A model generated the notes under the pieces. The model was given only the letters and a program-made list of their open reading frames with translations. It did not search any database and was not told where the DNA came from. Shown in pieces: positions 1 through 64,000 of a stretch of DNA of 64,000 nucleotides (positions within the stretch are counted from its first letter, which is position 1; the number at the start of each line of letters is the position of its first letter). The position numbers and the translations under genes are program-made. The DNA comes from Ulva prolifera (lineage: Eukaryota > Chlorophyta > Ulvophyceae > Ulvales > Ulvaceae): assembly GCA_023078555.1 (NCBI GenBank), contig CM041202.1, forward strand, positions 3,902,022 through 3,966,021, given 5' to 3'.

Positions 1-2
1 TC

Positions 3-2302
3 CGAAACGACATCACTACTCTTTCACGAGCTGCGGCGGCAGAAACGACCGCTCAAGCAGAGTCCCGGTCTGTACTGGCAGCGGTGTCCGCGCGAGTTCA
101 GGCACTGGCCAACGTCAGCACTGGTTCGTCCTCGTCGACGTCCGCACCATATGCATCCGGCACCAGCTTGCCCCCTTTGGTCACAGACATTGATCTGCTC
201 GACTTCACTAGTGGGTTGCCACGTGCATCGTCCGGCTTGCCGGCGCACCACCTTCCGGTGTCGGCGGTGATGCCGCCGCGTGTGCCTTCGCAGGCCTCGT
301 GTGCGTCTCCGGTGCCTGTCGCGGCATCAAAACCACCGACACCAGGTGCAGCTGCGATCGTCCACGCGGAAGGCACAGGCACACGGGCAGAGTCTAAAGC
401 TTCGTTGCTTGCTGCTGGTATCACCTTGACGCCGCTGTTACGGAACTCATGACCATGCTTGATTCCGCGGACGATGAGAAAAATCCTACCAAACGCCTAG
501 CTTTGGCTGAGTTTTGGGGGAAAACTTTAGTGGACAAGTCGTTGCAATTTGTGCACGGCGTCACGGACGTTGGTGACTGGCTGGCACCGCCCACGAGACT
601 TCTGTTAAGTTTCGCGCATTTGCTGCACGGTTGCCGGGGGTGATTTCGGACAGGTGGATACATGACCGCTTGTTGGCCATGTTCCCTGTAGAATTCCACG
701 TGCGCCTGAGCGCATCCAGCGATGCGAATCGCACCTCGGACACCTTGCTGCGTTTAGTGCGGTCCAACTTCCAAGACAAACATTCGGAGTTGGCGACAAG
801 CCTCACTGTGCTTCCAGACCGGCACATGCAACAGCCGGATAAGTTGTTCACGCGTCACATAGACGATAATGTGCGTGTGTATAGATTGCACAACGTGCGC
901 GCCAAACTTACCCCGGCGCTGTACATGACGTTATTTGGGGTTACACATCGCGCCGACACGCTCGGTCGCGTTTTCCATACTGTGGCTCGCAAACACTTGC
1001 TTGAGCAGGGCATCACGGAGACATCCGACGAGTATAACTGGGGGGATCTAGAACCCATTCGCGCGTTGTGCCATATGCTTGATCGTGAGCAAGCCGAGCA
1101 TTCAGCACAGCCCCGGCGTGCTGCCTCGGCAGCTGCGTCTGCGGCTGTCGCCGCGAGTGGTGCAGCTCCGACAGAGCGGGGCACTCCCACCGGGCGCGGC
1201 AGAGGTCGCGGCCGTGGCCGTGGCGGTGGTCGTGGTGATCGCGACCCTGGCCCGCTTTGGGACCAGCCAAACGCGAACCAACCGGTCCAGCAAGATTTCT
1301 CCCCTGACATGCTGATGGCATCTGATCCACATATGTCAGTCAACACCAATGCTCTGAGCGCGCACATGTCCAATGCAGTCGTGGCAGCGGTGAATTCGCA
1401 TGCCCTCCAGCACGGCCGCTCCCCAGCCGTTGGGCCCACCGTATGGCCGCATAAAGACCATTGGGAGATGCTGGCAGCGAGCATTGAGCCGGCAGCAAAG
1501 CCAGGCCATGCTTCGGTCGCTGCTGCCACGCGCTCCCGCATCACAGTTGAGTTCAGCCCTACTGCCCGCGAACGCTCATATGATCCTAAGGAGCAACCTC
1601 GTACCATATCAGCGCAGCCTCCAGTGGAAGTGCCGTTGAAGGGTCTGGACACCACTGCTCCCACGCCTGTCCTGGACGCGCCTTCGGCACTCCCGACTGT
1701 TGCGAATGATGTGGAGTCCGCTGTCCCTTCTGGCGCGGATGACCGCGAAGCTACAGCGGGGGGGGCGCGAAGGCAGACGTAACAAGCGCACAAAGACGCC
1801 CTCCCCTGCTAGCGCCAGCAGCTCGCACGGCGACACTACTGATGCCCTTGCTCAGAAATCTCAGGATGCGGTCACTGTCCCTCCCGCGGGTGCCAAAGCA
1901 GTGCACCCAGCCCGCCTAGCGCGGAAGTCGTCGGCACGCCGGCCCAATTTGCAGGCAGACCGCGGGGATGTGTGTGATGAGCAGGACTCCGACACAGTCG
2001 CCGCGCGCCGAGCGCACCTCGATGAGTTCCGTCGCGAAATGGCAGATCGTAAAGTGCCCACGCGTGTGTACCGAGCAATTCTGCAGTCTACGGTCACCCT
2101 TTCTCTGGCAGAGCTGGCGGCGCTCGCTGTGCATGACCGACTTGTGACGCTCCTTGTGCAACTTGCCGAGACGCTGCGTGAAGCGGACGATGCTCATGTG
2201 CTCGACGGCCCACGCAAACGCGTTGATGCGGTCCTGGCTGCCGCACTCCTTCGAGTCGTGACTGCCCATGCCGGCGCCACTCCGGACACGATGAAAGTAT
2301 AG
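3..2302 (+). pseudogene. gypsy-1 gag (frameshifted)
   Basis: Gag-like polyprotein that would form the particle core. It is readable in successive frames: 3-452 (Ala/Ser-rich, coiled-coil-like start), about 449-643, 631-1782 (the main capsid-like block followed by a Gly/Arg-rich RGRGRGRG stretch near 1190-1240) and about 1755-2302. No CCHC zinc knuckle was seen; the GR-rich tract may be its nucleic-acid-binding substitute. The 1782 to 1755 switch lies at an 8-G run in positions 1756-1770, so an indel there is likely. Assignment rests on position upstream of protease and RT and on composition, not on a recognised gag domain. The long reverse-strand frame at 855-1793 is a GC-rich shadow. Confidence 0.6.
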
Positions 2303-2336
2303 GCTACTGCCATTTCCACATGCGCAGACCCTAGCG

Positions 2337-3054
2337 GTGTCAGCGCTCGGTGGTCCAAGATACTCTGTTCCAGCGCAGAATGGACAAAAGTGCCGGGCAA
2401 GACTACCAACGCTGAAAGTTCCGTTCGCTGAAATGCGGAAGTGCACGGGGTTCTTGACATCTCAGGTTTCCCGCGCCGGCGCGCCAAATCACCCTCAGGG
2501 GTTGAAAGTCGCTTTCGATGAGGGCGCAGAACTCAATACCATCACCAAATCTGCTTGGCAGAAGCACAAAGCGAATTGGGAAAATGGTCACCCCGCGTTC
2601 AATGACAACCATGACATTGGCAAACCTCATGGTGTTAAAATGCAGCAGCCTGTCACCCTCACTGGTTTTCATGGGGACGCGGCATGACCACATTGTTCTA
2701 ATTCACTTGCGCCTTGGTTGTGCGTGCTATCCAGTGTATTGTACGCTCGTTGACGTCGCCCCGGCAGATGTTGTCCTCGGACTTGGGTTCCGCAGGAAAT
2801 TCAATGCCCCCTATCCGCCGGCATACCCTTTGTCGCAGTCAATGGGAGTTACTTCCATCTGCCTGGGCGTGCCGAAAGGATATGGGCTGTATTTCCCTAA
2901 AGGGATTCAAAATCTGTTTCGGGGCCGCGACCCCACTGATGCTGGGTTCTGCCAGATTCTCCATCTCCAGACCCCCTGGATGACATGGAATGTTACCGGC
3001 AAACGCCTCACGCCCACGCAACTCAGTGGAGCCGTCACCGATGCTTCTCAATGA
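2337..3054 (+). pseudogene. gypsy-1 aspartic protease region (frameshifted, altered active site)
   Basis: Retropepsin-like region just upstream of RT. The frame 2337-2687 holds the sequence VAFDEGAELNTI near 2507-2545, in the place where clan AA proteases have D-S/T-G-A. Here the Ser/Thr is Glu. The frame then shifts near 2670, and 2518-3054 continues with ADVVLGLGF near 2765-2790, which matches the usual hydrophobic ILG-type flap/core motif of the second half. Two in-frame stops (3052 and 3061) separate it from the RT frame. It may be a dead protease or a copy damaged by indels. The assignment is from motif order and neighbourhood. Confidence 0.55.
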
Positions 3055-3120
3055 CTGAGTTGACAGTCTGCACGGCGCTGGGTCCGCTCGTTTAAAGACC
3101 CGTCCCCCACAAATGCTGCA

Positions 3121-5100
3121 TTGGCAGGTGTTTTCGATAGCATTTCAAAGGGGACATACAACTGTTCCATGGACTCTCAGGGTTGTGCCCTTGTGGACAT
3201 GTCCTTAGGCAGCAAAGCTTTCTGCAAGCCGCGCTTGCCCTTCATTATTACACCAGCCATCGACGGTGGTGATTTAGTGGGTGATGAGTTCGCCCACGTC
3301 AACTCGTGTTGCAGGTCGCACTCGATGTGTGACATGCCTGAGGAGGGGGAGGACACTGCGACACAATCGTCGTTACGTGTGCCTGGCCCTTCACACGACC
3401 AGGCGCTAGGTTTTGACCCAGGCGCAATTCCGGAGGAGCACCGCATCCTGATCGAGGCTGCACCTCCCGGAAATAATTTCACGGAACTGCCTAAATCTGC
3501 AGCAGCTTCATGCGCGGAGCATTCAGGCGTGCCCCGCACATTCTGTAGGCGTACTCAGTATCACCTTAGGCAAAGGCAATTGCGCACAAAAGAGTCTATC
3601 CGCCGAGCCGCGGTCGAGAAAGCACAACTCGCCAGTGCCATAGCGGAGGTAGCTCAAGTCACGAGCGACCAGCTCACAGACAAGCAGACTCAAGAGCTAC
3701 AAGCTCTGATTGAAAAGCACAAGGACCAGATCTCTTGGGACCCTAATGACATTGGGTGCCTATCTGAGGATTACAAGGAGTTCTACCTCCAGATTCCCAC
3801 GGAGGAAGGTGCCAAATGTAAGCAGAGGCCTTACAGGCTCTCATACAAAGAATTGGAAGCTTTCAGAACGCAAGTGTCCCTGCTCTTGCAGCAGGAAGTT
3901 ATAAAGAAAGCTGACGGTCCAACCGACTTTCTCTCTCCGGTGCTATTTGTGCCGAAGCCACGTAAGCCGGACGAGCTGCGTATGTGCGTAGACTTCCGCA
4001 GATTGAATGCTGTGTCGAAGCGCGACTACCATGCCCTCCCGCATATCCGTGACCTGCTTCAATCCATGTCCGGCTGTAAATACTTCACAGCCCTGGATTT
4101 GACCTGGGGATTCTGGGCCCTTCCAGTGGTCGAACAGGATCAGCACAAAACGGCCTTTACGCGCCCCGATGGAGAAGTTGATGTCTGGACGAAGGCTCCT
4201 ATGGGTCTCTCCAACTCGCCTGCTGCCTTCCAACGTCTCATGGCACATGTGCTGAGAGATATCAAAGGCGTGTCAGTCTACATAGACGACATCACAATCT
4301 TCTCCAAGACCTGGCAGGAGCACCTCAGCATTCTTGCCAGGGTGTTTGAGAGACTGCGCAAGTCAGGTCTGATGGTTAAATATGCCAAATGCGTCTGGGC
4401 AGGTGCAGAGTGCAGAGTACTGGGCTCTATTGTCAGTGAGGCCGGCATTGCGCCCGATCCTGACAAAGTGGCTGCGGTGGACAAGCTGCCGGTGCCTCGA
4501 AATGTTGCGGACGTTCGCAGCTTCTTGGGTGCCACTGGATATTTCCACGAGCACATACACGCGTATGCGGACAAGTCAGCACCTTTGAGGGCGTTGCTGA
4601 AAAAGAACGTGCAATTCATCTGGTCTGAGGAATGCCAGCGCGCCTTTGAGCAGCTAAAAGCAGATCTCGTGTCTCCGGCGTACTTACGCATGCCAGACCC
4701 AGAACGACCGTTCATTCTCACCACAGACTGGTCCAAACTAGCTGTTGGTGCAGTTTTGAGCCACATCCAGCCAGAGGATCCTGCAGATCCGGACTCTGCA
4801 GAGAAAGAGTATGTCATAGCGTACTCTGGCAGATCTCTGAACCAAGCTGAGAGCCATTATGCTCCCACGGAAGGAGAGTGCCTGGCCCTTGTATGGGCCA
4901 CCAGAAAATTCAGACCGTATTTACACGGCTACAAATTTCGTGTTCGCACTGACCACGCGGCCTTGAAATGGTTGTCCACGGCTCGCTTCGAAAATTCTAA
5001 GCTAGAGCGATGGGCGATGCGCCTGCAAGAATTCGACTATGAAGTTGAGTACCTGCCGGGAGATCAGAATGTTGTGGCCGACCACCTGTCGAGACACTAA
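3121..5100 (+). CDS. gypsy-1 reverse transcriptase-RNase H
   Basis: Open for 659 codons. After an N-terminal stretch, the RT fingers and palm run from about 3800 (SPVLFVPKP, CVDFRRLN, ALDLTWGFWALPV) to the catalytic YIDD at about 4280. The thumb and connection follow, then RNase H (LTTDWSKLAVGAVL near 4720, EGECLALVWA near 4875, RTDHAALKWL near 4945) ending in QNVVADHLSRH. The RT aspartates (LDLTWG and YIDD) and RNase H Asp, Glu, Asp residues are present, so this part could still be catalytically competent. The stop at 5098 is followed six bases later by the integrase ATG in the same frame, so RT and integrase are separate ORFs divided by one stop. RT copies element RNA into cDNA inside the particle. 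Confidence 0.92.
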   Translation: MAGVFDSISKGTYNCSMDSQGCALVDMSLGSKAFCKPRLPFIITPAIDGGDLVGDEFAHVNSCCRSHSMCDMPEEGEDTATQSSLRVPGPSHDQALGFDPGAIPEEHRILIEAAPPGNNFTELPKSAAASCAEHSGVPRTFCRRTQYHLRQRQLRTKESIRRAAVEKAQLASAIAEVAQVTSDQLTDKQTQELQALIEKHKDQISWDPNDIGCLSEDYKEFYLQIPTEEGAKCKQRPYRLSYKELEAFRTQVSLLLQQEVIKKADGPTDFLSPVLFVPKPRKPDELRMCVDFRRLNAVSKRDYHALPHIRDLLQSMSGCKYFTALDLTWGFWALPVVEQDQHKTAFTRPDGEVDVWTKAPMGLSNSPAAFQRLMAHVLRDIKGVSVYIDDITIFSKTWQEHLSILARVFERLRKSGLMVKYAKCVWAGAECRVLGSIVSEAGIAPDPDKVAAVDKLPVPRNVADVRSFLGATGYFHEHIHAYADKSAPLRALLKKNVQFIWSEECQRAFEQLKADLVSPAYLRMPDPERPFILTTDWSKLAVGAVLSHIQPEDPADPDSAEKEYVIAYSGRSLNQAESHYAPTEGECLALVWATRKFRPYLHGYKFRVRTDHAALKWLSTARFENSKLERWAMRLQEFDYEVEYLPGDQNVVADHLSRH

Positions 5101-5106
5101 TCCCAC

Positions 5107-6750
5107 ATGGAAGCGGGCAGCGTGACCGCAGTTGGTGGTCACCTGGCCTTTGCTACCGAGGGCCGCGTTCTTGATATTGAAGACGAGGGCCATGATGTGT
5201 TCGATCCCCAGTCATGGTGCATGCATAGCCTGCAAGAGCTGTGGACATCGGGCGACACGCAAGCAAAGAACAAGCAACCCTGCACCATTTGCGGTGCTGC
5301 AGAGGGTTACGCTCACATGGTGTTATGCGATACCTGCAACCGGCCATACCACCTGCAGTGTATGCACCCCCGACGGTCTGTGGTACCCGATGGAGGGTGG
5401 CACTGCCATCAATGCGATGAAGCGTATTCCAACGTCGACGAACTCCGCCGCAGCGACCCGATCTTGTTTGCGCGGCGTGGAGATTCGCATCACCCAGATC
5501 TAGCGGATTTGGCACGTGCGTATGTTGAGCGACAGGAGCGGGCAGTGGTCGAGTCCTTGAACTGCCATGCATCAAGCGGTTACCGCGACCCGGAAGCAGC
5601 GTCGCAGCACGCGCGTGCTGCGGCGGAAGCAGTGTTCCACCCCGATATGCCCAAAGCGCTGAAACGCAAAGTCCGTAAGAAGGCTGCCACCTTGCGATTG
5701 CATCCGACTCGCCCAGAATGGCTGCTCGAGCATACGCAAATGCGCACAGGCAACCGTTTGTGGCTAGCAGTGCCCCCTGTGGAATTCCTCTGGGGACTGA
5801 TTGGAGCGTATCATGATCGCATGGGACATGCCGGCGTGAGTCAAACACTGGCCGTGCTACATCAGCACTACCATTGGCAAGGCATCAAGCTAGATGTAGC
5901 AGCTTATGTTGAACAGTGCCATGCTTGCCAAGTCAAGTGGTTGGAATTGCAACATGTGGCAGATGTGCAGCTTCCCCGCATGAGCAAGCCGTTCTGCCAT
6001 GTGCACATTGACCTGGCTGGCCCGTTTCCCCTCCGTGATGTGAAAGCGCCAGTGCGTGGCAAGGCAGGGCGCACCAAATCCACGTTGTCCACGGCACAGA
6101 CCGGCCAAGGGTATGTGTGCCTAATGGTGGATTATTTCACAAAGGCGGCGGAATTCGCACCGCTGCGAGACAAGAGTGCCGACACAGTCGCTCGTGCCGT
6201 GCATGACTTCTGGTTCATGCGCTACGGCATCCCGGAATGGGTGACCACGGATAACGGGACAGAGTTTGCTGGAGCCTTCCGGCACCAGCTAGAACGGTTT
6301 GGCATTGACCACGTCCAGACCTCTGCGTACCATCCCCAGTCCAACGGCGCCGTCGAGCGACTCGTGCGCACAATGAAGACCATGTTGGCGGCAAAAGTTG
6401 CCGGTGCCATCCTTGATTGGCCCGCGCTGCTTCCGCAGACACGCATGGAGTACATGCAACGCCGACATACAGTGACCGTTTATGCGCCAAATGAGTTGGT
6501 GATGGCACACCGCCTCCGGCTGCCGCCTTCGGTGGGCACACACGATGCGCACCCCCGCATGGCAGCCGTCGAGATTTCTGCCATGCCCGAGGACGATTAT
6601 GTGCGTGAGCGCGACGCCCGCGCAGAGCGTGTGGCTGCGCGCGTATACGATCGCAGCAACGTAATGCTGACAGGCAAGCCCACCTTCTGGCCATTCGCAA
6701 GCCTAGGAGGGGGAGGAAATTGCAAGCTGGAGACCTTGCTTATGTCCTAG
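5107..6750 (+). CDS. gypsy-1 PHD finger-integrase fusion
   Basis: 547 codons. Residues about 59-104 form a complete C4HC3 PHD finger: CTIC, LCDTC, YHLQC, WHCHQC in order, with a conserved Trp two residues before the last Cys pair. Integrase follows: zinc-binding HHCC (H-DRMGH near 5812, CHACQ near 5920), then catalytic Asp in HIDLAGPFPL (about 6007), Asp in TTDNGTEF (about 6247) and Glu in HPQSNGAVERL (about 6350), a D,D-35-E arrangement. PHD fingers commonly read histone H3 tails, so an inferred role is targeting integration to marked chromatin, analogous to the chromodomain in chromoviruses. The frame departs from the C-terminal domain near 6690. Confidence 0.88.
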   Translation: MEAGSVTAVGGHLAFATEGRVLDIEDEGHDVFDPQSWCMHSLQELWTSGDTQAKNKQPCTICGAAEGYAHMVLCDTCNRPYHLQCMHPRRSVVPDGGWHCHQCDEAYSNVDELRRSDPILFARRGDSHHPDLADLARAYVERQERAVVESLNCHASSGYRDPEAASQHARAAAEAVFHPDMPKALKRKVRKKAATLRLHPTRPEWLLEHTQMRTGNRLWLAVPPVEFLWGLIGAYHDRMGHAGVSQTLAVLHQHYHWQGIKLDVAAYVEQCHACQVKWLELQHVADVQLPRMSKPFCHVHIDLAGPFPLRDVKAPVRGKAGRTKSTLSTAQTGQGYVCLMVDYFTKAAEFAPLRDKSADTVARAVHDFWFMRYGIPEWVTTDNGTEFAGAFRHQLERFGIDHVQTSAYHPQSNGAVERLVRTMKTMLAAKVAGAILDWPALLPQTRMEYMQRRHTVTVYAPNELVMAHRLRLPPSVGTHDAHPRMAAVEISAMPEDDYVRERDARAERVAARVYDRSNVMLTGKPTFWPFASLGGGGNCKLETLLMS

Positions 6751-6995
6751 AACGCGGACTGGGCAAGAAAAATGCGGTCACAGGCCCATTTGTTGTCGAA
6801 AGCATATCTGAAAATCAGGCTTTCCTGCGTTCAACGCGCCAAGTGCCAGGTCAGGAAGTGCGCCACTTTTCAATACACTTAGAACGTGTGGCCCAATGCA
6901 CGACTGTGACGGACGTGTTAGAGAAGCTCTTGCACGCCGCAGGCATGTCGATGCGGCCACCGCCCGATCACGCGGCGGCGCAGCTCACGAGCTAG
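6690..6995 (+). pseudogene. gypsy-1 integrase C-terminal domain, out of frame
   Basis: In a different frame from the integrase core, the sequence RKPRRGRKLQAGDLAYVLERG leads into a small beta-rich stretch ending in a stop at 6993. LQAGDLAYV matches the conserved GDxV start of the SH3-like C-terminal integrase domain of gypsy elements (F.xGDLVLV). A single indel near 6690, beside the C and G runs, explains the break. No chromodomain is visible, consistent with the PHD finger being the only recognisable chromatin module of this element. Confidence 0.6.
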
Positions 6996-7015
6996 CGCAC
7001 GCCGGCCCCATCGGC

Positions 7016-7035
7016 GCCTTTGTAAGATCATGACA
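7016..7035 (+). repeat. 20-bp direct repeat, copy 1
   Basis: GCCTTTGTAAGATCATGACA occurs here, just after the gypsy-1 pol end, and again at 7683-7702. Placement at the pol end suggests LTR or insertion-site sequence, but no LTR boundary could be fixed. Confidence 0.5.
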
Positions 7036-7127
7036 TGAATGTCGTGGCCTAGCTATGTAACTGAGCCATGCTCGTTGCTAGCATTGCTCGAGCCAGCGCA
7101 GCTAGGCCTGCGCGCAAATGCACTCAC

Positions 7128-7276
7128 GCTGCGTGCATCCGTCTGCACATGCATGCATGCGCGACTGTGCGCTCAGCCGTGCCATCAGCTCTGATGCACG
7201 CTTGTCTCTGCTCTGCTTGATGTAGTTGCAGTGCTCATAAGCCTTCTCATCCTTGAGGAAGCTCGGCCGATTGGGG
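7128..7276 (-). CDS. possible exon of an unrecognised host gene
   Basis: On the - strand a 149-bp stretch is open and protein-like (PNRPSFLKDEKAYEHCNYIK, then QSRDKRASELMARLSAQ), charged and apparently helical. It is framed by a plausible acceptor (TTCTCAG just above 7276) and a strong donor (GTGAGTG at 7127-7121). I do not recognise the family, and no neighbouring exons could be joined to it with confidence. It lies next to the end of gypsy-1, so the retrotransposon may have landed in or beside this gene. A chance open stretch cannot be excluded. Confidence 0.3.
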
Positions 7277-7299
7277 CTGAGAACGAAATTAAAATACTA

Positions 7300-10200
7300 T
7301 CAATTACATCGGGATGAACGGCCTCTATGTTGTGACGTGCCGAGCTGACAGTGAAGAATAGGCAGTGCTCTGTGTTATGAGCATGTAAGGAGAAGCAAAG
7401 GCGTCGGTGCGGAGCAGTGTTGAAAGGGAGTGTAAGATGGTGCATTCAAACTAATATAGATATCAAGATACAAGATTCGAGTTCAAGTCAAGCAGTACCA
7501 AGTCCAGATCAAGCAAGACTGGCGTTCACATAGGTACTTTAGGGCACTGTATTAGCACTTAAGACTGCATCAATTCGCATGGTGACAGTTAGTTCAGCTT
7601 ACTCCCTATTACTTGAACTCATAAGCTTGTGTTGTCTAGGCCACTCACATGCCTAGCTGCCTTGGAACCATCCTGGTTCAGGGCCTTTGTAAGATCATGA
7701 CAATGCCCCATCGAATAATGACAATTTGAAGAGCCACCTCTAGAATGCACTGACAAAGTGCTTGCAATGATCGAGAACACTAAGAAGCCGTACATGTGGT
7801 ATATCACCACCTTACTCATTTGGTTGCACATGAAGCAGCCCGAGTGCTTCCGTATGACCCCGGTGTGGCATGCTTTCTCATGTCTATGTCCAACCTGCAC
7901 CACAACATCCACTAAGTTATCCGCCTTGCCAGCATGCCCATGTTCGTAGTAGGCAGGTGCACTGTCTGCATGATGATCGATAAAGTTTCTACTTGTGGCC
8001 ATGCATGATGCTATATGTTTTCCAATTGTATCCCTCGACAACTATGCAACTTTCTTCGGCCAGGTGTCTGAACAGCGACTCATGGCAGTGCATATTCATT
8101 GGATATGCAAAACGTCCGAAAATGTGTAGGGTCCAACCCGCCGTAAGTTGCTCCATCAGACGTTGCACTGCGGGGAGTCGATGGCATCACTGGAGTTGTC
8201 TGTGACATCCCAAGGGACAAGATCAGTTGGGCACTTTTAAACTCGATAGAGGTTGACTCATCCATCCTGGAGCACCTGGAGGTTCGATACATGGAAGTGT
8301 GTTAACTTGCGTACGCTTGGTTGACACCCCATTCAGCATGTACATTTGGCCCCTCGCAGATACACACGTGCCGTCCTATCTATCACACATGATCCTTATG
8401 TGACAAGTGATGATGCCACAATGCCTTCGCATGCAGGCAGGTGCAACGCAAGCACTTAAACGTGGCATTTTGTAGCGGATGTTCGATTTCAACGACGCTG
8501 GGACACATGATAGTAACAAAGCGGGTCGCGGATAAAAAAATCTGAAGAGCAAAAAGAAGAAGAATAGAAAGGAGTCACAGAACAATGCTTCGTTGCCCTT
8601 CACACTTGACACATGTATTGATGGTGCGCCTTGCCTTCGCCCATCACAATCAACGCGTGCATGCTCTTGCGAACTGGCAATGCACCTTGGACACAGGTCA
8701 TCGGCGTATATGTGTAGGGGCCGCAAGTAAGTTAGATCAAGTTGCAGGCTTCTCGTGTCTTGCCATTGTTGTGAAGCACCGATTTCTTGAGACCACTGTG
8801 GCCGCAATGTGTGATGTTTTAGGACCGCAGGTGGACATGATCCAAGCAAGCGTTGTATACAGTTTCTTCAACTTGTGTGCTACCATATGTGTACTGTGGG
8901 CAGGTGCGTGTTGATGTATGTGTCATAGGTGGCTTGTTGTGATCTTGGCAATGCGTAGTTGTATTGTTTGCAACTTCTACTCGCTCACTCATGTAATGAC
9001 GACCCACTTTAACAGGGAGATGAATACCTTGAGCATATGTAATATATACCGGTTCATTTCGTACCATTAGTGATGCCTGACATCATGTGTCATGGCACAA
9101 TGACGCATGTATGGCGCACTGACCAAGGGGCGTGTCTAGTAGTTAAAAGGGTTGGGCGCTCTAGAGTATGGCCGTTGCAAAACGGCTACAAAGACGTGTC
9201 CTTGTAGCGCCGATGCAGACCATTTTGTGAACTTGTCAGCTTGTGATTGTTGCTCGAGTTCTCCATTGTACATGCAGATGCTAATCGGGCATGTTTACAA
9301 GACATGAGCGCCCCTGACATGGTTGGATGGATATTGATCTATCAAGCACTGCCGCACGCACGGGACTGGACCACGTTGTCAAAGTAGGATGTTTTGTTCA
9401 ATGATGATTTCTGTAATACCATTTGTGAGGCAGAGAAATCTGAATTGGACTTAATGTGTCTTTGATCCTACGCGCATGCATTGTTGATGACAGTGCAGAG
9501 TCAGATGCCACGGAAGATGACAATGCCGCCACCACAGATGGTCTGACTCGGAGGACATTGAACATGCTAATGACTCATCAGTGATGAGACAATTCGGCCG
9601 GCTGTTTTTGCACGCTTGCAAGCATGGCGCACCAACCGCCATGACCTAATGTATGCAATTGCTGAACAGGCTGCCGAGGTTGACAAGATGGAAGATGAAT
9701 ACGGGGTGAGTCCGAAAATCGAGCGGTTGAGCCTCCCGACCGTGGGACACGTGCGTTTCTATCATCATACACATGCTATTCTTCATAACCAGTGGTTGTG
9801 CCATTGGCATGGTTCGGCTTGTGCAGTACGGAAAGGCGGGATGAATCAAGTTGAAATGAAAGAAGTGCGGGAGATTGAACATTGTACCACAAACATGGAT
9901 TGCATCACCCTAGAAGACCGAAATATTATCAGGGGGAATACGACCTGTGCCAAGTCTCGCTTCTAGCACTATAGGCGTTACAGAAGGCATTTGGCTGGCG
10001 GCAAGCGTTGAATCACAAAACTCAAAAGACATGTCGGTGCGATTCTCCTCTCCCGCTTTTGGCTATCTCTACACCTTCGTCACAATGTATATCTATCTAT
10101 TGGCAGCCGCTAGTCAATGCCGCAGAGAAGTCTCATTTGGCACACCTCTTCACTAGTGCGGGAACCTGTGCAGCATTGAAACTTATTAGAAACATCGTTA

Positions 10201-11110
10201 AGGACCGCAGCAACATTTTTTCGTACGCATCCCCCCCCCCCCAGGGTGTTATTTGTCTTTATGGGCTGATGACCATGGTTTAGCAATAGAATGTGTTCCC
10301 TAGTTGCAGGCATAAACCAACTTGCAGGATCTGTGTTCAGATGAAACACGGGCAAGGGATGTAGGAGAATGGAGGCTAACCTGTCAATCCCGGTTGATGT
10401 TGAGGTTACGGACATGCCGCATAGAGGCTTGCTGGCGGGTGTGTGCACAACGAGCTCAGCTTTCCAACCAAACCCACTGTTGTCCCACCACCCGGAAAAA
10501 TTGGTAAATGTGTAACCAAGCTGACCTCAACCGAGGTCGCCAGCATGGCAGCAACACTGTGCGCATCAACCCCAAATGTGGTCGTGTGTGTTGATAGATC
10601 AACAACATCTGTCTACTTGATGCTATGATGATCACACTCATGAGGGGCGGCCTGATGCAGTCACCAAGTGGTGGACCTGATGGCGTTGTGGTTACGAGGC
10701 GACGATGCATGCAATTTGAGGCTGGTGATGCTGAGTGCTTACGTCAGATTCTTGCCCAGCCCTCAACCCGCTTATGGGGTGCAATGTGACTTGCAAGCAT
10801 CGAAGACCAATCCCAACGAGTGAGTGGACCTTCGTGCCATGGTGCACAACCGTAACCTTGCACGAGATTCCCTCAACAGCCTAGTCTTTCACTTTTGGGC
10901 GAAGCTCCGGGGCAAACCTAGGGCTCCATTCCTTTGGAGTGAAATTGTCATTGGCGCGTGGTGCGCTTCCCCGGCATGTGATGGTGTGTGCTCTTGTGTA
11001 CAACAAGGTATGCTCACCCGTAGGAACTCGTGTAGGCAGTATTATCAGATTGTGGACACATCGGTCCCTCTTGGACCGTTCCGGACGGACTCGCAATTTT
11101 GAACGCGTGG
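7300..11110. other. unassigned DNA with scattered exon-like stretches
   Basis: No recognisable protein domain or complete gene. Three + strand pieces look coding and have donor-like ends: 9616-9711 (AWRTNRHDLMYAIAEQAAEV, then GTGAGT), 10368-10510 (MEANLSIPVDVEVTDM) and 10824-11009 (NRNLARDSLNSLVFHFWAKL, ending near CAAG|GTATGC). They could be exons of one degraded or intron-rich gene, but frames and junctions were not resolved. A 12-C run lies at 10231-10242. The rest shows nothing I can name. Confidence 0.2.
7683..7702 (+). repeat. 20-bp direct repeat, copy 2
   Basis: Exact second copy of the 20-mer at 7016-7035, 667 bp downstream in the same orientation. Flanking bases differ. It could mark the start of a second, truncated LTR. 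Confidence 0.5.
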
Positions 11111-11114
11111 AGTA

Positions 11115-11300
11115 ACATTACAGTCCGCCGAAAACGTATAATCTCAGGTCATATACGTTTCTTACGTCGTACAATATCTGAACCTCCAATATTGCCGTAT
11201 ATGGTATCGTAAGGCGTATAAGATGCCATATAAACGTATGATGCACCGTACGACCGTATGAAGTGCCGTACATGCCCTTGATGACCCATACGATGGTCGT
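11115..11300. repeat. CGTAT-rich cluster, left of solo LTR
   Basis: Dense repeats of CGTATA, CCGTAT, CGTACG and their complements, for example near 11137, 11190, 11212, 11233 and 11262. A similar cluster occurs at 12158-12330 on the other side of the solo LTR, so both may belong to one older repeat split by the LTR insertion. Confidence 0.5.
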
Positions 11301-11736
11301 ATATGCATGTTTGATTGCAACCGAGGGTACGAGCTAGGCCGCTTGACGATTTGAGAGCGTCCTCATCCCCGGTGTGAGCAAAGTAGCATACACAGGATCT
11401 CCGACTTTTTGATACGTGGTGTTGTTTTGAGGTGATGCCATTTATATACAAGCAATATAACGTGATAGGTGACCATTATGAGGATTCTGCCCGTGACAAA
11501 CGCAACATGGCATCGCTGCACATCATTCCCTGTTTACACATGCAAACATCATGAGATACCTGTAGTGGTACAACGCAGTGTGCAACTCAGAGTACGATGT
11601 ACAATTTACTCAAAGTGAGTCCACAACCCAACACAATAATTGGCACGACTTCTCTCAGATCCACAAACTGTCAAAGTGCATTGATTGTGTCAAACATGGC
11701 AGCCACGTCCCCCATAGTGGCAGATTCTGATCAAGC

Positions 11737-12111
11737 TGTTATAAACGAGAACCTAATATGTGTGCATTAGGAGGTTAGTAGTGCCTATACCTTGAGAGCC
11801 GCCAGGTCGTACGAAAGGTCACTACACAGATCAGGGAGTATACTGCACTGGATGCAAGAGAGTGCAGGAACCTATGGAAGATGTAAGAGAAAGGTTACTT
11901 CAGACTTGGACGCATATGACTATATGCGACCATTCGTGCATGTCTACCGTGGCCCAATGACAATGGCCCGGGGCGAGCCGCTCACGGAGCGCCCCAAGTA
12001 TGCTCATGCATACTATCCTAACATTACACGGATTGGGCCCTTGGCCACCATACCCATGCACAGACTTGTGCGTCATACATTGCAGGTGTACCTAGACACT
12101 GATTTATGACA
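11737..12111 (-). mobile_element. solo LTR of the copia-1 family, TSD CAAGC
   Basis: A 375-bp reverse-oriented copy of the copia-1 LTR, with the same length and the same TG...CA ends (reads TGTTATAAAC on the + strand and ends in TTATGACA). Both flanks carry the 5-bp target duplication CAAGC (11732-11736 and 12112-12116). No internal sequence remains, so it arose by recombination between the two LTRs of a full element. It has clearly more substitutions than the copia-1 LTR pair and is therefore older. Confidence 0.93.
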
Positions 12112-12157
12112 CAAGCTTGGCCGAGGGTTGTTGCCGCAGTGCAGTTGGTCAAGCAGG

Positions 12158-12330
12158 CGTATAAAGCGCCTTGTGCACCCGTAGATGACCGTATATGACC
12201 ACCGTATTTAACCGTATATGAGTCACCGTATAGCCGTATAAATCCGCAAGATAACAACGTATGAAAACGGAAATAAATACTACGGACCCTAATCATATGT
12301 TATACGAAAGTTCATACGTATACGGTGTTG
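12158..12330. repeat. CGTAT-rich cluster, right of solo LTR
   Basis: About ten CGTAT/ATACG motifs (around 12158, 12189, 12204, 12215, 12229, 12258 and 12310), matching the style of 11115-11300. Confidence 0.5.
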
Positions 12331-12382
12331 GCGGATCTTAATCCTGGTCTAGCAACCTCACGAGGTCATGAGAAGCCAGCAA

Positions 12383-12850
12383 ATTCCGGCAAAAACAAAC
12401 AGCAATACCGCCTACATAAGCTGCATTCAATCATCGGATCTGTGGTAGCTACGCCGGTGTAGGCAGGCGCGGTGTTCGCTCTGTATGGTAACATCTCAGT
12501 CACGGCGGACATCCCCACACGACACCGGTGATCAGACACTGAACATCTATGATACATATTATAGTGTTTGTGGGGTGTTCTCAGCCCATTGTGCTCACAA
12601 GGCATGCGTTGGGCGCCGTTCAGGCCTCTATGGGCAAAATCGACTTTTTGGCCGAAAATAGGTTTTTCCTTGGGCAGTATTCCACGTTTCGCCCAAGTCC
12701 CTTACTAATGCATCCAGTAGGTTATTGCGAGCCTACAGACACCGCCTATCTCTAGGGCCAAGATCTCTAGGGCCGAGATAGGGCCTTGGGCGATGTATGA
12801 GGTGCTCGCCATCCCGATGGCCGTGTGCATAGCCCGACTGCAGACCCCCC
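12383..12850 (+). repeat. dispersed repeat family A, copy 1
   Basis: About 470 bp similar along its length to 48403-48845. Shared landmarks are TTCCGGCA...CAACAGCAAT at the start, GACACCGGT, TTATAGTGTTT.TGGGGTGTTCTC, TTTCGCCCA, and GACTGCAGACCCCCCT-like sequence at the end. No ORF, tRNA-like head or clear terminal repeat was found, so the class is unknown. Confidence 0.75.
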
Positions 12851-12859
12851 TTGTCACAT

Positions 12860-13795
12860 TGCTTGTGATTTCACGCACCGTACGGCAAGCAACAGAGGGC
12901 CGCAGCTTCCCTGCACCTCCGGCGACGCTTAACTGCAACGCTACAGCACGGACGCGACTGATTCAAACCCCGCTGAAGCATCACAGAGTCAAAAATAAAC
13001 ATTAGCAGCAACATTAGCGTAACATTAGCTCATTGCGTCAAGCTGAAACATCGTGCTTCAAACATGTGGGCGTTGCAGATGCATTGCACCTCAGCGGCCA
13101 CACGGGCTGCAGCGTTCCGTCACGGTTGCGACCATTGCAGAGGCCAGTTATGAAATGACAACAGCAGATTATGGAATTATCGTCATTACCATAGCGCTCG
13201 GATGACTCTGCAGTGTAGGTATGCGTGATATTGATGTCTCAGCGACGCGATCAAGGTCTGAAACTGATTCCAAGCTGTACTCTGGCTATGTGGTTTGTTG
13301 CACCACTCCGACATAGACGCAGCCGCTTCGCAATTGATTGAGATACAAAAGCATCAACATATATGATTTGCATTACAGTTATTGCGTCGTCCATAGTTGA
13401 AATTGCGTGCCTTCTTCAAAACTATGTAGGCATTTGGACAGTGAATCTGCGTAGTCAGCGCGACTCCTTTTTCGAATCGGATTTTTCATAAAATTGCAAC
13501 ACGGCATTCACGAAGACAACAACGATGCCATAGCTTAACAATGTTGCGCTGTTATAACTTGCGCATCAATAGCAAGCAACCATAAGTTTTTGGTCCATAA
13601 CCATGCGATGCCAACAAGCGACGTAAAGGTGCGCTAGTACACACCTTACAATGTATCTGCTGTAACATGAACACAATAGTGAACATTGAACAGAATGCAA
13701 TACTTTCGGCCGGCATGCAGATTTAGATTCTGCAGTTTCGTTGCAAAGCCATGGAAACCATATGAACAGATAACATGTACGCATGATCCGCAAAA
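12860..13795. other. no recognisable feature
   Basis: Moderately AT-rich sequence without protein-like frames, repeats or RNA genes that I could identify. Confidence 0.3.
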
Positions 13796-13799
13796 TCGA

Positions 13800-14040
13800 A
13801 GGTATATGGCGTAAACATAATATAGTAAAAGTTCCTGTGTGCATTCATACATGATTGTCGAATCATTGTAACAAAATTTTTTTTTAATTCGCTGTCACAT
13901 AATGTTCACCCTGCAGATGAAACGCCTTACCAACGGAAACTAGACTTGATTGCGAACGCAAAGCAAAAAGACGAATAGATGACACATATCGCGCATGAAC
14001 GCGAGCTTGCCGCTCAACGATCCCGACTTTGTCCTCCTAC
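13800..14040 (+). repeat. direct duplication flanking the satellite, left copy (helicase-leader-like)
   Basis: Similar to 17560-17785 in the same orientation. Both copies contain an acceptor-like ...GCAG|ATGAAAC, then a basic frame around DETPYQRKLDLIANAKQKDE that continues in degraded form. Such basic E/R/K-rich heptads occur at the N terminus of some Helitron Rep-helicases, a tentative link given the helicase at 20.1 kb. This copy has stops. Confidence 0.45.
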
Positions 14041-14359
14041 AAAATATGATCAAGAGCATCACCGAATGCAATATGCTCATACAAAGAAACGCCAACGTGC
14101 AAACAGTGCACCACAAGCGCTTCAACATCGAGCGATAAATGCAACAAGACAACGATGTCGTGGTGAAGGTGCACTTCAGGCGTAACATCACTGTCAGGTA
14201 GATGCTGCTCGCCAGCGTGACCTACGTGCACGACATGCGCTTCAGGCGCAACAGTGCCGCCAGTTAGATGCCGACCGCCAGCGTGACATGCCTGCACGAG
14301 ATGTGCCTTAGACGAAACGGAACCGCGTATTGAATGCTAATCGCCGAGCTTATTATTCT

Positions 14360-14405
14360 TCTTATTATTATTACTACTATTATCATCATTATCATCATTA
14401 TATAT
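14360..14405. repeat. AT-rich trinucleotide patch, copy 1
   Basis: A run of ATT then ATC trinucleotides (TTATTATTATTACTACTATT, then ATCATCATT repeats). Nearly the same sequence recurs at 16990-17035, at the other side of the satellite. Confidence 0.7.
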
Positions 14406-14430
14406 ATGCTTATATATATATATATACAAG

Positions 14431-16880
14431 CGACGAGCCCCCCTTCGGGGGGCTCTTGCGCTTTGATACTCGAAGCTGAAGCATGAAGCTCGATGCTGCC
14501 GGAGCGCTGCAACCAGCGTGGCCAGAGGTGCATCGCAGCTGCGGCGCCCTGCTACTCGATGCACGGTGCTCGACGCTCGATGCGAGCGATTTCTGTCGCA
14601 GAAAATTTAATGCATAAGCTGTGTTCAGAATAAGTGATGTTTCAGCAGCGCTCGAAGCGGCCGCGTCCGTGGCGGAGCGCCGCTGAAAAGTTCGACAGCC
14701 AGTAGACGTGGCCCGAAGGGGGGCCCGAAGGGGGCCTGTCGGTCCTCGACGCTTGAGAAGATTGATGCTTGAAGCCGATGCAAGTGATGCCTGACACCCT
14801 GAAAACAATGCAAACGCTACACATAAGTGCTGTGATGCCTCGGCTGGCTCCGAAGCGGTCGCATCCGTGGCGGAGCGCTGCAGCCAGCGTGGCCAGAGGT
14901 GCAGCGCTCTGCTGCGCGATGCGTCATGCTCGAAGCTCGATGCGAATCGTTTCTGATGCACTAAACATGATGCGTATATTTAAATTAGAATACGTGACGC
15001 CTCGGCCGAACCAGAAGCGGCCGCATCCGTGGCGGAGCGCCGCTGAAAGGCGCGTGGCCAGAGGTGCAGCGCAACTTCGGCGCCCGATACCGCCGCAGAC
15101 GCACGACGCGAACGCGAAGCGACCTGCGTCGCGGTGTTTCCGGAAGCAGATGCACAGACGCGAAGCCGACGCCGAAGCCCCGACGCGGAGGCGAGGCCGG
15201 AACGGAGCAGCCGCCGGACAACGGATACATAGATACATACATACACAAGCGACGAGCCCCCCTTCGGGGGGCTCTTGCGCTTTGATACTCGAAGCTGCAG
15301 CATGAAGCTCGATGCTGGCGGAGCGCTGCAGCCAGCGTGGCTAGAGGTGCATCGCAGCTGCGGCGCTCTGCTGCTCGATGCATGGTGCTCGACGCTCAAT
15401 GCGAGCGATTTCTGTCGCAGTAAATATAATGCATAAGTTGTGTTCAGAATATGTGATATTTCAGCAGTGCTCGAAGCGGCCGCGTCCGTGGCGGAGCGCC
15501 GCTGAAAAGCTCGATAGCCAGTAGACGTGGCCCGAAGGGGGGCCCGAAGGGGGGCCTGTCGGTCCTCGACGCTTGAAAAACGTGATGCGTGAAGCCGATG
15601 CAAGTGATGCCTGACACGCTGAGAACAGTGCAAATGCTACACATAAGTGCTGTGATGCTTAAGCTGGCTCCGAAGCGGTCGCATCCGTGGCGGAGCGCTG
15701 CAGCCAGCGTGGCCAGAGGTGCAGCGCTCTGCTGCTCGATGCGTCATGCTCGAAGCACGATGCGAATCATTTCTGATGCACTGTATACGATGCTTTTAAT
15801 TTAATTAGAATACGTGATGCCTCGGCTGCGCCAGAAGCGGCCGCGTCCGTGGCGGAGCGCCGCTGAAAGGCGCGTGGCCAGAGGTGCAGCGCAACTTCGG
15901 CGCCCTACAGCGCTGCAGACGCACGACGCGAACGCGAAGCGACCTGCGTCGCGGTGTTTCTGGAAGCAGATGCACAGATGCGAAGCCGACGCCGAGGCCC
16001 CGACGCGGACGCGAGGCCGGAATGGAGCAGCCGCCGGACAATGGATACATACATACATACACAAGCGACGAGCCCCCCTTCGGGGGGCTCTTGCGCTTTG
16101 ATACTCGAAGCTGCAGCATGAAGCTCGATGCTGGCGGAGCGCTGCAGCCAGCGTGGCCAGAGGTGCATCGCAGCTGCGGCGCTCTGCTGCTCGATGCATG
16201 GTGCTCGACGCTCAATGCAAGCGATTTCTGTCGCAGTAAATATAATGCATAAGTTGTGTTCAGAATATGTGATATTTCAGCAGTGCTCGAAGCGGCCGCG
16301 TCCGTGGCGGAGCGCCGCTGAAAAGCTCGATAGCCAGTAGACGTGGCCCGAAGGGGGGCCCGAAGGGGGGCCTGATAGTCTTCGACGCTTGAGAAGACCG
16401 ATGCTTGAAGCCGACGCAAGCGATGCCTGACACTCTGAAAACAATGCAAATGCTGCACATAAGTTCTGGTATGCCTCGGCTGGCTCCGAAGCGGCCGCAT
16501 CCGTGGCGGAGCGCTGCAGCCAGCGTGGCCAGAGGTGCAGCGCTCTGCCGCGCGATGCGTCATGCTCGAAGCTCGATGCGAATCGTTTCTGATGCACTGA
16601 ATACGATGATTCTATTTTAATTAGAATATGCGACGCCTCGACCGAACCAGAAGCGGCCGCATCCGTGGCGGAGCGCCGCTGAAAGGCGCGTGGCCAGAGG
16701 TGCAGCGCAACTTCGGCACCCGATAGCGCTGCAGAGGAACGACGCGAACGCGAAGCGATCTGCGTCGCGGTGTCTCTGGAAGCAGATGCACAGATGCGAA
16801 GCCGACGCCGAAACCCCGACGCGGAGGCGAGGCCGGAACGGAGCAGCCGCCGGACAACGGATACATACATACATACAGTG
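14431..16880. repeat. higher-order satellite, three tandem units of about 818 bp
   Basis: Units start at 14431, 15250 and 16066, each with the same GC hairpin (GAGCCCCCC-TTC-GGGGGGCTC), giving spacings of 819 and 816 bp. Within each unit, a shorter monomer recurs several times, marked by TCCGTGGCGGAGCGC followed by CCAGCGTGGCCAGAGGTGC or CGCGTGGCCAGAGGTGCAG. This is therefore a higher-order array. A double GGCCCGAAGGGG block sits in each unit (near 14710, 15535 and 16350). Open frames on both strands are by-products of the GC-rich repeat. The (TACA)n-like stretch ends each unit. Confidence 0.9.
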
Positions 16881-17164
16881 ATGCTGAATATAATACTTAT
16901 GATACAGTGATGCTGAATATAATACTTATGATATATATATATATACTTATATAAGTATACATATATATACTTATATATGTATATATACTTCTTATTATTA
17001 TTACTACCATTATCATCATTATCATCATTATATATAATATGATATGTATTAGTAAGTATAATATAAGAATATAATATATATAAGTATTATATATATTCTT
17101 CTTATATTCTATATAAGTATAATATTCAGCATCATGTATCAGAAGTATAATATTCAGCATCCTG
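16881..17164. repeat. AT-rich hub between inverted satellite arms
   Basis: TA-rich DNA with two direct copies of GTGATGCTGAATATAATACT near 16879 and 16910 and inverted copies (AGTATAATATTCAGCATC) near 17119 and 17143. The hub is therefore itself an inverted repeat that could extrude as a hairpin. Confidence 0.8.
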
Positions 17165-17560
17165 TATGTATCTATGTATCTATTGTCCGGCGGCTGCTCC
17201 ATTCCGGCCTCGCCTCCGCGTTGGGGCTTCGGCGTCGGCTTCGCATCTGTGCATCTGCTTCCAGAAACACTGCGACGCAGGTCGCTTCGCTTTCGCGTCG
17301 TTCCTCTGCAGCAGCATCGGGCGCCGAAGTTGCGCTGCACCTCTGGCCACGCGGCTTTCAGCGGCGCTCCGCCACGGATGCGGCCGCTTCCTGTTCAGCC
17401 GAGGCATCACATATTTTGATTTAATTGAAATCATTGTATTTAGTGCATCAGAAACGAATTGTATCGAGCTTCGAGCATGACGCATCGAGCAGCAGAGCGC
17501 TGCACCTCTGGCCACGCTGGCTGCAACGCTCCGACACGGATGCGACCGCTTCGCTTAAGG
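17165..17560 (-). repeat. inverted partial satellite unit
   Basis: Reverse complement of the distal part of a satellite unit. It starts at the TACA-type end (TGTATCTATTGTCCGGCGGC) and runs back through CTGGCCACG and GCTCCGCCACGGATGCG landmarks. With 16400-16880 it forms a large palindrome around the AT-rich hub. Confidence 0.88.
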
Positions 17561-17785
17561 TATATAGGCATCAACGTAAGCATGATATTGTAGAAGTTTC
17601 TGCATACATTCATATTTAGAATGCAACGCCATATAATCTTCAATTTAAATTGCAGATGAAACCCCTATACAACGGAAACGTAGACTCGATCGCGAACGCA
17701 AAGCGAAGAGACGAGCAGATGGCACGTAACGCGCACATGAACGCGACCTTGCTGCTAAACGAGCTCGACTTTGTCCCCCTACTGT
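17560..17785 (+). repeat. direct duplication flanking the satellite, right copy (helicase-leader-like)
   Basis: Matches 13800-14040. The frame after GCAG|ATGAAAC reads DETPIQRKRRLDRERKAKRR, then a stop, then RAHERDLAAKRARLCP. This strongly basic leader is the better preserved copy. It ends at the outer edge of the gypsy-2 LTR. Confidence 0.5.
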
Positions 17786-18015
17786 AACACATAGCCAAAA
17801 GCGCAAGAATAAGCAACGGTCCTTTAAGGCACACGCGGACATATAAAGCTAATATCCGCGCTGGTTGTGACCCGCATCGCACAGTCCATGGGCGTGACAC
17901 CCGATGACACGGCTTACGCCGGGTCAACGTAAGGGATGACACTTGACCCCCGCTAGCCACCACTTTGCCTAGCTTGCTTGACCATGACACGTGTCACATA
18001 ACACTGTGCATGACA
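17783..18015 (-). mobile_element. gypsy-2 3' LTR (233 bp)
   Basis: TG...CA-bounded (TGTAACACAT on the + strand to GCATGACA at 18015). On the - strand it reads TGTCATGCAC...GTGTTACA. The adjacent GAGCTCCCCCCGTGGG (18016-18031) is the reverse complement of a purine-rich PPT, CCCACGGGGGGAGCTC. A second inverted copy of this LTR is found at 40616-40850, which supports the boundaries. Confidence 0.82.
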
Positions 18016-18285
18016 GAGCTCCCCCCGTGGGAAGTCTGTTCGTCCCGAGCAGACCAATCAAAAGAATGATTGGCCGTGTCTAGGAACAAACACGTCCATG
18101 GCCTTAAAGCTAACAATATAGCTTTATTTGAAAGGGATCGCGTGTGGACACGCGATGCCCTTGCTTTTCCAGAACTCTTGAAGAAGCTCCGGACAATTTA
18201 TTAGATTTTGACGTTCTCCCAGGTGCACTCATTGTAGCCCAGCCAATGCACCAAGTATTCCCTCGACTTGCCCTCTTTGCGAGTG

Positions 18286-19403
18286 TTAGAAATAAAATAC
18301 TACCTCGTATTCTAGCTGGCCATCAATTAAGGTCGGCAACGGAGGAGGCTTGTAATTGTTTGGGAAGTGCTTGTAGGGTTTGAGAGCACTCACATGGAAG
18401 ACATGATGGATTTTCAGGCCCACCGGCAGCTCTAACCGGTATGCCAGTTTGGTGCTACACACAGCCTCGAGGACTTTGAACGGACCAACATATCGAGGAG
18501 CTAGCTTACAACACAGACCCGACTGGAGCCGGAAGTTCTTCACGTTAACCAGGACGAGATCCCCGGGCTGGAAAGCCGGTGCCGGGGAACGTTTTCGATC
18601 AGCAAAATGTTTCATCCGTTGTTGAGCCGCTTCCAAGCAAAGTTTGGCGCGAGACAACTTCTCAGACAAGCGTCCCACGAATTGGGAAATTGCAGGATTC
18701 ACGCTCCGCAATTTGGCCACCGTTGGGTTGTCGGGATGTTGCCCATAGTTCAACATGAAGGGTGGTTGCGGATGCTGTGATGCCACGAATTGTTCAAAGC
18801 AAACTCCGCAGGAGCCAGCAACTTATCACAATCGTGTTGATAAGGGCCAACAAAGTGACGCAAGGTGTCCTCGAGTACCGAGTTAATACGCTCGGTCTGC
18901 CTCTCCGTTTGCGGATGGTATGCAGTAGACATGGACAGCGTTGTTCCCATGCGTTTGGCAAGCTCACGCCAGCGAAGGCTCGTAAAGCGTGTATCTCTGT
19001 CTGAGACAATGTTTTGTGGCACACCGTGATACCGGAACACTCGATCCGAATACACTGCAGCTAGTCCTTGAGCAGAGATTGTCTTGCTGATAGGTTCAAT
19101 ATGTACCATCTTTGACAGGCGGTCCACAACTACAAATATCGCGTCATGCCCTTGCGTAGTAACAGGGAGATCTGTGAGCAGGTCCATTGATACCGATTCC
19201 CATCTGCGCTCGGGAATTTGCAAGGGGTGTAGTTTACCCTTTGGTTTTTGCCGGTCAGCCTTGACCCGTTGGCAGGAATCACACTTCTCGCAACAGCGCT
19301 TGAGATCTGCAGCCAAGCTGGGCCAGAAGAACAATTGCCTCGCCTTCTTCTGGATCCTACTGAGGCCCCAGTGACCGGAGAAGGTATGGCGGAGTACGGA
19401 CAA
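18286..19403 (-). pseudogene. gypsy-2 integrase with truncated chromodomain
   Basis: 19403 down to 18750 carries the HHCC zinc domain (TFSGHWG near 19380, CEKCDSCQ near 19290) and catalytic residues in SMDLLTDLP, VSDRDTRF and YHPQTERQTERIN. The usual YHPQTDGQTER has D-G replaced by E-R. A frameshift near 18770 moves into 18786-18286, which continues with FQPGDLVLVNV, KLAPRYVGPFKV and FHVSALKPY, the conserved chromovirus C-terminal integrase block. The chromodomain starts as LEYEVV and then stops, so its aromatic cage is lost. Further upstream frame pieces (19683-19357) belong to the RNase H/integrase linker. Non-functional copy. Confidence 0.85.
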
Positions 19404-19679
19404 ACATCTCGAACCGTAAATTGCCGTAATCAGGCACTACGATTTGCTCATCGGGAGTCCAAAGCAACCCGAACTTGTCTTGTCGCAACCTAGGGTAATT
19501 AGGCATGATGGGCGACACCTTCCCCTCTGCGTAACCCCTCTTGAAACGTTGGACAAAGTTTTGTGCAATGATCAAAGCTTTGGACAGAGGCCTCATCGTC
19601 CGCGGAATCATCCGGATAAGCCATGTCAGCCTCAAAAGTAGCTGCAGTGTCATTTGGAGGTTGGGAACCCGGAGGCGTG

Positions 19680-20036
19680 TCATCCCCCCCCGTCATGAGC
19701 GTGCAGACCCTGCACCCTCTGGTCCGTGCCGGCCGGCTCAGTGTCCCGAGCATCAGCAGCGGCGCGACGGGCAGCCCTAGTCAATTTGACCGCAAAGAGA
19801 GCGCAACACACAGTCCGCAGTACCCTATCCGCAGAGGGGCTATATGTGGTCGCGGACGTGGTGGAATACATCATGAGCGAAAAATGCTGAGGCGCCCGGG
19901 ACACCGGATCCGCCGCGTTATTGATACGCCCCGGCCGATAACACCACACATAATCATAGCCACACGCAACATCCAACCAACGTGCCCGGCGTTTGAGCGT
20001 GTGAGCCAGACCTTGCGACCATTCGCGCGTACGCAC
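19680..20036 (-). pseudogene. gypsy-2 RNase H C-terminal remnant
   Basis: Ends with ARWLDVACGYDYVWCYRPG and NNAADPVSRAP, the conserved end of gypsy RNase H (RW...YD..I.Y.PG..N..AD.LSR). Only this tail survives. The frame joins imperfectly to the integrase piece below it. Confidence 0.75.
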
Positions 20037-20089
20037 TCAAGAAAGCCAACTGCTGGCCGCGATCCCGTCACCTCCATCTCCAACATCAG

Positions 20090-20804
20090 ATGCGTGCAAA
20101 ATGCGACTCCGAACTCAGAAACTGGCAGCGTCGCATTGGCTACGGCGAGCTTCCAAACTGCGACCACCACGAGAACTCTATCCAACGCATACGGCTACCT
20201 ACGCGCATCTTCCCTTCGCGAATTGTTGATGACGCCATCATCGATGCAGCGCGCACTGAAGTCTTCACAGCAGATCAGACGCAAAATCACATGAACAAAG
20301 CGATTATATGTGCGACCAATGCGCTAGCCGACGAACACAACGTGGTCATTCTCGACAAGCTGGCTACATTACCAAAGGAATACATCGCTCGCGACGAAGT
20401 CGTCAACAGAGGAGATGCACCCGCAGCGTTCAATTCTGCGCATATTACCTCCGGGATGTCGGCCGTCTTCGACATGCCCGGCTGCGCACCCGCAAAGCTA
20501 CGCCTCAAGGTGGGCGCACCCGTCCACGTACAACACACCATCGATCGCACCGCGGGCCTCGTCAAGGGCGCCCTAGCAGATGTGGTGCAGACACAACGTC
20601 ACCTCGTCTACATCCGTTTACGTCAGACCGGTGCCATCTGGCCTCTGTGCCGCATCACAATGAGACTCGAGCCGCCGCACCTCCCGATCCAAGTCAACCG
20701 AAACCATATCCCTCTCCGCCTGGCTTGGGCATCGACAGTGCACCGCATCCAAGGCGACGACCTCGACAAGGTCTTCGTCGTCCTCCAGCATCCCATCTTC
20801 GCAC
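20090..20804 (+). pseudogene. Helitron/PIF1-type helicase, 5' part, split by copia-1
   Basis: C-terminal half of a PIF1-family SF1 helicase. It shows TNALADEHNVVILDKL-type spacing of motif IV, the region IVDDAIIDAARTEVF, KLRLKVGAPVHV (the conserved LK.G.PV. segment) and AWASTVHRIQGDDLDKV (motif V; VH+.QG is diagnostic). In Helitrons this helicase is fused to a Rep HUH nuclease; neither Rep nor Walker A is present here. The frame runs to 20804 and continues exactly after copia-1 at 27730, so it was open when the copia element inserted. The upstream boundary with gypsy-2 is at about 20050. Confidence 0.85.
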
Positions 20805-21179
20805 TGTCATAAATCAGTGTCTAGGTACACCTGCAATGCATGACGCGCAAGTCTGCGCATGGGTATGGTGGCCAAGGGCCCAACCCGTGTTATGTTAGGA
20901 TAGTATGCATGAGCATACTTGGGGCGCTCCGTGAGCGGCTCGCCCCGGGCCATTGTCATTGGGCCACGGTAGACATGCACGAATGGTCGCATATAGTCGT
21001 ATGCGTCCAAGTCTGAAGTAACCTTTCTCTTACATCTTCCATAGGTTCCTGCACTGTCTTGCATCCAGTGCAGTATTCTCCCTGATCTGTGTAGTGACCT
21101 TTCGTACGACCTGGCGGCTCTCCAGGTATAGGCACTACTAACCTCCTAATGCACACATAATAGGTTCTCGTTTATAACA
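20805..21179 (+). repeat. copia-1 5' LTR
   Basis: TGTCATAAAT...TTATAACA, 375 bp. Same family as the solo LTRs at 11737-12111, 39008-39356 and 59531-59900. Confidence 0.96.
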
Positions 21180-21195
21180 TGGTATCGGTGATGTG
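21180..21195 (+). promoter_or_regulatory. copia-1 primer binding site
   Basis: TGGTATCGGTGATG right after the LTR resembles the TGGTATC-type initiator-methionine tRNA site of copia elements. The same sequence is found (reverse strand) next to the copia-2 5' LTR. Confidence 0.75.
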
Positions 21196-21432
21196 TTGTG
21201 TCGCTGCATTAGTTGCGCGATGAGGTGGTTGTCATATGATTGCGCGCGGCTACGGGCAACCGCACTGTCATCAGTGCGTAATCAATGACCAGATCAACCG
21301 TCATTATGTCACAGGTTGTCACATGTTTGATTGTGAACTGAATGACGACGGTTTAGGATTGTGCGTCGTTAAAGCCTACGGGTTTGATCGACTTGACCCT
21401 TAGCGAAAGCAGATTTGTTTCGCTGCAGGTAG

Positions 21433-24400
21433 ATGTCTAATCCTGAATCAGTCGAGAACTTTGATGCTGAAGCTATGGCTGATGCACAAAGACTCGAGGC
21501 TGAGCGCTCAGCCATGGCTGTAGCTGCTCAAGCCACAGGTAGGGCTGCAGGAGCTGGTGCTAGCTCACTAGGCCCTGCAGCCGGCACCCGAGGGCATGCT
21601 GCTGCTGCCCGAGCTGCCTCTCAGCTTGAGGCTGCCAATGCTATGGCAATGCGCGCCCAGGTTGAAGCAAACTCGCTCCGTGATGCTTTACAGCGAGCGG
21701 AACAGGCACGATCGGATGCTGAGGCTCAGGCTGCTGCGCTGCGAGCTATGGCTCAAGGCAATGCTGGCCCTGTCGCTGATCTCCATCCGCCTGGTACTGT
21801 AGTCGATGCTAATGCTATTGTAGATGCAATGAGAGCTGTGTCTGTGCGTGAACCCGCAATAGACAAAGGCAAGACCCCGTCTTGGGATTCTGCAAGGGGC
21901 GAGAGGTTCTCAACCTTTGAGTTCCGTGTCGAGCTATGGTTGAAAGGCCATGGCCTGTACCATTTGCTCACTGTTTTCCCCACTGGACCTGAGACAAGTG
22001 TCCATGATAAGGTGTTGGCTGTAGTCTGTTTTCAGCTGCCTGCACAGGACTTAGAGTATGTCCGGGTTCATACTACGCTGTGTGATATTTGGGCTGCCTT
22101 GAGAGCCAAGTATATGCCCAGCAAAGAGGCTGAGGTTAGGAGTCTCTGGGATAGGTTCTCTCGTGCCACGCTCAGAGGTGCCAGGGCAAAACAAGTTGAG
22201 GATTATTGTACACTCATCATGTCTCTGGTGAACCAGCTTACTGCTCTCGGTGCTGCGCCTGCTCCGTATCAGGTCAGCAACAAGTTGTTTGAGCCTCTCG
22301 GCCGAGAGTATGTATCATTGCGTAGTGAGCAGGGCGGAAAAGATTTCCTGACTCAAATAGTTGCCATTACCAACCATGCCCAGGCTTTAGATGCCTGTGG
22401 GCCCACACATGGTGGTGGCATAGCAGGCCGAGGCCACGGCCAAGGCCATGGCTACAGAGGGGGCAATGGGAACCGAGGACAACCGGCAGCTGTCGCCGCG
22501 ATCGCCAATGGCGAGACGCGCACCTGCCACGTATGCAAGAAGACTGGACACCTCCAGAAGGACTGCCCGGATCTGCATCCGGAAGTCAGGAAGTATCTTC
22601 AGATCCAGGCTGCCAACAACGCCAGCCGCCAGGGACGAGGCGCCGGCAGAGGACGCGGACGAGGACGAGGCAATGGCAACTCTGTTGCTGTCGTGCGATT
22701 TCCTAGCGACGACTTCTCCTTGACGGATGTTGCGCACCTGGGCGAAAGCCTGAACTTCCTGGTGGACAGCGGATCTGATGTCCATGTCATTAGGAACCCC
22801 GAGCTGTTCTTGTCAATGCATGCTGCATCTGTAGAGTGCATTCACCCAATAGGGGATGATGATATTCCAGTTCTGGGGGAGGGAACTATATGTTTCCGTC
22901 TGGGGTCCTATGTCACGATGGATGGGGAGATCAAGGATCTGACCATTGAGATCCCGAATTGCTTGTATGTGCCGCACTGTCCTTTCAACATTTTGTCTAC
23001 ACATTTGTTGAAGAATGTCGGCATCACCTTGCAAACGCGTGTGGCGACAGAAGGAGGTGATCTTGTTTTTGTACCTGGGTTTTCTGACCAGGCCATGGGC
23101 CACACGGAGGGTCGGATTACTCAATCGCATGACCACCAGAATCGGCCAGTGTTTGTTGTGACTACAGATGTGGGAAAGCCAGTCCTATGGGGCTCGCGAG
23201 TTAGTAATCCCGCTGTTTGGTCTGCTGCCAATTCGGTTGCGAAACTAGAGGATGACGAGGTCTCGTACAGTCGTGTAGCTGCTTTAGTTGGGTCTCCAAA
23301 TGTGCCTGGACAAGAAAAATTGAATACTACATTCTTGTCTCATGTTAGTTTCCTCACAGGAGCCACAAACCTGCGTCTGATGGCTAAGGCCAAGATGTAC
23401 CAGGGCTTGCGTATTGATCCAGCAAAAGTGAGCGCTGAGATAGACAAATGCCACGGCTGTATGATTGCTAGAAATGGTACCGGGTCTAGTAGCCAGCACG
23501 GCGAGACAGTCACGCACTCTTGTGCGACGTATCCGGGGGCGTGCTTGCATGCGGATGTTCTAGGTCCCATTACACCTATGGGAGTTGGGAAAGCAAAGTA
23601 TGCGCTGATTGTAGTTGATGAATTTTCCCGTTTTAGATTCACTATCCCTATGGATGCAAAGTCCAGAGTCCCTGAATTGCTAGTAGAGATCATAGAACAC
23701 TGCAATTCTACAGTTGTTCCTGGGCAAGTTGTCATCAAGAAAGGCCAGCCGCCTGTTCCAGGACGTGTTAGATTCCTGCGTGGTGACCGCGGCGGAGAAT
23801 TTCTGGGCCATGTCTTCCAGGCCTATCTTCGTGACAAGCACATTGTTTGGGAAGACTGTGCACCAGGCAATCATCAGGGCAATGGCATAGCTGAGCGTGA
23901 ATGTGGTGCCACTTCTGATAGACTGAGAGCGCTCATGTGTCCAACCAACATAACACGCCGTGCATGGCCTGAGGGGATGTTGTGTGGGACCGCTGCAGCG
24001 AATCTGGTTCCTAGTTCCGCTGTCATGAACCGCCTGAAGAGGGAACATCTTGCGGACAAGCTTGAGCGCCTTTTGGCCAATTTAGGTAGATATAGGAATG
24101 CGACGGGTAGGGATATCAATACAGTGCAGTCTGGGGGGGTCCATAAGACCACTGCCGACATTTCGGCTGTCGAACCTAGCAAAGAAACTATAGAACGAGT
24201 TAAGCAACAGATAGATCAAGCAAAAGAAAACGAAATGTTGCGGAAAGAGTGGATAGACAATGATCTTGCAGATGTCATCCCGTATATGTTGTTCTACAAA
24301 GAGACATATGACTCTGAGCGTGTCAAGCTCATGATTGCGCAGATGCTCCCATGGGGGCTGCCGGTCTACGTCTACCTTGATTCTGATAAGTTGCGTAGGT

Positions 24401-25188
24401 TAGACCCCAGGGGTGAACTTGTACTGTGGATGGGGCCAGGGCAAGGGCCCCACATGAATAGAGTCTTCCAGCGTTGCCCCGGGGGTGGCAGAGTGCTGGA
24501 GGTGCGGCAAATGGCATACAATGCTGCCATGTTGCGTGATCACTTGCGTACGCTAGATACTGTGACGCGGGGAAATGTGCCTCTGGTGCCTATGGGCCCG
24601 GAAGAGGAGCTGACGTTTGATCCCGATCTGGATAAGTGTGTGATGTCTGGTGCCCCTCCGTTTCCCGATCTGGATTTGATTGAGTCCCGCAAAGAGCACA
24701 TGCGCGTGCATGGCGCTGCTACTTTTGATTTCGATGGGTTCGCCATAGGTAGACAACTTGGTGAATTACATGACAGTGATTTTATCCAGCTGGCGCCCGC
24801 GCAGCATATGGAGGACACGCCAGAGTTGCGTGACTTGCGTGAGGAATTGCAAGTAGGTCGTAGCATCGCGCCCAGAGTCGGTGCGCCGGACGGTCCGGTA
24901 GAGTTGCAGGGAAGAACTAGGATGTCCACACCTGAGGTGGTAGAAGGAGTGCATGATGTCGTGCGCACGAAAGTGTTGGGGCAGACAGCAGTGCGCTACC
25001 CTCCTCAATCGGGGGAGATGTATGCCAATAGGGACGCTCTCAACTATTCAAAAGGTCCACAACTTCCGGGACTTGAGTGGCGCTCAGATCGACATGAGGC
25101 CCGTCACCAGGAGCCGTGCCCAGCAGGGGAGACCTCGGGAATCTGGCAGCCCTGCCAGAGCTGCGAGGTCAAATGCCCCACAGACTGA
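21433..25188 (+). CDS. copia-1 gag-protease-integrase (first 1251 codons of the polyprotein)
   Basis: ATG 254 bp after the LTR. Residues about 1-110 are Ala-rich coiled coil. A Retrotran_gag-like helical block follows, then a CCHC knuckle CHVCKKTGHLQKDC near residue 366 and a GRGRGRG tract. Protease active site VDSGSD is near residue 442. Integrase has KCHGC (CxxC), LHADVLGP, GDRGGEF and NGIAERE at about residues 676, 705, 783 and 816. Protease and integrase motifs are intact. The frame ends in the acidic linker between integrase and RT; the continuation is in another frame (see 24953-25441), so the reading frame is broken near 25010-25080, close to a GGGGGAG run. Confidence 0.93.
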   Translation: MSNPESVENFDAEAMADAQRLEAERSAMAVAAQATGRAAGAGASSLGPAAGTRGHAAAARAASQLEAANAMAMRAQVEANSLRDALQRAEQARSDAEAQAAALRAMAQGNAGPVADLHPPGTVVDANAIVDAMRAVSVREPAIDKGKTPSWDSARGERFSTFEFRVELWLKGHGLYHLLTVFPTGPETSVHDKVLAVVCFQLPAQDLEYVRVHTTLCDIWAALRAKYMPSKEAEVRSLWDRFSRATLRGARAKQVEDYCTLIMSLVNQLTALGAAPAPYQVSNKLFEPLGREYVSLRSEQGGKDFLTQIVAITNHAQALDACGPTHGGGIAGRGHGQGHGYRGGNGNRGQPAAVAAIANGETRTCHVCKKTGHLQKDCPDLHPEVRKYLQIQAANNASRQGRGAGRGRGRGRGNGNSVAVVRFPSDDFSLTDVAHLGESLNFLVDSGSDVHVIRNPELFLSMHAASVECIHPIGDDDIPVLGEGTICFRLGSYVTMDGEIKDLTIEIPNCLYVPHCPFNILSTHLLKNVGITLQTRVATEGGDLVFVPGFSDQAMGHTEGRITQSHDHQNRPVFVVTTDVGKPVLWGSRVSNPAVWSAANSVAKLEDDEVSYSRVAALVGSPNVPGQEKLNTTFLSHVSFLTGATNLRLMAKAKMYQGLRIDPAKVSAEIDKCHGCMIARNGTGSSSQHGETVTHSCATYPGACLHADVLGPITPMGVGKAKYALIVVDEFSRFRFTIPMDAKSRVPELLVEIIEHCNSTVVPGQVVIKKGQPPVPGRVRFLRGDRGGEFLGHVFQAYLRDKHIVWEDCAPGNHQGNGIAERECGATSDRLRALMCPTNITRRAWPEGMLCGTAAANLVPSSAVMNRLKREHLADKLERLLANLGRYRNATGRDINTVQSGGVHKTTADISAVEPSKETIERVKQQIDQAKENEMLRKEWIDNDLADVIPYMLFYKETYDSERVKLMIAQMLPWGLPVYVYLDSDKLRRLDPRGELVLWMGPGQGPHMNRVFQRCPGGGRVLEVRQMAYNAAMLRDHLRTLDTVTRGNVPLVPMGPEEELTFDPDLDKCVMSGAPPFPDLDLIESRKEHMRVHGAATFDFDGFAIGRQLGELHDSDFIQLAPAQHMEDTPELRDLREELQVGRSIAPRVGAPDGPVELQGRTRMSTPEVVEGVHDVVRTKVLGQTAVRYPPQSGEMYANRDALNYSKGPQLPGLEWRSDRHEARHQEPCPAGETSGIWQPCQSCEVKCPTD

Positions 25189-25441
25189 TGAGGTGAGCGT
25201 CATGGACGGCGTTGAGGAACAACATCCGCTGCCAACTGCCGCGGCGGGAGCAGCTGCCCCGCCGCAAGGTGACGCAATTGATGTTGGGGGACCCTCCCTT
25301 GACATGCCCGGGTTTGGCCAAGCTATGGCTAGCCGCCTGGGTCCGGGGGAGGAATTCATGTTCAGTTCAAGAGGCGGATTTGTCCCTAGGGGAGAGGTAA
25401 GGCAACCTACCTGTCGTTGGAGAGTCCATGCATTCTGCTAA
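24953..25441 (+). pseudogene. copia-1 integrase-RT linker in +1 frame
   Basis: Reads IDMRPVTRSRAQQGR and then an acidic, Pro/Ala-rich stretch to EEFMFSSRGGFVP. It is the part of the polyprotein linker that copia-2 encodes in a single frame. A second shift near 25400-25440 leads into the RT frame. Two small indels within about 400 bp in an otherwise young element suggest base-calling errors or very recent decay. Confidence 0.6.
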
Positions 25442-27344
25442 GGAGATTAGTTTGCATGATGACGCTGCTGCTGAGGCCCATGGGCAAGAAGCGCAGTCTG
25501 GTCTAGTTAGACAAAAATGGAACCCGCTTGTACGCAGGCGCTTGATTCCACATGCAGATGTTGCTGCGATAGATGTTGTAGCTTGTGATGAGGAGCATAG
25601 TGATGTGAGTGAGCAGACAGTAGCACCAAAGGTTGCGGGTAGTTCAAGCATGGCAGCTACGGCTGACAGTGCGTTGCTTGATGCAGAGGTAGCTGAGCAT
25701 GTGGAACATGGCGGTGGTCAGTCAAGCCGGCGACGTCCATCCCGCCGGGTTGCTGCTGTCATGAAGAAGAGACCTGCTGATCCAGACAATCCACCCTGGA
25801 AGGCAGCGTTGGCTGGGCCTGATAGGGAGAAGTGGATGGTAGCTCTGGAGGAAGAGGTGAACTCTTTGAGTGAGCATGGCACCTATGAATTGGTAGAATT
25901 GCCAGTAGGGGCTAAGGCCATCTCTGGTAAATGGGTCATGAAGATTAAGAGGGGACCTACAGGAGAGATCCAGCGTTACAAGGCGCGGTATGTTGCTAGA
26001 GGGTTTACCCAGGAGGAGGGTGTAGATTTCTTTGAGACGTGGGCTCCAGTAGGGAGCTATGCCACTCTTCGTGTTGTTCTGTCAATAGCTGCAGTGGAAG
26101 ATTTAGAGATGAAACACGTAGACATCCAGTGTGCTTTTCTCAATGGGGTCATGAATGAGACTGTTTATGTAGAACAACCCCAGGTTTTGAACGATGGCAC
26201 CAGTCGAGTGTGGAAACTGCTTAAGACCCTGTATGGCTTGAAGCAAGCAGCACGTGAATGGCACAAGGCGCTTGCACGTCTACTGGGTGAGATGGGCTTT
26301 GTTCGCTCATACTCAGATCCTGCACTGTATGTTAGGAAAACTGGTAGATGTTTCATCTTCCTATGGGTTGATGATTTGTTTATCTTCGGACGGTCCACGG
26401 GCCTGAAGGAGTTGATAGACCGAATTTTCAAAGTGTTCACTGGAAGGAACTTAGGCGATTTGTCTTGGGCATTAGGCGCCTCTATCAAGCGTGACAGGAA
26501 GAAGAGGACGATCACGTTGTCCCAAGAGCAGAAGATTGTGAATCTTCTAGAAAAGTTTAGCATGGCAGATTGTAGACCCAGTCCGACTCCACTGGTGCCA
26601 CGGCAACAGTTGAGGAGTGCGAAGGACTACCCTGACCTTGAGGTTGCCACTCAGGCAGAGCACGCTCAGTTCATGAGTGCTGTAGGGGGAATCCAGTACC
26701 TGGCTGTAGTTACGCGACCTGATATTTCTTATGCCTGTAATGCTTTGGCCAAGCATATGGGGTGTAGCTTAAAGGAGCATTGGTCAGCGGTGCAGCATGT
26801 GCTGAGATACCTGCAGTCCACGATTGGACTTTGTATGGTGTTTAAGGGCTCGTCTGAGAAGAGCTGTTTGCTTGAGGGATACACTGATGCTGATTTTGCA
26901 AATGACAAGAGTTTGAAGATCATAAGTGGCCTACTCCTACGGGTGTATGGCAATACTGTGTTCTGGAGGTCAAAGAGACAAGCGATCACAGCTGGTGATA
27001 CGACCGAGGCAGAATTGATAGCAATGAGTAGTGCAGCAAACGAGTTGATGTGGGCCAAGCAATTGTTGCTAGACTTGCATCTTCGTCCAGAAAAACCGGT
27101 GCTTTGGGGAGATAATAAAAGTGCGAATATCCTTGCAAACAATCCAATCTCTAGTGATAGGTCCAAACATATTCGAGTGCGGCACCTACGGGTCCGAGAA
27201 TTTGTAGAGGCGGATGAGATCCAAGTGCAATGGGTAGGGACCAAAGACCAGTTAGCTGATGTCTTCACTAAGGTTTTGCCTGGACCTGCATTGAAGGACG
27301 TTCAAGAGAAGCTGCATCTAATTCAAGATCAGAAGACCTTCTAG
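25401..27344 (+). CDS. copia-1 reverse transcriptase-RNase H
   Basis: Open from 25401 (TAA at 25398), first ATG 25428. RT begins with KAALAGPDREKW and KWVMKIKRG, then YKARYVARGF, HVDIQCAFLNG (catalytic Asp), LYGLKQAAREWH and FLWVDDLFIFG (catalytic VDD near 26370). RNase H has GYTDADFAN (about 26883), TEAELIAMS and LWGDNKSANIL (about 27110), and the conserved end DQLADVFTKVLPGP. The stop is nine bases before the 3' LTR, within reach of the PPT. All catalytic acids are present. Confidence 0.94.
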   Translation, partial: GNLPVVGESMHSAKEISLHDDAAAEAHGQEAQSGLVRQKWNPLVRRRLIPHADVAAIDVVACDEEHSDVSEQTVAPKVAGSSSMAATADSALLDAEVAEHVEHGGGQSSRRRPSRRVAAVMKKRPADPDNPPWKAALAGPDREKWMVALEEEVNSLSEHGTYELVELPVGAKAISGKWVMKIKRGPTGEIQRYKARYVARGFTQEEGVDFFETWAPVGSYATLRVVLSIAAVEDLEMKHVDIQCAFLNGVMNETVYVEQPQVLNDGTSRVWKLLKTLYGLKQAAREWHKALARLLGEMGFVRSYSDPALYVRKTGRCFIFLWVDDLFIFGRSTGLKELIDRIFKVFTGRNLGDLSWALGASIKRDRKKRTITLSQEQKIVNLLEKFSMADCRPSPTPLVPRQQLRSAKDYPDLEVATQAEHAQFMSAVGGIQYLAVVTRPDISYACNALAKHMGCSLKEHWSAVQHVLRYLQSTIGLCMVFKGSSEKSCLLEGYTDADFANDKSLKIISGLLLRVYGNTVFWRSKRQAITAGDTTEAELIAMSSAANELMWAKQLLLDLHLRPEKPVLWGDNKSANILANNPISSDRSKHIRVRHLRVREFVEADEIQVQWVGTKDQLADVFTKVLPGPALKDVQEKLHLIQDQKTF

Positions 27345-27349
27345 GGGAG
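27343..27349 (+). promoter_or_regulatory. copia-1 polypurine tract
   Basis: AGGGGAG directly before the TGTCAT start of the 3' LTR, the plus-strand primer site. Confidence 0.8.
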
Positions 27350-27724
27350 TGTCATAAATCAGTGTCTAGGTACACCTGCAATGCATGACGCGCAAGTCTG
27401 CGCATGGGTATGGTGGCCAAGGGCCCAACCCGTGTTATGTTAGGATAGTATGCATGAGCATACTTGGGGCGCTCCGTGAGCGGCTCGCCCCGGGCCATTG
27501 TCATTGGGCCACAGTAGACATGCACGAATGGTCGCATATAGTCGTATGCGTCCAAGTCTGAAGTAACCTTTCTCTTACATCTTCCATAGGTTCCTGCACT
27601 GTCTTGCATCCAGTGCAGTATTATCCCTGATCTGTGTAGTGACCTTTCGTACGACCTGGCGGCTCTCCAGGTATAGGCACTACTAACCTCCTAATGCACA
27701 CATAATAGGTTCTCGTTTATAACA
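27350..27724 (+). repeat. copia-1 3' LTR
   Basis: 375 bp, two mismatches to the 5' LTR. Ends TTATAACA, followed by TSD CGCAC. Confidence 0.96.
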
Positions 27725-27863
27725 CGCACATGGGCAACTCGAAGTCCGCGTCAGCAGAGGACACAGCCGTGACCAGACACTCTTCCTAGTCAACGCAGAA
27801 GACATGCACGACGACAAGTTCGAAACGAACAACGTCGTCATCCCTGATCTACTCACAGATTAA
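27725..27863 (+). pseudogene. Helitron/PIF1-type helicase, 3' part
   Basis: After the duplicated CGCAC, the helicase frame resumes with HGQLEVRVSRG, the conserved motif VI (HGQLYVALSR in the family), and runs 40 more codons to TAA at 27861. Joining across the 5-bp duplication restores the frame with no lost base. The normally conserved A-L-S is V-V-S here (VRVSR), so helicase decay may have begun. Confidence 0.88.
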
Positions 27864-28495
27864 CGAAATCAAAGTTTGTCATCCTACTTCATATCATATG
27901 TGTAACAAAATTGAGGTGTCTGCTGTGCATTTTGTCAACTGACATCGTTGTCATCCCTAATCTATTGACTGATTAGAAATTATGCTATTTGTTGCTAAGT
28001 CACTCTATACCACACCTAGTATGTCAACATTGCTTCGTAAATGCTTGAATTGCACCTCTGTCCCTGCTAATCTAAATGATTGCTACAACAATTACAATAC
28101 AATTGTCGCTACAACGAACTTTATGCTTTCCTAACTTATGCTCATTCACTCTTCTATATTCACAAAGTCGCATTTGTGATGATGCTATGCAAGTTACATC
28201 ACATACTTTCGTCTATGCAGTCACTTTGCAAGCAATCAACAAAGCATGCAATTGCATAGTGAGAATTGCTGCAAAAATATTCCACACATCCGCAGCCGCA
28301 TATCACTTGCAATGTATCAACTACCTGACTTGCAACTACCTGACTTGAACGGCGAAGTGACGGACCTCTACAGTTGTAATTTGCGTTCCTACACCTGCGC
28401 ATTACACGTTCTTAAATCAGCTGCAGCTACGCTACCGGTCTATGCTATTGAAGCGAACACGCTCCAGCTACAGTTGCTTTTCAAATATGCAGGCT
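27864..28495. other. no recognisable gene
   Basis: AT-rich, polypyrimidine-containing sequence downstream of the helicase. A Helitron 3' end (short hairpin plus CTRR) was looked for and not found convincingly. Confidence 0.3.
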
Positions 28496-28499
28496 AACG

Positions 28500-29045
28500 C
28501 TGCAGCCTCGGTTCCCCTGTAGCCACCACGCTATCTGCACCTCTCCGCCACGGTGGTAAACAGCCGCTTCGAGCCCTGCTGAAATATCACATATTTTGCT
28601 CAACTCCTTTGCATTATATTTACTGCGACAGAAATCAATTGCACTGAGCGTCGAGCACCATGCGTCGAGCCGCAGAGCGCCGCAGCTGCGATGCACCTCT
28701 GGCCACGCTGGCTGCAGCGCCCCGCCAGCATCGACCTTCGTGCTTAAGCTTCGAGTATCAAAGCGTAAGCGCCCCCCGAAGATGGGCTCTTCGCTTGTCT
28801 ATCTATCTATGTATCGATTGTCCGGCGGCAGCCTCATTGTGGCATCACCTCTGCACAAGAGCTTCAGCATCAGCTTCGCATCTATGCATCTGCTTCAAAA
28901 CAGTCTGCAACGCCGGTCGCTTCGTGGTCGCGTCATATCTCTGCAGCGATATCGGACGTCGAAGCTTCGCTGCACCTCTGGCCACGCAGCTTGCAGCAAC
29001 GCTCCGCCACGGATGCGGCCGCTTCAGGCTCTGCTGAGGCATTAC
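28500..29045 (-). repeat. diverged satellite unit, inverted orientation
   Basis: Carries the landmarks of the 14.4-17.5 kb satellite in reverse: GCACCTCTGGCCACGCTGGC, GCGCCCCCCGAAGATGGGCT (a broken version of the GC hairpin), TTGTCCGGCGGC, and GCTCCGCCACGGATGCGGCC. Substantially diverged, so it is an old dispersed copy. Confidence 0.82.
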
Positions 29046-29322
29046 ATATTCGAATTAAACATCTTGCTTTGCAACTTTGTGAGCGAATTGCGATCAATTC
29101 TGGAAAGTGAATAAGGCATTGAATGATTTTCCATTCTAAGCCAGAACATTAACCGATGTCTACACAACGCCTATTGATGCGAAATGACAACTATTGGCAT
29201 CTCCAGGTTCAACAAGAACAAGGGCTTTCCAAATATATAAATACTTTTGTGATCCAAGTTTTCGTTGGGTCTGTATAATGGAAAATGTTTATACTGTTAT
29301 TCTATACTTTGATACCCAGGGT

Positions 29323-29459
29323 GTGTATGTAGTTACAAAGGACAGAGGCCGGGCAACGAGCCGTTGCCATGAATACACACGCAAATCCACTCACGCAGTC
29401 ATGGCACTAGGCCGGGTACGAGCACGTACCACAGCCCGGCCGGTGATGCCAGCCAAAGA
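29323..29459 (-). repeat. LINE 3' UTR and TACA-type tail, copy 1
   Basis: Immediately follows the LINE ORF stop at 29460 on the - strand. Contains GTGGATTTGCGTGTGTATTC and GGCAACGGCTCG, and ends in ...TTTGTAACTACATACACAC. The same segment recurs at 30006-30080 and 40035-40145. Confidence 0.78.
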
Positions 29460-30000
29460 TTAAAGCCCGGCACGGAGCACAAGAGCATTCCCCTTGCAAA
29501 ACGCCACACTCATCCGGCGCAGAGCATTCGTCACAAACAAAGCACGGTTCACCTTACCACACCGAGAAGCAACCTCCGCCAGCCGATTCAAGTGATTCAT
29601 GGCAGGCCGTCCCAAGCGACCATGCGCCTCATGCGATAACGGCACAAAACTATACGCATCAGGGTCGTACAAACAATAAGCAGTGCGTTTCTGCACGTCC
29701 CGTGTCTCCGCAGCACCCCCGTCATGTCGGGCCGCACGGCCGCAATGGGAATCAGCACAGGGGATCACAACAGTCACATCTCCTATACACAAAGCATTAC
29801 CCGGCGGCATAAACATGATGTCCCCCAGTTTCTCCTGGGCCACCGCCCTGAACACCTACTCCAGCGCCGTCGCCTGCGCGGCAGCGGCCTGCTCCCCAGG
29901 CCCCGCCGGATCCTGGCCACCCGGCGCCGCTGCCGCCGCCAGGGCTGCCGCCTGCGCTGCGTCGGGCGCGTGGCGCCCCATCTGGGCGTTGTGTCCAGCG
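29460..30000 (-). pseudogene. LINE ORF C-terminal fragment
   Basis: C terminus of a non-LTR retrotransposon polyprotein. From about 30000 down, one frame reads through an Ala/Gln-rich segment, an amber stop at 29856-29858, then VFRAVAQEKLGDIMFMPPG, AYSFVPLSHEAHGRLGRP, AMNHLNRLAEVA and RALRRMSVAFCKGNALVLRAG-like sequence to the stop at 29460. The pattern of S...GRLG.PA...L..LA near the end is typical of plant/algal LINE polyproteins. 5'-truncated, as usual for LINEs. The truncation point abuts another 3' tail (30006-30080). Confidence 0.6.
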
Positions 30001-30005
30001 TGCGC

Positions 30006-30080
30006 ATGTATGTATGTAGGTACAAAGGATAGAGGCCGGGCATCGAGCCATTGCCAGGAATTCACACGCAAATCCACTCA
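30006..30080 (-). repeat. LINE 3' tail, copy 2
   Basis: Short, strongly 5'-truncated copy of the same LINE 3' end, including (TACA)n. The LINE fragment 29460-30000 begins right at its tail, in the same orientation. Confidence 0.7.
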
Positions 30081-30454
30081 TTCACCAGTGCCGTGCACGT
30101 CCACTACGGGCAAGTGCACTGCACATGAGAAACTACAAAAGCGTCTTCACAAGTAGAAAAAACACAGGCACCCAGCTTCACAAGGAAGCTGCTAGTCATC
30201 AACCACGCAGCCCATCGTCGCATGATCGTCAACGCCGTTGCAGCAAACAGCGCTGGCGTACAGCCAGCAGGGGACCATCTCCTCACGCATCGCAAATGCT
30301 CAGAGAGCGGGGTATCGTAGCGGATGAACATGGGATCATAAATTCCACACTGGGAACCTGTACGCAGCAGCTGGGTGCCGACAGAATTGGCTGTACGCAG
30401 CAGTGCAGCAGGACGCAAGACCGCTGAAGCCATGATCATCTCGAAGCCGCTAGG

Positions 30455-30955
30455 GCGCTATAAGGCCGTGTTCAGTGGCGGTGGGCGCTCAGAGCGGATT
30501 CGGACTCTGCGACCGGGTCTAGACAGGCTCCGTGTTCAGTGGCGAATAGTGCCATCGGGACGCACAGCACCGCGAATGCAACGAGCCGTCTAAACACTTC
30601 CAAACTGCACGTCTGAGCTCTGTGTGACCTTGTATGATGTCCTGTGGTGTGCGAGATGCGTTCTTCCTCTGATGCCGATGCGGAAGGCCCGCGGTGGCCT
30701 GTTGCCTTCTGGTCTGATAGCGAGGAAGATCTATTGATCCATGAGTACATGTTAGCTGATAATAAATGGCTGGACGATCTCGACGACGTAGATTTGGATT
30801 ACATTCGCGAGCTGCGTCAAGTACGTCTTGGGCGCAGAGTACTCACTTGGATGTACATGTACGCCTTGGTGCACGTTCACCGAGTCAGACGCAAATGTCG
30901 ATGGGAAAGCAAGAGACCAAACAAAACAAACCACGTATATGCACAGTATTCATGA
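30455..30955 (+). mobile_element. possible PIF/Harbinger-type remnant
   Basis: TATAA|GGCCGTGTTCAGTGGCGG near 30459-30480 looks like a Harbinger terminal repeat after a TWA target; GGCTCCGTGTTCAGTGGCGA repeats internally at 30527. The + strand ORF 30656-30955 (MRSSSDADAEGPRW..., DSEEDLLIHEYMLADNKWLD, ELRQVRLGRR) resembles the acidic-then-basic N terminus of Harbinger transposases. The catalytic part and the other end are missing. Tentative. Confidence 0.35.
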
Positions 30956-31062
30956 TCGGCGGTCAGGTAGGTGTTCGAGGTCGTTCCCTGGCACATCTGA
31001 GTCTGTGCGTCCTGCCTGAGCGTCTGCGTCCACGCCCTATGCTGTGCGTCCTCCCTGTGCGC

Positions 31063-31064
<2 letters not shown>

Positions 31065-31099
<35 letters not shown>
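31065..31099 (+). repeat. poly-C tract, 35 bp
   Basis: Uninterrupted run of 35 C inside what should be the outer third of the copia-2 3' LTR. Confidence 0.95.
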
Positions 31100-31100
<1 letters not shown>

Positions 31101-31368
31101 AGGTAGAACCGAGGAAACGCGTAAGAGGAGATAAGTGCTAATACCGTAAGACAGTAATGAGAATGGTTACAGATCTCAGTGTGCACATGCTTATATGCAC
31201 ACTGAACACTCAACACTCAAGGTTACGGCGGGAAACCCTCGCACGATCTCTCTCACTACATCGAGACGATCCTAGCTGGCGGCTTACCCCTACACTGGAT
31301 CCGCGGATCGTTCGTGCATGGATGCACCTGTCACCACACTGCTGCCCGCAGGCTCATGCATTGTGACA
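31100..31368 (-). repeat. copia-2 3' LTR (outer end lost)
   Basis: About 269 bp matching the inner part of the copia-2 5' LTR (37338-37604), with the ...GCATTGTGACA end followed by CTCCCCCATAAA, the complement of a PPT (TTTATGGGGGAG). Beyond 31100 the similarity ends at the poly-C tract. Confidence 0.85.
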
Positions 31369-31385
31369 CTCCCCCATAAACCCTG

Positions 31386-34300
31386 CTACGTCTCCACTAG
31401 CTGGAGTTTATTACGAACTTCTAGCAAAGCAGGTCCGGGCAGCACTTTAGTAAACACATCTGCTAACTGATCGACAGTGCCGACCCATTCTACCTTAAGT
31501 TCATCCATCTGGACATATTCCCGCACTCGCAAGTGCCGCACACGAATGTGCTTGGATCTGTCAGTGGACACAGCATTCACAGCCAAGATATTGGCACTCT
31601 TATTGTCACCCCACAGAGTCGGCTTATGTGGGACGAGTTTCAAATCGAGAAGCAACTGCTTCACCCACATCAACTCGTTGGCTGTTGCACTCATCGCGAT
31701 GAGTTCAGCCTCTGTTGTATCCCCAGCCACTATACTCTGCTTCTTCGAACGCCAGAGAACAGAGTTCCCATACACTCGAATAATCATACCAGACACGCTT
31801 TTCAGATCAGCAGAGTTCGCAAAATCTGCATCTGAAAAAGCTTCTAGCAAACACCCATGTCCCTCAGAGCCTACAAATTTTATTCCTAGATTTTTCGTGG
31901 ACTGTAGGTATCTCAGAACGTGTTGCACGGCAGACCAGTGTTCCTTCAGACTACTAGACATGTGCCGGGCCAGGGCATGTGCCACGTAGCTCAGGTCAGG
32001 TTGTGTCACTCCTGCAATGTACTGGATGCTTCCTACAGCACTCATGAACCTGGAATGCTCAGCAGCACTGGCTTTCTCCAGGTCAGGATGCTCTTTCACA
32101 CTCCTTAGTTGTTGCCGCGGCACTAATGGAGTGGGAGATTTACGACAGTCGGACATGCTGTACTTTTCCAGCAAGTTCTGGATCTTGTTACGTTGTGTCA
32201 TTGTGATTGTTTTGGCTTTTCGATCACGCGTGATCTCAGTGCCAAGTGCCCAAGACAGGTCACCTAAATCTCTGCCTTCAAATTTTGTGAGAATAACAGT
32301 GATTATTTCCTGCAGCCCCGCAGAGCAACTGAAAATAAATAAGTCATCCACCCACAGAAAAATAAAGCACCGATTGGTTTTACTGACATACAGTCCGGGA
32401 TCACTCTGTGCGCACACAAATCCCAGTTCAGCCAAGACCTTTACTAAAGCTTTATGCCACTCGCGAGCGGCTTGCTTCAGGCCATACAGAGTCTTATGCA
32501 ATTTCCATACACGTGCTGTCCCGTCTGAAAAATACGGGGGCTGTTCAACGAAAACCTCTTCCTCCAGGTCACCGTTCAGAAAAGCACACTGTATATCTAT
32601 ATGCCTAATCTCCATATCCTCCTGAGCAGCTATTGACAGCAACACACGCAGCGTCGCATAACTACCGACAGGGGACCATGTCTCAAAGAAATCTACTCCT
32701 TCTACCTGAGAAAAACCACGAGCTACATATCGTGCCTTGTACCGCTGAATCTCACCAGCAGGCCCACGCTTGATCTTGAGCACCCATTTGCCCGAGATAG
32801 CCCGTTTGCCCGCAGGCAGATAGCACAACCCGAAGGTTCCGTGCTCACCCAGTGCATCTACCTCCTCTTGCATGGCACGCAGCCACGCATCCCTGTCTGG
32901 ACCCGCGAGTCCTTCCTTCATAGAAGGCAGATCAGGGTCGGAAGGCTTCTGCTTCCTGGCGGCAGCTGCTCTGCGCGACCCATGACGCTGAGCATTCTGC
33001 TGCTCGCCAGACCCCACATGCTGAGGCTTCAGGCCTGCACAGGACACTCCACAGTCAGCCGCGGCTGATGTGTCCTGATCGCAAGCTGAAACATCAATAG
33101 CAAATTCAACTGTCTTACTGCTAGCAATGTCAGAGCCCGCAGGCTCATGCATTTGTACAGCTGCTACATCCGCAGCCAATGGAACAAGGCGTCTGCGTAC
33201 AAGAGGATTGATTTTAATACGGGGTAAGGCAGCTGGAATGGCCCTCACCTCGTCGGGCAAATCAACCCCAACCGCGGCTGAGGGGTCCGGATCCTCTCCC
33301 CCTAATTCGGACCCGGTCTCCACCTCATCTGGCTCATCCTCCCAGAAGGGCCTCGGCGCCTCAGCTCCTCGCAAGGGCTGAGCAACTGCCCCCGCGCCAG
33401 ATGCTGAGGCCGCTGCCGAATTACTCCCAGAGCGGACCCGCTGAGCCTCCAGATGCTGATGAGCCGCAGCTCTTTCATCATCTGAGACGGTGTAGTCCAT
33501 GCGCTGTTCGTCATCGTCGTCATAGATGCCAGGACTGTCATCATCGGACGGATCCTCCATGTCGTCATCAGACGCACTGACAGACATTCGAATGGGGAGC
33601 GCAACTTCTACACCAGGGTCGTGCAACACAGCATTGCGCGTAACAACATACCGCGCGGTGCGAGAGGGCGTGGCGACAGGATGATACACTTCGCCGGGAA
33701 CACGAGGGGGAGCAGGGACGGCAGGTTGAGCAGCAGCTCTGGACATTGCACGCGTGCGATGCAAAGCTGTTCTGGCTATTTCCGGCGTTGCCCTAGCAGG
33801 GTCACGTCGGATAATCTCCGCAGAGGAGCCAGCTCCAAATCGTGGAGAGTACGCAGTAGGATCAGGGTCAGGGTTGTCCTGCCGGAATGTCATTTCCATG
33901 ACAGGAACCCTACCATGACCAGGGGGGGTGTGAAGCTGGTCACGCAGACGGCGCAACACTCCCCCATCATACGTGTGCTCTGCCGCGAAAGGAGGGACAT
34001 CTGCGTCAGTCACACGCTCACCCTCATCGTCCCCCTCGAAAGCAACCGTATAGGAGTTCGCAAACTCCTCAGGTTCCCTCTTGTCCACAACGGCGGACGC
34101 ATCGTACTTGCGTACGTGCCGGATCATCTGATCCGCAGTGCACATCACCTGACGCACAACAAAAACCCTACCCCCAGGAACGTTCTGGGCGTACACACGC
34201 TGCATGCTGGGGCCTAACCCAGCCCCGACCCAGTATGCAGGCACACCCCGTGGGGACAACTTCCGCAGCTTGTCATCCCTAGGGTATGCATACACTTCAA

Positions 34301-36944
34301 CCCCCCATGGACGCTGCTGCCGCAGCAGATCTTGGAACACCTCAACGGAGGTGTCTCGGAAAAAGGCCATATAAGGAATGATATCCTTATCACAAGACCG
34401 CACTAAAAACTCATCTAATTCTGTTGTCGCAAGCAACTTGTACTTGCGTTTCTCCTCATCCCTCAACTTATCGCGCTCGGCCTTTTTCATACGCTTACCC
34501 TTCCCCAGGCTCTTTTCAGCTTCGTCAACGTCCGCAGACGCATTGACAGCATGCTGAGCTTTCAGGCCCTTGAGGATACTCGCCAGTTTGTCATGGTACA
34601 ATGCCGATGATGGCGTGAGATTGTGGCCATGGACAACGCTGGCGAGGCATTCTATCCACAGGAACAGAGGCAGGCCGCTCGCGAGCAGCACAGCACGGAG
34701 TGACTCAAAGGCCACTCCGATCCTCCTCTCGATCATGCCATTACAGCGATGAGCGGCTGTGGGGGTCAAGCGGTGAGTGATGCCACGACGCTGGAGGTAG
34801 AGCTTTAAGGCCGCGACCATAAACTCTCCCCCTTTGTCGGTGTGTAGGATGCGCACACCCGGTTCACCTGGCTTCACCACATTCACCCGAATGCGTTCGA
34901 TAATATAAGAGATCATGGCCGCAGCCTCACTCTTTTTGCGCAGACCTACCACGAAAGTATAACGGGTAAAGGCACACATCACAAACAAAACATATTTCAC
35001 ACCACCAATTCCTACCGGAGAGACAGGACCAGCTAAATCGGCGTGCAGTTGCTCACCAGGCCACTTGGCCTGGCCCATGAGCTCACGATCATTGGCAGAA
35101 AACTTGCCCGCAGGCACTTTGCCAATTCTGCAGCCGTGACATCGATTCCCTAGTGGCTCGGAATCGACATCCAAATTCAAATGACCATAAAAGTCACTGT
35201 TAGATTGCATGCGCTTGAGGACCCAATTTGACTGGTGGAAAGACAAATGTGCTATAAAAGCAGGTTCCAGCAAGTATGCATCATATGGGACCTCAGCTCC
35301 CCCAGCATTGGGTCGCTTCAGGTCAATGGCCGCAACCGCCACATGATGCCACTGCTGTTGATCCTCAATAACTGAGGTCGGACTGCTCTGGTTAGACCAG
35401 ACTACCCCCCTATTGACAGGCGCACCGACGAGAATGGGTTTCGTATCTACCGCCATTTTAAAGGCAAAAACAGGATGACCGTCTACATCTAGTTCCTGAA
35501 ATTTGACGTTATCCTCTACGCCGGTAGCCATATCACCCAGACCAGGGACATATAACACATTCCTACGCGTGTCTAGGAACATCTGCTCTGATCTAAGACC
35601 CATCGTGCTGAGCAGGTTGTACGGACATTCATGAGCATAGTAAACACCAGGGATTTCCACATCCAGTGGGTGCGTGTTCCCATGCTTGTCCACATAAGCA
35701 CCCAGGTTCACCTGAATGGTTCCCCTACCCATGATAGAAAGCTGCCCTGGTCCCGCGAGATTGGCAACTTTCTGACACGGGCCGTACTCAGTGAACATTT
35801 CCCGATTTCCTACTATATGCATGTCCGACCCACTATCAACAATGATGTTCCACGGCATGGACGCGTCCGGCTGTGGATACTTGGCAGGCATTTCAATAGT
35901 GCAAACATCTCTGGCCGCAGCCTGTTTGCGTTGGGGGCAGTTCGCACGCAAATGTCCCTTCTTCTTGCAGAAGAAACAGGTCCTGGTCTCCTCGCGAGGA
36001 GCCTGGCCAGCTGCGAGAGCAGCGACCACAAGGCCGTCACCACGGTGCTGCTTGCGCCAGCCATGGCCTGGTTTGCCCGCGGGCGCCCCAGACCTAGCCT
36101 GCAGCGACCGCTGTTGTTTGAGCAAATCGGCATGCTCAGTTAAACGGGCTATTATCACATGAGGGGAGGAGTGTTGAACTTCGCCGCGCACAGCGTTGAA
36201 CTCTTCCCCCACCTCTAACAGTTTCAATCGAAGCCATCGCTGGCCCACATCGGCACCTAGTGCCTCCAGTTGAGTGTAAACACTCATCACCTCACCACAA
36301 TATGTCGCGACATCTTTATTGTGTTGTGACAAAGAATTGAACCGACTCCACAGTCTGTGGATCTCGGCTTCAGTGCTAGGTCTGTACTTGGCAGTCAAGT
36401 AAGACCATGCTTCACACAAATGTGACATGCGATAGACAGTCGTCCTATCCGCGTCAGGCAAAGACATTAGGACCTGTGTCCTCGCCCTAGCGTGAACACG
36501 CTGTTCGTCCGCAGACGGTGCGTGCTGCAACAGATGATCTAACTCGAACTGACCTAACCACAAAAAGACTTTCTGTTCGTACGCAACGAAACTTTCAGTC
36601 TTGTAATTCCAATCAGGCAATTTCCCTTTAGTCAAATCAGGTTCGCTACGCCCCCGAGATGCGCGCAGCGCCTCGGTTAACGTCTCGAGTGATATGAGTG
36701 ACTCGGTGTGACCAGGATCGTTCACAACATGAGAGGAAATAGGCACCTGCTGGCTACTCTGCCCAGTGTGGGAAGAGGGTCGTGGCCGGACAATCCGTCC
36801 GCCCCGGAGCAACATACCCGCAGGCTGTTCTCCGTCAGGGAGCTGTTGGTCAGCGTCCCTGTCGACGAGAGGCTGCTGTTCAGCATCGTCACGCCTTTCC
36901 TCGCGAGGAGAGTTGGCGTTGGCGTTGGAGTTCGAGAGAGACAT
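31386..36944 (-). CDS. copia-2 gag-pol polyprotein (1852 aa, uninterrupted)
   Basis: Single frame. Gag helical block about residues 85-300, CCHC knuckle CFFCKKKGHLRANC near 328, protease IVDSGSDMHIV near 372. Integrase has HLSFHQ, CHGC near 605, LHADLAGP near 634, HTDKGGEF near 700 and NGMIERR near 736. An acidic linker (about 1000-1350) includes a D/E-rich tract. RT has KWVLKIKRG, HIDIQCAFLNG near 1448 and FLWVDDLFIF near 1531. RNase H has FSDADFAN near 1701, LWGDNKSANI near 1780 and the QLADVFTKVLPGP end. All catalytic residues are in place, so it encodes a potentially active protein. It supplies the reference for the two frame breaks in copia-1. Confidence 0.96.
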   Translation of the reverse strand: MSLSNSNANANSPREERRDDAEQQPLVDRDADQQLPDGEQPAGMLLRGGRIVRPRPSSHTGQSSQQVPISSHVVNDPGHTESLISLETLTEALRASRGRSEPDLTKGKLPDWNYKTESFVAYEQKVFLWLGQFELDHLLQHAPSADEQRVHARARTQVLMSLPDADRTTVYRMSHLCEAWSYLTAKYRPSTEAEIHRLWSRFNSLSQHNKDVATYCGEVMSVYTQLEALGADVGQRWLRLKLLEVGEEFNAVRGEVQHSSPHVIIARLTEHADLLKQQRSLQARSGAPAGKPGHGWRKQHRGDGLVVAALAAGQAPREETRTCFFCKKKGHLRANCPQRKQAAARDVCTIEMPAKYPQPDASMPWNIIVDSGSDMHIVGNREMFTEYGPCQKVANLAGPGQLSIMGRGTIQVNLGAYVDKHGNTHPLDVEIPGVYYAHECPYNLLSTMGLRSEQMFLDTRRNVLYVPGLGDMATGVEDNVKFQELDVDGHPVFAFKMAVDTKPILVGAPVNRGVVWSNQSSPTSVIEDQQQWHHVAVAAIDLKRPNAGGAEVPYDAYLLEPAFIAHLSFHQSNWVLKRMQSNSDFYGHLNLDVDSEPLGNRCHGCRIGKVPAGKFSANDRELMGQAKWPGEQLHADLAGPVSPVGIGGVKYVLFVMCAFTRYTFVVGLRKKSEAAAMISYIIERIRVNVVKPGEPGVRILHTDKGGEFMVAALKLYLQRRGITHRLTPTAAHRCNGMIERRIGVAFESLRAVLLASGLPLFLWIECLASVVHGHNLTPSSALYHDKLASILKGLKAQHAVNASADVDEAEKSLGKGKRMKKAERDKLRDEEKRKYKLLATTELDEFLVRSCDKDIIPYMAFFRDTSVEVFQDLLRQQRPWGVEVYAYPRDDKLRKLSPRGVPAYWVGAGLGPSMQRVYAQNVPGGRVFVVRQVMCTADQMIRHVRKYDASAVVDKREPEEFANSYTVAFEGDDEGERVTDADVPPFAAEHTYDGGVLRRLRDQLHTPPGHGRVPVMEMTFRQDNPDPDPTAYSPRFGAGSSAEIIRRDPARATPEIARTALHRTRAMSRAAAQPAVPAPPRVPGEVYHPVATPSRTARYVVTRNAVLHDPGVEVALPIRMSVSASDDDMEDPSDDDSPGIYDDDDEQRMDYTVSDDERAAAHQHLEAQRVRSGSNSAAASASGAGAVAQPLRGAEAPRPFWEDEPDEVETGSELGGEDPDPSAAVGVDLPDEVRAIPAALPRIKINPLVRRRLVPLAADVAAVQMHEPAGSDIASSKTVEFAIDVSACDQDTSAAADCGVSCAGLKPQHVGSGEQQNAQRHGSRRAAAARKQKPSDPDLPSMKEGLAGPDRDAWLRAMQEEVDALGEHGTFGLCYLPAGKRAISGKWVLKIKRGPAGEIQRYKARYVARGFSQVEGVDFFETWSPVGSYATLRVLLSIAAQEDMEIRHIDIQCAFLNGDLEEEVFVEQPPYFSDGTARVWKLHKTLYGLKQAAREWHKALVKVLAELGFVCAQSDPGLYVSKTNRCFIFLWVDDLFIFSCSAGLQEIITVILTKFEGRDLGDLSWALGTEITRDRKAKTITMTQRNKIQNLLEKYSMSDCRKSPTPLVPRQQLRSVKEHPDLEKASAAEHSRFMSAVGSIQYIAGVTQPDLSYVAHALARHMSSSLKEHWSAVQHVLRYLQSTKNLGIKFVGSEGHGCLLEAFSDADFANSADLKSVSGMIIRVYGNSVLWRSKKQSIVAGDTTEAELIAMSATANELMWVKQLLLDLKLVPHKPTLWGDNKSANILAVNAVSTDRSKHIRVRHLRVREYVQMDELKVEWVGTVDQLADVFTKVLPGPALLEVRNKLQLVET

Positions 36945-37249
36945 CCTGCATCAGGACAGATGGTTGTTTGTCGCGCGCAGCAACTAACCAGTGGGATTGC
37001 TCGCAAGCAAACAGGTTGAGAGAACAAGCGAACGCGTTCGCTTTTCTCAGCGCTGATCATTAAAACAAGCTTCTCGAATTGTGTCTAACAACAATATGCT
37101 ACGAGAGAGCTAAATGATGCCTGCGCTGTTGACCGCAGTCTGAGCGCCGGCAGAACAGTGGAATGCCCGCCGTGTCTGCGCGCAGACATTGGCCGACGGC
37201 TTCCTGAACAAGACCATAAACAGACATAGCGCTAACATCACCGATACCA

Positions 37250-37604
37250 TGTCAGAAAAGCTATCATACGTGCAGGGCGGACGCGCAGTCCTCGTTCAAG
37301 TCAGGTCAGGACAGCCAGCATCTCGTACCTGCTGCGCACAGAGGTAGAACCGAGAGATGCTGAAAGGAGAGTGCTAATACCGTAAGACAGTAATGAGAAT
37401 GGTTACAGATCTCAGTGTGCACATGCTTATATGCACACTGAACACTCAACACTCAAGGTTACGGCGGGAAACCCTCGCACGATCTCTCTCACTACATCGA
37501 GACGATCCTAGCTGGCGGCTTACCCCTACACTGGATCCGCGGATCGTTCGTGCATGGATGCACCTGTCACCACACTGCTGCCCGCAGGCTCATGCATTGT
37601 GACA
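37250..37604 (-). repeat. copia-2 5' LTR (355 bp)
   Basis: TGTCAG...TGTGACA on the + strand. Inner end abuts the PBS complement CACCGATACCA. Related solo LTR at 38354-38700 confirms both ends. Confidence 0.9.
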
Positions 37605-37630
37605 CGCGTAAAGTCGCGTGACAGACATGA

Positions 37631-37697
37631 AAGTAAGAATTGAACCGGTGACCTCTAGAGTACACACGACATGCTCTAAGCACTGGGGCTCGCCTGA
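37631..37697 (-). other. tRNA-like sequence (tRNA pseudogene or SINE head)
   Basis: On the - strand: AGTGCTTAGAGCATG (D-arm/A-box-like) then GGTCACCGGTTCAATTC (T-arm/B-box-like) at tRNA spacing. The acceptor stem does not close cleanly, so it is probably a tRNA-derived relic just outside the copia-2 LTR rather than a working tRNA. Confidence 0.5.
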
Positions 37698-37783
37698 AGC
37701 AACGAGTCCTTTCTTAGATGACTCCTCCCTTGATTATGTCATCTATATTCTTGGATCCCCAGATATGGATATCCCACAACACC

Positions 37784-38200
<417 letters not shown>

Positions 38201-38353
38201 CAACGACCGTCAATGTGCAAATGGTTTCCACAGTTGCACTTATGACACCGAAGCCATGGAAATTCATATGTAGCAAAGGCGTTTACTTTGAACGGTACAG
38301 CGAAAACGACCATCCGCGCGGCACTTTCCACAAAGTCGCGCTCTGCCTTGCTC

Positions 38354-38700
38354 TGTCACAATGCATGAGCCTGCGGGCAGCAGGGTGGTGACAGGTGCAC
38401 CCATGCACGGACGATCCGCGGATCCGGTGCAGGGGTAAGCCGCCAGCCGTGATTGTCTCGATGTAGTGAGAGAGATCGTGCGAGGGTTTCCCGCCGTAAC
38501 CTTGAGCGTTCAGTGTGCATATAAGCATGTGCACACTGAGATCTATAATCTTTCTTCTTATTGTTTCACGGTATTAGCATCTCCTCTTACAGTGTTCCTC
38601 GGTTCTACCTCTGTGCGCAGCAGGTATGGAACACTAGCCTCCTGACCTGATCTGAACTGAGACTGCGCGTCTGACCTGACAAGATAGAGCATTTCTGACA
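38354..38700 (+). mobile_element. solo LTR of the copia-2 family, TSD TGCTC
   Basis: 347 bp, TGTCACAATG...TTTCTGACA, in the orientation opposite to copia-2. Flanked by TGCTC at 38349-38353 and 38701-38705. No internal sequence. Confidence 0.94.
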
Positions 38701-39007
38701 TGCTCGATAATATATGTACCTCAGTATGTCTGCAGTAGGGTGATGTGTGCGCACAGCGCTGCACACGCTGACCTTTCACTTTAACATGACGTGTGCGCAC
38801 ACGATACTGGCCACCGACGTGACTTGTGCGTGCACGTTGTCTAGCCTTCTTGATGCTTCACCAGCGTGATGTGTTCGTGCACGAGGGCGCCACGTATCAA
38901 TCGTGCGTGAGTATCGTATGGATCATGATCCACCACGTAGTGGGGAGAAGCTTCCATGTCATGCATCGTAAAAGTATTATTATCGTTCTGACACCCGAAC
39001 TCGGAGC

Positions 39008-39356
39008 GCAATGTGTGTGCATTAGGAGGTAAGTAGTGCCTATACCTGGAGAGCCGCCAGGTCGTACAAAAGGTCACTGCACAGATCAAGGAGTATACTG
39101 CACTGGATGCAAGACAGTGCAGGAACCTATGGAAGATGTAAGAGAAAGGTTACTTCAGACTTGGACACATACGACTATATGCGACCATTCGTGCATGTCT
39201 ACCGTGGCCCAATGACAATGGCCTGCGGCGAGCCGCTCACGGAGCGCCCCAAGTATGCTATCCTAACATAATACGGGTTGAGCCTTTGGCCACCATACCC
39301 ATGCGCAGACTTGCGTGTCATGCTTTGCAGGTGTACCTAGACATTGATTTATGACA
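39008..39356 (-). mobile_element. truncated solo LTR of the copia-1 family
   Basis: Matches the copia-1 LTR from the GTGTGCATTAGGAGG region to the TTATGACA end at 39356. The first roughly 20 bp (TGTTATAAACGAG...) are replaced by unrelated sequence, so the TSD cannot be tested. It interrupts the LINE fragment that starts at 39357. Confidence 0.85.
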
Positions 39357-40030
39357 TTGCTGCCGAGACCAGCGCACGGAATGCGGCGGCGGCGTCCAGG
39401 CGCTGCCCGGCGATGGTGCAGTCGTCATGATACGCCATGAGGGCGGCCGTGACCTCCCTCTCGGGTGGCTGATGCTGGGCCTGCACTGCCTGGAGGAGGC
39501 CCTGGAGGGCCAGGGCGAAGAGCAGCGGGCTGATGGGGTCGCCTTGACGCACGCCGCGCTGCGACGTGATCGCAGCGGTGCCGGGCGGTGCGCCGTCGAT
39601 GTAGAGATTTGCGGGGAACCTGTCAAGCATGGTGGCGAAGGGCAGCAGCGCAGGCTTGTGAGACGCAACGGCCTCCAAGATGGCTGCACGGGACATCATG
39701 TTGAATGCATTCTTCCAGTCCAGCTGCACAAGCACGACATCATCCCACGCTTGCAGCACGGCGCGCGCAGCATGGCCCAGGTTCTGCGCGCCCCCTGGCA
39801 CCCCGACCCCCACCTGCAGCGGCGCGAGGGAGGCACCTAGGCCACTGCACAGGGTCATGGCGCGCAGGCTGACCAGGTGCTGCCACGTCTCTGCAATGGC
39901 GATTGGGCGGACGCCTCCTTGTGGCTTCTCTTGCGGGAGGAGGCGGCAGTCCAGCAAGCGCGGGAGATGTGGCAGCCGGCCGGTGAGGGCAGCATTCACG
40001 AAGCGGTGAATCTCCGTGAACGCGGCCATG
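39357..40030 (-). pseudogene. LINE reverse transcriptase fragment
   Basis: About 225 codons open on the - strand: GRLPHLPRLLDC, KPQGGVRPIAIAETW (RT motif 1-2), VLVQLDWKNAFNMMSR (motif A, catalytic Asp), SQRGVRQGDPISPLLFALAL (motif B), and AYHDDCTIAG (motif C, Y-H-D-D with both catalytic aspartates). This is a non-LTR RT. C-terminal thumb, 3' UTR and N-terminal endonuclease are missing. The lower end is cut by the LTR at 39356; the upper end starts at the 3' tail of another copy (40035-40145). Confidence 0.88.
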
Positions 40031-40034
40031 CGGT

Positions 40035-40145
40035 GTGTATGTATGTAGTTACAAAGGACAGAGGCCGGGCAGCGAGCCGTTGCCAGGAATACACACGCAA
40101 ATCCACTCACGCAGTCATGGCACTAGGCCGGGCACGAGCACGTAC
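40035..40145 (-). repeat. LINE 3' tail, copy 3
   Basis: Same 3' segment as 29323-29430, with (TACA)n at its end and a (TGTA)n stretch at its other side (40146-40160). The RT fragment joins its tail head-to-tail. Confidence 0.78.
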
Positions 40146-40507
40146 CATGTATGTATGTATGCATGATGACATAGCCGTATCCATTTGGACATTGACAACT
40201 CCGAAATCCGGGACCGAAAGATGAATCCAAGCAACATGCTGCCGCAAACTCTGACTTGCGCCACAGAATGCAACAACACGAGCCAATTCACCGAGAGAGG
40301 ACGGGCGAATTGCAACACCCGACACCCCAGCATCACCACCAACACCATCAACACCGACAATAAGAACAACTGCTACATCAGACCACGAAACACTAGAGGC
40401 AATGTCATGAAGATGTCATGATTTCCGTCGAAACTAGGTCAAAGCCAGTCAAAGAACTCAAATGTGCAGCGAGAGCTACTCGCACCTCTACCAAACACCT
40501 AGTTTGT

Positions 40508-40572
40508 TACATTTGGTATCGTTGAAGGTCTTTCCTCTAGGAGACCCGGGTTCAAACCCTACCAGCGCCTTG
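40508..40572 (+). other. tRNA-like sequence inside the inverted-repeat element
   Basis: GGTTCAAACC (B box, 40549-40558) with an imperfect A-box-like TGGTATCGTTGAAGG at 40514-40528. Possible pol III promoter relic. Confidence 0.4.
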
Positions 40573-40615
40573 CCTGCGGTGTTCTACCGCCTTCGGGACG
40601 AAGTCTTCCCGGCTC

Positions 40616-40850
40616 CGTCATGCACAGTGTTATGTGACATGTGTCATGGTCAAGCAAGCTAGGCAAAGTGGTGGCTAGCGGGGGTCAAGTGTCATCCCTT
40701 ACGGTGACCCCGCATAAGCCGTGTCATCGGTTGTCACGCCCGTGGGCTGTGCGATGCGAGTCACAGCCAGCGCGGACATTAGCTTGATATGTCCGCGTGT
40801 GCCTTAACGGACCGTTGCTTATTCTTGCTTTTTTTTTGCTATGTGTTATA
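40616..40850 (+). repeat. LTR remnant of the gypsy-2 family
   Basis: Inverted relative to 17783-18015 and similar across its whole length (GTCATGCACAGTGTTATGTG at the start, GCTATGTGTTA at the end). Terminal TG is CG here; no TSD, so old. Confidence 0.82.
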
Positions 40851-40956
40851 TTTCGCCGGTGTAACAAACTTGGTTTGTTATAGGTGCGAGTAGCTGTCGC
40901 TGCATAGTTGAGTGCTTTGACTAGCTTTGACCTAGTTTCGACAGAATTCATGACAA

Positions 40957-42900
40957 AGGACCTAGCCGTGCGAGCAACTGCCGCACCAAAACCGCAACGG
41001 CGGAGACATGCCGATCACGATGTGCCACTGGGACAGGTGGCAGAACTGCCCCGATGGGTGCACGTGTAAGAACAATACCCTTATACCGGTATATGGAATC
41101 CAACATACCCTTAGTGGCCAGCCTTAATTATTGGCGCTTGTCCTCAACACTTACACAAGCAAGCCATTAGCATGCATATGCTAAGCCCACCTTAACATGT
41201 ATCTGCCATGACTAGTGTCAGTGGTGTGGCATGTTTAACGCTCTCTCTCACGCCGCCTCATCAACTTCGAGATCAAATTTATGAGATCAATTATTTGTGT
41301 TGTGGTCACGCAAGCCAACCATCGGGAACGTAAAATCTACCTACAAGATGACAAAGAGAACATTAAAGTGTATGCTTGATCTTTCATGAGGTACGACGTA
41401 GTGACGGGCAACATGGTGCTCATTGAATTGAATCATGTGAACATGACCTGGTGACCCATTTTGCGTCATGGTAGACATGCAATTCAGAACGCACAAGCTT
41501 CAAGTGCCAAGGGATCAATCTGCTATGATATGCCACGCTGGCTTGACGTGTCGGAACACTCTACTAGGCCTTGGAATTACCAGTCCGTCATTCGTCCCAA
41601 TAACTTAAAACACGTTGTACAATTTGTTGCACATCGAGACTATTGTCTAGCACATATTAGTAAGGCTGGCATGTACCGGTCCAAGTACATGTATCGGTAC
41701 AACAATATATGGTACACTACCGGTACATTGACAAAGTTGGGAACATTGCGGTGCTCTGGGATGCACCATTAAACGGTACTTCGACGATCGCGAATGTACC
41801 GATGTTCCAGAACATTGGTTATATGTGCAAGGATGTGGTGGAAGTTCGTTTGCAGTTCGTGCGCTGCGCGTGTGGCAAGGTGCGCGTCGCGCTTTTCAGT
41901 CTGTGAGCGCTGATTTGAATGTGACAGCGCTACCAAGGAGTCGAACCAGACAAAATTCAATTAAGTAATGTCCAGATTTTTGTACGGTACACAATGGTGC
42001 TGCAAAATTGATTGTTGCCTGCAGGGGAGCTCTATATCACTATGCACACGCGGCATCGTTGTAACACTAGCTAGGCACAACGTACATAATAAAAGCTAAA
42101 TGTAGCATTAAGTTTATTTTATCCAGAGACACGCACGATTGGCAGCATGAAGGTGGCATTGCAATGTCTACGCTGATGCCACGTCCGTGCCAGGCTTCGT
42201 TAAGGCCGTGTCACACTTCATCCACAACAGTGCATGGAGCTGCTCTAGTTCGAGACGGTGTGGCTACGGCTAGGCAAGACAAGCATGCTTGTGTGCAATG
42301 GGTCTCAGACTCACAGCCGTCTAGTGCGGACACCAGTCGATTGACGAACACCGGCGCATGTTTGATCAACTCTACTGCATGGACTCGAAGTCACGATACA
42401 CTGACACAATTCGGGGCTTTGTGGGAGTATTGTTGTGCAGACAACTGTACATATTGAGGTGGTGGCACAAGCAGACAGCTATGTGCACACAACCCCTTCG
42501 ATGGTGCCATGGTAACATTATGAAAGCACTGGTTCTGTGCTTTCCAACGACACCTTTCTTGTGCTGATATGATTCTCAAGATTGCGTGTCAATTGCGTCA
42601 ACAGTTCATTGACCTCCGTTTTGACCATAAGTGAAATCGTGCACGGCCCCTGCAACAATCACCTCTAGCCCAACACAGTTGAAACTTGGTCACAATGTGC
42701 GTAAGGGTGTTGCTAAACATTTGGAAATGACTGAATGGGTAAATTCAATCTATGCTAGCTGGCAGCTCCATGGTTCTGATTTTCTTGGGTATGAAATGTA
42801 CGATGTTCCGAAAAATGTTCGATACATTCCGATGTACCGGAAATAAATGCTCGCAAATGTTTCGATTTTCCAAGCTTACATATGAGACTAATATCACGGC
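40957..42900. other. intergenic, no recognisable gene
   Basis: Downstream of the AAA ATPase gene. Contains some ACCGGTAC/GTACCGGT motifs near 41677-41725, 41775 and 42830 but no convincing ORF, RNA or transposon. Confidence 0.3.
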
Positions 42901-42907
42901 CACCAAC

Positions 42908-44254
42908 TCAATTTTTCATGGCCCATGTGAGGTACGATAGTGTAGATATCATACTTGGCACGAAATCTGTAACGGCATCCATGAGATCTTTCTTAGCCAC
43001 ACAAGACCTCTCGCGAGAACATTTAGTCCTGCGCATAGCAATGCGAGATGCTTCTTTGTAAACACCTTTGAGTTCCGAACAAGTCCAGCCTTCAGAAATG
43101 GACAACAAACCATGAAATTCCAAATTGTCGTTGCATGGCATGCTTTCTGTGCAAGAACTTAGAATTGCAAGCCTGCTACATGTGTCCGGGGGTGGGACAT
43201 ATATTCTTGAATCGAACCTGCCTGGCCGTAACAACGCATTATCAATTCTCCAAGGCTTGTTTGTTGTGGCAATGACAATAATACCTGCACAACTTGCAGT
43301 CAACCTCGTTAGCCTCTGAAATCATGCACATATCTACCGAGTGCATGGCCACATATACAACGGCATAGGGTCCATCAATATAGAATGCACATCCGTCACA
43401 CAACCAAATTGACAGTCACCACTCTACCTGAGCCAAGCTTGCATAAAGTACAATGAACACGAAGCATCGCGTGGAATGATGACCTGCAGCTACTTCGAGG
43501 CCATCCAGCTCCATCAACATGGTGGCTAGCAAAGATGAATTGCGTGCTTGTGACAAGTCCATGTTGCGTGCTTCAAAAAGCATGTCTAAGTCATCAAATA
43601 GCAAAATCGTAGGTGCCGCAAGCCGGGCATGCCTAAAAGTGTGGCTCAATGCGGATTCTCCTACTCCTACATACCTACACCAAAAGCAAGATGGCGTTAT
43701 CCATGCAATGTGAAGAAGCTGCTACCAACGAATCTGCAATCTGACGTCATGCAGATTACCGATTCTGGGAGTGGAAGGCATGTACAAACATTAATCACTA
43801 TCTGGCAGCGGCAGATAGAACCATACATCGAGTGTAATTGGGCAGCAGATAGTGTTATCAAGTTGAACTTGCAGAAAGCTGCTATGCCATGGGCCAAAGA
43901 GGTCTTGCAGCATCCTGATGGCCCATACAATAGAACGCCTTTGGGCACCTTTGCCCCAAGCCTCGCAAAAGTGCTTGAGTGAAGGAAAGGCCACTGTACT
44001 GCTTGCATCACCTGCCTCTTCACAACCTGAACCGGTTGGACACATTGTCAAAATAAAAGGCAGGATGATCAATGTCTCCCTTGTGCATTTACAGAAGGGA
44101 AGTAACATTCCGAGTAGCCTTGTATTGCTTCCCACATGTTTTGTGGAGCGTCAGCATACATGCTCCTCAGAAGCGTGGGTGCCCTAGACATCATAACTGC
44201 ACTGAAATCTTCCGTAGTAACCTGAGCTAATTCTATAGCCGATTCTGTACCTAC
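42908..44254 (-). CDS. AFG2B: AFG2B-like D2 ATPase exons (four)
   Basis: 44254-44093 is the inter-domain linker (TESAIELAQVTTEDFSAVM), acceptor TTGCAG, donor TCT|GTAAAT. 44026-43822 runs from VVKRQVMQAVQWPF to Walker A GPSGCCKTSLA. 43666-43484 covers GVGESALSHTFRHARLAAPT, Walker B ILLFDDLD and MLMELDGLE. 43284-42908 has sensor 1 IATTNKPW, the Arg finger region LLRPGRFDSRIYVPPPD, and the C-terminal helices ending in TWAMKN. Introns are 66, 155 and 199 bp with GT-AG ends. Oddities: the second Pro of Walker A is Ser, the residue before Lys is Cys, and the Walker B Glu is Asp. Confidence 0.88.
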
Positions 44255-47200
44255 CTGCAATCCATTCCGTAAAGGCTTTGCCAATCAGGCATTGTCCGTT
44301 GTCCAGGTGACCATTTGAAAGGGCGACAAGATCATAAGCATCAAGGTCGTCTCATTTGCACCCAGACGCGTTGAGAACATGTGCTATCAATTGTATCCGA
44401 TCGATCCACTTTATCACAGCAGGTCATCCCTGTCACAGCCGCAAGCCCCATTGGCAGATCTGGCACTTTGACTTGCGCGGAGGGGCCTGTCATCTGTGTC
44501 CAGCCAGCAGTCTGGCTGCCTCTAAAGGCCTGGCACTTGGCCATGGGGAAAGCATTCAAGCCGACTATTATGGCTGTTCGTGTGCAAGCTTGCCAAGTGT
44601 AATCACTTGTTGCATCCTTTGTGCCCTAGCTAGTGCGATCGTATGTGCCGTAGTGCGTCATTGAGTGAATGCAGCACCCCAATACCTACATGTGATTGGA
44701 TCTGCAGAAGTGCTCCTGTGGGCTGCTTTGTTGTTAAAAATTATAACCGAGATTGAATGTAGCACACATGGAGACGAGCATGGCCGGAATGTACGCATGT
44801 CGGCATCAGAGTGGTGTGATCCGGCCAGTGTTTAAAATTTCGTTTTAGTGTACATAGCTTAATAAGCTATAGGAGCCCCTCGGCAGTAATTAAGTAATAG
44901 CTTGCTAAGCTATAGGTCCTGTTCACGGGGAATATTGCAATAGCATAACGCTTGTAGACATAACTACTCAATCACAGTGCCATATCGGCCCTTCCACACA
45001 TCAATAGCATCCACAAACGGGAAGGTCTGTAGGGTGAATAGACGCTGTAGCTTCGCACGCATACATAGCTCCAAGTGCGTGTCCAGCCGGTTCCTACGCT
45101 TATTCTTCAAGAAGTCCATTGCTGAGAAGCCACGCTCATCTGTGCTGTCATTGTCGAACTACTAGTGGCGCTCGGTTCAAAGAGATTGGTAAAGCACGCA
45201 TACTGATGGTCCAGAAGATTCAATTTTGCTCGTTTCTTAGCTGGTACTGCTATATCTATTGCTTCCGACTGCTGCACATCATCGTCAGCACTGGCAACAG
45301 GCTGCTCATCGGGTGCACGAATTGCGCCCACGCTGTCGTCTACATCAGCTTCAATGACATCCACAAGTCCGTCTATGCGCTTGCTAAACAGACCTTTAGT
45401 CGCATAATGCTTGGGCAGCTTGGTTTTAGGCGGACGACCTGCCATTGCTAGCCAGGATGCGGGATGCAACAGCAGCCAGCACACCAGCACTTGGAGTGAG
45501 AAGCGATTGTCGGAAGGCTGAATGCATTTCGCAATCGCTTAGCAAGCTATAAGATGTCGCGTGAAATAAATTTTCGCTCGCTTCGCTCGCCATAACGGGG
45601 GTGTCATAATTAGGGTTTATAGCTTAACTTGACTTCAATTTTAATTTTATCGCTTATAAGCGATTTATCGCTGAAATTTTAAACACTGGATCCGGCTCCG
45701 TCAAACCTTGGGGGCACGCCACAAAACGTAGGCCCCAGAACCAGTGAATTTCTTACAAGCGATATATAGTTTACAGGCGATAAAATAAGAATCTCGGAGG
45801 CGAAATATGCGAAAAATCGGCACTTTCAGGCCCCTTCATCGCGAGCGAAGCGAGCGATAGATGAATGCCAACACTCACATATCGCGAGCGAAGCGAATGC
45901 CGAAATAACAAACGCGGTGCACAATCGCTTGCCTCTGCCACGGTAGTTCCGCTTCAGCGAGATGTAGGCTAAGTAGCTGGAGTGAACAACATTGTTGTCG
46001 TGACGCTGCGGGCAGAGATGGGACGCCCCAAGCAGTCCACGCTGCATGGCCAAAATAGTACAGACATCCGGATGCCAATCCATAACCTCCCAACTAAAAC
46101 AAGCAGTTTATACTTTTGATTGTTGCAATCGCTTACTTAGAGGTGGGTACTAAAAGCGTGGGAAAACCGCTGCTCAAAACGGTCAGAACACATACGTGAC
46201 ATCCATAACAGGATTAGTGACGAAAGTGTATTCTTTGCTTGCACGGGCATAAAATTCATTTGTAGCTCGAGAGAGTCATATGGTGGAGCGAAAACGAAGC
46301 AACCCTTGAAACTACCAGCACATAATTGCTCCATCTCTGAAGCAGGAGTGGGTGATCCCTGATCTCCGGATGTAGTGGTGTGCCCAACAATCGGAAACCT
46401 TTGAGCAGATGCGGAGAAAAAGTTTGGCGATGTATTCGACATGATGCACTCAAGTGAGGAAAGGCCTTTGACACAAAACAGGGTTCTCACAATGGCAAGC
46501 TGACGTCACTGAATTTTGCGTTCCCTGTGGGCTTGTACCAATGACTGCAACCTGGAAGCATTCTCTGACATTGGCACTTGTGGACGCGATCGCGCATTCG
46601 GTGTTGTCATCAGTCACTAGGTCGAAGAGCCGAGGCCCCGTAAATCAAACCAACCCATAAGATATAATGCTAGTCAATATTCCTATTTCGGCGATACATG
46701 GCTTAGTAGCAAAAGAATTAATAATTGAAGTCCAACTTGAGCGATGAAAGATAATTATGAAACGCCCACATGCGAGCAAAGCGTTCACGCAATGTCTTAC
46801 GGCTTGCTAAGCAATCGCGAACCGAAGTGTAGCGGGTCGATCATCGCTTGGCAATTCACTCGTTGGGATTCTAGTTGATGCCCCTTGCTTGGTAGCAATG
46901 GCCAGTCACGCGTCCAGTGCCAAGCTGCACAAGCACTATCCGACCCGAGGCCTGTTCAGGGGGGTCTGCACTCGGGACATGCACACGTCCACCTGGAACG
47001 CGAGCCACTCAGACATCGCCCAGGGCCCTGGGCGGTGTCTATGGATTCACAACAACATACTGAATGCACACAGGCGGTCGTCTCACGTCGCTGGGCGAAA
47101 GCAGCCTTTTCGTCAAAAAGCGTATGCATGCCTGGGCAGAATGACCCATTTCGCCCAGGGAGCGCCTACAGCACCCAGCGCGTGCCCAGAGCACGCCCAG

Positions 47201-50200
47201 TGAGCCTAGGACACCCTTATTATGTTTTTTTCACCAGTGGGACGTCATCTTTGATGTTATCGATTGCTGTGGAATGCGTCCTAGCCGTTGTGACTTGTGC
47301 GGTCACGTATTGTCACATGTAGGCAGCTGCTCTGCGCGATTAGAGCGCAATGAAGAATCAATACAAGTGTTTTTCACTCTTGGGGATGGGTTGCTTTGTC
47401 GCTCTGCGGTTGGTTGCTTCAGCGGCTCTGACCCCATTTCGTTCTGGCGTGTCCCGTACATGGCATGGTATACAACAACAGGCTTCAATAGGCGTGCATG
47501 CTTGAATTATGGTACATTCGGGATACCTTCAACGATACCGACAGCTGTGATCGAGGCTGATCAAGCGGCTGTCCACACGATGAAGGTCACTGTATTGACA
47601 CCACATGGATGCAACTGGCCTGGTTGATACATCTGCCATGTTTGTCGAAAATGACAGTATCATTTAGTTGCATCTAGATTGTATTGCAAGCGATGTCACA
47701 TCTGAAGGATGCCAGTCAGGTTATATGCTGATTGCATGGTAGCATTTTGCAAGAGGCAGAACACCGATGCAGTTGACCGTATACTGCTGTGGAAAAGAAT
47801 TCAAAAGAATATTTACGCGAGAAGAACTCAGCATGCACTGTGCGTCACTGTTATGGAATCCTGAACTGCATCCGAGGTGTAGGAAAGCAAGAATGCCTCA
47901 CACAGACTCTTTGTGTGCTTGCATCTGTGACCTGCCACATTACGCCCACTGATGACATCATGATTGACCACGAATCACTCACGTGGATCGGTGCTGGTTG
48001 AAAAGCAATAAGTTATTGCGTAATGCTGAATACATTTGTGTGAAAATTATAATGAACATGCTGTCGCGACCGTCACAGCCGGATTCGCAGCGCCTCCGTG
48101 CCCTCCAAAACGAAGAAGGAGCTGATATACACAGACGAAAATTATGACTGCGATTTGTAGATCGCGCAGGGATCATTCTTGCCGTGGCTTTGATGAGCCG
48201 GTGTACGGCAGCGTACTTTCAATCACTGTGACGGAAGAGCAATGCTGCCTTCCCCACCGAGATTAGAGATCCTGAGCCATCTTGGCTGGTGATTTTTGGT
48301 ATGTGTACGTATATGCTGTGGTCGATTGGAATGATATGTTGCGTTTTTGCTGACACAGCTGTTTTGCGTCTTTGCAAACTCACGAAGTGCAGAAATTGCA
48401 CGCAAGTTCCGGCAGAAACCAACAGCAATGCCAGTCACTTAACTTCACTCAATCGCTGAGTCTGTGGTAGCTAAGCCGGTCTAGGCCGGCGTGGTGTCCG
48501 CTCTCCATGACTGCATCACAGACACGTCGGAAATACCCGCACGACACCGGTTGATAGGTCACTGAACATCGATGAGACATGTTATAGTGTTTTTGGGGTG
48601 TTCTCAACCCACTGTGCTCACTGGGCGTGCGCTGGGCGCCAAACCCGCGTCCATGGGCGAAATCAGCATTTGGGACGAAAACAGGCCTTTCCCTGGGCAC
48701 CTTTCTACGTTTCGCCCAGGGACCACCTGTGTGCATTCAGTATGTTATTGTGAGTCTATAGAAACCGCCCAGGGCCCTGGGCGATGTCTGAGTGGCTCGC
48801 GTTCCCGGTGGACGTGTGCATGGCCCGAGTGCAGACCCCCCTGCCTGTTCGTCAAGCGCCTTGACGCCCGTGCAGATGTCATGGCTGTAGAAGTAGACGA
48901 ATCTACGAATGCTGCACCCTTTAAGCAACCTTCTGCTCATACTGAGAATATGCTCGGTGCGCAATAGCCGGAAAATGAGGAAACCGGGCCATCTTAGAAA
49001 CGCGCGAAATTGAATCTGAAGGACAGTATGTATGCTTTTTTTGCGAATATGTCCTAACCGGTCGCCACAAGTGGAACAGCACTAGCTCAGCCTGCTCGCG
49101 TGAAGTGCATGATCTGCGACGCCCAGCCGGGCACACTGTCGAGTCTCATGCTCAGCAAGTGAGTCTCGACCCTCACCTCGCCGGCACAGCGTATTTGAAG
49201 GCTGTGGATATGGTGATTGAGTTGAAATGCTTAGCAGTTGCAACATTCTGAATCTAGCTAACGTATATAATAGCAAGCAATAGCTTAGGTTACTTCTTTA
49301 CCATCCCACTGGTTACTAAGTAATATCCATTCAAATCAAATCAAAAACACTGATGCTGGCACATTGTGTCAGGCCTGGAAGTTCCGCCAAAGTTGTATTC
49401 ACAGCAGCTTACTCATTGAAGTTGCTTTGTGAACTACCATCCAAAAGAAGCATTTAAAGCGTTGAAGGCCCACATTCCAAATAGCTATTGGATGTGATTC
49501 AGATCTGTTCCTCAAGTAACAGGTGTTGACCGTGTCGCCCTTGCCGTTGTATACTAGCGCTAGCGACTCGGGCATCCCAGACGGCCCCACACTTGACTGC
49601 ATCACTAGGGTATGACGCTTATGCGCGATGACTGCATCACCTACTGAAAAATCTGCTCGATGAAAAAAAAATGACCAAAAATGTAACAATAGGTTTTTGT
49701 AAGCAACGCTTTGGAAATGGGCTGTTTAAAGTGCTTTGGGCGCTTGGAGACTGACTCGTTTTGTGCATTCTTACACTCTTATGGGCCGTAGTTTTAACAT
49801 CTGGGGGGCATGACTTAACGTTAACTAACTAAGCTCAGTTAAATAAAAGTGAAATAGGATTAAAAAAAAAAGCTTGACTTAAAACGTGTTTTAAACTAGT
49901 GTTTTGCTGCTTTACTAGTAAAACTGTTAAACATGTCGAGGAGGCAGTTTCCACACACGCACGGCACACGCACGGCACAAACACGGCACAAACACGTCCA
50001 CAGCAACCTAGACACTGATCAACTTGCTAACGATGGAGATGCTCCTAGGCTGTCAGCCTGTAGGCCACATGCTACAGCACCCTTGGTCTGGCACAGCAGC
50101 TCTTCCTCATACACTTCATCAACAAACCCAAGCAGATTATCCAAGCATCGAATTCGACAACAGCTGCCTCATTATCACCTAGGCAATGGAGGTTCATTCT

Positions 50201-53200
50201 GGTGTACACTGTCGTTGCCAGCGGCCAGCGTACTGTACTTCATTGACCTTCTCTTGGCGGTCAAGTTGTCTCCGAAATTCCACAGCCTCTCTACAGCTGT
50301 AGAGGAGGGCTTCGCAGACATCATTTAAATGGCAGCCTCTCTAGGCCGCGGCAAACGTTTCAACAACACCAAGAGACGCAACATCAGTCGCATTTGGCTT
50401 TCTGCGCAGACTGGAGCCACCAACATCTGCCGAATCAGCCAGATTTGCCTCATCAGAACTTTCAGTCTCTTGCAGAGAGTCAGCAGGACGCTTGTCTTGT
50501 GCCATGTCTGGAAGTTGCTCACTGCCAAATCAACGACCGGTGCACACGTGCTATGGAAACTGACTCCCACAGCATGAGCAAGCGCATAACGGCACAGATT
50601 TAAGTACTAAGAGCCAGCAACAGGTGTGCTGCGAGTATATCATAGCCACCGTGCTTTGCTAATGACATCTGTCCTATGAGGTCAAAGCCATCTGAATACA
50701 GCCCTTTTTGGCTTCAACTTTGACTTTAAAACACTCATAAAGTTAAAATAAATAACTCAAATAAAAGTAAAATGACCTCTTTAAATTGTTGAAATCGAGC
50801 AAAACCGCTTTAACGATCAACAACCTGCTTATTTGCACATACGACCAAAATAAAAGAAATCGTTGGGAGAGCTCCTTACGCCGCATGTACACCCAAAGTC
50901 CTGATATCTTGCGCTGGGTCCTTGCACTACAACAGGGTTGGGTAATCCGGCCCCGCTGAACAAAAATAATTTTTTCGGGCCCAATTCGAAAAACCTGGAT
51001 GAATACCCCGATCTGGTTCGAGCTAAAATGAGCTGCAGTGACAGGTTTAAACGCGTCATGTGATAAAGAACCATGGTTGCGGGCTGTGGCAAGTCTTATG
51101 TTGACAAAGCCGATCTGTGGACATTTGTATGTGTGGCTTAAAACTCGCCATGGACCGGCACATGACCACAGGCACCAAGCGATGCATGATTGCGCAAGAT
51201 TGCACAGCTCATTCTGTTATAATAGAGTGCATGAGCGCAAAACTCGAGATTTGCGTCGAATAGCAATACTGACCGTGTTCTCGTGAAGGAGCTCGCACGG
51301 GTGAAAGCAAGCCTCACTTGGCTCGCGAGCAACGAGAGAAAGCCATAATGCGTCCACAAGTTGCGTTACGTATCAGAACAACCTTTAAAAATTGGTTCAG
51401 ACGCGCGGATGCAGTGAACTTCCGTGTTGTCAGCCTGCAATAAGGCTGCTCACATCCATGCAATAGCAGCAATTGATCGGATTTATTCTGCTGATATCAT
51501 AATTAATCACCTCAAACGCAACACTTTGATTGTCGCACTTCATCAATGTTTCTGGTGTCAATAATGTGGCGTTCATAGCATTTCAAGGGCTTTTGCTCGC
51601 CCAAAATTTTTTAATTGGCGACATCCCCCAGATGAACAATCCTTGTTGGGGTTTGTGCAGCACATCATGATTTATCGAGCCCGATCCCGAAGATCCCGAT
51701 GTCGGGGGATCGGGGCCTCGGGTTGAAGGCCTCGGGATTTGGGGCAACCCTGTGACTCCAGATCACATCAAGCGCCTGACTTGTCAACATCATGATGCGG
51801 TCTCCAACGCCTTCGACAAGCTCGCTGAGGAGCTAGGCCGGTGTTGTGGCCTAGTCAACACCATGTAACATGAGCATGCGCACGTCGGGAACTGTGAGCA
51901 TACTAGACTTTGCAAAGAGATTGAGGACTTATGCCAATGATATGAATGAAGCGCAATGACGTGCTGGCTTCGTTGGCCCATGTTGGTAGAGGCAGACCGA
52001 AGAATGAACCAATTTACAGCTTACCCGGGTCGCTACAGTCCGGGAATTTGGCGACTCCACTCTTGTGGGATCGCCACGCGTATTCTGTCACAATACACCT
52101 TTAGCCACCCATAGCACATGGCACCAAGTACTTGGACTAATAAATACAACAACTTAGCTGCACTACGCGATTATGCATGGATACATGCTTCAACTCTGTA
52201 CCATCTATCAGACGCAGAGGATTTTGGATAATGTTAGGCACATGGCAATACACGACCAACATGACTGATTTCAGCCTTGCCGAAGGGCCTCATCAGATGT
52301 CTGCGTGATTCAAGCAATCAAGCCCGAATCAGATCACGAGTTCCCCTGAGATTCAGCCCTCGAATCTCGGGCCTTGAGCTGTGAAGCAGTTCAGGTTCAG
52401 CACATACAGCAGCATAAACTCTTTGGACTACCTTGACCACCGTAAGCGCTCCTCAACCATTCAGAGTACACCATTCGCGGTCATGCACCACTTGGCCCGG
52501 CGTGGCTCCTCACATAACGGCTTTTTGTACCCTCTTTCATACGCTATATTTGTATGCGCGTCGCGACGTGCAAGGGTCCAGTTGTATAGCGGTATTATCA
52601 CAGGACTGCAACAACCATCAATAAATCATCAATACGTATGCCGAGCGCTTGTTCAAACTGGCATGTTTCGGAGTGATTTGGTGGGGGCGCCCCCCAAACC
52701 TGCATCACCTTTGTCACAAGAGTCTTGTGCTGGACTCTCGCTACATGCGCGTTTGCCTTCCCTGTTATCTCTCATTGTTGCCTAATTAACCCATGATTTG
52801 TGAAGCTTACAGCCCGCTGCATGATCCTCACACAGCATTCACAAACTCCGCTGTCCGGCAACGCCGAGACCTAAACAAGACGCCAGGACCTAAACATTTG
52901 TTGTGATGGCAGTATGCTCGGGTTGCCTGGCAACCCTCTCTTCGCCTGGTTCGCTAGCCCCTGGAGGGCTGACATCTGCATACTTCATGCGTGGAATAAG
53001 GATCAAGTGTACTCACTACATGATCCAATAGCTACTGTACCATTCAGAGCATCCATGTTGTATGCTGACGCCTGTGCGCACCCTTGCTGCATGTATGACG
53101 TGCAGTGTGTCGGGCAGCGCACTGTCACCGGTGCATGACATGAATGTGATGTCGTGCATAGGCATGGCATGCACTGACATGCTCACAGTAGTACCTGCAA

Positions 53201-56200
53201 CAGCTCCCGCCTCCACACTTTACCTTCTTTCCCTCTGTGGTCCACGTCGGCCGCGTTTACTTCTGGGCCTGGATGATGGGCATGCGTGCGCGGCTCCGCG
53301 ATAACACATCGGCCACCCTGGACGGCCTCCTCAACGCTGCCGGCTCCCTCGCAATCTGGCTCGATGCGTCGCATCTCGGCTTTTCGGCTGAGCGCAGAGC
53401 AATTCTGGTCTTCCACCCTGGCATCCTGGAGGACGACTTCTATGCGGGCAGGGATTTGTTTCTACGCCTCCTGGCAGCTGGGTGACGTGGTGTTTGGTGT
53501 GTCCCTAATGCAGCTGTTTTGTAGTCTACTGTGATTGTCTGTCGTTTACCCTGATAAGTTTGGTGTGCTTGGCTGTCCGTCCCCCCCCCCCCCCCCCCCC
53601 CCCTCCTGCCACGAATATTGCCACCTAGGATTTCTTTCTTTTCCTGAGTTTTGTGGGCAGTTGGCCTACTTGGTCATGCGGCTGCTTCCGCACGGGGTGG
53701 AGGTGCTGCGGAGGTGCCTTTGGCATGCATTGCCCACGTTGGTGGGCGGCGTGATGTGCCTTATCCCGTTATCTGATCCCGTGCCGGATTTCTGAGTCCT
53801 GGACGTTTCTTCTAGTCTCAGTCAGTCTCGCTCTAGATTCTGAATACTAGGGAACTTGCGACCAAGTTCGGTGTTGGTTGCTTGAATCACGTAGGTGTCT
53901 GATGAGGCCCTTTGGCAAGGCCGAAACACGTTATGCCAGTCCGTGAAGTTCATGTAATACAGCATCAGCCAGTAAACTTTCTACCTCAGTACATAGTACA
54001 TATGTCAGATACAGCACATAGTATCCATGGGATTTGGTTTGTCCATCAATGGATCCGTGCAACGGAGACCTGTTGCACCAGGAGTCAAGACACATGGAGG
54101 GTGACTTATTTCAAACCCTGCAAGGCCCAGCTACATGAGTACTGTATGGTGGATATGTACGAAACCTGCCACAGGGTGTTCTACTGACCCTCAAACGCAC
54201 CGAGGCTCCAGTGCAATCAATCCAATCCCAGACACTATGGACATGGACATGGACGTGAGCGCCATCATGTCCAGGGGATTCTAGATTCGTACTATCGACC
54301 ACAAGCTTGTGATGTGACGGGACAATTTCAGGAATTCCAAATTTTCTGTCTCCTCGCATGTGCCCCATTCTTCACAACACATGCTGAATGCATAGTCTGT
54401 GTGTTACGTGACGCGACAAAGAGTCATGGAAGCGTCCACTGGGCATGTATATCTGGCCTTGTCAAGCCTGATGGCGGCGGCAGAGGGTGATGGCGGGTGT
54501 TTGTTGGCACTCGTTGTGCCGCATACCACCTCTGGACACCGCGCACCAATGTGACCCATGTCCACCCCTCCGGACGTGGGTCGACACTTGCCGAATGCCA
54601 ATGAAAGTGTAGGGCAGAACAGACTCTGCACTACAATTTTCATGAGTCTTTGTCTTTTCAGTTGCTCTAGAATGGTAGCGTTAGTAGCCACTCTGTTTTC
54701 AGACGCAATTGAGACAACCGATGAACACGCCCTGGGTTCATGGCAGCGTGCTTGCCAACAACCAGTTCAAAGCAGGGATCAAAGCAAGGGTCGAGATCCT
54801 GGCGCTACGATTTAAAATAATTTGATGTTGGAAAATAGCCTCGGATGTGTGCAACTTGTGCATTTGATATTCAGCCACACGAAGCAGATGACATAGATGC
54901 AGATGACATTCAGACATTAGCGGCAGCAGTGCACTGAAATCATGTGTCACCCGGTAGTACCTGCCTGACGAGAAATCCCCATGCCACATTACTGAGCTGT
55001 ACATGACCTGGCACACGAGAATGACCTACCTGTCAAGCATTGTACTCACTTCTCTTCACTTTTACCTACAACTTGCACTGGCAGGATTGCATGGCTTCTT
55101 CACATAGGTATCCCGGATGTTAGTGCAAGAAGCAATAAGCAACAAGGAATTTGATCCTACACAGCACACGTCCTGCAGAATTTTTTTGCAAGTTAATTTT
55201 TTTAAGGTTCAAATGCATGGACCACACCACTGGATTTCGATGAGATGATGCCATGCAAGAGGCCAAATAATTCACACATGCATGATCATGCTGTAACCAT
55301 CCTTCTGTTTCGGAATCCGCCATTCACAGAGATGCTCTTGAAGTACTCATGCAGCTAACACAGTTACTGCCATGCCTGTGATAGTGAGGCAGGGTCATGA
55401 CATCATTGGTCCAGAGTTGAACCCTTATCACTCCCTTGCTTTAAGGCTGACATCTGGCAGCTGAAGGCAGCCAGTGGCAGCTAAAGTGACACTGCGGCGC
55501 CCCAACCATGCTTTCGGACTAGTTTATCTTGACGCAACTACTGTTTACATCGCACACAAATCTTAATTGTGTGAAGATTGCAGAATCCAACATCGAAGAG
55601 GCAGCGGGGCCGACAGGAAAAGTATGGAGGGCCAGCCCTTGGATGAGCTCTGAGAGTCCATCATGTTGATCACGATAACATGGATCAACTTGCCACATTG
55701 CAGCACAGGAAAACGACACAATACATCAGAAACGAATCTCGTCCGAGCAAATGAGTACGAGCAACCACAAACTCTGTATGCAAGACCAATTGATACTCTT
55801 GGGCGTTTGGTGCGCTTGAGAGTTCTGGGGCCACGATGTTGATGATGGGGCAGTGTCCTGCCCTGACAATGCGACACAACACGCCACTTTCAATTTCGAC
55901 CGTCACAATGGCTACGATACGGCACCAGCTTCGCACCCTGTGCCATCGTCCATCTGATGCATGGGAAGTTTTGATACGCACATCGTCCTCAATACGACTT
56001 TGAGCACTGCTGCATCACAACGGGTGATGCAAACCATGGTGTACAAAGTCCACATCTTTCGGTTGATAAACAATACCATTTGAAAATGCCGGTACGAGTC
56101 ACCATGTCACCATACCTACTTTTTTTTGCGCAACTTGCGCCAGTGACAGCAGCTATGCCAGGCAGCAGAGTCTGATACATGCGCGCAACACAAATGCAGG

Positions 56201-58490
56201 TGATTTTGAAAGCATCATGAAGACACAACTGCCTATGCCCACATGAACGCGCACATATGATGCAGGCATTCGCATACTCGACCTCATGCATCATAGCTTC
56301 TATTGCAGCCCAGAGGCGGCTGACTGACACCTCTGTCACATGTCTGTGGCTGCATACGTGTGCCCGCTCCAAGCCACATGAAATATCTGCTCAAATCCAC
56401 CATAACCATCCGCTGCTCTCCATGTATGTAAAGTAAGTTTGGTTGTGTGCATTGGTAGATGATAGGGTAAAAGGGCTCCGCACTGCATTGCTCGCAACAT
56501 CATATAGTGCCTTCAGTGCTACCTCAGAGCCCAGCGAGTGCAGATCAGCGCTTGTATAACCTTGACAGGAGGATGCAATGCCTTCAAGATCCACTCCGGC
56601 AGCAAATGAAAAGTTTTGCATGATTCTTTCTAAAATGTAAAGTCTGTCCAGCCGGTCAGGAGGAGGGACAAATATCTCCAGATCAATGCGGCCAGGCCTT
56701 CGCAAAGCTGAATCCACCCCAGTCAGCAAGTTGGTGGCTGCAATCAGTCTGCAGCAGCATATTCTTTCAGTCTGCAGCACCACGTTATGCGTTTTTGTAG
56801 ATGTTCCTGTACAGTGCCATAACCCCCGGTCATCACTCCCGCACCGCATGATCCCCTAAAAAAGGAAACGCCTAGTCTGCCACCCATGACGCAAAACATT
56901 TGCTTCGGGAAATTTACTGGAGGTGTCACAAGGGAAGGCACGACTGATGCTGTCTCAGTGTGTGACAGCACACCTGATGGCAGGATTTGTGACGTCAGAG
57001 CCATCAAGCAGAGTGAGAAGCTGAGCCACCAGACGAACCTCATGAACACTTGCATGGCTTCGTTGAGGACAGATCGCATCGATTTCATCAACGAAGATGA
57101 CGGCGACCCGTCCGGACGGCACATTGCAAGCCTTCTGGAACGCACGACGCAGCACGCCCTCGGATTCGCCCAAGCTGGACTTAGCTAGGTCAGCCGCTTT
57201 CAGCTCAAGCAAGACTGCACCTGTTTCTTTTGCAGCCATCTGCATGAGACAGCCATGTCGTACACGGCGGGCGCAGTTGAAATTTATCATGGCAGGTTGA
57301 TGTGATGATCAGCATCAGGAACAAGGCATAAGTACGAGCTGCCTGCATTGAGCATCCACTGCATCACATTGTGATCGAGTGTGGAACGCTGTCAAACGCT
57401 GTCAAAAGCCGTGACAGCTATGTGATGTGTTGATCACCAGCACAGCACACACGGGTATATCTTGTGCGTCGCTGATTAATACAGGATCGCCTCAGAAAAT
57501 TCATAATTTGCCAACCTGGACGAGACTTGTTTTGCCAACTCCAGGTGGGCCATGCAGCAGACAGCCTTTGCGCCAGCCTATTCCCAGCGTCGAGCTCTCC
57601 GCACGGTACTGATGGGGCCAAGCAAGGAACTGTATCAGCTGTCGCTTCACGGACTGCTGCGACATCAGATGTAACAGTCGAAGATATCAGCCGGCAACAC
57701 TGGTCGAGCAAGTACACGTATGGTTGAAGCGCGAAAGGCAGCCAGGTACAGCACCATAACACCTGCAGTAGGAATAAATGATATGGGCCAATTTGAATTC
57801 GCTTGCCGGCTTGATGGACTTGTGTTTGACCGAGTCTAAGTGTGTTCCAAGGACAAAAGCAGTACGACACGCATGTGCTACGTGGGCTCTGCTGGCGAGA
57901 CATGCAATCGGGCGACGTATATGCAAATGCCGCGAAAATATGGTGGATTTGACCAGCGTGGGGGACTGCAGAATGTGGTGTGGGGAGGGTAGTGAGGGAG
58001 GGAACGGGAATTCGAGGGTGGTCAATATTTGCACCTCGAACCCACCGTCTCTTGCATACAGCTGCATTTGGCCAATAAACGTGCGTGTTTAAGGAGAGAC
58101 CGTCGTCGTTCGTTCTAAATTCGTGGCTCCCTCCGCGCACCGCGCAGACTGTTGTCGGCGAATTGCAGTACGCAAACCTGGATAACAGTTTCTGGAGACA
58201 TTGTCGCAGTGGATCGCAGCTGGGGTTGTGCACGCCTCCAATTTGCCATTTGAAGTCTCGGTGACGTTTTCCGTCGTTCACTGCGATGCGTCAACAATTT
58301 GCTTAGTTTCACGGGATTCCGGCCATGTTGCACACGCTTGCTTTGCAACTTTCGCAGTCAATCGGACATCCCGATGGCCGATAGCGCCGGCCACGCGATT
58401 TGCCCGAAATGTCCGAATTTCATCGCGATGCCGGTCAAGGGGAACACTCTTGGTCACAGAAGCTCCATTCCCCGGACCGGCGCCAGCGCA
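42908..58490 (-). CDS. AFG2B: AFG2B/SPATA5L1-like double AAA ATPase (spliced, 12-kb intron)
   Basis: Exons joined by eye with consistent phases: 58490-58282 (tentative N domain), 57656-57516, 57239-56974, 56748-56484, 44254-44093, 44026-43822, 43666-43484, 43284-42908 (stop at 42908). D1 has Walker A GPPGVGKT, Walker B VIFVDEID with CPQR, and sensor ATN. D2 has GPSGCCKT, LLFDDLD and ATTNKPW. The RIYVPPPD...LAILSSCTESMP stretch and LLTLLDG fit the SPATA5L1 branch better than CDC48 or NVL. Family members act with AFG2A in releasing shuttling factors from pre-60S ribosomes (established for AFG2 proteins; inferred here). The N-terminal start and the link between N domain and D1 were not resolved. 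Confidence 0.85.
44826..45688 (-). mobile_element. non-autonomous hAT element, TSD GATCCGGC
   Basis: 863 bp. 16-bp perfect terminal inverted repeats CAGTGTTTAAAATTTC. 8-bp target duplication GATCCGGC at 44818-44825 and 45689-45696, the hAT signature. Interior encodes ends of a transposase (next entries). Sub-terminal TAGCTTGCTAAGCTATA palindromes on both sides. Confidence 0.95.
44960..45490 (-). pseudogene. internally deleted hAT transposase
   Basis: 45490-45107 starts MAGRPPKTKLPKHYATKGLF (from the ATG within), a basic N-terminal segment, followed by an acidic linker. In another frame, 45135-44960 carries STDERGFSAMDFLKNKRRNR, the hAT C-terminal dimerisation signature (SSxxxER.FS....I.TK.RNRL). 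The DDE-type catalytic core between them is missing, so this is a deletion derivative that would need a transposase in trans. Confidence 0.8.
45750..46135. repeat. hAT-related fragment beside the TSD
   Basis: Shares GCGAGCGAAGCGAGCGA palindromes with 45577-45600 inside the hAT element. Possibly an older relative. A - strand frame 46083-45826 is not recognised. Confidence 0.35.
46945..47200 (-). repeat. dispersed repeat family A, copy 2 (partial, inverted)
   Basis: Reverse complement of the 3' half of 48403-48845: GGGGGTCTGCACTCGGGACAT, ATCGCCCAGGGCCCTGGGCG, TTTCGCCCAGGGA. Confidence 0.75.
48403..48845 (+). repeat. dispersed repeat family A, copy 3
   Basis: Full-length relative of 12383-12850. 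Contains the palindrome GCCCAGGGCCCTGGGC near 48769 and GTTTCGCCCAGGGACC near 48710. Confidence 0.78.
50175..50505 (-). pseudogene. second hAT-like transposase fragment
   Basis: Two short - strand frames. 50505-50341 reads MAQDKRPADSLQETESSDEA and ends in AAA-stop. 50324-50175 reads MMSAKPSSTAVERLWNFGDN then LTAKRRSMKY, matching the hAT C-terminal motif (P.S...VERLFS...LT.KR). No terminal repeats were confirmed around it. Confidence 0.55.
52251..52311 (-). ncRNA. hammerhead ribozyme-like motif 2 (type I)
   Basis: On the - strand: stem I distal CACG/CGTG, proximal GACAT (52301-52297) with ATGTT (52262-52258), core CTGATGA (52296-52290), stem II GGCC/GGCT around CTTCGGCAA, core GAAA (52272-52269), short stem III, predicted cleavage between 52263 and 52262 (after TC). 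All invariant core bases are present. Confidence 0.8.
53210..53485 (+). CDS. unrecognised protein-like ORF upstream of hammerhead 1
   Basis: Open to the stop at 53483. Reads VHVGRVYFWAWMMGMRARLR, LDGLLNAAGSLAIWLDASHL, FSAERRAILVFHPG and ends RLLAAG. Composition is GC-rich and protein-like, unlike its neighbours. It could be the C terminus of the protein of the hammerhead-bearing element, whose 3' end would then be the ribozyme region 400 bp on. No family recognised. Confidence 0.35.
   Translation, partial: PPHFTFFPSVVHVGRVYFWAWMMGMRARLRDNTSATLDGLLNAAGSLAIWLDASHLGFSAERRAILVFHPGILEDDFYAGRDLFLRLLAAG
53581..53603 (+). repeat. poly-C tract, 23 bp
   Basis: 23 consecutive C. With runs at 10231-10242 and 31065-31099, it is one of three long C runs in the window. 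Confidence 0.95.
53884..53951 (+). ncRNA. hammerhead ribozyme-like motif 1 (type I)
   Basis: Stem I distal TCACG (53887-53891) with CGTGA (53942-53946); proximal GGTGT (53894-53898) with ATGCC (53933-53937); core CTGATGA 53899-53905; stem II GGCC/GGCC (53906-53909, 53919-53922), loop CTTTGGCAA; core GAAA 53923-53926; two-pair stem III; predicted cleavage after T53932. The very short stem III is like those of Penelope-like elements and retrozymes, which act best as dimers. Confidence 0.82.
54000..56400. other. intron sequence without recognisable elements
   Basis: Part of the 12.2-kb intron. No clear coding stretch, repeat or RNA seen. Confidence 0.3.
56484..57656 (-). CDS. AFG2B: AFG2B-like D1 ATPase exons (three)
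   Basis: 57656-57516: QSVKRQLIQFLAWPHQYRA to GPPGVGKTSLVQ, donor CAG|GTTGGC, acceptor candidate with tandem CAGCAG. 57239-56974: MAAKETGAVLLELKAADLAK, GESEGVLRRAFQKA, VAVIFVDEIDAICPQR, LLTLLDG, donor CAG|GTGTGC. 56748-56484: LIAATNLLTGVDSALRRPGR, IDLEIFVPPPDRL and the helical lid YTSADLHSLGSEVALKAL. Introns 276 and 225 bp. D1 catalytic motifs are intact. The last donor (GCA|GTGCGG) is weak; the true end could differ by a few codons. Confidence 0.88.
58282..58490 (-). CDS. AFG2B: AFG2B-like N-domain exon (tentative)
   Basis: Open 70 codons with VPLDRHRDEIRTFRANRVAG, DVRLTAKVAKQACATWPES and KQIVDAS. The LD...RT.R..P/V.....G..V.....A.CTAWP pattern matches the double-psi N domain at the start of SPATA5L1. 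Donor CA|GTGAAC at 58281. No ATG in frame after the TGA at 58491-58493, so a short upstream exon is needed. Confidence 0.5.
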
Positions 58491-59530
58491 TCAAGCGTGA
58501 ATCCGCTGCTCAGATGTGAACAACTCAGCCCTTCGACCTAATCTCAGACTCAAACAACGATGACAGTTTATTATCTAACACACCTCTTTCTGGTCCCGAT
58601 AATGGGCCCAAGAGCTCGTTCTTGGCCTAGACCTTTCCGTGTGTAATTCTAGGCGAACCTCGCCACTTTCAACCAAACACCACAACGCTTTGACGGAAGA
58701 TGAAGCTGAGCTATCAAGGGCTCCAAGTCCGAAGGCACCAGCGGAGGGGCTGCCCGCGTGCGTCAAGCAAGTCAACAAAGGGCGTTTCATTGAGCATTGC
58801 CGGTAGCGGCTTATTGCTCGCAGACGCACGGCCATGCATCATACGAGAAGTCGCTGCAATCAAGTGCAGTTTGTGAACGTCGATTGAATATCACCTGCAC
58901 CTTTAATTGACATTCTCTGTGCACCCATGTCCGCCAATTAGCAGCATACGCAGGCATTCTCAGAGAGGTCACTCCCCTAAGCTTATTGTATGTGCATGTT
59001 GTGAAAGTGCCTCGTAGCGCCGAAGGCATGTGCACGTGAGGATGCACGCACAGGGTGACTCACCCATGACACATGGCAATGCCCTGCGCACGAGTTGGAA
59101 TGCGCGTTCAAGCTATATAGGTATGACGCTATATAGGTCCAACAATGACCATGGCCAAGTATTCGACTCGAATACTGACCTTGCAGGTGTGATCTCAAAT
59201 CTCGTGCGCCATGTTTTAGTACTTCGCACACATAACATTTCCACCAACCGAACTTACGGTACGACGTTGCCACTCGCGCTTGCATTCAACAGTATGTGCA
59301 TGGATGTGGCGCCGCACATGCGATTGTCCCGCGGTATGCACTCATTTGGCGCGTTCAATGACATACATCCTCATTCGTGGGGCATTCGCCCAGGGAAGGT
59401 GAATTCCAAGTCGCGAGATGAATGTCAAGTGGGGGCGAACAAAAATCTGGCGCCCGTTCGCTGCGAGTTTACATTCAAGCCAAATTGAATCAGAGTTTAT
59501 TAGAGATACAAGTTGTTGTAACGGAGCGTT

Positions 59531-59900
59531 TGTCATAAATCAGTGTCTAGGCACACATGCAATGCATGACGCGCAAGCCTGCGCATGGGTATGGTGGCCA
59601 AGGGCCCAACCCGTAATATATAAGGATAGTATGCATGAGCATACTTGGGGTGCTCCGTGAGCGCCCCAGGCCACTGTCATTGGGCCACGGTAGACATGCA
59701 CAAATGGTCGCATGTAGTCGTATGCGTCCAAGTCTGAAGTGACCTTTCTCTCACATCGTCCACAGGTTCCTTAACTATCTTGCATCTAGTGCAATATACT
59801 CCCTGCTTTGTTTAGTGGCCTTTCGTACGACCTACCGGCTCTCCCGGTATACGCACTACTAGCCTCCTAATGCACACATAATAGGTTCTCGTTTATAACA
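59531..59900 (+). mobile_element. solo LTR of the copia-1 family, TSD GCGTT
   Basis: 370 bp, TGTCATAAAT...TTATAACA, flanked by GCGTT at 59526-59530 and 59901-59905. It carries more than ten differences and a small deletion (near 59660) relative to the copia-1 LTRs, so it is older. Confidence 0.94.
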
Positions 59901-59999
59901 GCGTTAATCGGCAAGTATTATAACAATCCACAATCAATTGAATGAACTCGGTGTCGCATCTACAATACACATCATAAGGATTTTTAACCAAGCAAATGC

Positions 60000-60060
60000 A
60001 TTGTTGCGAAGCTGCTGCCGAAGCTCCGAAGCGGAGTCGAGGCCGGAACGAGGCCGCCGC
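60000..60060 (+). repeat. short satellite-like patch
   Basis: GAAGCTCCGAAGCGGAGTCG and AGGCCGGAACGAGGCCGCCG resemble the end of the 818-bp satellite unit. Confidence 0.4.
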
Positions 60061-60851
60061 TGTTGACTAGTCGGGTAGTGCAGGGAGCTGGGCACCCTAG
60101 CGAGTGTACAGAAACGACAGGAGAGAACGACACGGGTAACAATGCAGCACACAATGGAATGACTGGAACAGAAGCGCCCCAATCGACCAAAGGTAATTGT
60201 GTCGATCACAGCAAAACACTTGGAATATATGTGCCCAGGCCCATCCCTGCTTTGTGCGGTCCTCGCTACTGATAGCTCTGTGGAACTGTGGAATCGCGCT
60301 GCTCGTTGATCTCTGTACGGATCAGGGTGCAGCATCCCGCGAGATCTCGCAATCTTCTGCGGCCATTGGGATTTGGTACGTATCATCCTCTGTCAATCCA
60401 ATACAGCATGACGGTGCTGCATGGAGACACAGACGTAGACTGGCGGGCATGGTCATTGACGCTGCACCCTTGGCGTGCGCAAGCGCCGTCTAGGGGTATG
60501 CATGCGACGCATGCATGATGGGGCACGCACTGCGCTGGCACTTCGCACTGCCAAAAGGCTAAGGCATGAGGTGGCATGACAAATGGCATAGGTATGTGAG
60601 ATTATACATGCTGAGGAATGCTGGTGGCACTTTATGGGCATGTGGAATTATGCACATGTAGCTGTATGCATGCAGCTCATGTGCACAGCTCTGACGTGGT
60701 ACAGGCTTGCACTCTGAGGTATTCTTTGGGATACTTTTAGCTGACTCATTTTAGCAGGGCACTAGCCTGAGATACATACACATGTATCCACAATCGGTGC
60801 CTGCATATCTGGAATATGTGTGCTGCCGAGCAGACAGACTTGGCCATTACA

Positions 60852-60861
60852 CCTCCCCCCA
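60852..60861 (-). promoter_or_regulatory. gypsy-3 polypurine tract (putative) and LTR start
   Basis: CCTCCCCCCA here is TGGGGGGAGG on the - strand, directly followed by TGTAATGGCC (60851 downward), the expected TG start of a 3' LTR. The outer LTR end was not determined; TGTTGACTAG near 60061 is one candidate. Confidence 0.55.
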
Positions 60862-61070
60862 CATACGGGAGCGGAGCAGGGCAAACAAGAGTATGCTCTG
60901 CAAGCTCAAGACAAGTCAGGAAGCTCTGGTAAGCGGATAAATGGAGACAGCCCATTGTATTAAAATGAATGGTAGGGCACATCACAAGACCGTGGCATAG
61001 TGGTATTTACAAAGAAGGGTCTACTCATCTGGAACACGGAAGAGTGACCTTGCTGGAAATAAGGCTAGTT

Positions 61071-61385
61071 CTAGACTTGGCTGGGGAACTCCTCGCATAG
61101 ATCATGAAAGTACTCTGGCAACAATTGTTGACCTGAGTAGCGGTGAATCATTTCACTCATGGCCTCATCTAGGTCTAGGACCGCATCATGCAGCCGGCGG
61201 GTAACTCTACTGACATGGCAGAGGTCAGTGAGGTACTGAGAGTGGTAGTCTCCAAGCGCCGGCATTGTAGTGGCCTCTAGCATCAATTGGCGGACATTCT
61301 GGAGAAAGCGTTGACGCTGGACGAGGGAATGGGATGTCGGATCTTGTGGGATCTCAGGGACTGGCAGGTTTCTTACTGCACACAT
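61071..61385 (-). CDS. small ORF between gypsy-3 pol and 3' LTR
   Basis: 104 codons on the pol strand: MCAVRNLPVPEIPQDPTSHS, QRQRFLQNVRQLMLEATT, DLCHVSRVTRRLHDAVLDLD, HDLCEEFPSQV. Predicted mostly helical, no signal peptide or membrane segment, so it does not look like an env. It sits in the env position, after the chromodomain pol and before the PPT. It could be an accessory protein or a chance frame. Confidence 0.4.
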   Translation of the reverse strand: MCAVRNLPVPEIPQDPTSHSLVQRQRFLQNVRQLMLEATTMPALGDYHSQYLTDLCHVSRVTRRLHDAVLDLDEAMSEMIHRYSGQQLLPEYFHDLCEEFPSQV

Positions 61386-61601
61386 AGGTTGGCCCAGGGA
61401 TGATGGAATTGGGTCTGTCGGGATTTATGGAAGTCACATGATGGAAAAACAGGTTGGTGCCCCGTGACATGCAACCTGGCGGATCAGATTTATGCAGGGG
61501 TTGGCCTTGCTCCCGGGAGCCCCCTCCTCACATCACCTATGGCCTGGAAATCCCCGGCCTCACAGAGGCAGTCTGCTTACATCCAGGCGTCCCCTTCAGC
61601 A

Positions 61602-63989
61602 TCACAGCGGGGGGGCAGCATCAGCGCACATGCGCTTTGCGGACTCAGTCCGCATCCTACCACAACAACTGCGGTAGGTGGCCCTGGAAAGTGCTGCCTT
61701 ATGGGATTCGCTCAACCGAGAACTACGTCTACGCGGTTTGCGTTTGGTATCGCCGATGTTGCTGCCACCCGCGGGCACCTTCCCCCCAGCGACGGGACGC
61801 CTGGTGGACTCAGCCTTGGCTGCTATATGGGACAGTTGTAGCCGCGCTTCACGCGGAAACTCATGATTCATGTGCGCTCTCTGAGTACTGGAGGCATTGT
61901 GGAACAGATAATCGGCAACTTTCTCCAGGCATCCGGACAACTCATCAACTGGTAACCAAGAGTCATGAGATGCATCGTAGCCAACCCAGCGCACCAGGTA
62001 GTGAGGGCACGCGATGGAGATGTCGTTATCGCGATGCCGCGACTGCATGTCATTGACTACACATTCAATTTCATAAGTGGTCGTGTCCACAGTGGCCGAT
62101 GACTTGGCAGCTTCAGGGCTGGTGGCGCATGCAACATCGAAGGACTCGTTGTAAGGTTTCAGCACAGAGAAGTGAAAGACATCATGTAGACCTAGGCGTT
62201 GCAGCGTGGTCGGCAATGATATACGGGCAGCGGCCCGGCCCACTACCAGAATTTTACAGGGACCCAACCAGCGCGGAGTAAACTTCTTTCGGAGAGATGG
62301 ATGATGCAGAGCAACCTTACGTATAGATAGCAGGACCAAGTCACCCACAGAAAAGGTTGGCCAAGCAGATTTCCTGTTGAAATCCGACCACATTGACTGC
62401 TTGGCCTCTACCAGAGCTTGCTTTGCTAGGAAGTAGTACATGCGGTGCATCACGGCTGGAGCTGGTTGCTGATGCTGTGGCAATTTGAACGCAAGGGCTG
62501 TGGGTGACAGTGGCGGAGTGATACGGTTCAATGAGAACGGCGTGCAGCCCGTGGTTGCCGACTTGGAGCTATTCATGCTGAACTCGATATGTGGCAGGAA
62601 TGCATCCCAATCATCATGTGCAGGACCGATGAAATGCCGAACAGCTTCTTCCACAACGCGATTGTACCGCTCAACTTGCCCATTGGCTCTAGGATGGTAG
62701 GAGAATGTCAGCTGCAATGTAATGCCTAGGTGATCACAAAGGGATGTGAAAATTTTATTGTTCCACTGCGTACCGCGGTCACTACAAATGCCAAGTGGCA
62801 GGCCATAATGGGGGTATATGTGCTTGAAAAACAATGCAGCGAATCCGGGACCATTCAGAGTAGACACTGTGGGGATCAATCTTACCATCTTGCTGAATTG
62901 ATCAACAAACACAACAATGCAATTGTGACCCGACGTGGAGTTAGGCAGCTGCGTGATCATGTCTACACTCACGACACTCCAGCACGCAGAAGGTACAGGT
63001 AGTGGGGACATGACTGCCTCCCGCTCCGACGGGGACTTCAGGGTCTGACAGCTATGGCATTGTGACATAATTTTTTTGACATCCTTGTGTATATCTGGCC
63101 AGTAGAATGAGTCTGTGATCAATGATGCTGTGCGAGAGACACCCATGTGTTCATGCCAGGGGTGTACGTGGTGCCACAACAGAATTTGCCGGCGCAAGTG
63201 ATCATGATCAGGGACAACAATCTTGTTCTTGTGCAGATGAATCTGGTGCTTAGGGTCGTAATGGTATGATGCAGGTGGCTCGGCAAAATCAGAATCATGT
63301 GCATAGCCACTACGCAATCGCTGCCAGAAGTCGTCCGCGTGCAGATCTAGAGTCAAGTATCTGTTGGATTGTTTCAGAAGCAGCTCTGCTTGTGAGTGCG
63401 TACCCACACGCTGTGCGTCGACTGCGCGGCCGTCACACACCAGGTCCTCCTGGTCGACCCAGTCCACCGCGGAAGCATCCGGCTGCGCGGTCGCTACGTC
63501 GTCCTCACGCGCGGGCTGTTGGTGGAGGGGTGAGGCCGAGGAATTCGGCCTCCTCCGCTGTAGGCGCGAAGTCAATGTCTGACATTGGAGATGGGGTGCG
63601 GAGGCAACCAGGAGCGGTCGCGGAGAACGGCGGCGGGTCGGCGTTGGCATGGGCCGGCGGGGAAGTGGGGATGGGGGCGGTGGCAGCGCTGGCGGAGATC
63701 CCGTTGGCATCAACACCGGGGACCGCTGAGACCCCAGCTGCTCGCCCATGCGGGGGCTGGACCCCGAGCTGATGGAAATCACTGATGGCGGCGGCTGCGT
63801 GGGCCGCCGTGGGTCCTGTGGCTGGGACAGAGGTGGAAATTGCGACTGGGAACGCAGGTCTGGCATGGGTGGGGACAGGCCGGGCGGGGGTGAACCGAAC
63901 TTCTCCCGTAGCCGGGAGTAGTCGCAGGGCTGGGGAGAGATTGTTGGCAACGTCTGGTGGTATGGGATGGCCTGATTCATCGGCGACAT
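61602..63989 (-). CDS. gypsy-3 integrase-chromodomain (partial pol)
   Basis: 795 codons, open to the window edge (the real start is upstream). Residues 1-200 are Pro/Ser/Arg-rich linker. Integrase HHCC is at about 270-320 (LLWHHVHPWHEHMG, CHSCQ); catalytic residues lie in SVDMITQLP, CSDRGTQW and YHPRANGQVERYN; the C-terminal block has FSVGDLVLLSI, FTPRWLGPCKIL and FHFSVLKPY. A chromodomain is at about 640-700 (TYEIECVVND, HYLVRWVGYDASHDSWLPVDEL) with the aromatic cage residues largely present (Y, W, W). It ends with a basic RRRSSRLSES tail. Chromodomains target integration to histone-methylated chromatin (established for chromoviruses). Confidence 0.94.
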   Translation of the reverse strand: MSPMNQAIPYHQTLPTISPQPCDYSRLREKFGSPPPGLSPPMPDLRSQSQFPPLSQPQDPRRPTQPPPSVISISSGSSPRMGEQLGSQRSPVLMPTGSPPALPPPPSPLPRRPMPTPTRRRSPRPLLVASAPHLQCQTLTSRLQRRRPNSSASPLHQQPAREDDVATAQPDASAVDWVDQEDLVCDGRAVDAQRVGTHSQAELLLKQSNRYLTLDLHADDFWQRLRSGYAHDSDFAEPPASYHYDPKHQIHLHKNKIVVPDHDHLRRQILLWHHVHPWHEHMGVSRTASLITDSFYWPDIHKDVKKIMSQCHSCQTLKSPSEREAVMSPLPVPSACWSVVSVDMITQLPNSTSGHNCIVVFVDQFSKMVRLIPTVSTLNGPGFAALFFKHIYPHYGLPLGICSDRGTQWNNKIFTSLCDHLGITLQLTFSYHPRANGQVERYNRVVEEAVRHFIGPAHDDWDAFLPHIEFSMNSSKSATTGCTPFSLNRITPPLSPTALAFKLPQHQQPAPAVMHRMYYFLAKQALVEAKQSMWSDFNRKSAWPTFSVGDLVLLSIRKVALHHPSLRKKFTPRWLGPCKILVVGRAAARISLPTTLQRLGLHDVFHFSVLKPYNESFDVACATSPEAAKSSATVDTTTYEIECVVNDMQSRHRDNDISIACPHYLVRWVGYDASHDSWLPVDELSGCLEKVADYLFHNASSTQRAHMNHEFPREARLQLSHIAAKAESTRRPVAGGKVPAGGSNIGDTKRKPRRRSSRLSESHKAALSRATYRSCCGRMRTESAKRMCADAAPPL

Positions 63990-64000
63990 GCCAGATGATA

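Follow-up and report, generated by a model that had tools for sequence, protein, structure and literature searches.

The window, a 64,000-nt stretch of the Ulva prolifera genome, carries an AAA ATPase gene on its reverse strand (Table 1). Both hammerhead motifs, which we call A and B, lie within the ~12-kb gap between host coding pieces 2 and 3, with B in the sense and A in the antisense orientation to the host gene. The coding pieces on either side were recognized by homology and support the placement of both hammerheads in a putative host-gene intron, as originally predicted. In addition, A and B form the arms of an 86-nt inverted repeat that is 78% complementary.

Table 1 Features of the host gene and of the two hammerhead-bearing copies, in window coordinates.
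Feature	Position	Strand	Details
Host AAA ATPase (CDC48/AFG2-like)	43823..57248	-	Pfam AAA; p97 chain matches in order
Host coding piece 1	57248-56970	-	p97 256-337
Host coding piece 2	56747-56505	-	p97 343-423
Host coding piece 3, weak	44227-44111	-	p97 445-483, E 0.41
Host coding piece 4	44020-43823	-	p97 486-551
Copy A, 5′-truncated	53193..54000	+	last ~100 RT codons (one stop), 3′ UTR, hammerhead, 3′ tail
RT C-terminus remnant	53237..53485	+	82-aa ORF
Hammerhead A with extended stem I	53882..53954	+	proximal 5 bp, internal loop TA/AGTC, distal 5 bp
A proximal stem I	53894-53898 with 53933-53937	+	GGTGT with ATGCC
A CTGATGA core	53899..53905	+	
A stem II	53906..53922	+	GGCC/GGCC, 9-nt loop CTTTGGCAA; GAAA after stem II
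A stem III	53926..53931	+	2 bp, ACACGT; family majority is the palindrome ACATGT
A predicted cleavage site	53932/53933	+	GTT/A, from position in hammerhead alignment
Copy B, old diverged 3′ fragment	52241..52361	-	same family as A; inverted repeat
Hammerhead B	52241..52313	-	covariance model match
B proximal stem I	52301-52297 with 52262-52258	-	GACAT with ATGTT
B CTGATGA core	52296-52290	-	
B stem II		-	GGCC/GGCT, one G-U pair
B stem III		-	A-U plus U-G
B predicted cleavage site	52263/52262	-	GTC/A, from position in hammerhead alignment

At the level of sequence, the anatomy of the two motifs was confirmed: each is a type I hammerhead motif, open at stem I, with a complete core (CUGANGA ... 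GAAA), stems I and II and a 2-bp stem III, and these parts were found where they had been predicted. A scan of the window with a covariance model of 34 copies detected nothing beyond A (95.3 bits) and B (63.9 bits); both were among the copies used to build the model, which favours them. No Rfam model reached the gathering threshold on either motif, the top match being Hammerhead_3 at 16 bits (E 8.4), and a whole-genome search with Hammerhead_1 gave no match here or in the control genomes and is thus uninformative. The original prediction had named near-background covariance scores as evidence against it, and for the Rfam models the scores were in fact near background. We think that this miss reflects a limit of the models, which expect a longer stem III.

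The genome search that had been suggested for further copies revealed a dispersed family. A 28-nt core pattern with up to three mismatches has 128 matches in the 88.9-Mb genome, compared with none for the reversed control pattern, and 60 copies match CTGATGAGNCC(N9)GGNCGAAAC exactly (control, 0). The family comprises two subfamilies that differ at 0/28 positions of the core and at 17/60 positions of the flanks (p 9e-4). The Rfam scores would also fit chance or satellite sequence with no ribozyme history, an explanation that we consider almost certainly wrong given the 128 copies, the coding element described below and the same core in two subfamilies. The inverted arrangement of A and B, first regarded as unusual, needs no special explanation because they are two unequally diverged copies from a family that matches the core pattern 128 times in the genome.

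Long uninterrupted copies at C1, C8 and C3 encode proteins of 990+ residues with the core 3′ of each; three intact copies were found, each with one type I core ~400 nt past the stop codon. The protein contains an N-terminal GIY-YIG nuclease (residues 92-174; PF01541, E 3.7e-8) and C-terminal reverse transcriptase (RT)-like motifs (FDVKNMF, MGG..SPA and Y.DDG) that are invariant in four aligned proteins, three of which are near copies. Between the endonuclease (EN) and the RT lies a CxC motif, a criterion of N-terminal-EN Penelope-like elements, with C440 and C442 invariant in 4/4 aligned proteins. The RT is known here from these motifs: the RVT_1 profile gave no match to the L031 protein, a PDB sequence search with the element protein gave none either, and an AlphaFold prediction based on four sequences had a pLDDT of 39 and was discarded. 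Among the 8000 candidates scored per search of the protein database, only P0001 (99%) and P0002 were found. The latter, a relative, keeps the CxC and RT-like motifs, is 42% identical over the RT region and matches RVT_1 with an E of 8.1e-6, below Pfam's cut-off. Between two intact copies, dN/dS is 0.22. Judged by its domains, the element is a domain-permuted Penelope-like retrotransposon with an N-terminal GIY-YIG and a C-terminal RT.

A and B are the 3′-terminal parts of two 5′-truncated copies of this retrotransposon. By BLAST to longer copies, A spans −706..+101 relative to the core start and B spans −65..+27; by tblastn, residues 897-995 align to C7:3955210-3955500 (window 53189-53479) with 80% identity and one TAG. 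Across the family, the 5′ ends are scattered and the 3′ end is fixed ~98 nt past the core, and the predicted cut lies about 64-70 nt before this 3′ end where insertions stop. Target duplications of 9-20 bp were present in 16 of 22 copies picked for clean ends, compared with 12/462 for a control of mismatched left and right ends, and 14 of the 16 start with CA. An inverted 33-nt tail fragment directly precedes the 5′ end of L051. The coding copies with GIY-YIG and RT-like motifs, the 5′ truncation and the target duplications thus bear out the Penelope-like origin that had been suggested, while the retrozyme origin suggested beside it is not supported for an element that encodes a protein.

We also considered that the ribozyme might act in a retrozyme-like manner, with successive hammerheads in tandem transcripts releasing unit-length RNA that serves as the insertion template or as circular RNA. 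Type I hammerheads act so in animal retrozymes (PMC7229834), and one copy, L090, begins exactly at the predicted cleavage site. We nevertheless regard this explanation as highly improbable, in that the copies extend past the cut to the fixed end near +98 and do not begin at the cleavage site more often than expected. ATGCCGG without a preceding T, our test for copies starting at the cut, was found in only two copies, L090 and one at C5:5607359, where a broken C5 copy would be expected to have its 3′ end. Because 21 of the 60 exact tails lack a core where one should lie among the core matches listed (compared by eye), a single start at the cleavage-site base is background, and there is no sign of ribozyme-cut RNA as the insertion template. 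The covariance model found one hammerhead per locus in L031, L048, L033 and L034 (9.9 kb each), whereas the two in L050 lie in a later 3.37-kb segmental duplication. Animal retrozymes also carry a type I hammerhead in dispersed repeats (PMC7229834, PMC7761336), but their repeats do not code for protein and measure about 150-300 bp (PMC7761336), while the coding element here exceeds 4 kb and has one hammerhead.

Covariation in stem I had been taken as strong evidence for selection on structure. Four of the five proximal stem I pairs indeed differ between A and B and all five still pair, but a two-sided change is seen at the second pair alone (G-C to A-U), the other three differences being one-sided wobble changes. 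All five pairs would survive in 24% of cases with four random transitions and in 1.9% with four random substitutions. Within the family, one stem I pair is G-C in one subfamily and A-U in the other, and the family-wide double change amounts to one to three events on a poorly resolved tree. With stem I masked, this tree places nine rows in subfamily 2 and puts B and L064, which have long branches, on the side of subfamily 1. In view of the 24% survival and the few events, the stem I differences alone do not provide the strong evidence claimed for them.

The same figure bears on whether the host keeps A and B as intronic ribozymes acting on the ATPase pre-mRNA, which we find scarcely credible. 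Although B is in the sense strand and can form the pairs of proximal stem I, of stem II and of the 2-bp stem III, its stem II is closed by a G-U pair and its stem III is weak. The best fold of B retains stems I and II but ties up the core by pairing CUGAU with AUCAG. Moreover, A is antisense, both motifs belong to decayed members of a 128-copy family, and stem I pairing would be retained with 24% likelihood under transition-only decay. A and B may instead be passengers that decay within the intron and do nothing that the host requires. On the above evidence, a retrozyme, a satellite and a host-domesticated ribozyme were all rejected.

Pairing across the family was counted in 34 of 46 distinct sequences, chosen by hand with 12 truncated or rearranged ones left out. 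In these, 91.8% of the cells are paired in proximal stem I, 81.8% in distal stem I, 98.5% in stem II and 95.6% in stem III, which has 2 bp and a 2-nt loop. The hammerhead fold as a whole is 90.8% paired with 12 double-change cells, relatedness being left in the count. These 12 cells were reached in 0/500 shuffles, yet were equalled by a control slid by +3, and the observed number of pairs with a double change was reached in 68/500 shuffles. In energy folding, the hammerhead was the minimum-energy structure in 0/5 sequences and the double hammerhead was the best dimer in 0/5, and four sequences folded against shuffles gave z values of −0.5 to −1.0. The structure of lowest energy for subfamily 1, considered as a rival fold, was rejected at 86.2% paired and six double-change cells in the same sequences; its pair 14-27 is unpaired in nine sequences, and the hammerhead pair 14-55 is A-U for G-C in eight. 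The 2-bp stem III is plausible only in a dimer or in a protein-bound form, and it reads ACATGT in 45 of 66 distinct sequences. As to the cleavage site, GTT is not known to be the preferred hammerhead cleavage triplet and counts against a cleavage reading.

Over their last 142 nt (−43..+98), hammerhead included, two intact copies are identical. Elsewhere they diverge by 6-10%, with 36/350 differences across the remaining 3′ UTR and 243/2991 along the ORF. The identity of the 142 nt could stem from recombination. This conservation, the coding element and the second subfamily all go beyond the original prediction and carry the functional argument. We give a probability of about 0.72 to the whole explanation, in which A and B come from the truncated copies described above and the hammerhead and tail have the following proposed roles. 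Together they would make up a single RNA module to which the element protein binds, and this protein would cut DNA at CA and begin reverse transcription at the tail. Reverse transcription would then pass through the hammerhead, unfolded by that time, and the copies would contain the hammerhead because it is copied through. Once folded, probably in RNA pairs held together through the self-complementary stem III (ACAUGU), the hammerhead could cleave the RNA of the element between H17 and stem I. Such cutting may shorten read-through or tandem transcripts, or clear away template already used, instead of producing the insertion template.

Alternatively, the 142-nt end may be only a protein-binding and priming tail, with the hammerhead-like core as part of a binding structure that has lost cleavage. 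The identity of the two intact copies over the whole 3′ module, not the core alone, is consistent with this, as are insertions that appear to use uncut RNA. A further parallel is the anole element PAc, a canonical C-terminal-endonuclease Penelope/Poseidon element with minimal type I hammerheads, for which cleavage was dispensable for insertion in vitro (PMC11167929). However, the core is kept between the subfamilies while the flanks change, and GTT, GTC or GTA precedes the cut in 52 of 66 distinct sequences, so we consider a pure binding tail unlikely.

The element resembles the N-terminal-EN Penelope-like elements (Chlamys of green algae and Naiad of animals) in having GIY-YIG before the RT with CxC between them, and also in its 5′ truncation, inverted tail fragments, CA-type target and chlorophyll a/b host. 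The host here looks like a member of the green lineage; a search of the assembly for rbcL gave no match. The clade of Chlamys and Naiad, described by Craig et al. 2021, reportedly lacks canonical hammerhead motifs, whereas the element has a full core 3′ of all three intact ORFs found here. The small type I hammerheads of Penelope elements are said by Lunse et al. 2017 to cleave as dimers; they share with the predicted ribozyme here a very short stem III, which in our case is self-complementary.

With PAc (PMC11167929), the element shares a cut site shortly upstream of the reverse-transcription start (64-70 nt here and 85-92 nt in PAc, as calculated from that report) and insertion apparently without need of cleavage. 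The two differ in domain order and in the hammerhead location, which is the 3′ UTR after the ORF here and the pseudo-LTR/ORF junction in PAc. They also differ in that no pseudo-LTR was seen here, stem I is extended and carries an internal loop, and stem III has 2 bp. As to such repeats, no repeated end was found within L031 or L048, and the ~450 nt upstream of two full-length 5′ ends contain no hammerhead and no 3′-end repeat, which counts against our main explanation; tandem arrays may exist at other places. A review calls the hammerhead role in Penelope elements unknown (PMC7761336). The open-access literature, a scope outside which key works on the clade and on Penelope hammerheads lie, yielded no report of a hammerhead in an N-terminal-EN Penelope-like element. 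A domain-permuted element whose hammerhead stays the same in diverged intact copies, and lies just before the apparent reverse-transcription start, makes the question of the ribozyme's role testable. The ribozyme either dates back to the origin of Penelope elements or was acquired repeatedly at one and the same position. Quite tentatively, and with more doubt than belief, we suggest that the hammerhead plus tail could be an ancestral Penelope module, older than the switch between N- and C-terminal endonucleases. It would lie near the reverse-transcription start in both kinds and pair two templates via the palindromic stem III, with the element protein switching between cutting and copying. Since hammerheads whose stem III has 2 bp can escape Rfam, the absences in the N-terminal-EN clade need rechecking.

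The original prediction gave the core, the stems, loop II and the spacing to the cleavage site correctly for both type I hammerhead motifs in the window, A and B (Table). They are the arms of a single 86-nt inverted repeat with 78% complementarity; therefore, they are related copies and not independent inventions. Rfam models had been proposed as a check, and a search of the motifs gave no match at the gathering threshold (best, Hammerhead_3 with 16 bits and an E-value of 8.4), while Rfam Hammerhead_1 gave no match in the genome and likewise none in the controls.

With as many as three mismatches allowed, the 28-nt core pattern has 128 matches in the 88.9-Mb genome (71 + 57) and the reversed control has none. 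A looser pattern, which put no constraint on the loop or on the second pair of stem II and sees only a 9-nt loop and this stem II outline, gave 60 exact matches and none in the control; the 50 with letters shown all belong to the same family. Within the reach of this pattern, we see a single family of such hammerheads in the genome sequence. The aligned loci have a common right end ~98 nt past the core, and their left ends are scattered from a few nt to > 3.7 kb upstream. We hand-chose 22 non-window copies with cleanly defined ends; in 16 of them the junctions carry direct repeats of 9–20 bp (14 starting with CA), and in the other six the repeats are only 5–8 nt long. As a control, the left end of one copy was paired with the right end of another, and repeats of at least 9 then appeared in 12 of 462 cases. 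The junction repeat of window copy A is only 6 nt. Judged from these sequences, the fixed 3’ end, the scattered 5’ ends and the duplications form the pattern expected when target-primed insertion truncates copies at the 5’ end.

We also observed that 12 of the 90 aligned rows start no more than 13 nt from the core’s 5’ edge (L001, L004, L013, L017, L041, L057, L058, L061, L065, L078, L083 and L086), seemingly denser than farther upstream, where the 13-nt limit was picked after the data were seen, eight rows are second fetches of a copy, and most of L071–L088 have < 31 nt of upstream sequence. Reverse transcription may stop or jump at this edge. In L017, L057 and L083, the core is duplicated or inverted inside the copy, as if the template had been switched at the ribozyme. 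Locus L050 (2479–9220) contains a tandem duplication, with 99.97% identity, of a 3.37-kb segment that includes a hammerhead copy.

The longest copies contain a 996-aa ORF (L031, 5078–8068; L048, 5100–8090), and a genome search with this protein gave 51 matches, including three long uninterrupted copies (Table) and a broken one on C5. Window copy A corresponds to residues 897–995, with 80% identity and one stop. In Pfam, the element protein has a GIY-YIG domain at residues 92–174 (E 3.7e-8) and no match to RVT_1. Its database relative P0002, which is 42% identical across the RT region and 39% overall, has GIY-YIG at 76–158, ahead of an RVT_1 match at 726–864 (E 8.1e-6) that falls short of Pfam’s own cut-off. 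The motifs FDVKNMF, MGG..SPA and Y.DDG, as well as a CxC pair (C440/C442) between the two domains, are invariant in four aligned proteins, three of which are near copies, and L031 and L048 give a dN/dS of 0.22 at a dS of 0.21. From the GIY-YIG domain, the RT-like motifs, the CxC pair and this ratio, the element is taken to be a putative autonomous, endonuclease-first Penelope-like element, which bears out the predicted Penelope-like origin. A further database protein, P0001, comes from an ENA record whose longest contig (4120 nt, about the element length) encodes the same protein with 99% identity.

The genome gave 38 matches to the chlorophyll-binding protein family, and an 84-aa stretch of one of them is closest to LHCI proteins of entry 9vfj, followed by chlorophyll a-b binding proteins, which makes an alga of the green lineage the likely host. 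Green-algal elements of the endonuclease-first order are named Chlamys, and in their abstract Craig et al. 2021 reportedly describe the endonuclease-first clade as having no canonical hammerheads. Our verdict is that a domain-permuted algal element probably carries a Penelope-type hammerhead, a combination for which we found no earlier report in the open-access literature searched.

The core starts 399 nt (L031) and 395 nt (L048) past the ORF, and the C3 ORF also has a core on its 3’ side (C3:5666358, one loop II mismatch). The predicted cut is 64–70 nt ahead of the 3’ end. With our hammerhead model R1, the loci L031, L048, L033 and L034 each gave one hammerhead; L051 and L052, where two full-length copies have their 5’ ends, gave none. 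The sequence common to L051 and L052 begins at positions 452 and 455, and upstream of it there is no 3’-end sequence besides an inverted 33-nt tail piece in L051, directly ahead of the shared sequence. Inverted 3’-tail fragments were observed on the 5’ and 3’ sides of a full-length copy (L051; C3:5666263-5666292).

L031 and L048 differ at 23 of 360 positions before the ORF, 243 of 2991 in the ORF and 36 of 350 in the 3’ UTR up to −45 from the core start, and at only 1 of 144 in the last stretch, where the sole difference is at −44 and the final 142 nt are identical. Between C3 and L031, identity is 99% over 157 nt of the same 3’ region, against 91% over an 887-nt stretch of the 5’ part. The majority sequences of two subfamilies (16 and 6 chosen copies), with stem I of GGCGT/ATGCC in one and GACAT/GTGTC in the other, have no difference in the 28-nt core, against 17 differences among 60 flanking positions (Fisher p 9e-4). 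The copies were fetched by the core pattern and listed with at most two mismatches; this biases the set towards conserved cores, although one or two core changes in a subfamily were still within reach.

The covariation of stem I between A and B had been put forward as strong evidence for selection. Alone, this comparison is weak evidence: when GGCGT/ATGCC receives four transitions at random, all five pairs survive in 51 of 210 cases (1.9% for random substitutions). In a chosen set of 34 sequences, 90.8% of the cells are paired. The 12 cells changed on both sides were reached by none of 500 shuffles and the four pairs with a double change by 68 of 500, with shuffles that leave the relatedness of the sequences in place, and a control slid by +3 also gave 12 double-change cells. 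Eight of the 12 have A-U in place of G-C at stem I’s second pair. In a tree with stem I masked, six of these eight sequences belong to subfamily 2, and the other two, B and L064, are elsewhere on long branches, indicating one to three events. The case for function rests on the core, on the identity of the module and on the comparison of the subfamilies.

Since the copies run to ~+98, past the predicted cleavage site, and show no excess of starts at that site, their template RNA seems to have been uncut. This reading fits the anole Penelope element PAc, whose cleavage mutants still insert in vitro and whose ribozyme cut only in the presence of protein (PMC11167929). In PAc, the cut is 26 nt inside the ORF and reverse transcription starts at 111–118, by our arithmetic 85–92 nt downstream; the arrangement of cut site, short tail and reverse-transcription start is similar in the two elements, whereas the protein domain order and the position of the ribozyme with respect to the ORF differ. 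With only 2 bp and a 2-nt loop, stem III would probably not be stable by itself. Its majority form, ACATGT (45 of 66), is self-complementary, and type I hammerheads with a weak helix III often cut as dimers and not as monomers (PMC7761336). For subfamily 1, the calculated energy of the double hammerhead (−38.2) is below that of two hammerhead monomers (2 × −16.7) and above those of two copies of the best monomer fold (−41.0) and of the unrestricted dimer at its best (−49.1); folding alone therefore does not favour it. We infer that protein would bind the hammerhead and tail as a single module, and that cutting and copying would be mutually exclusive in it.

The predicted position in a host-gene intron agrees with the minus-strand AAA ATPase pieces that flank both motifs (Table). 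The four pieces match p97-type chains in order, and both hammerheads are inside the ~12-kb gap between the second and the third, with B in the gene’s sense. We saw nothing in the sequence of A or B to suggest a host role.

Table. Coordinates of the hammerheads, host-gene pieces and long element copies
Feature	Location	Strand	Remark
Hammerhead A	53882-53954	+	in window
Hammerhead B	52313-52241	-	in window
AAA ATPase piece	57248-56970	-	p97-type chain match
AAA ATPase piece	56747-56505	-	p97-type chain match
AAA ATPase piece	44227-44111	-	p97-type chain match, E 0.41 only
AAA ATPase piece	44020-43823	-	p97-type chain match
Long uninterrupted copy	C1:3503477-3506464		genome search with element protein
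Long uninterrupted copy	C8:5478999-5481980		genome search with element protein
Long uninterrupted copy	C3:5666799-5669786		genome search with element protein

A run of 23 C (window 53581-53603) is within the 3’ UTR of copy A. Elsewhere, the window contains Copia-type LTR retrotransposon coding regions at 21433-27341 and 31389-36944, the latter with a single 1852-aa ORF, and LTR-retrotransposon-type RT/RNase H and integrase ORFs at 3121-6747 and 61605-63989, where one integrase ORF carries a PHD finger close to its start and the other a chromodomain close to its end.
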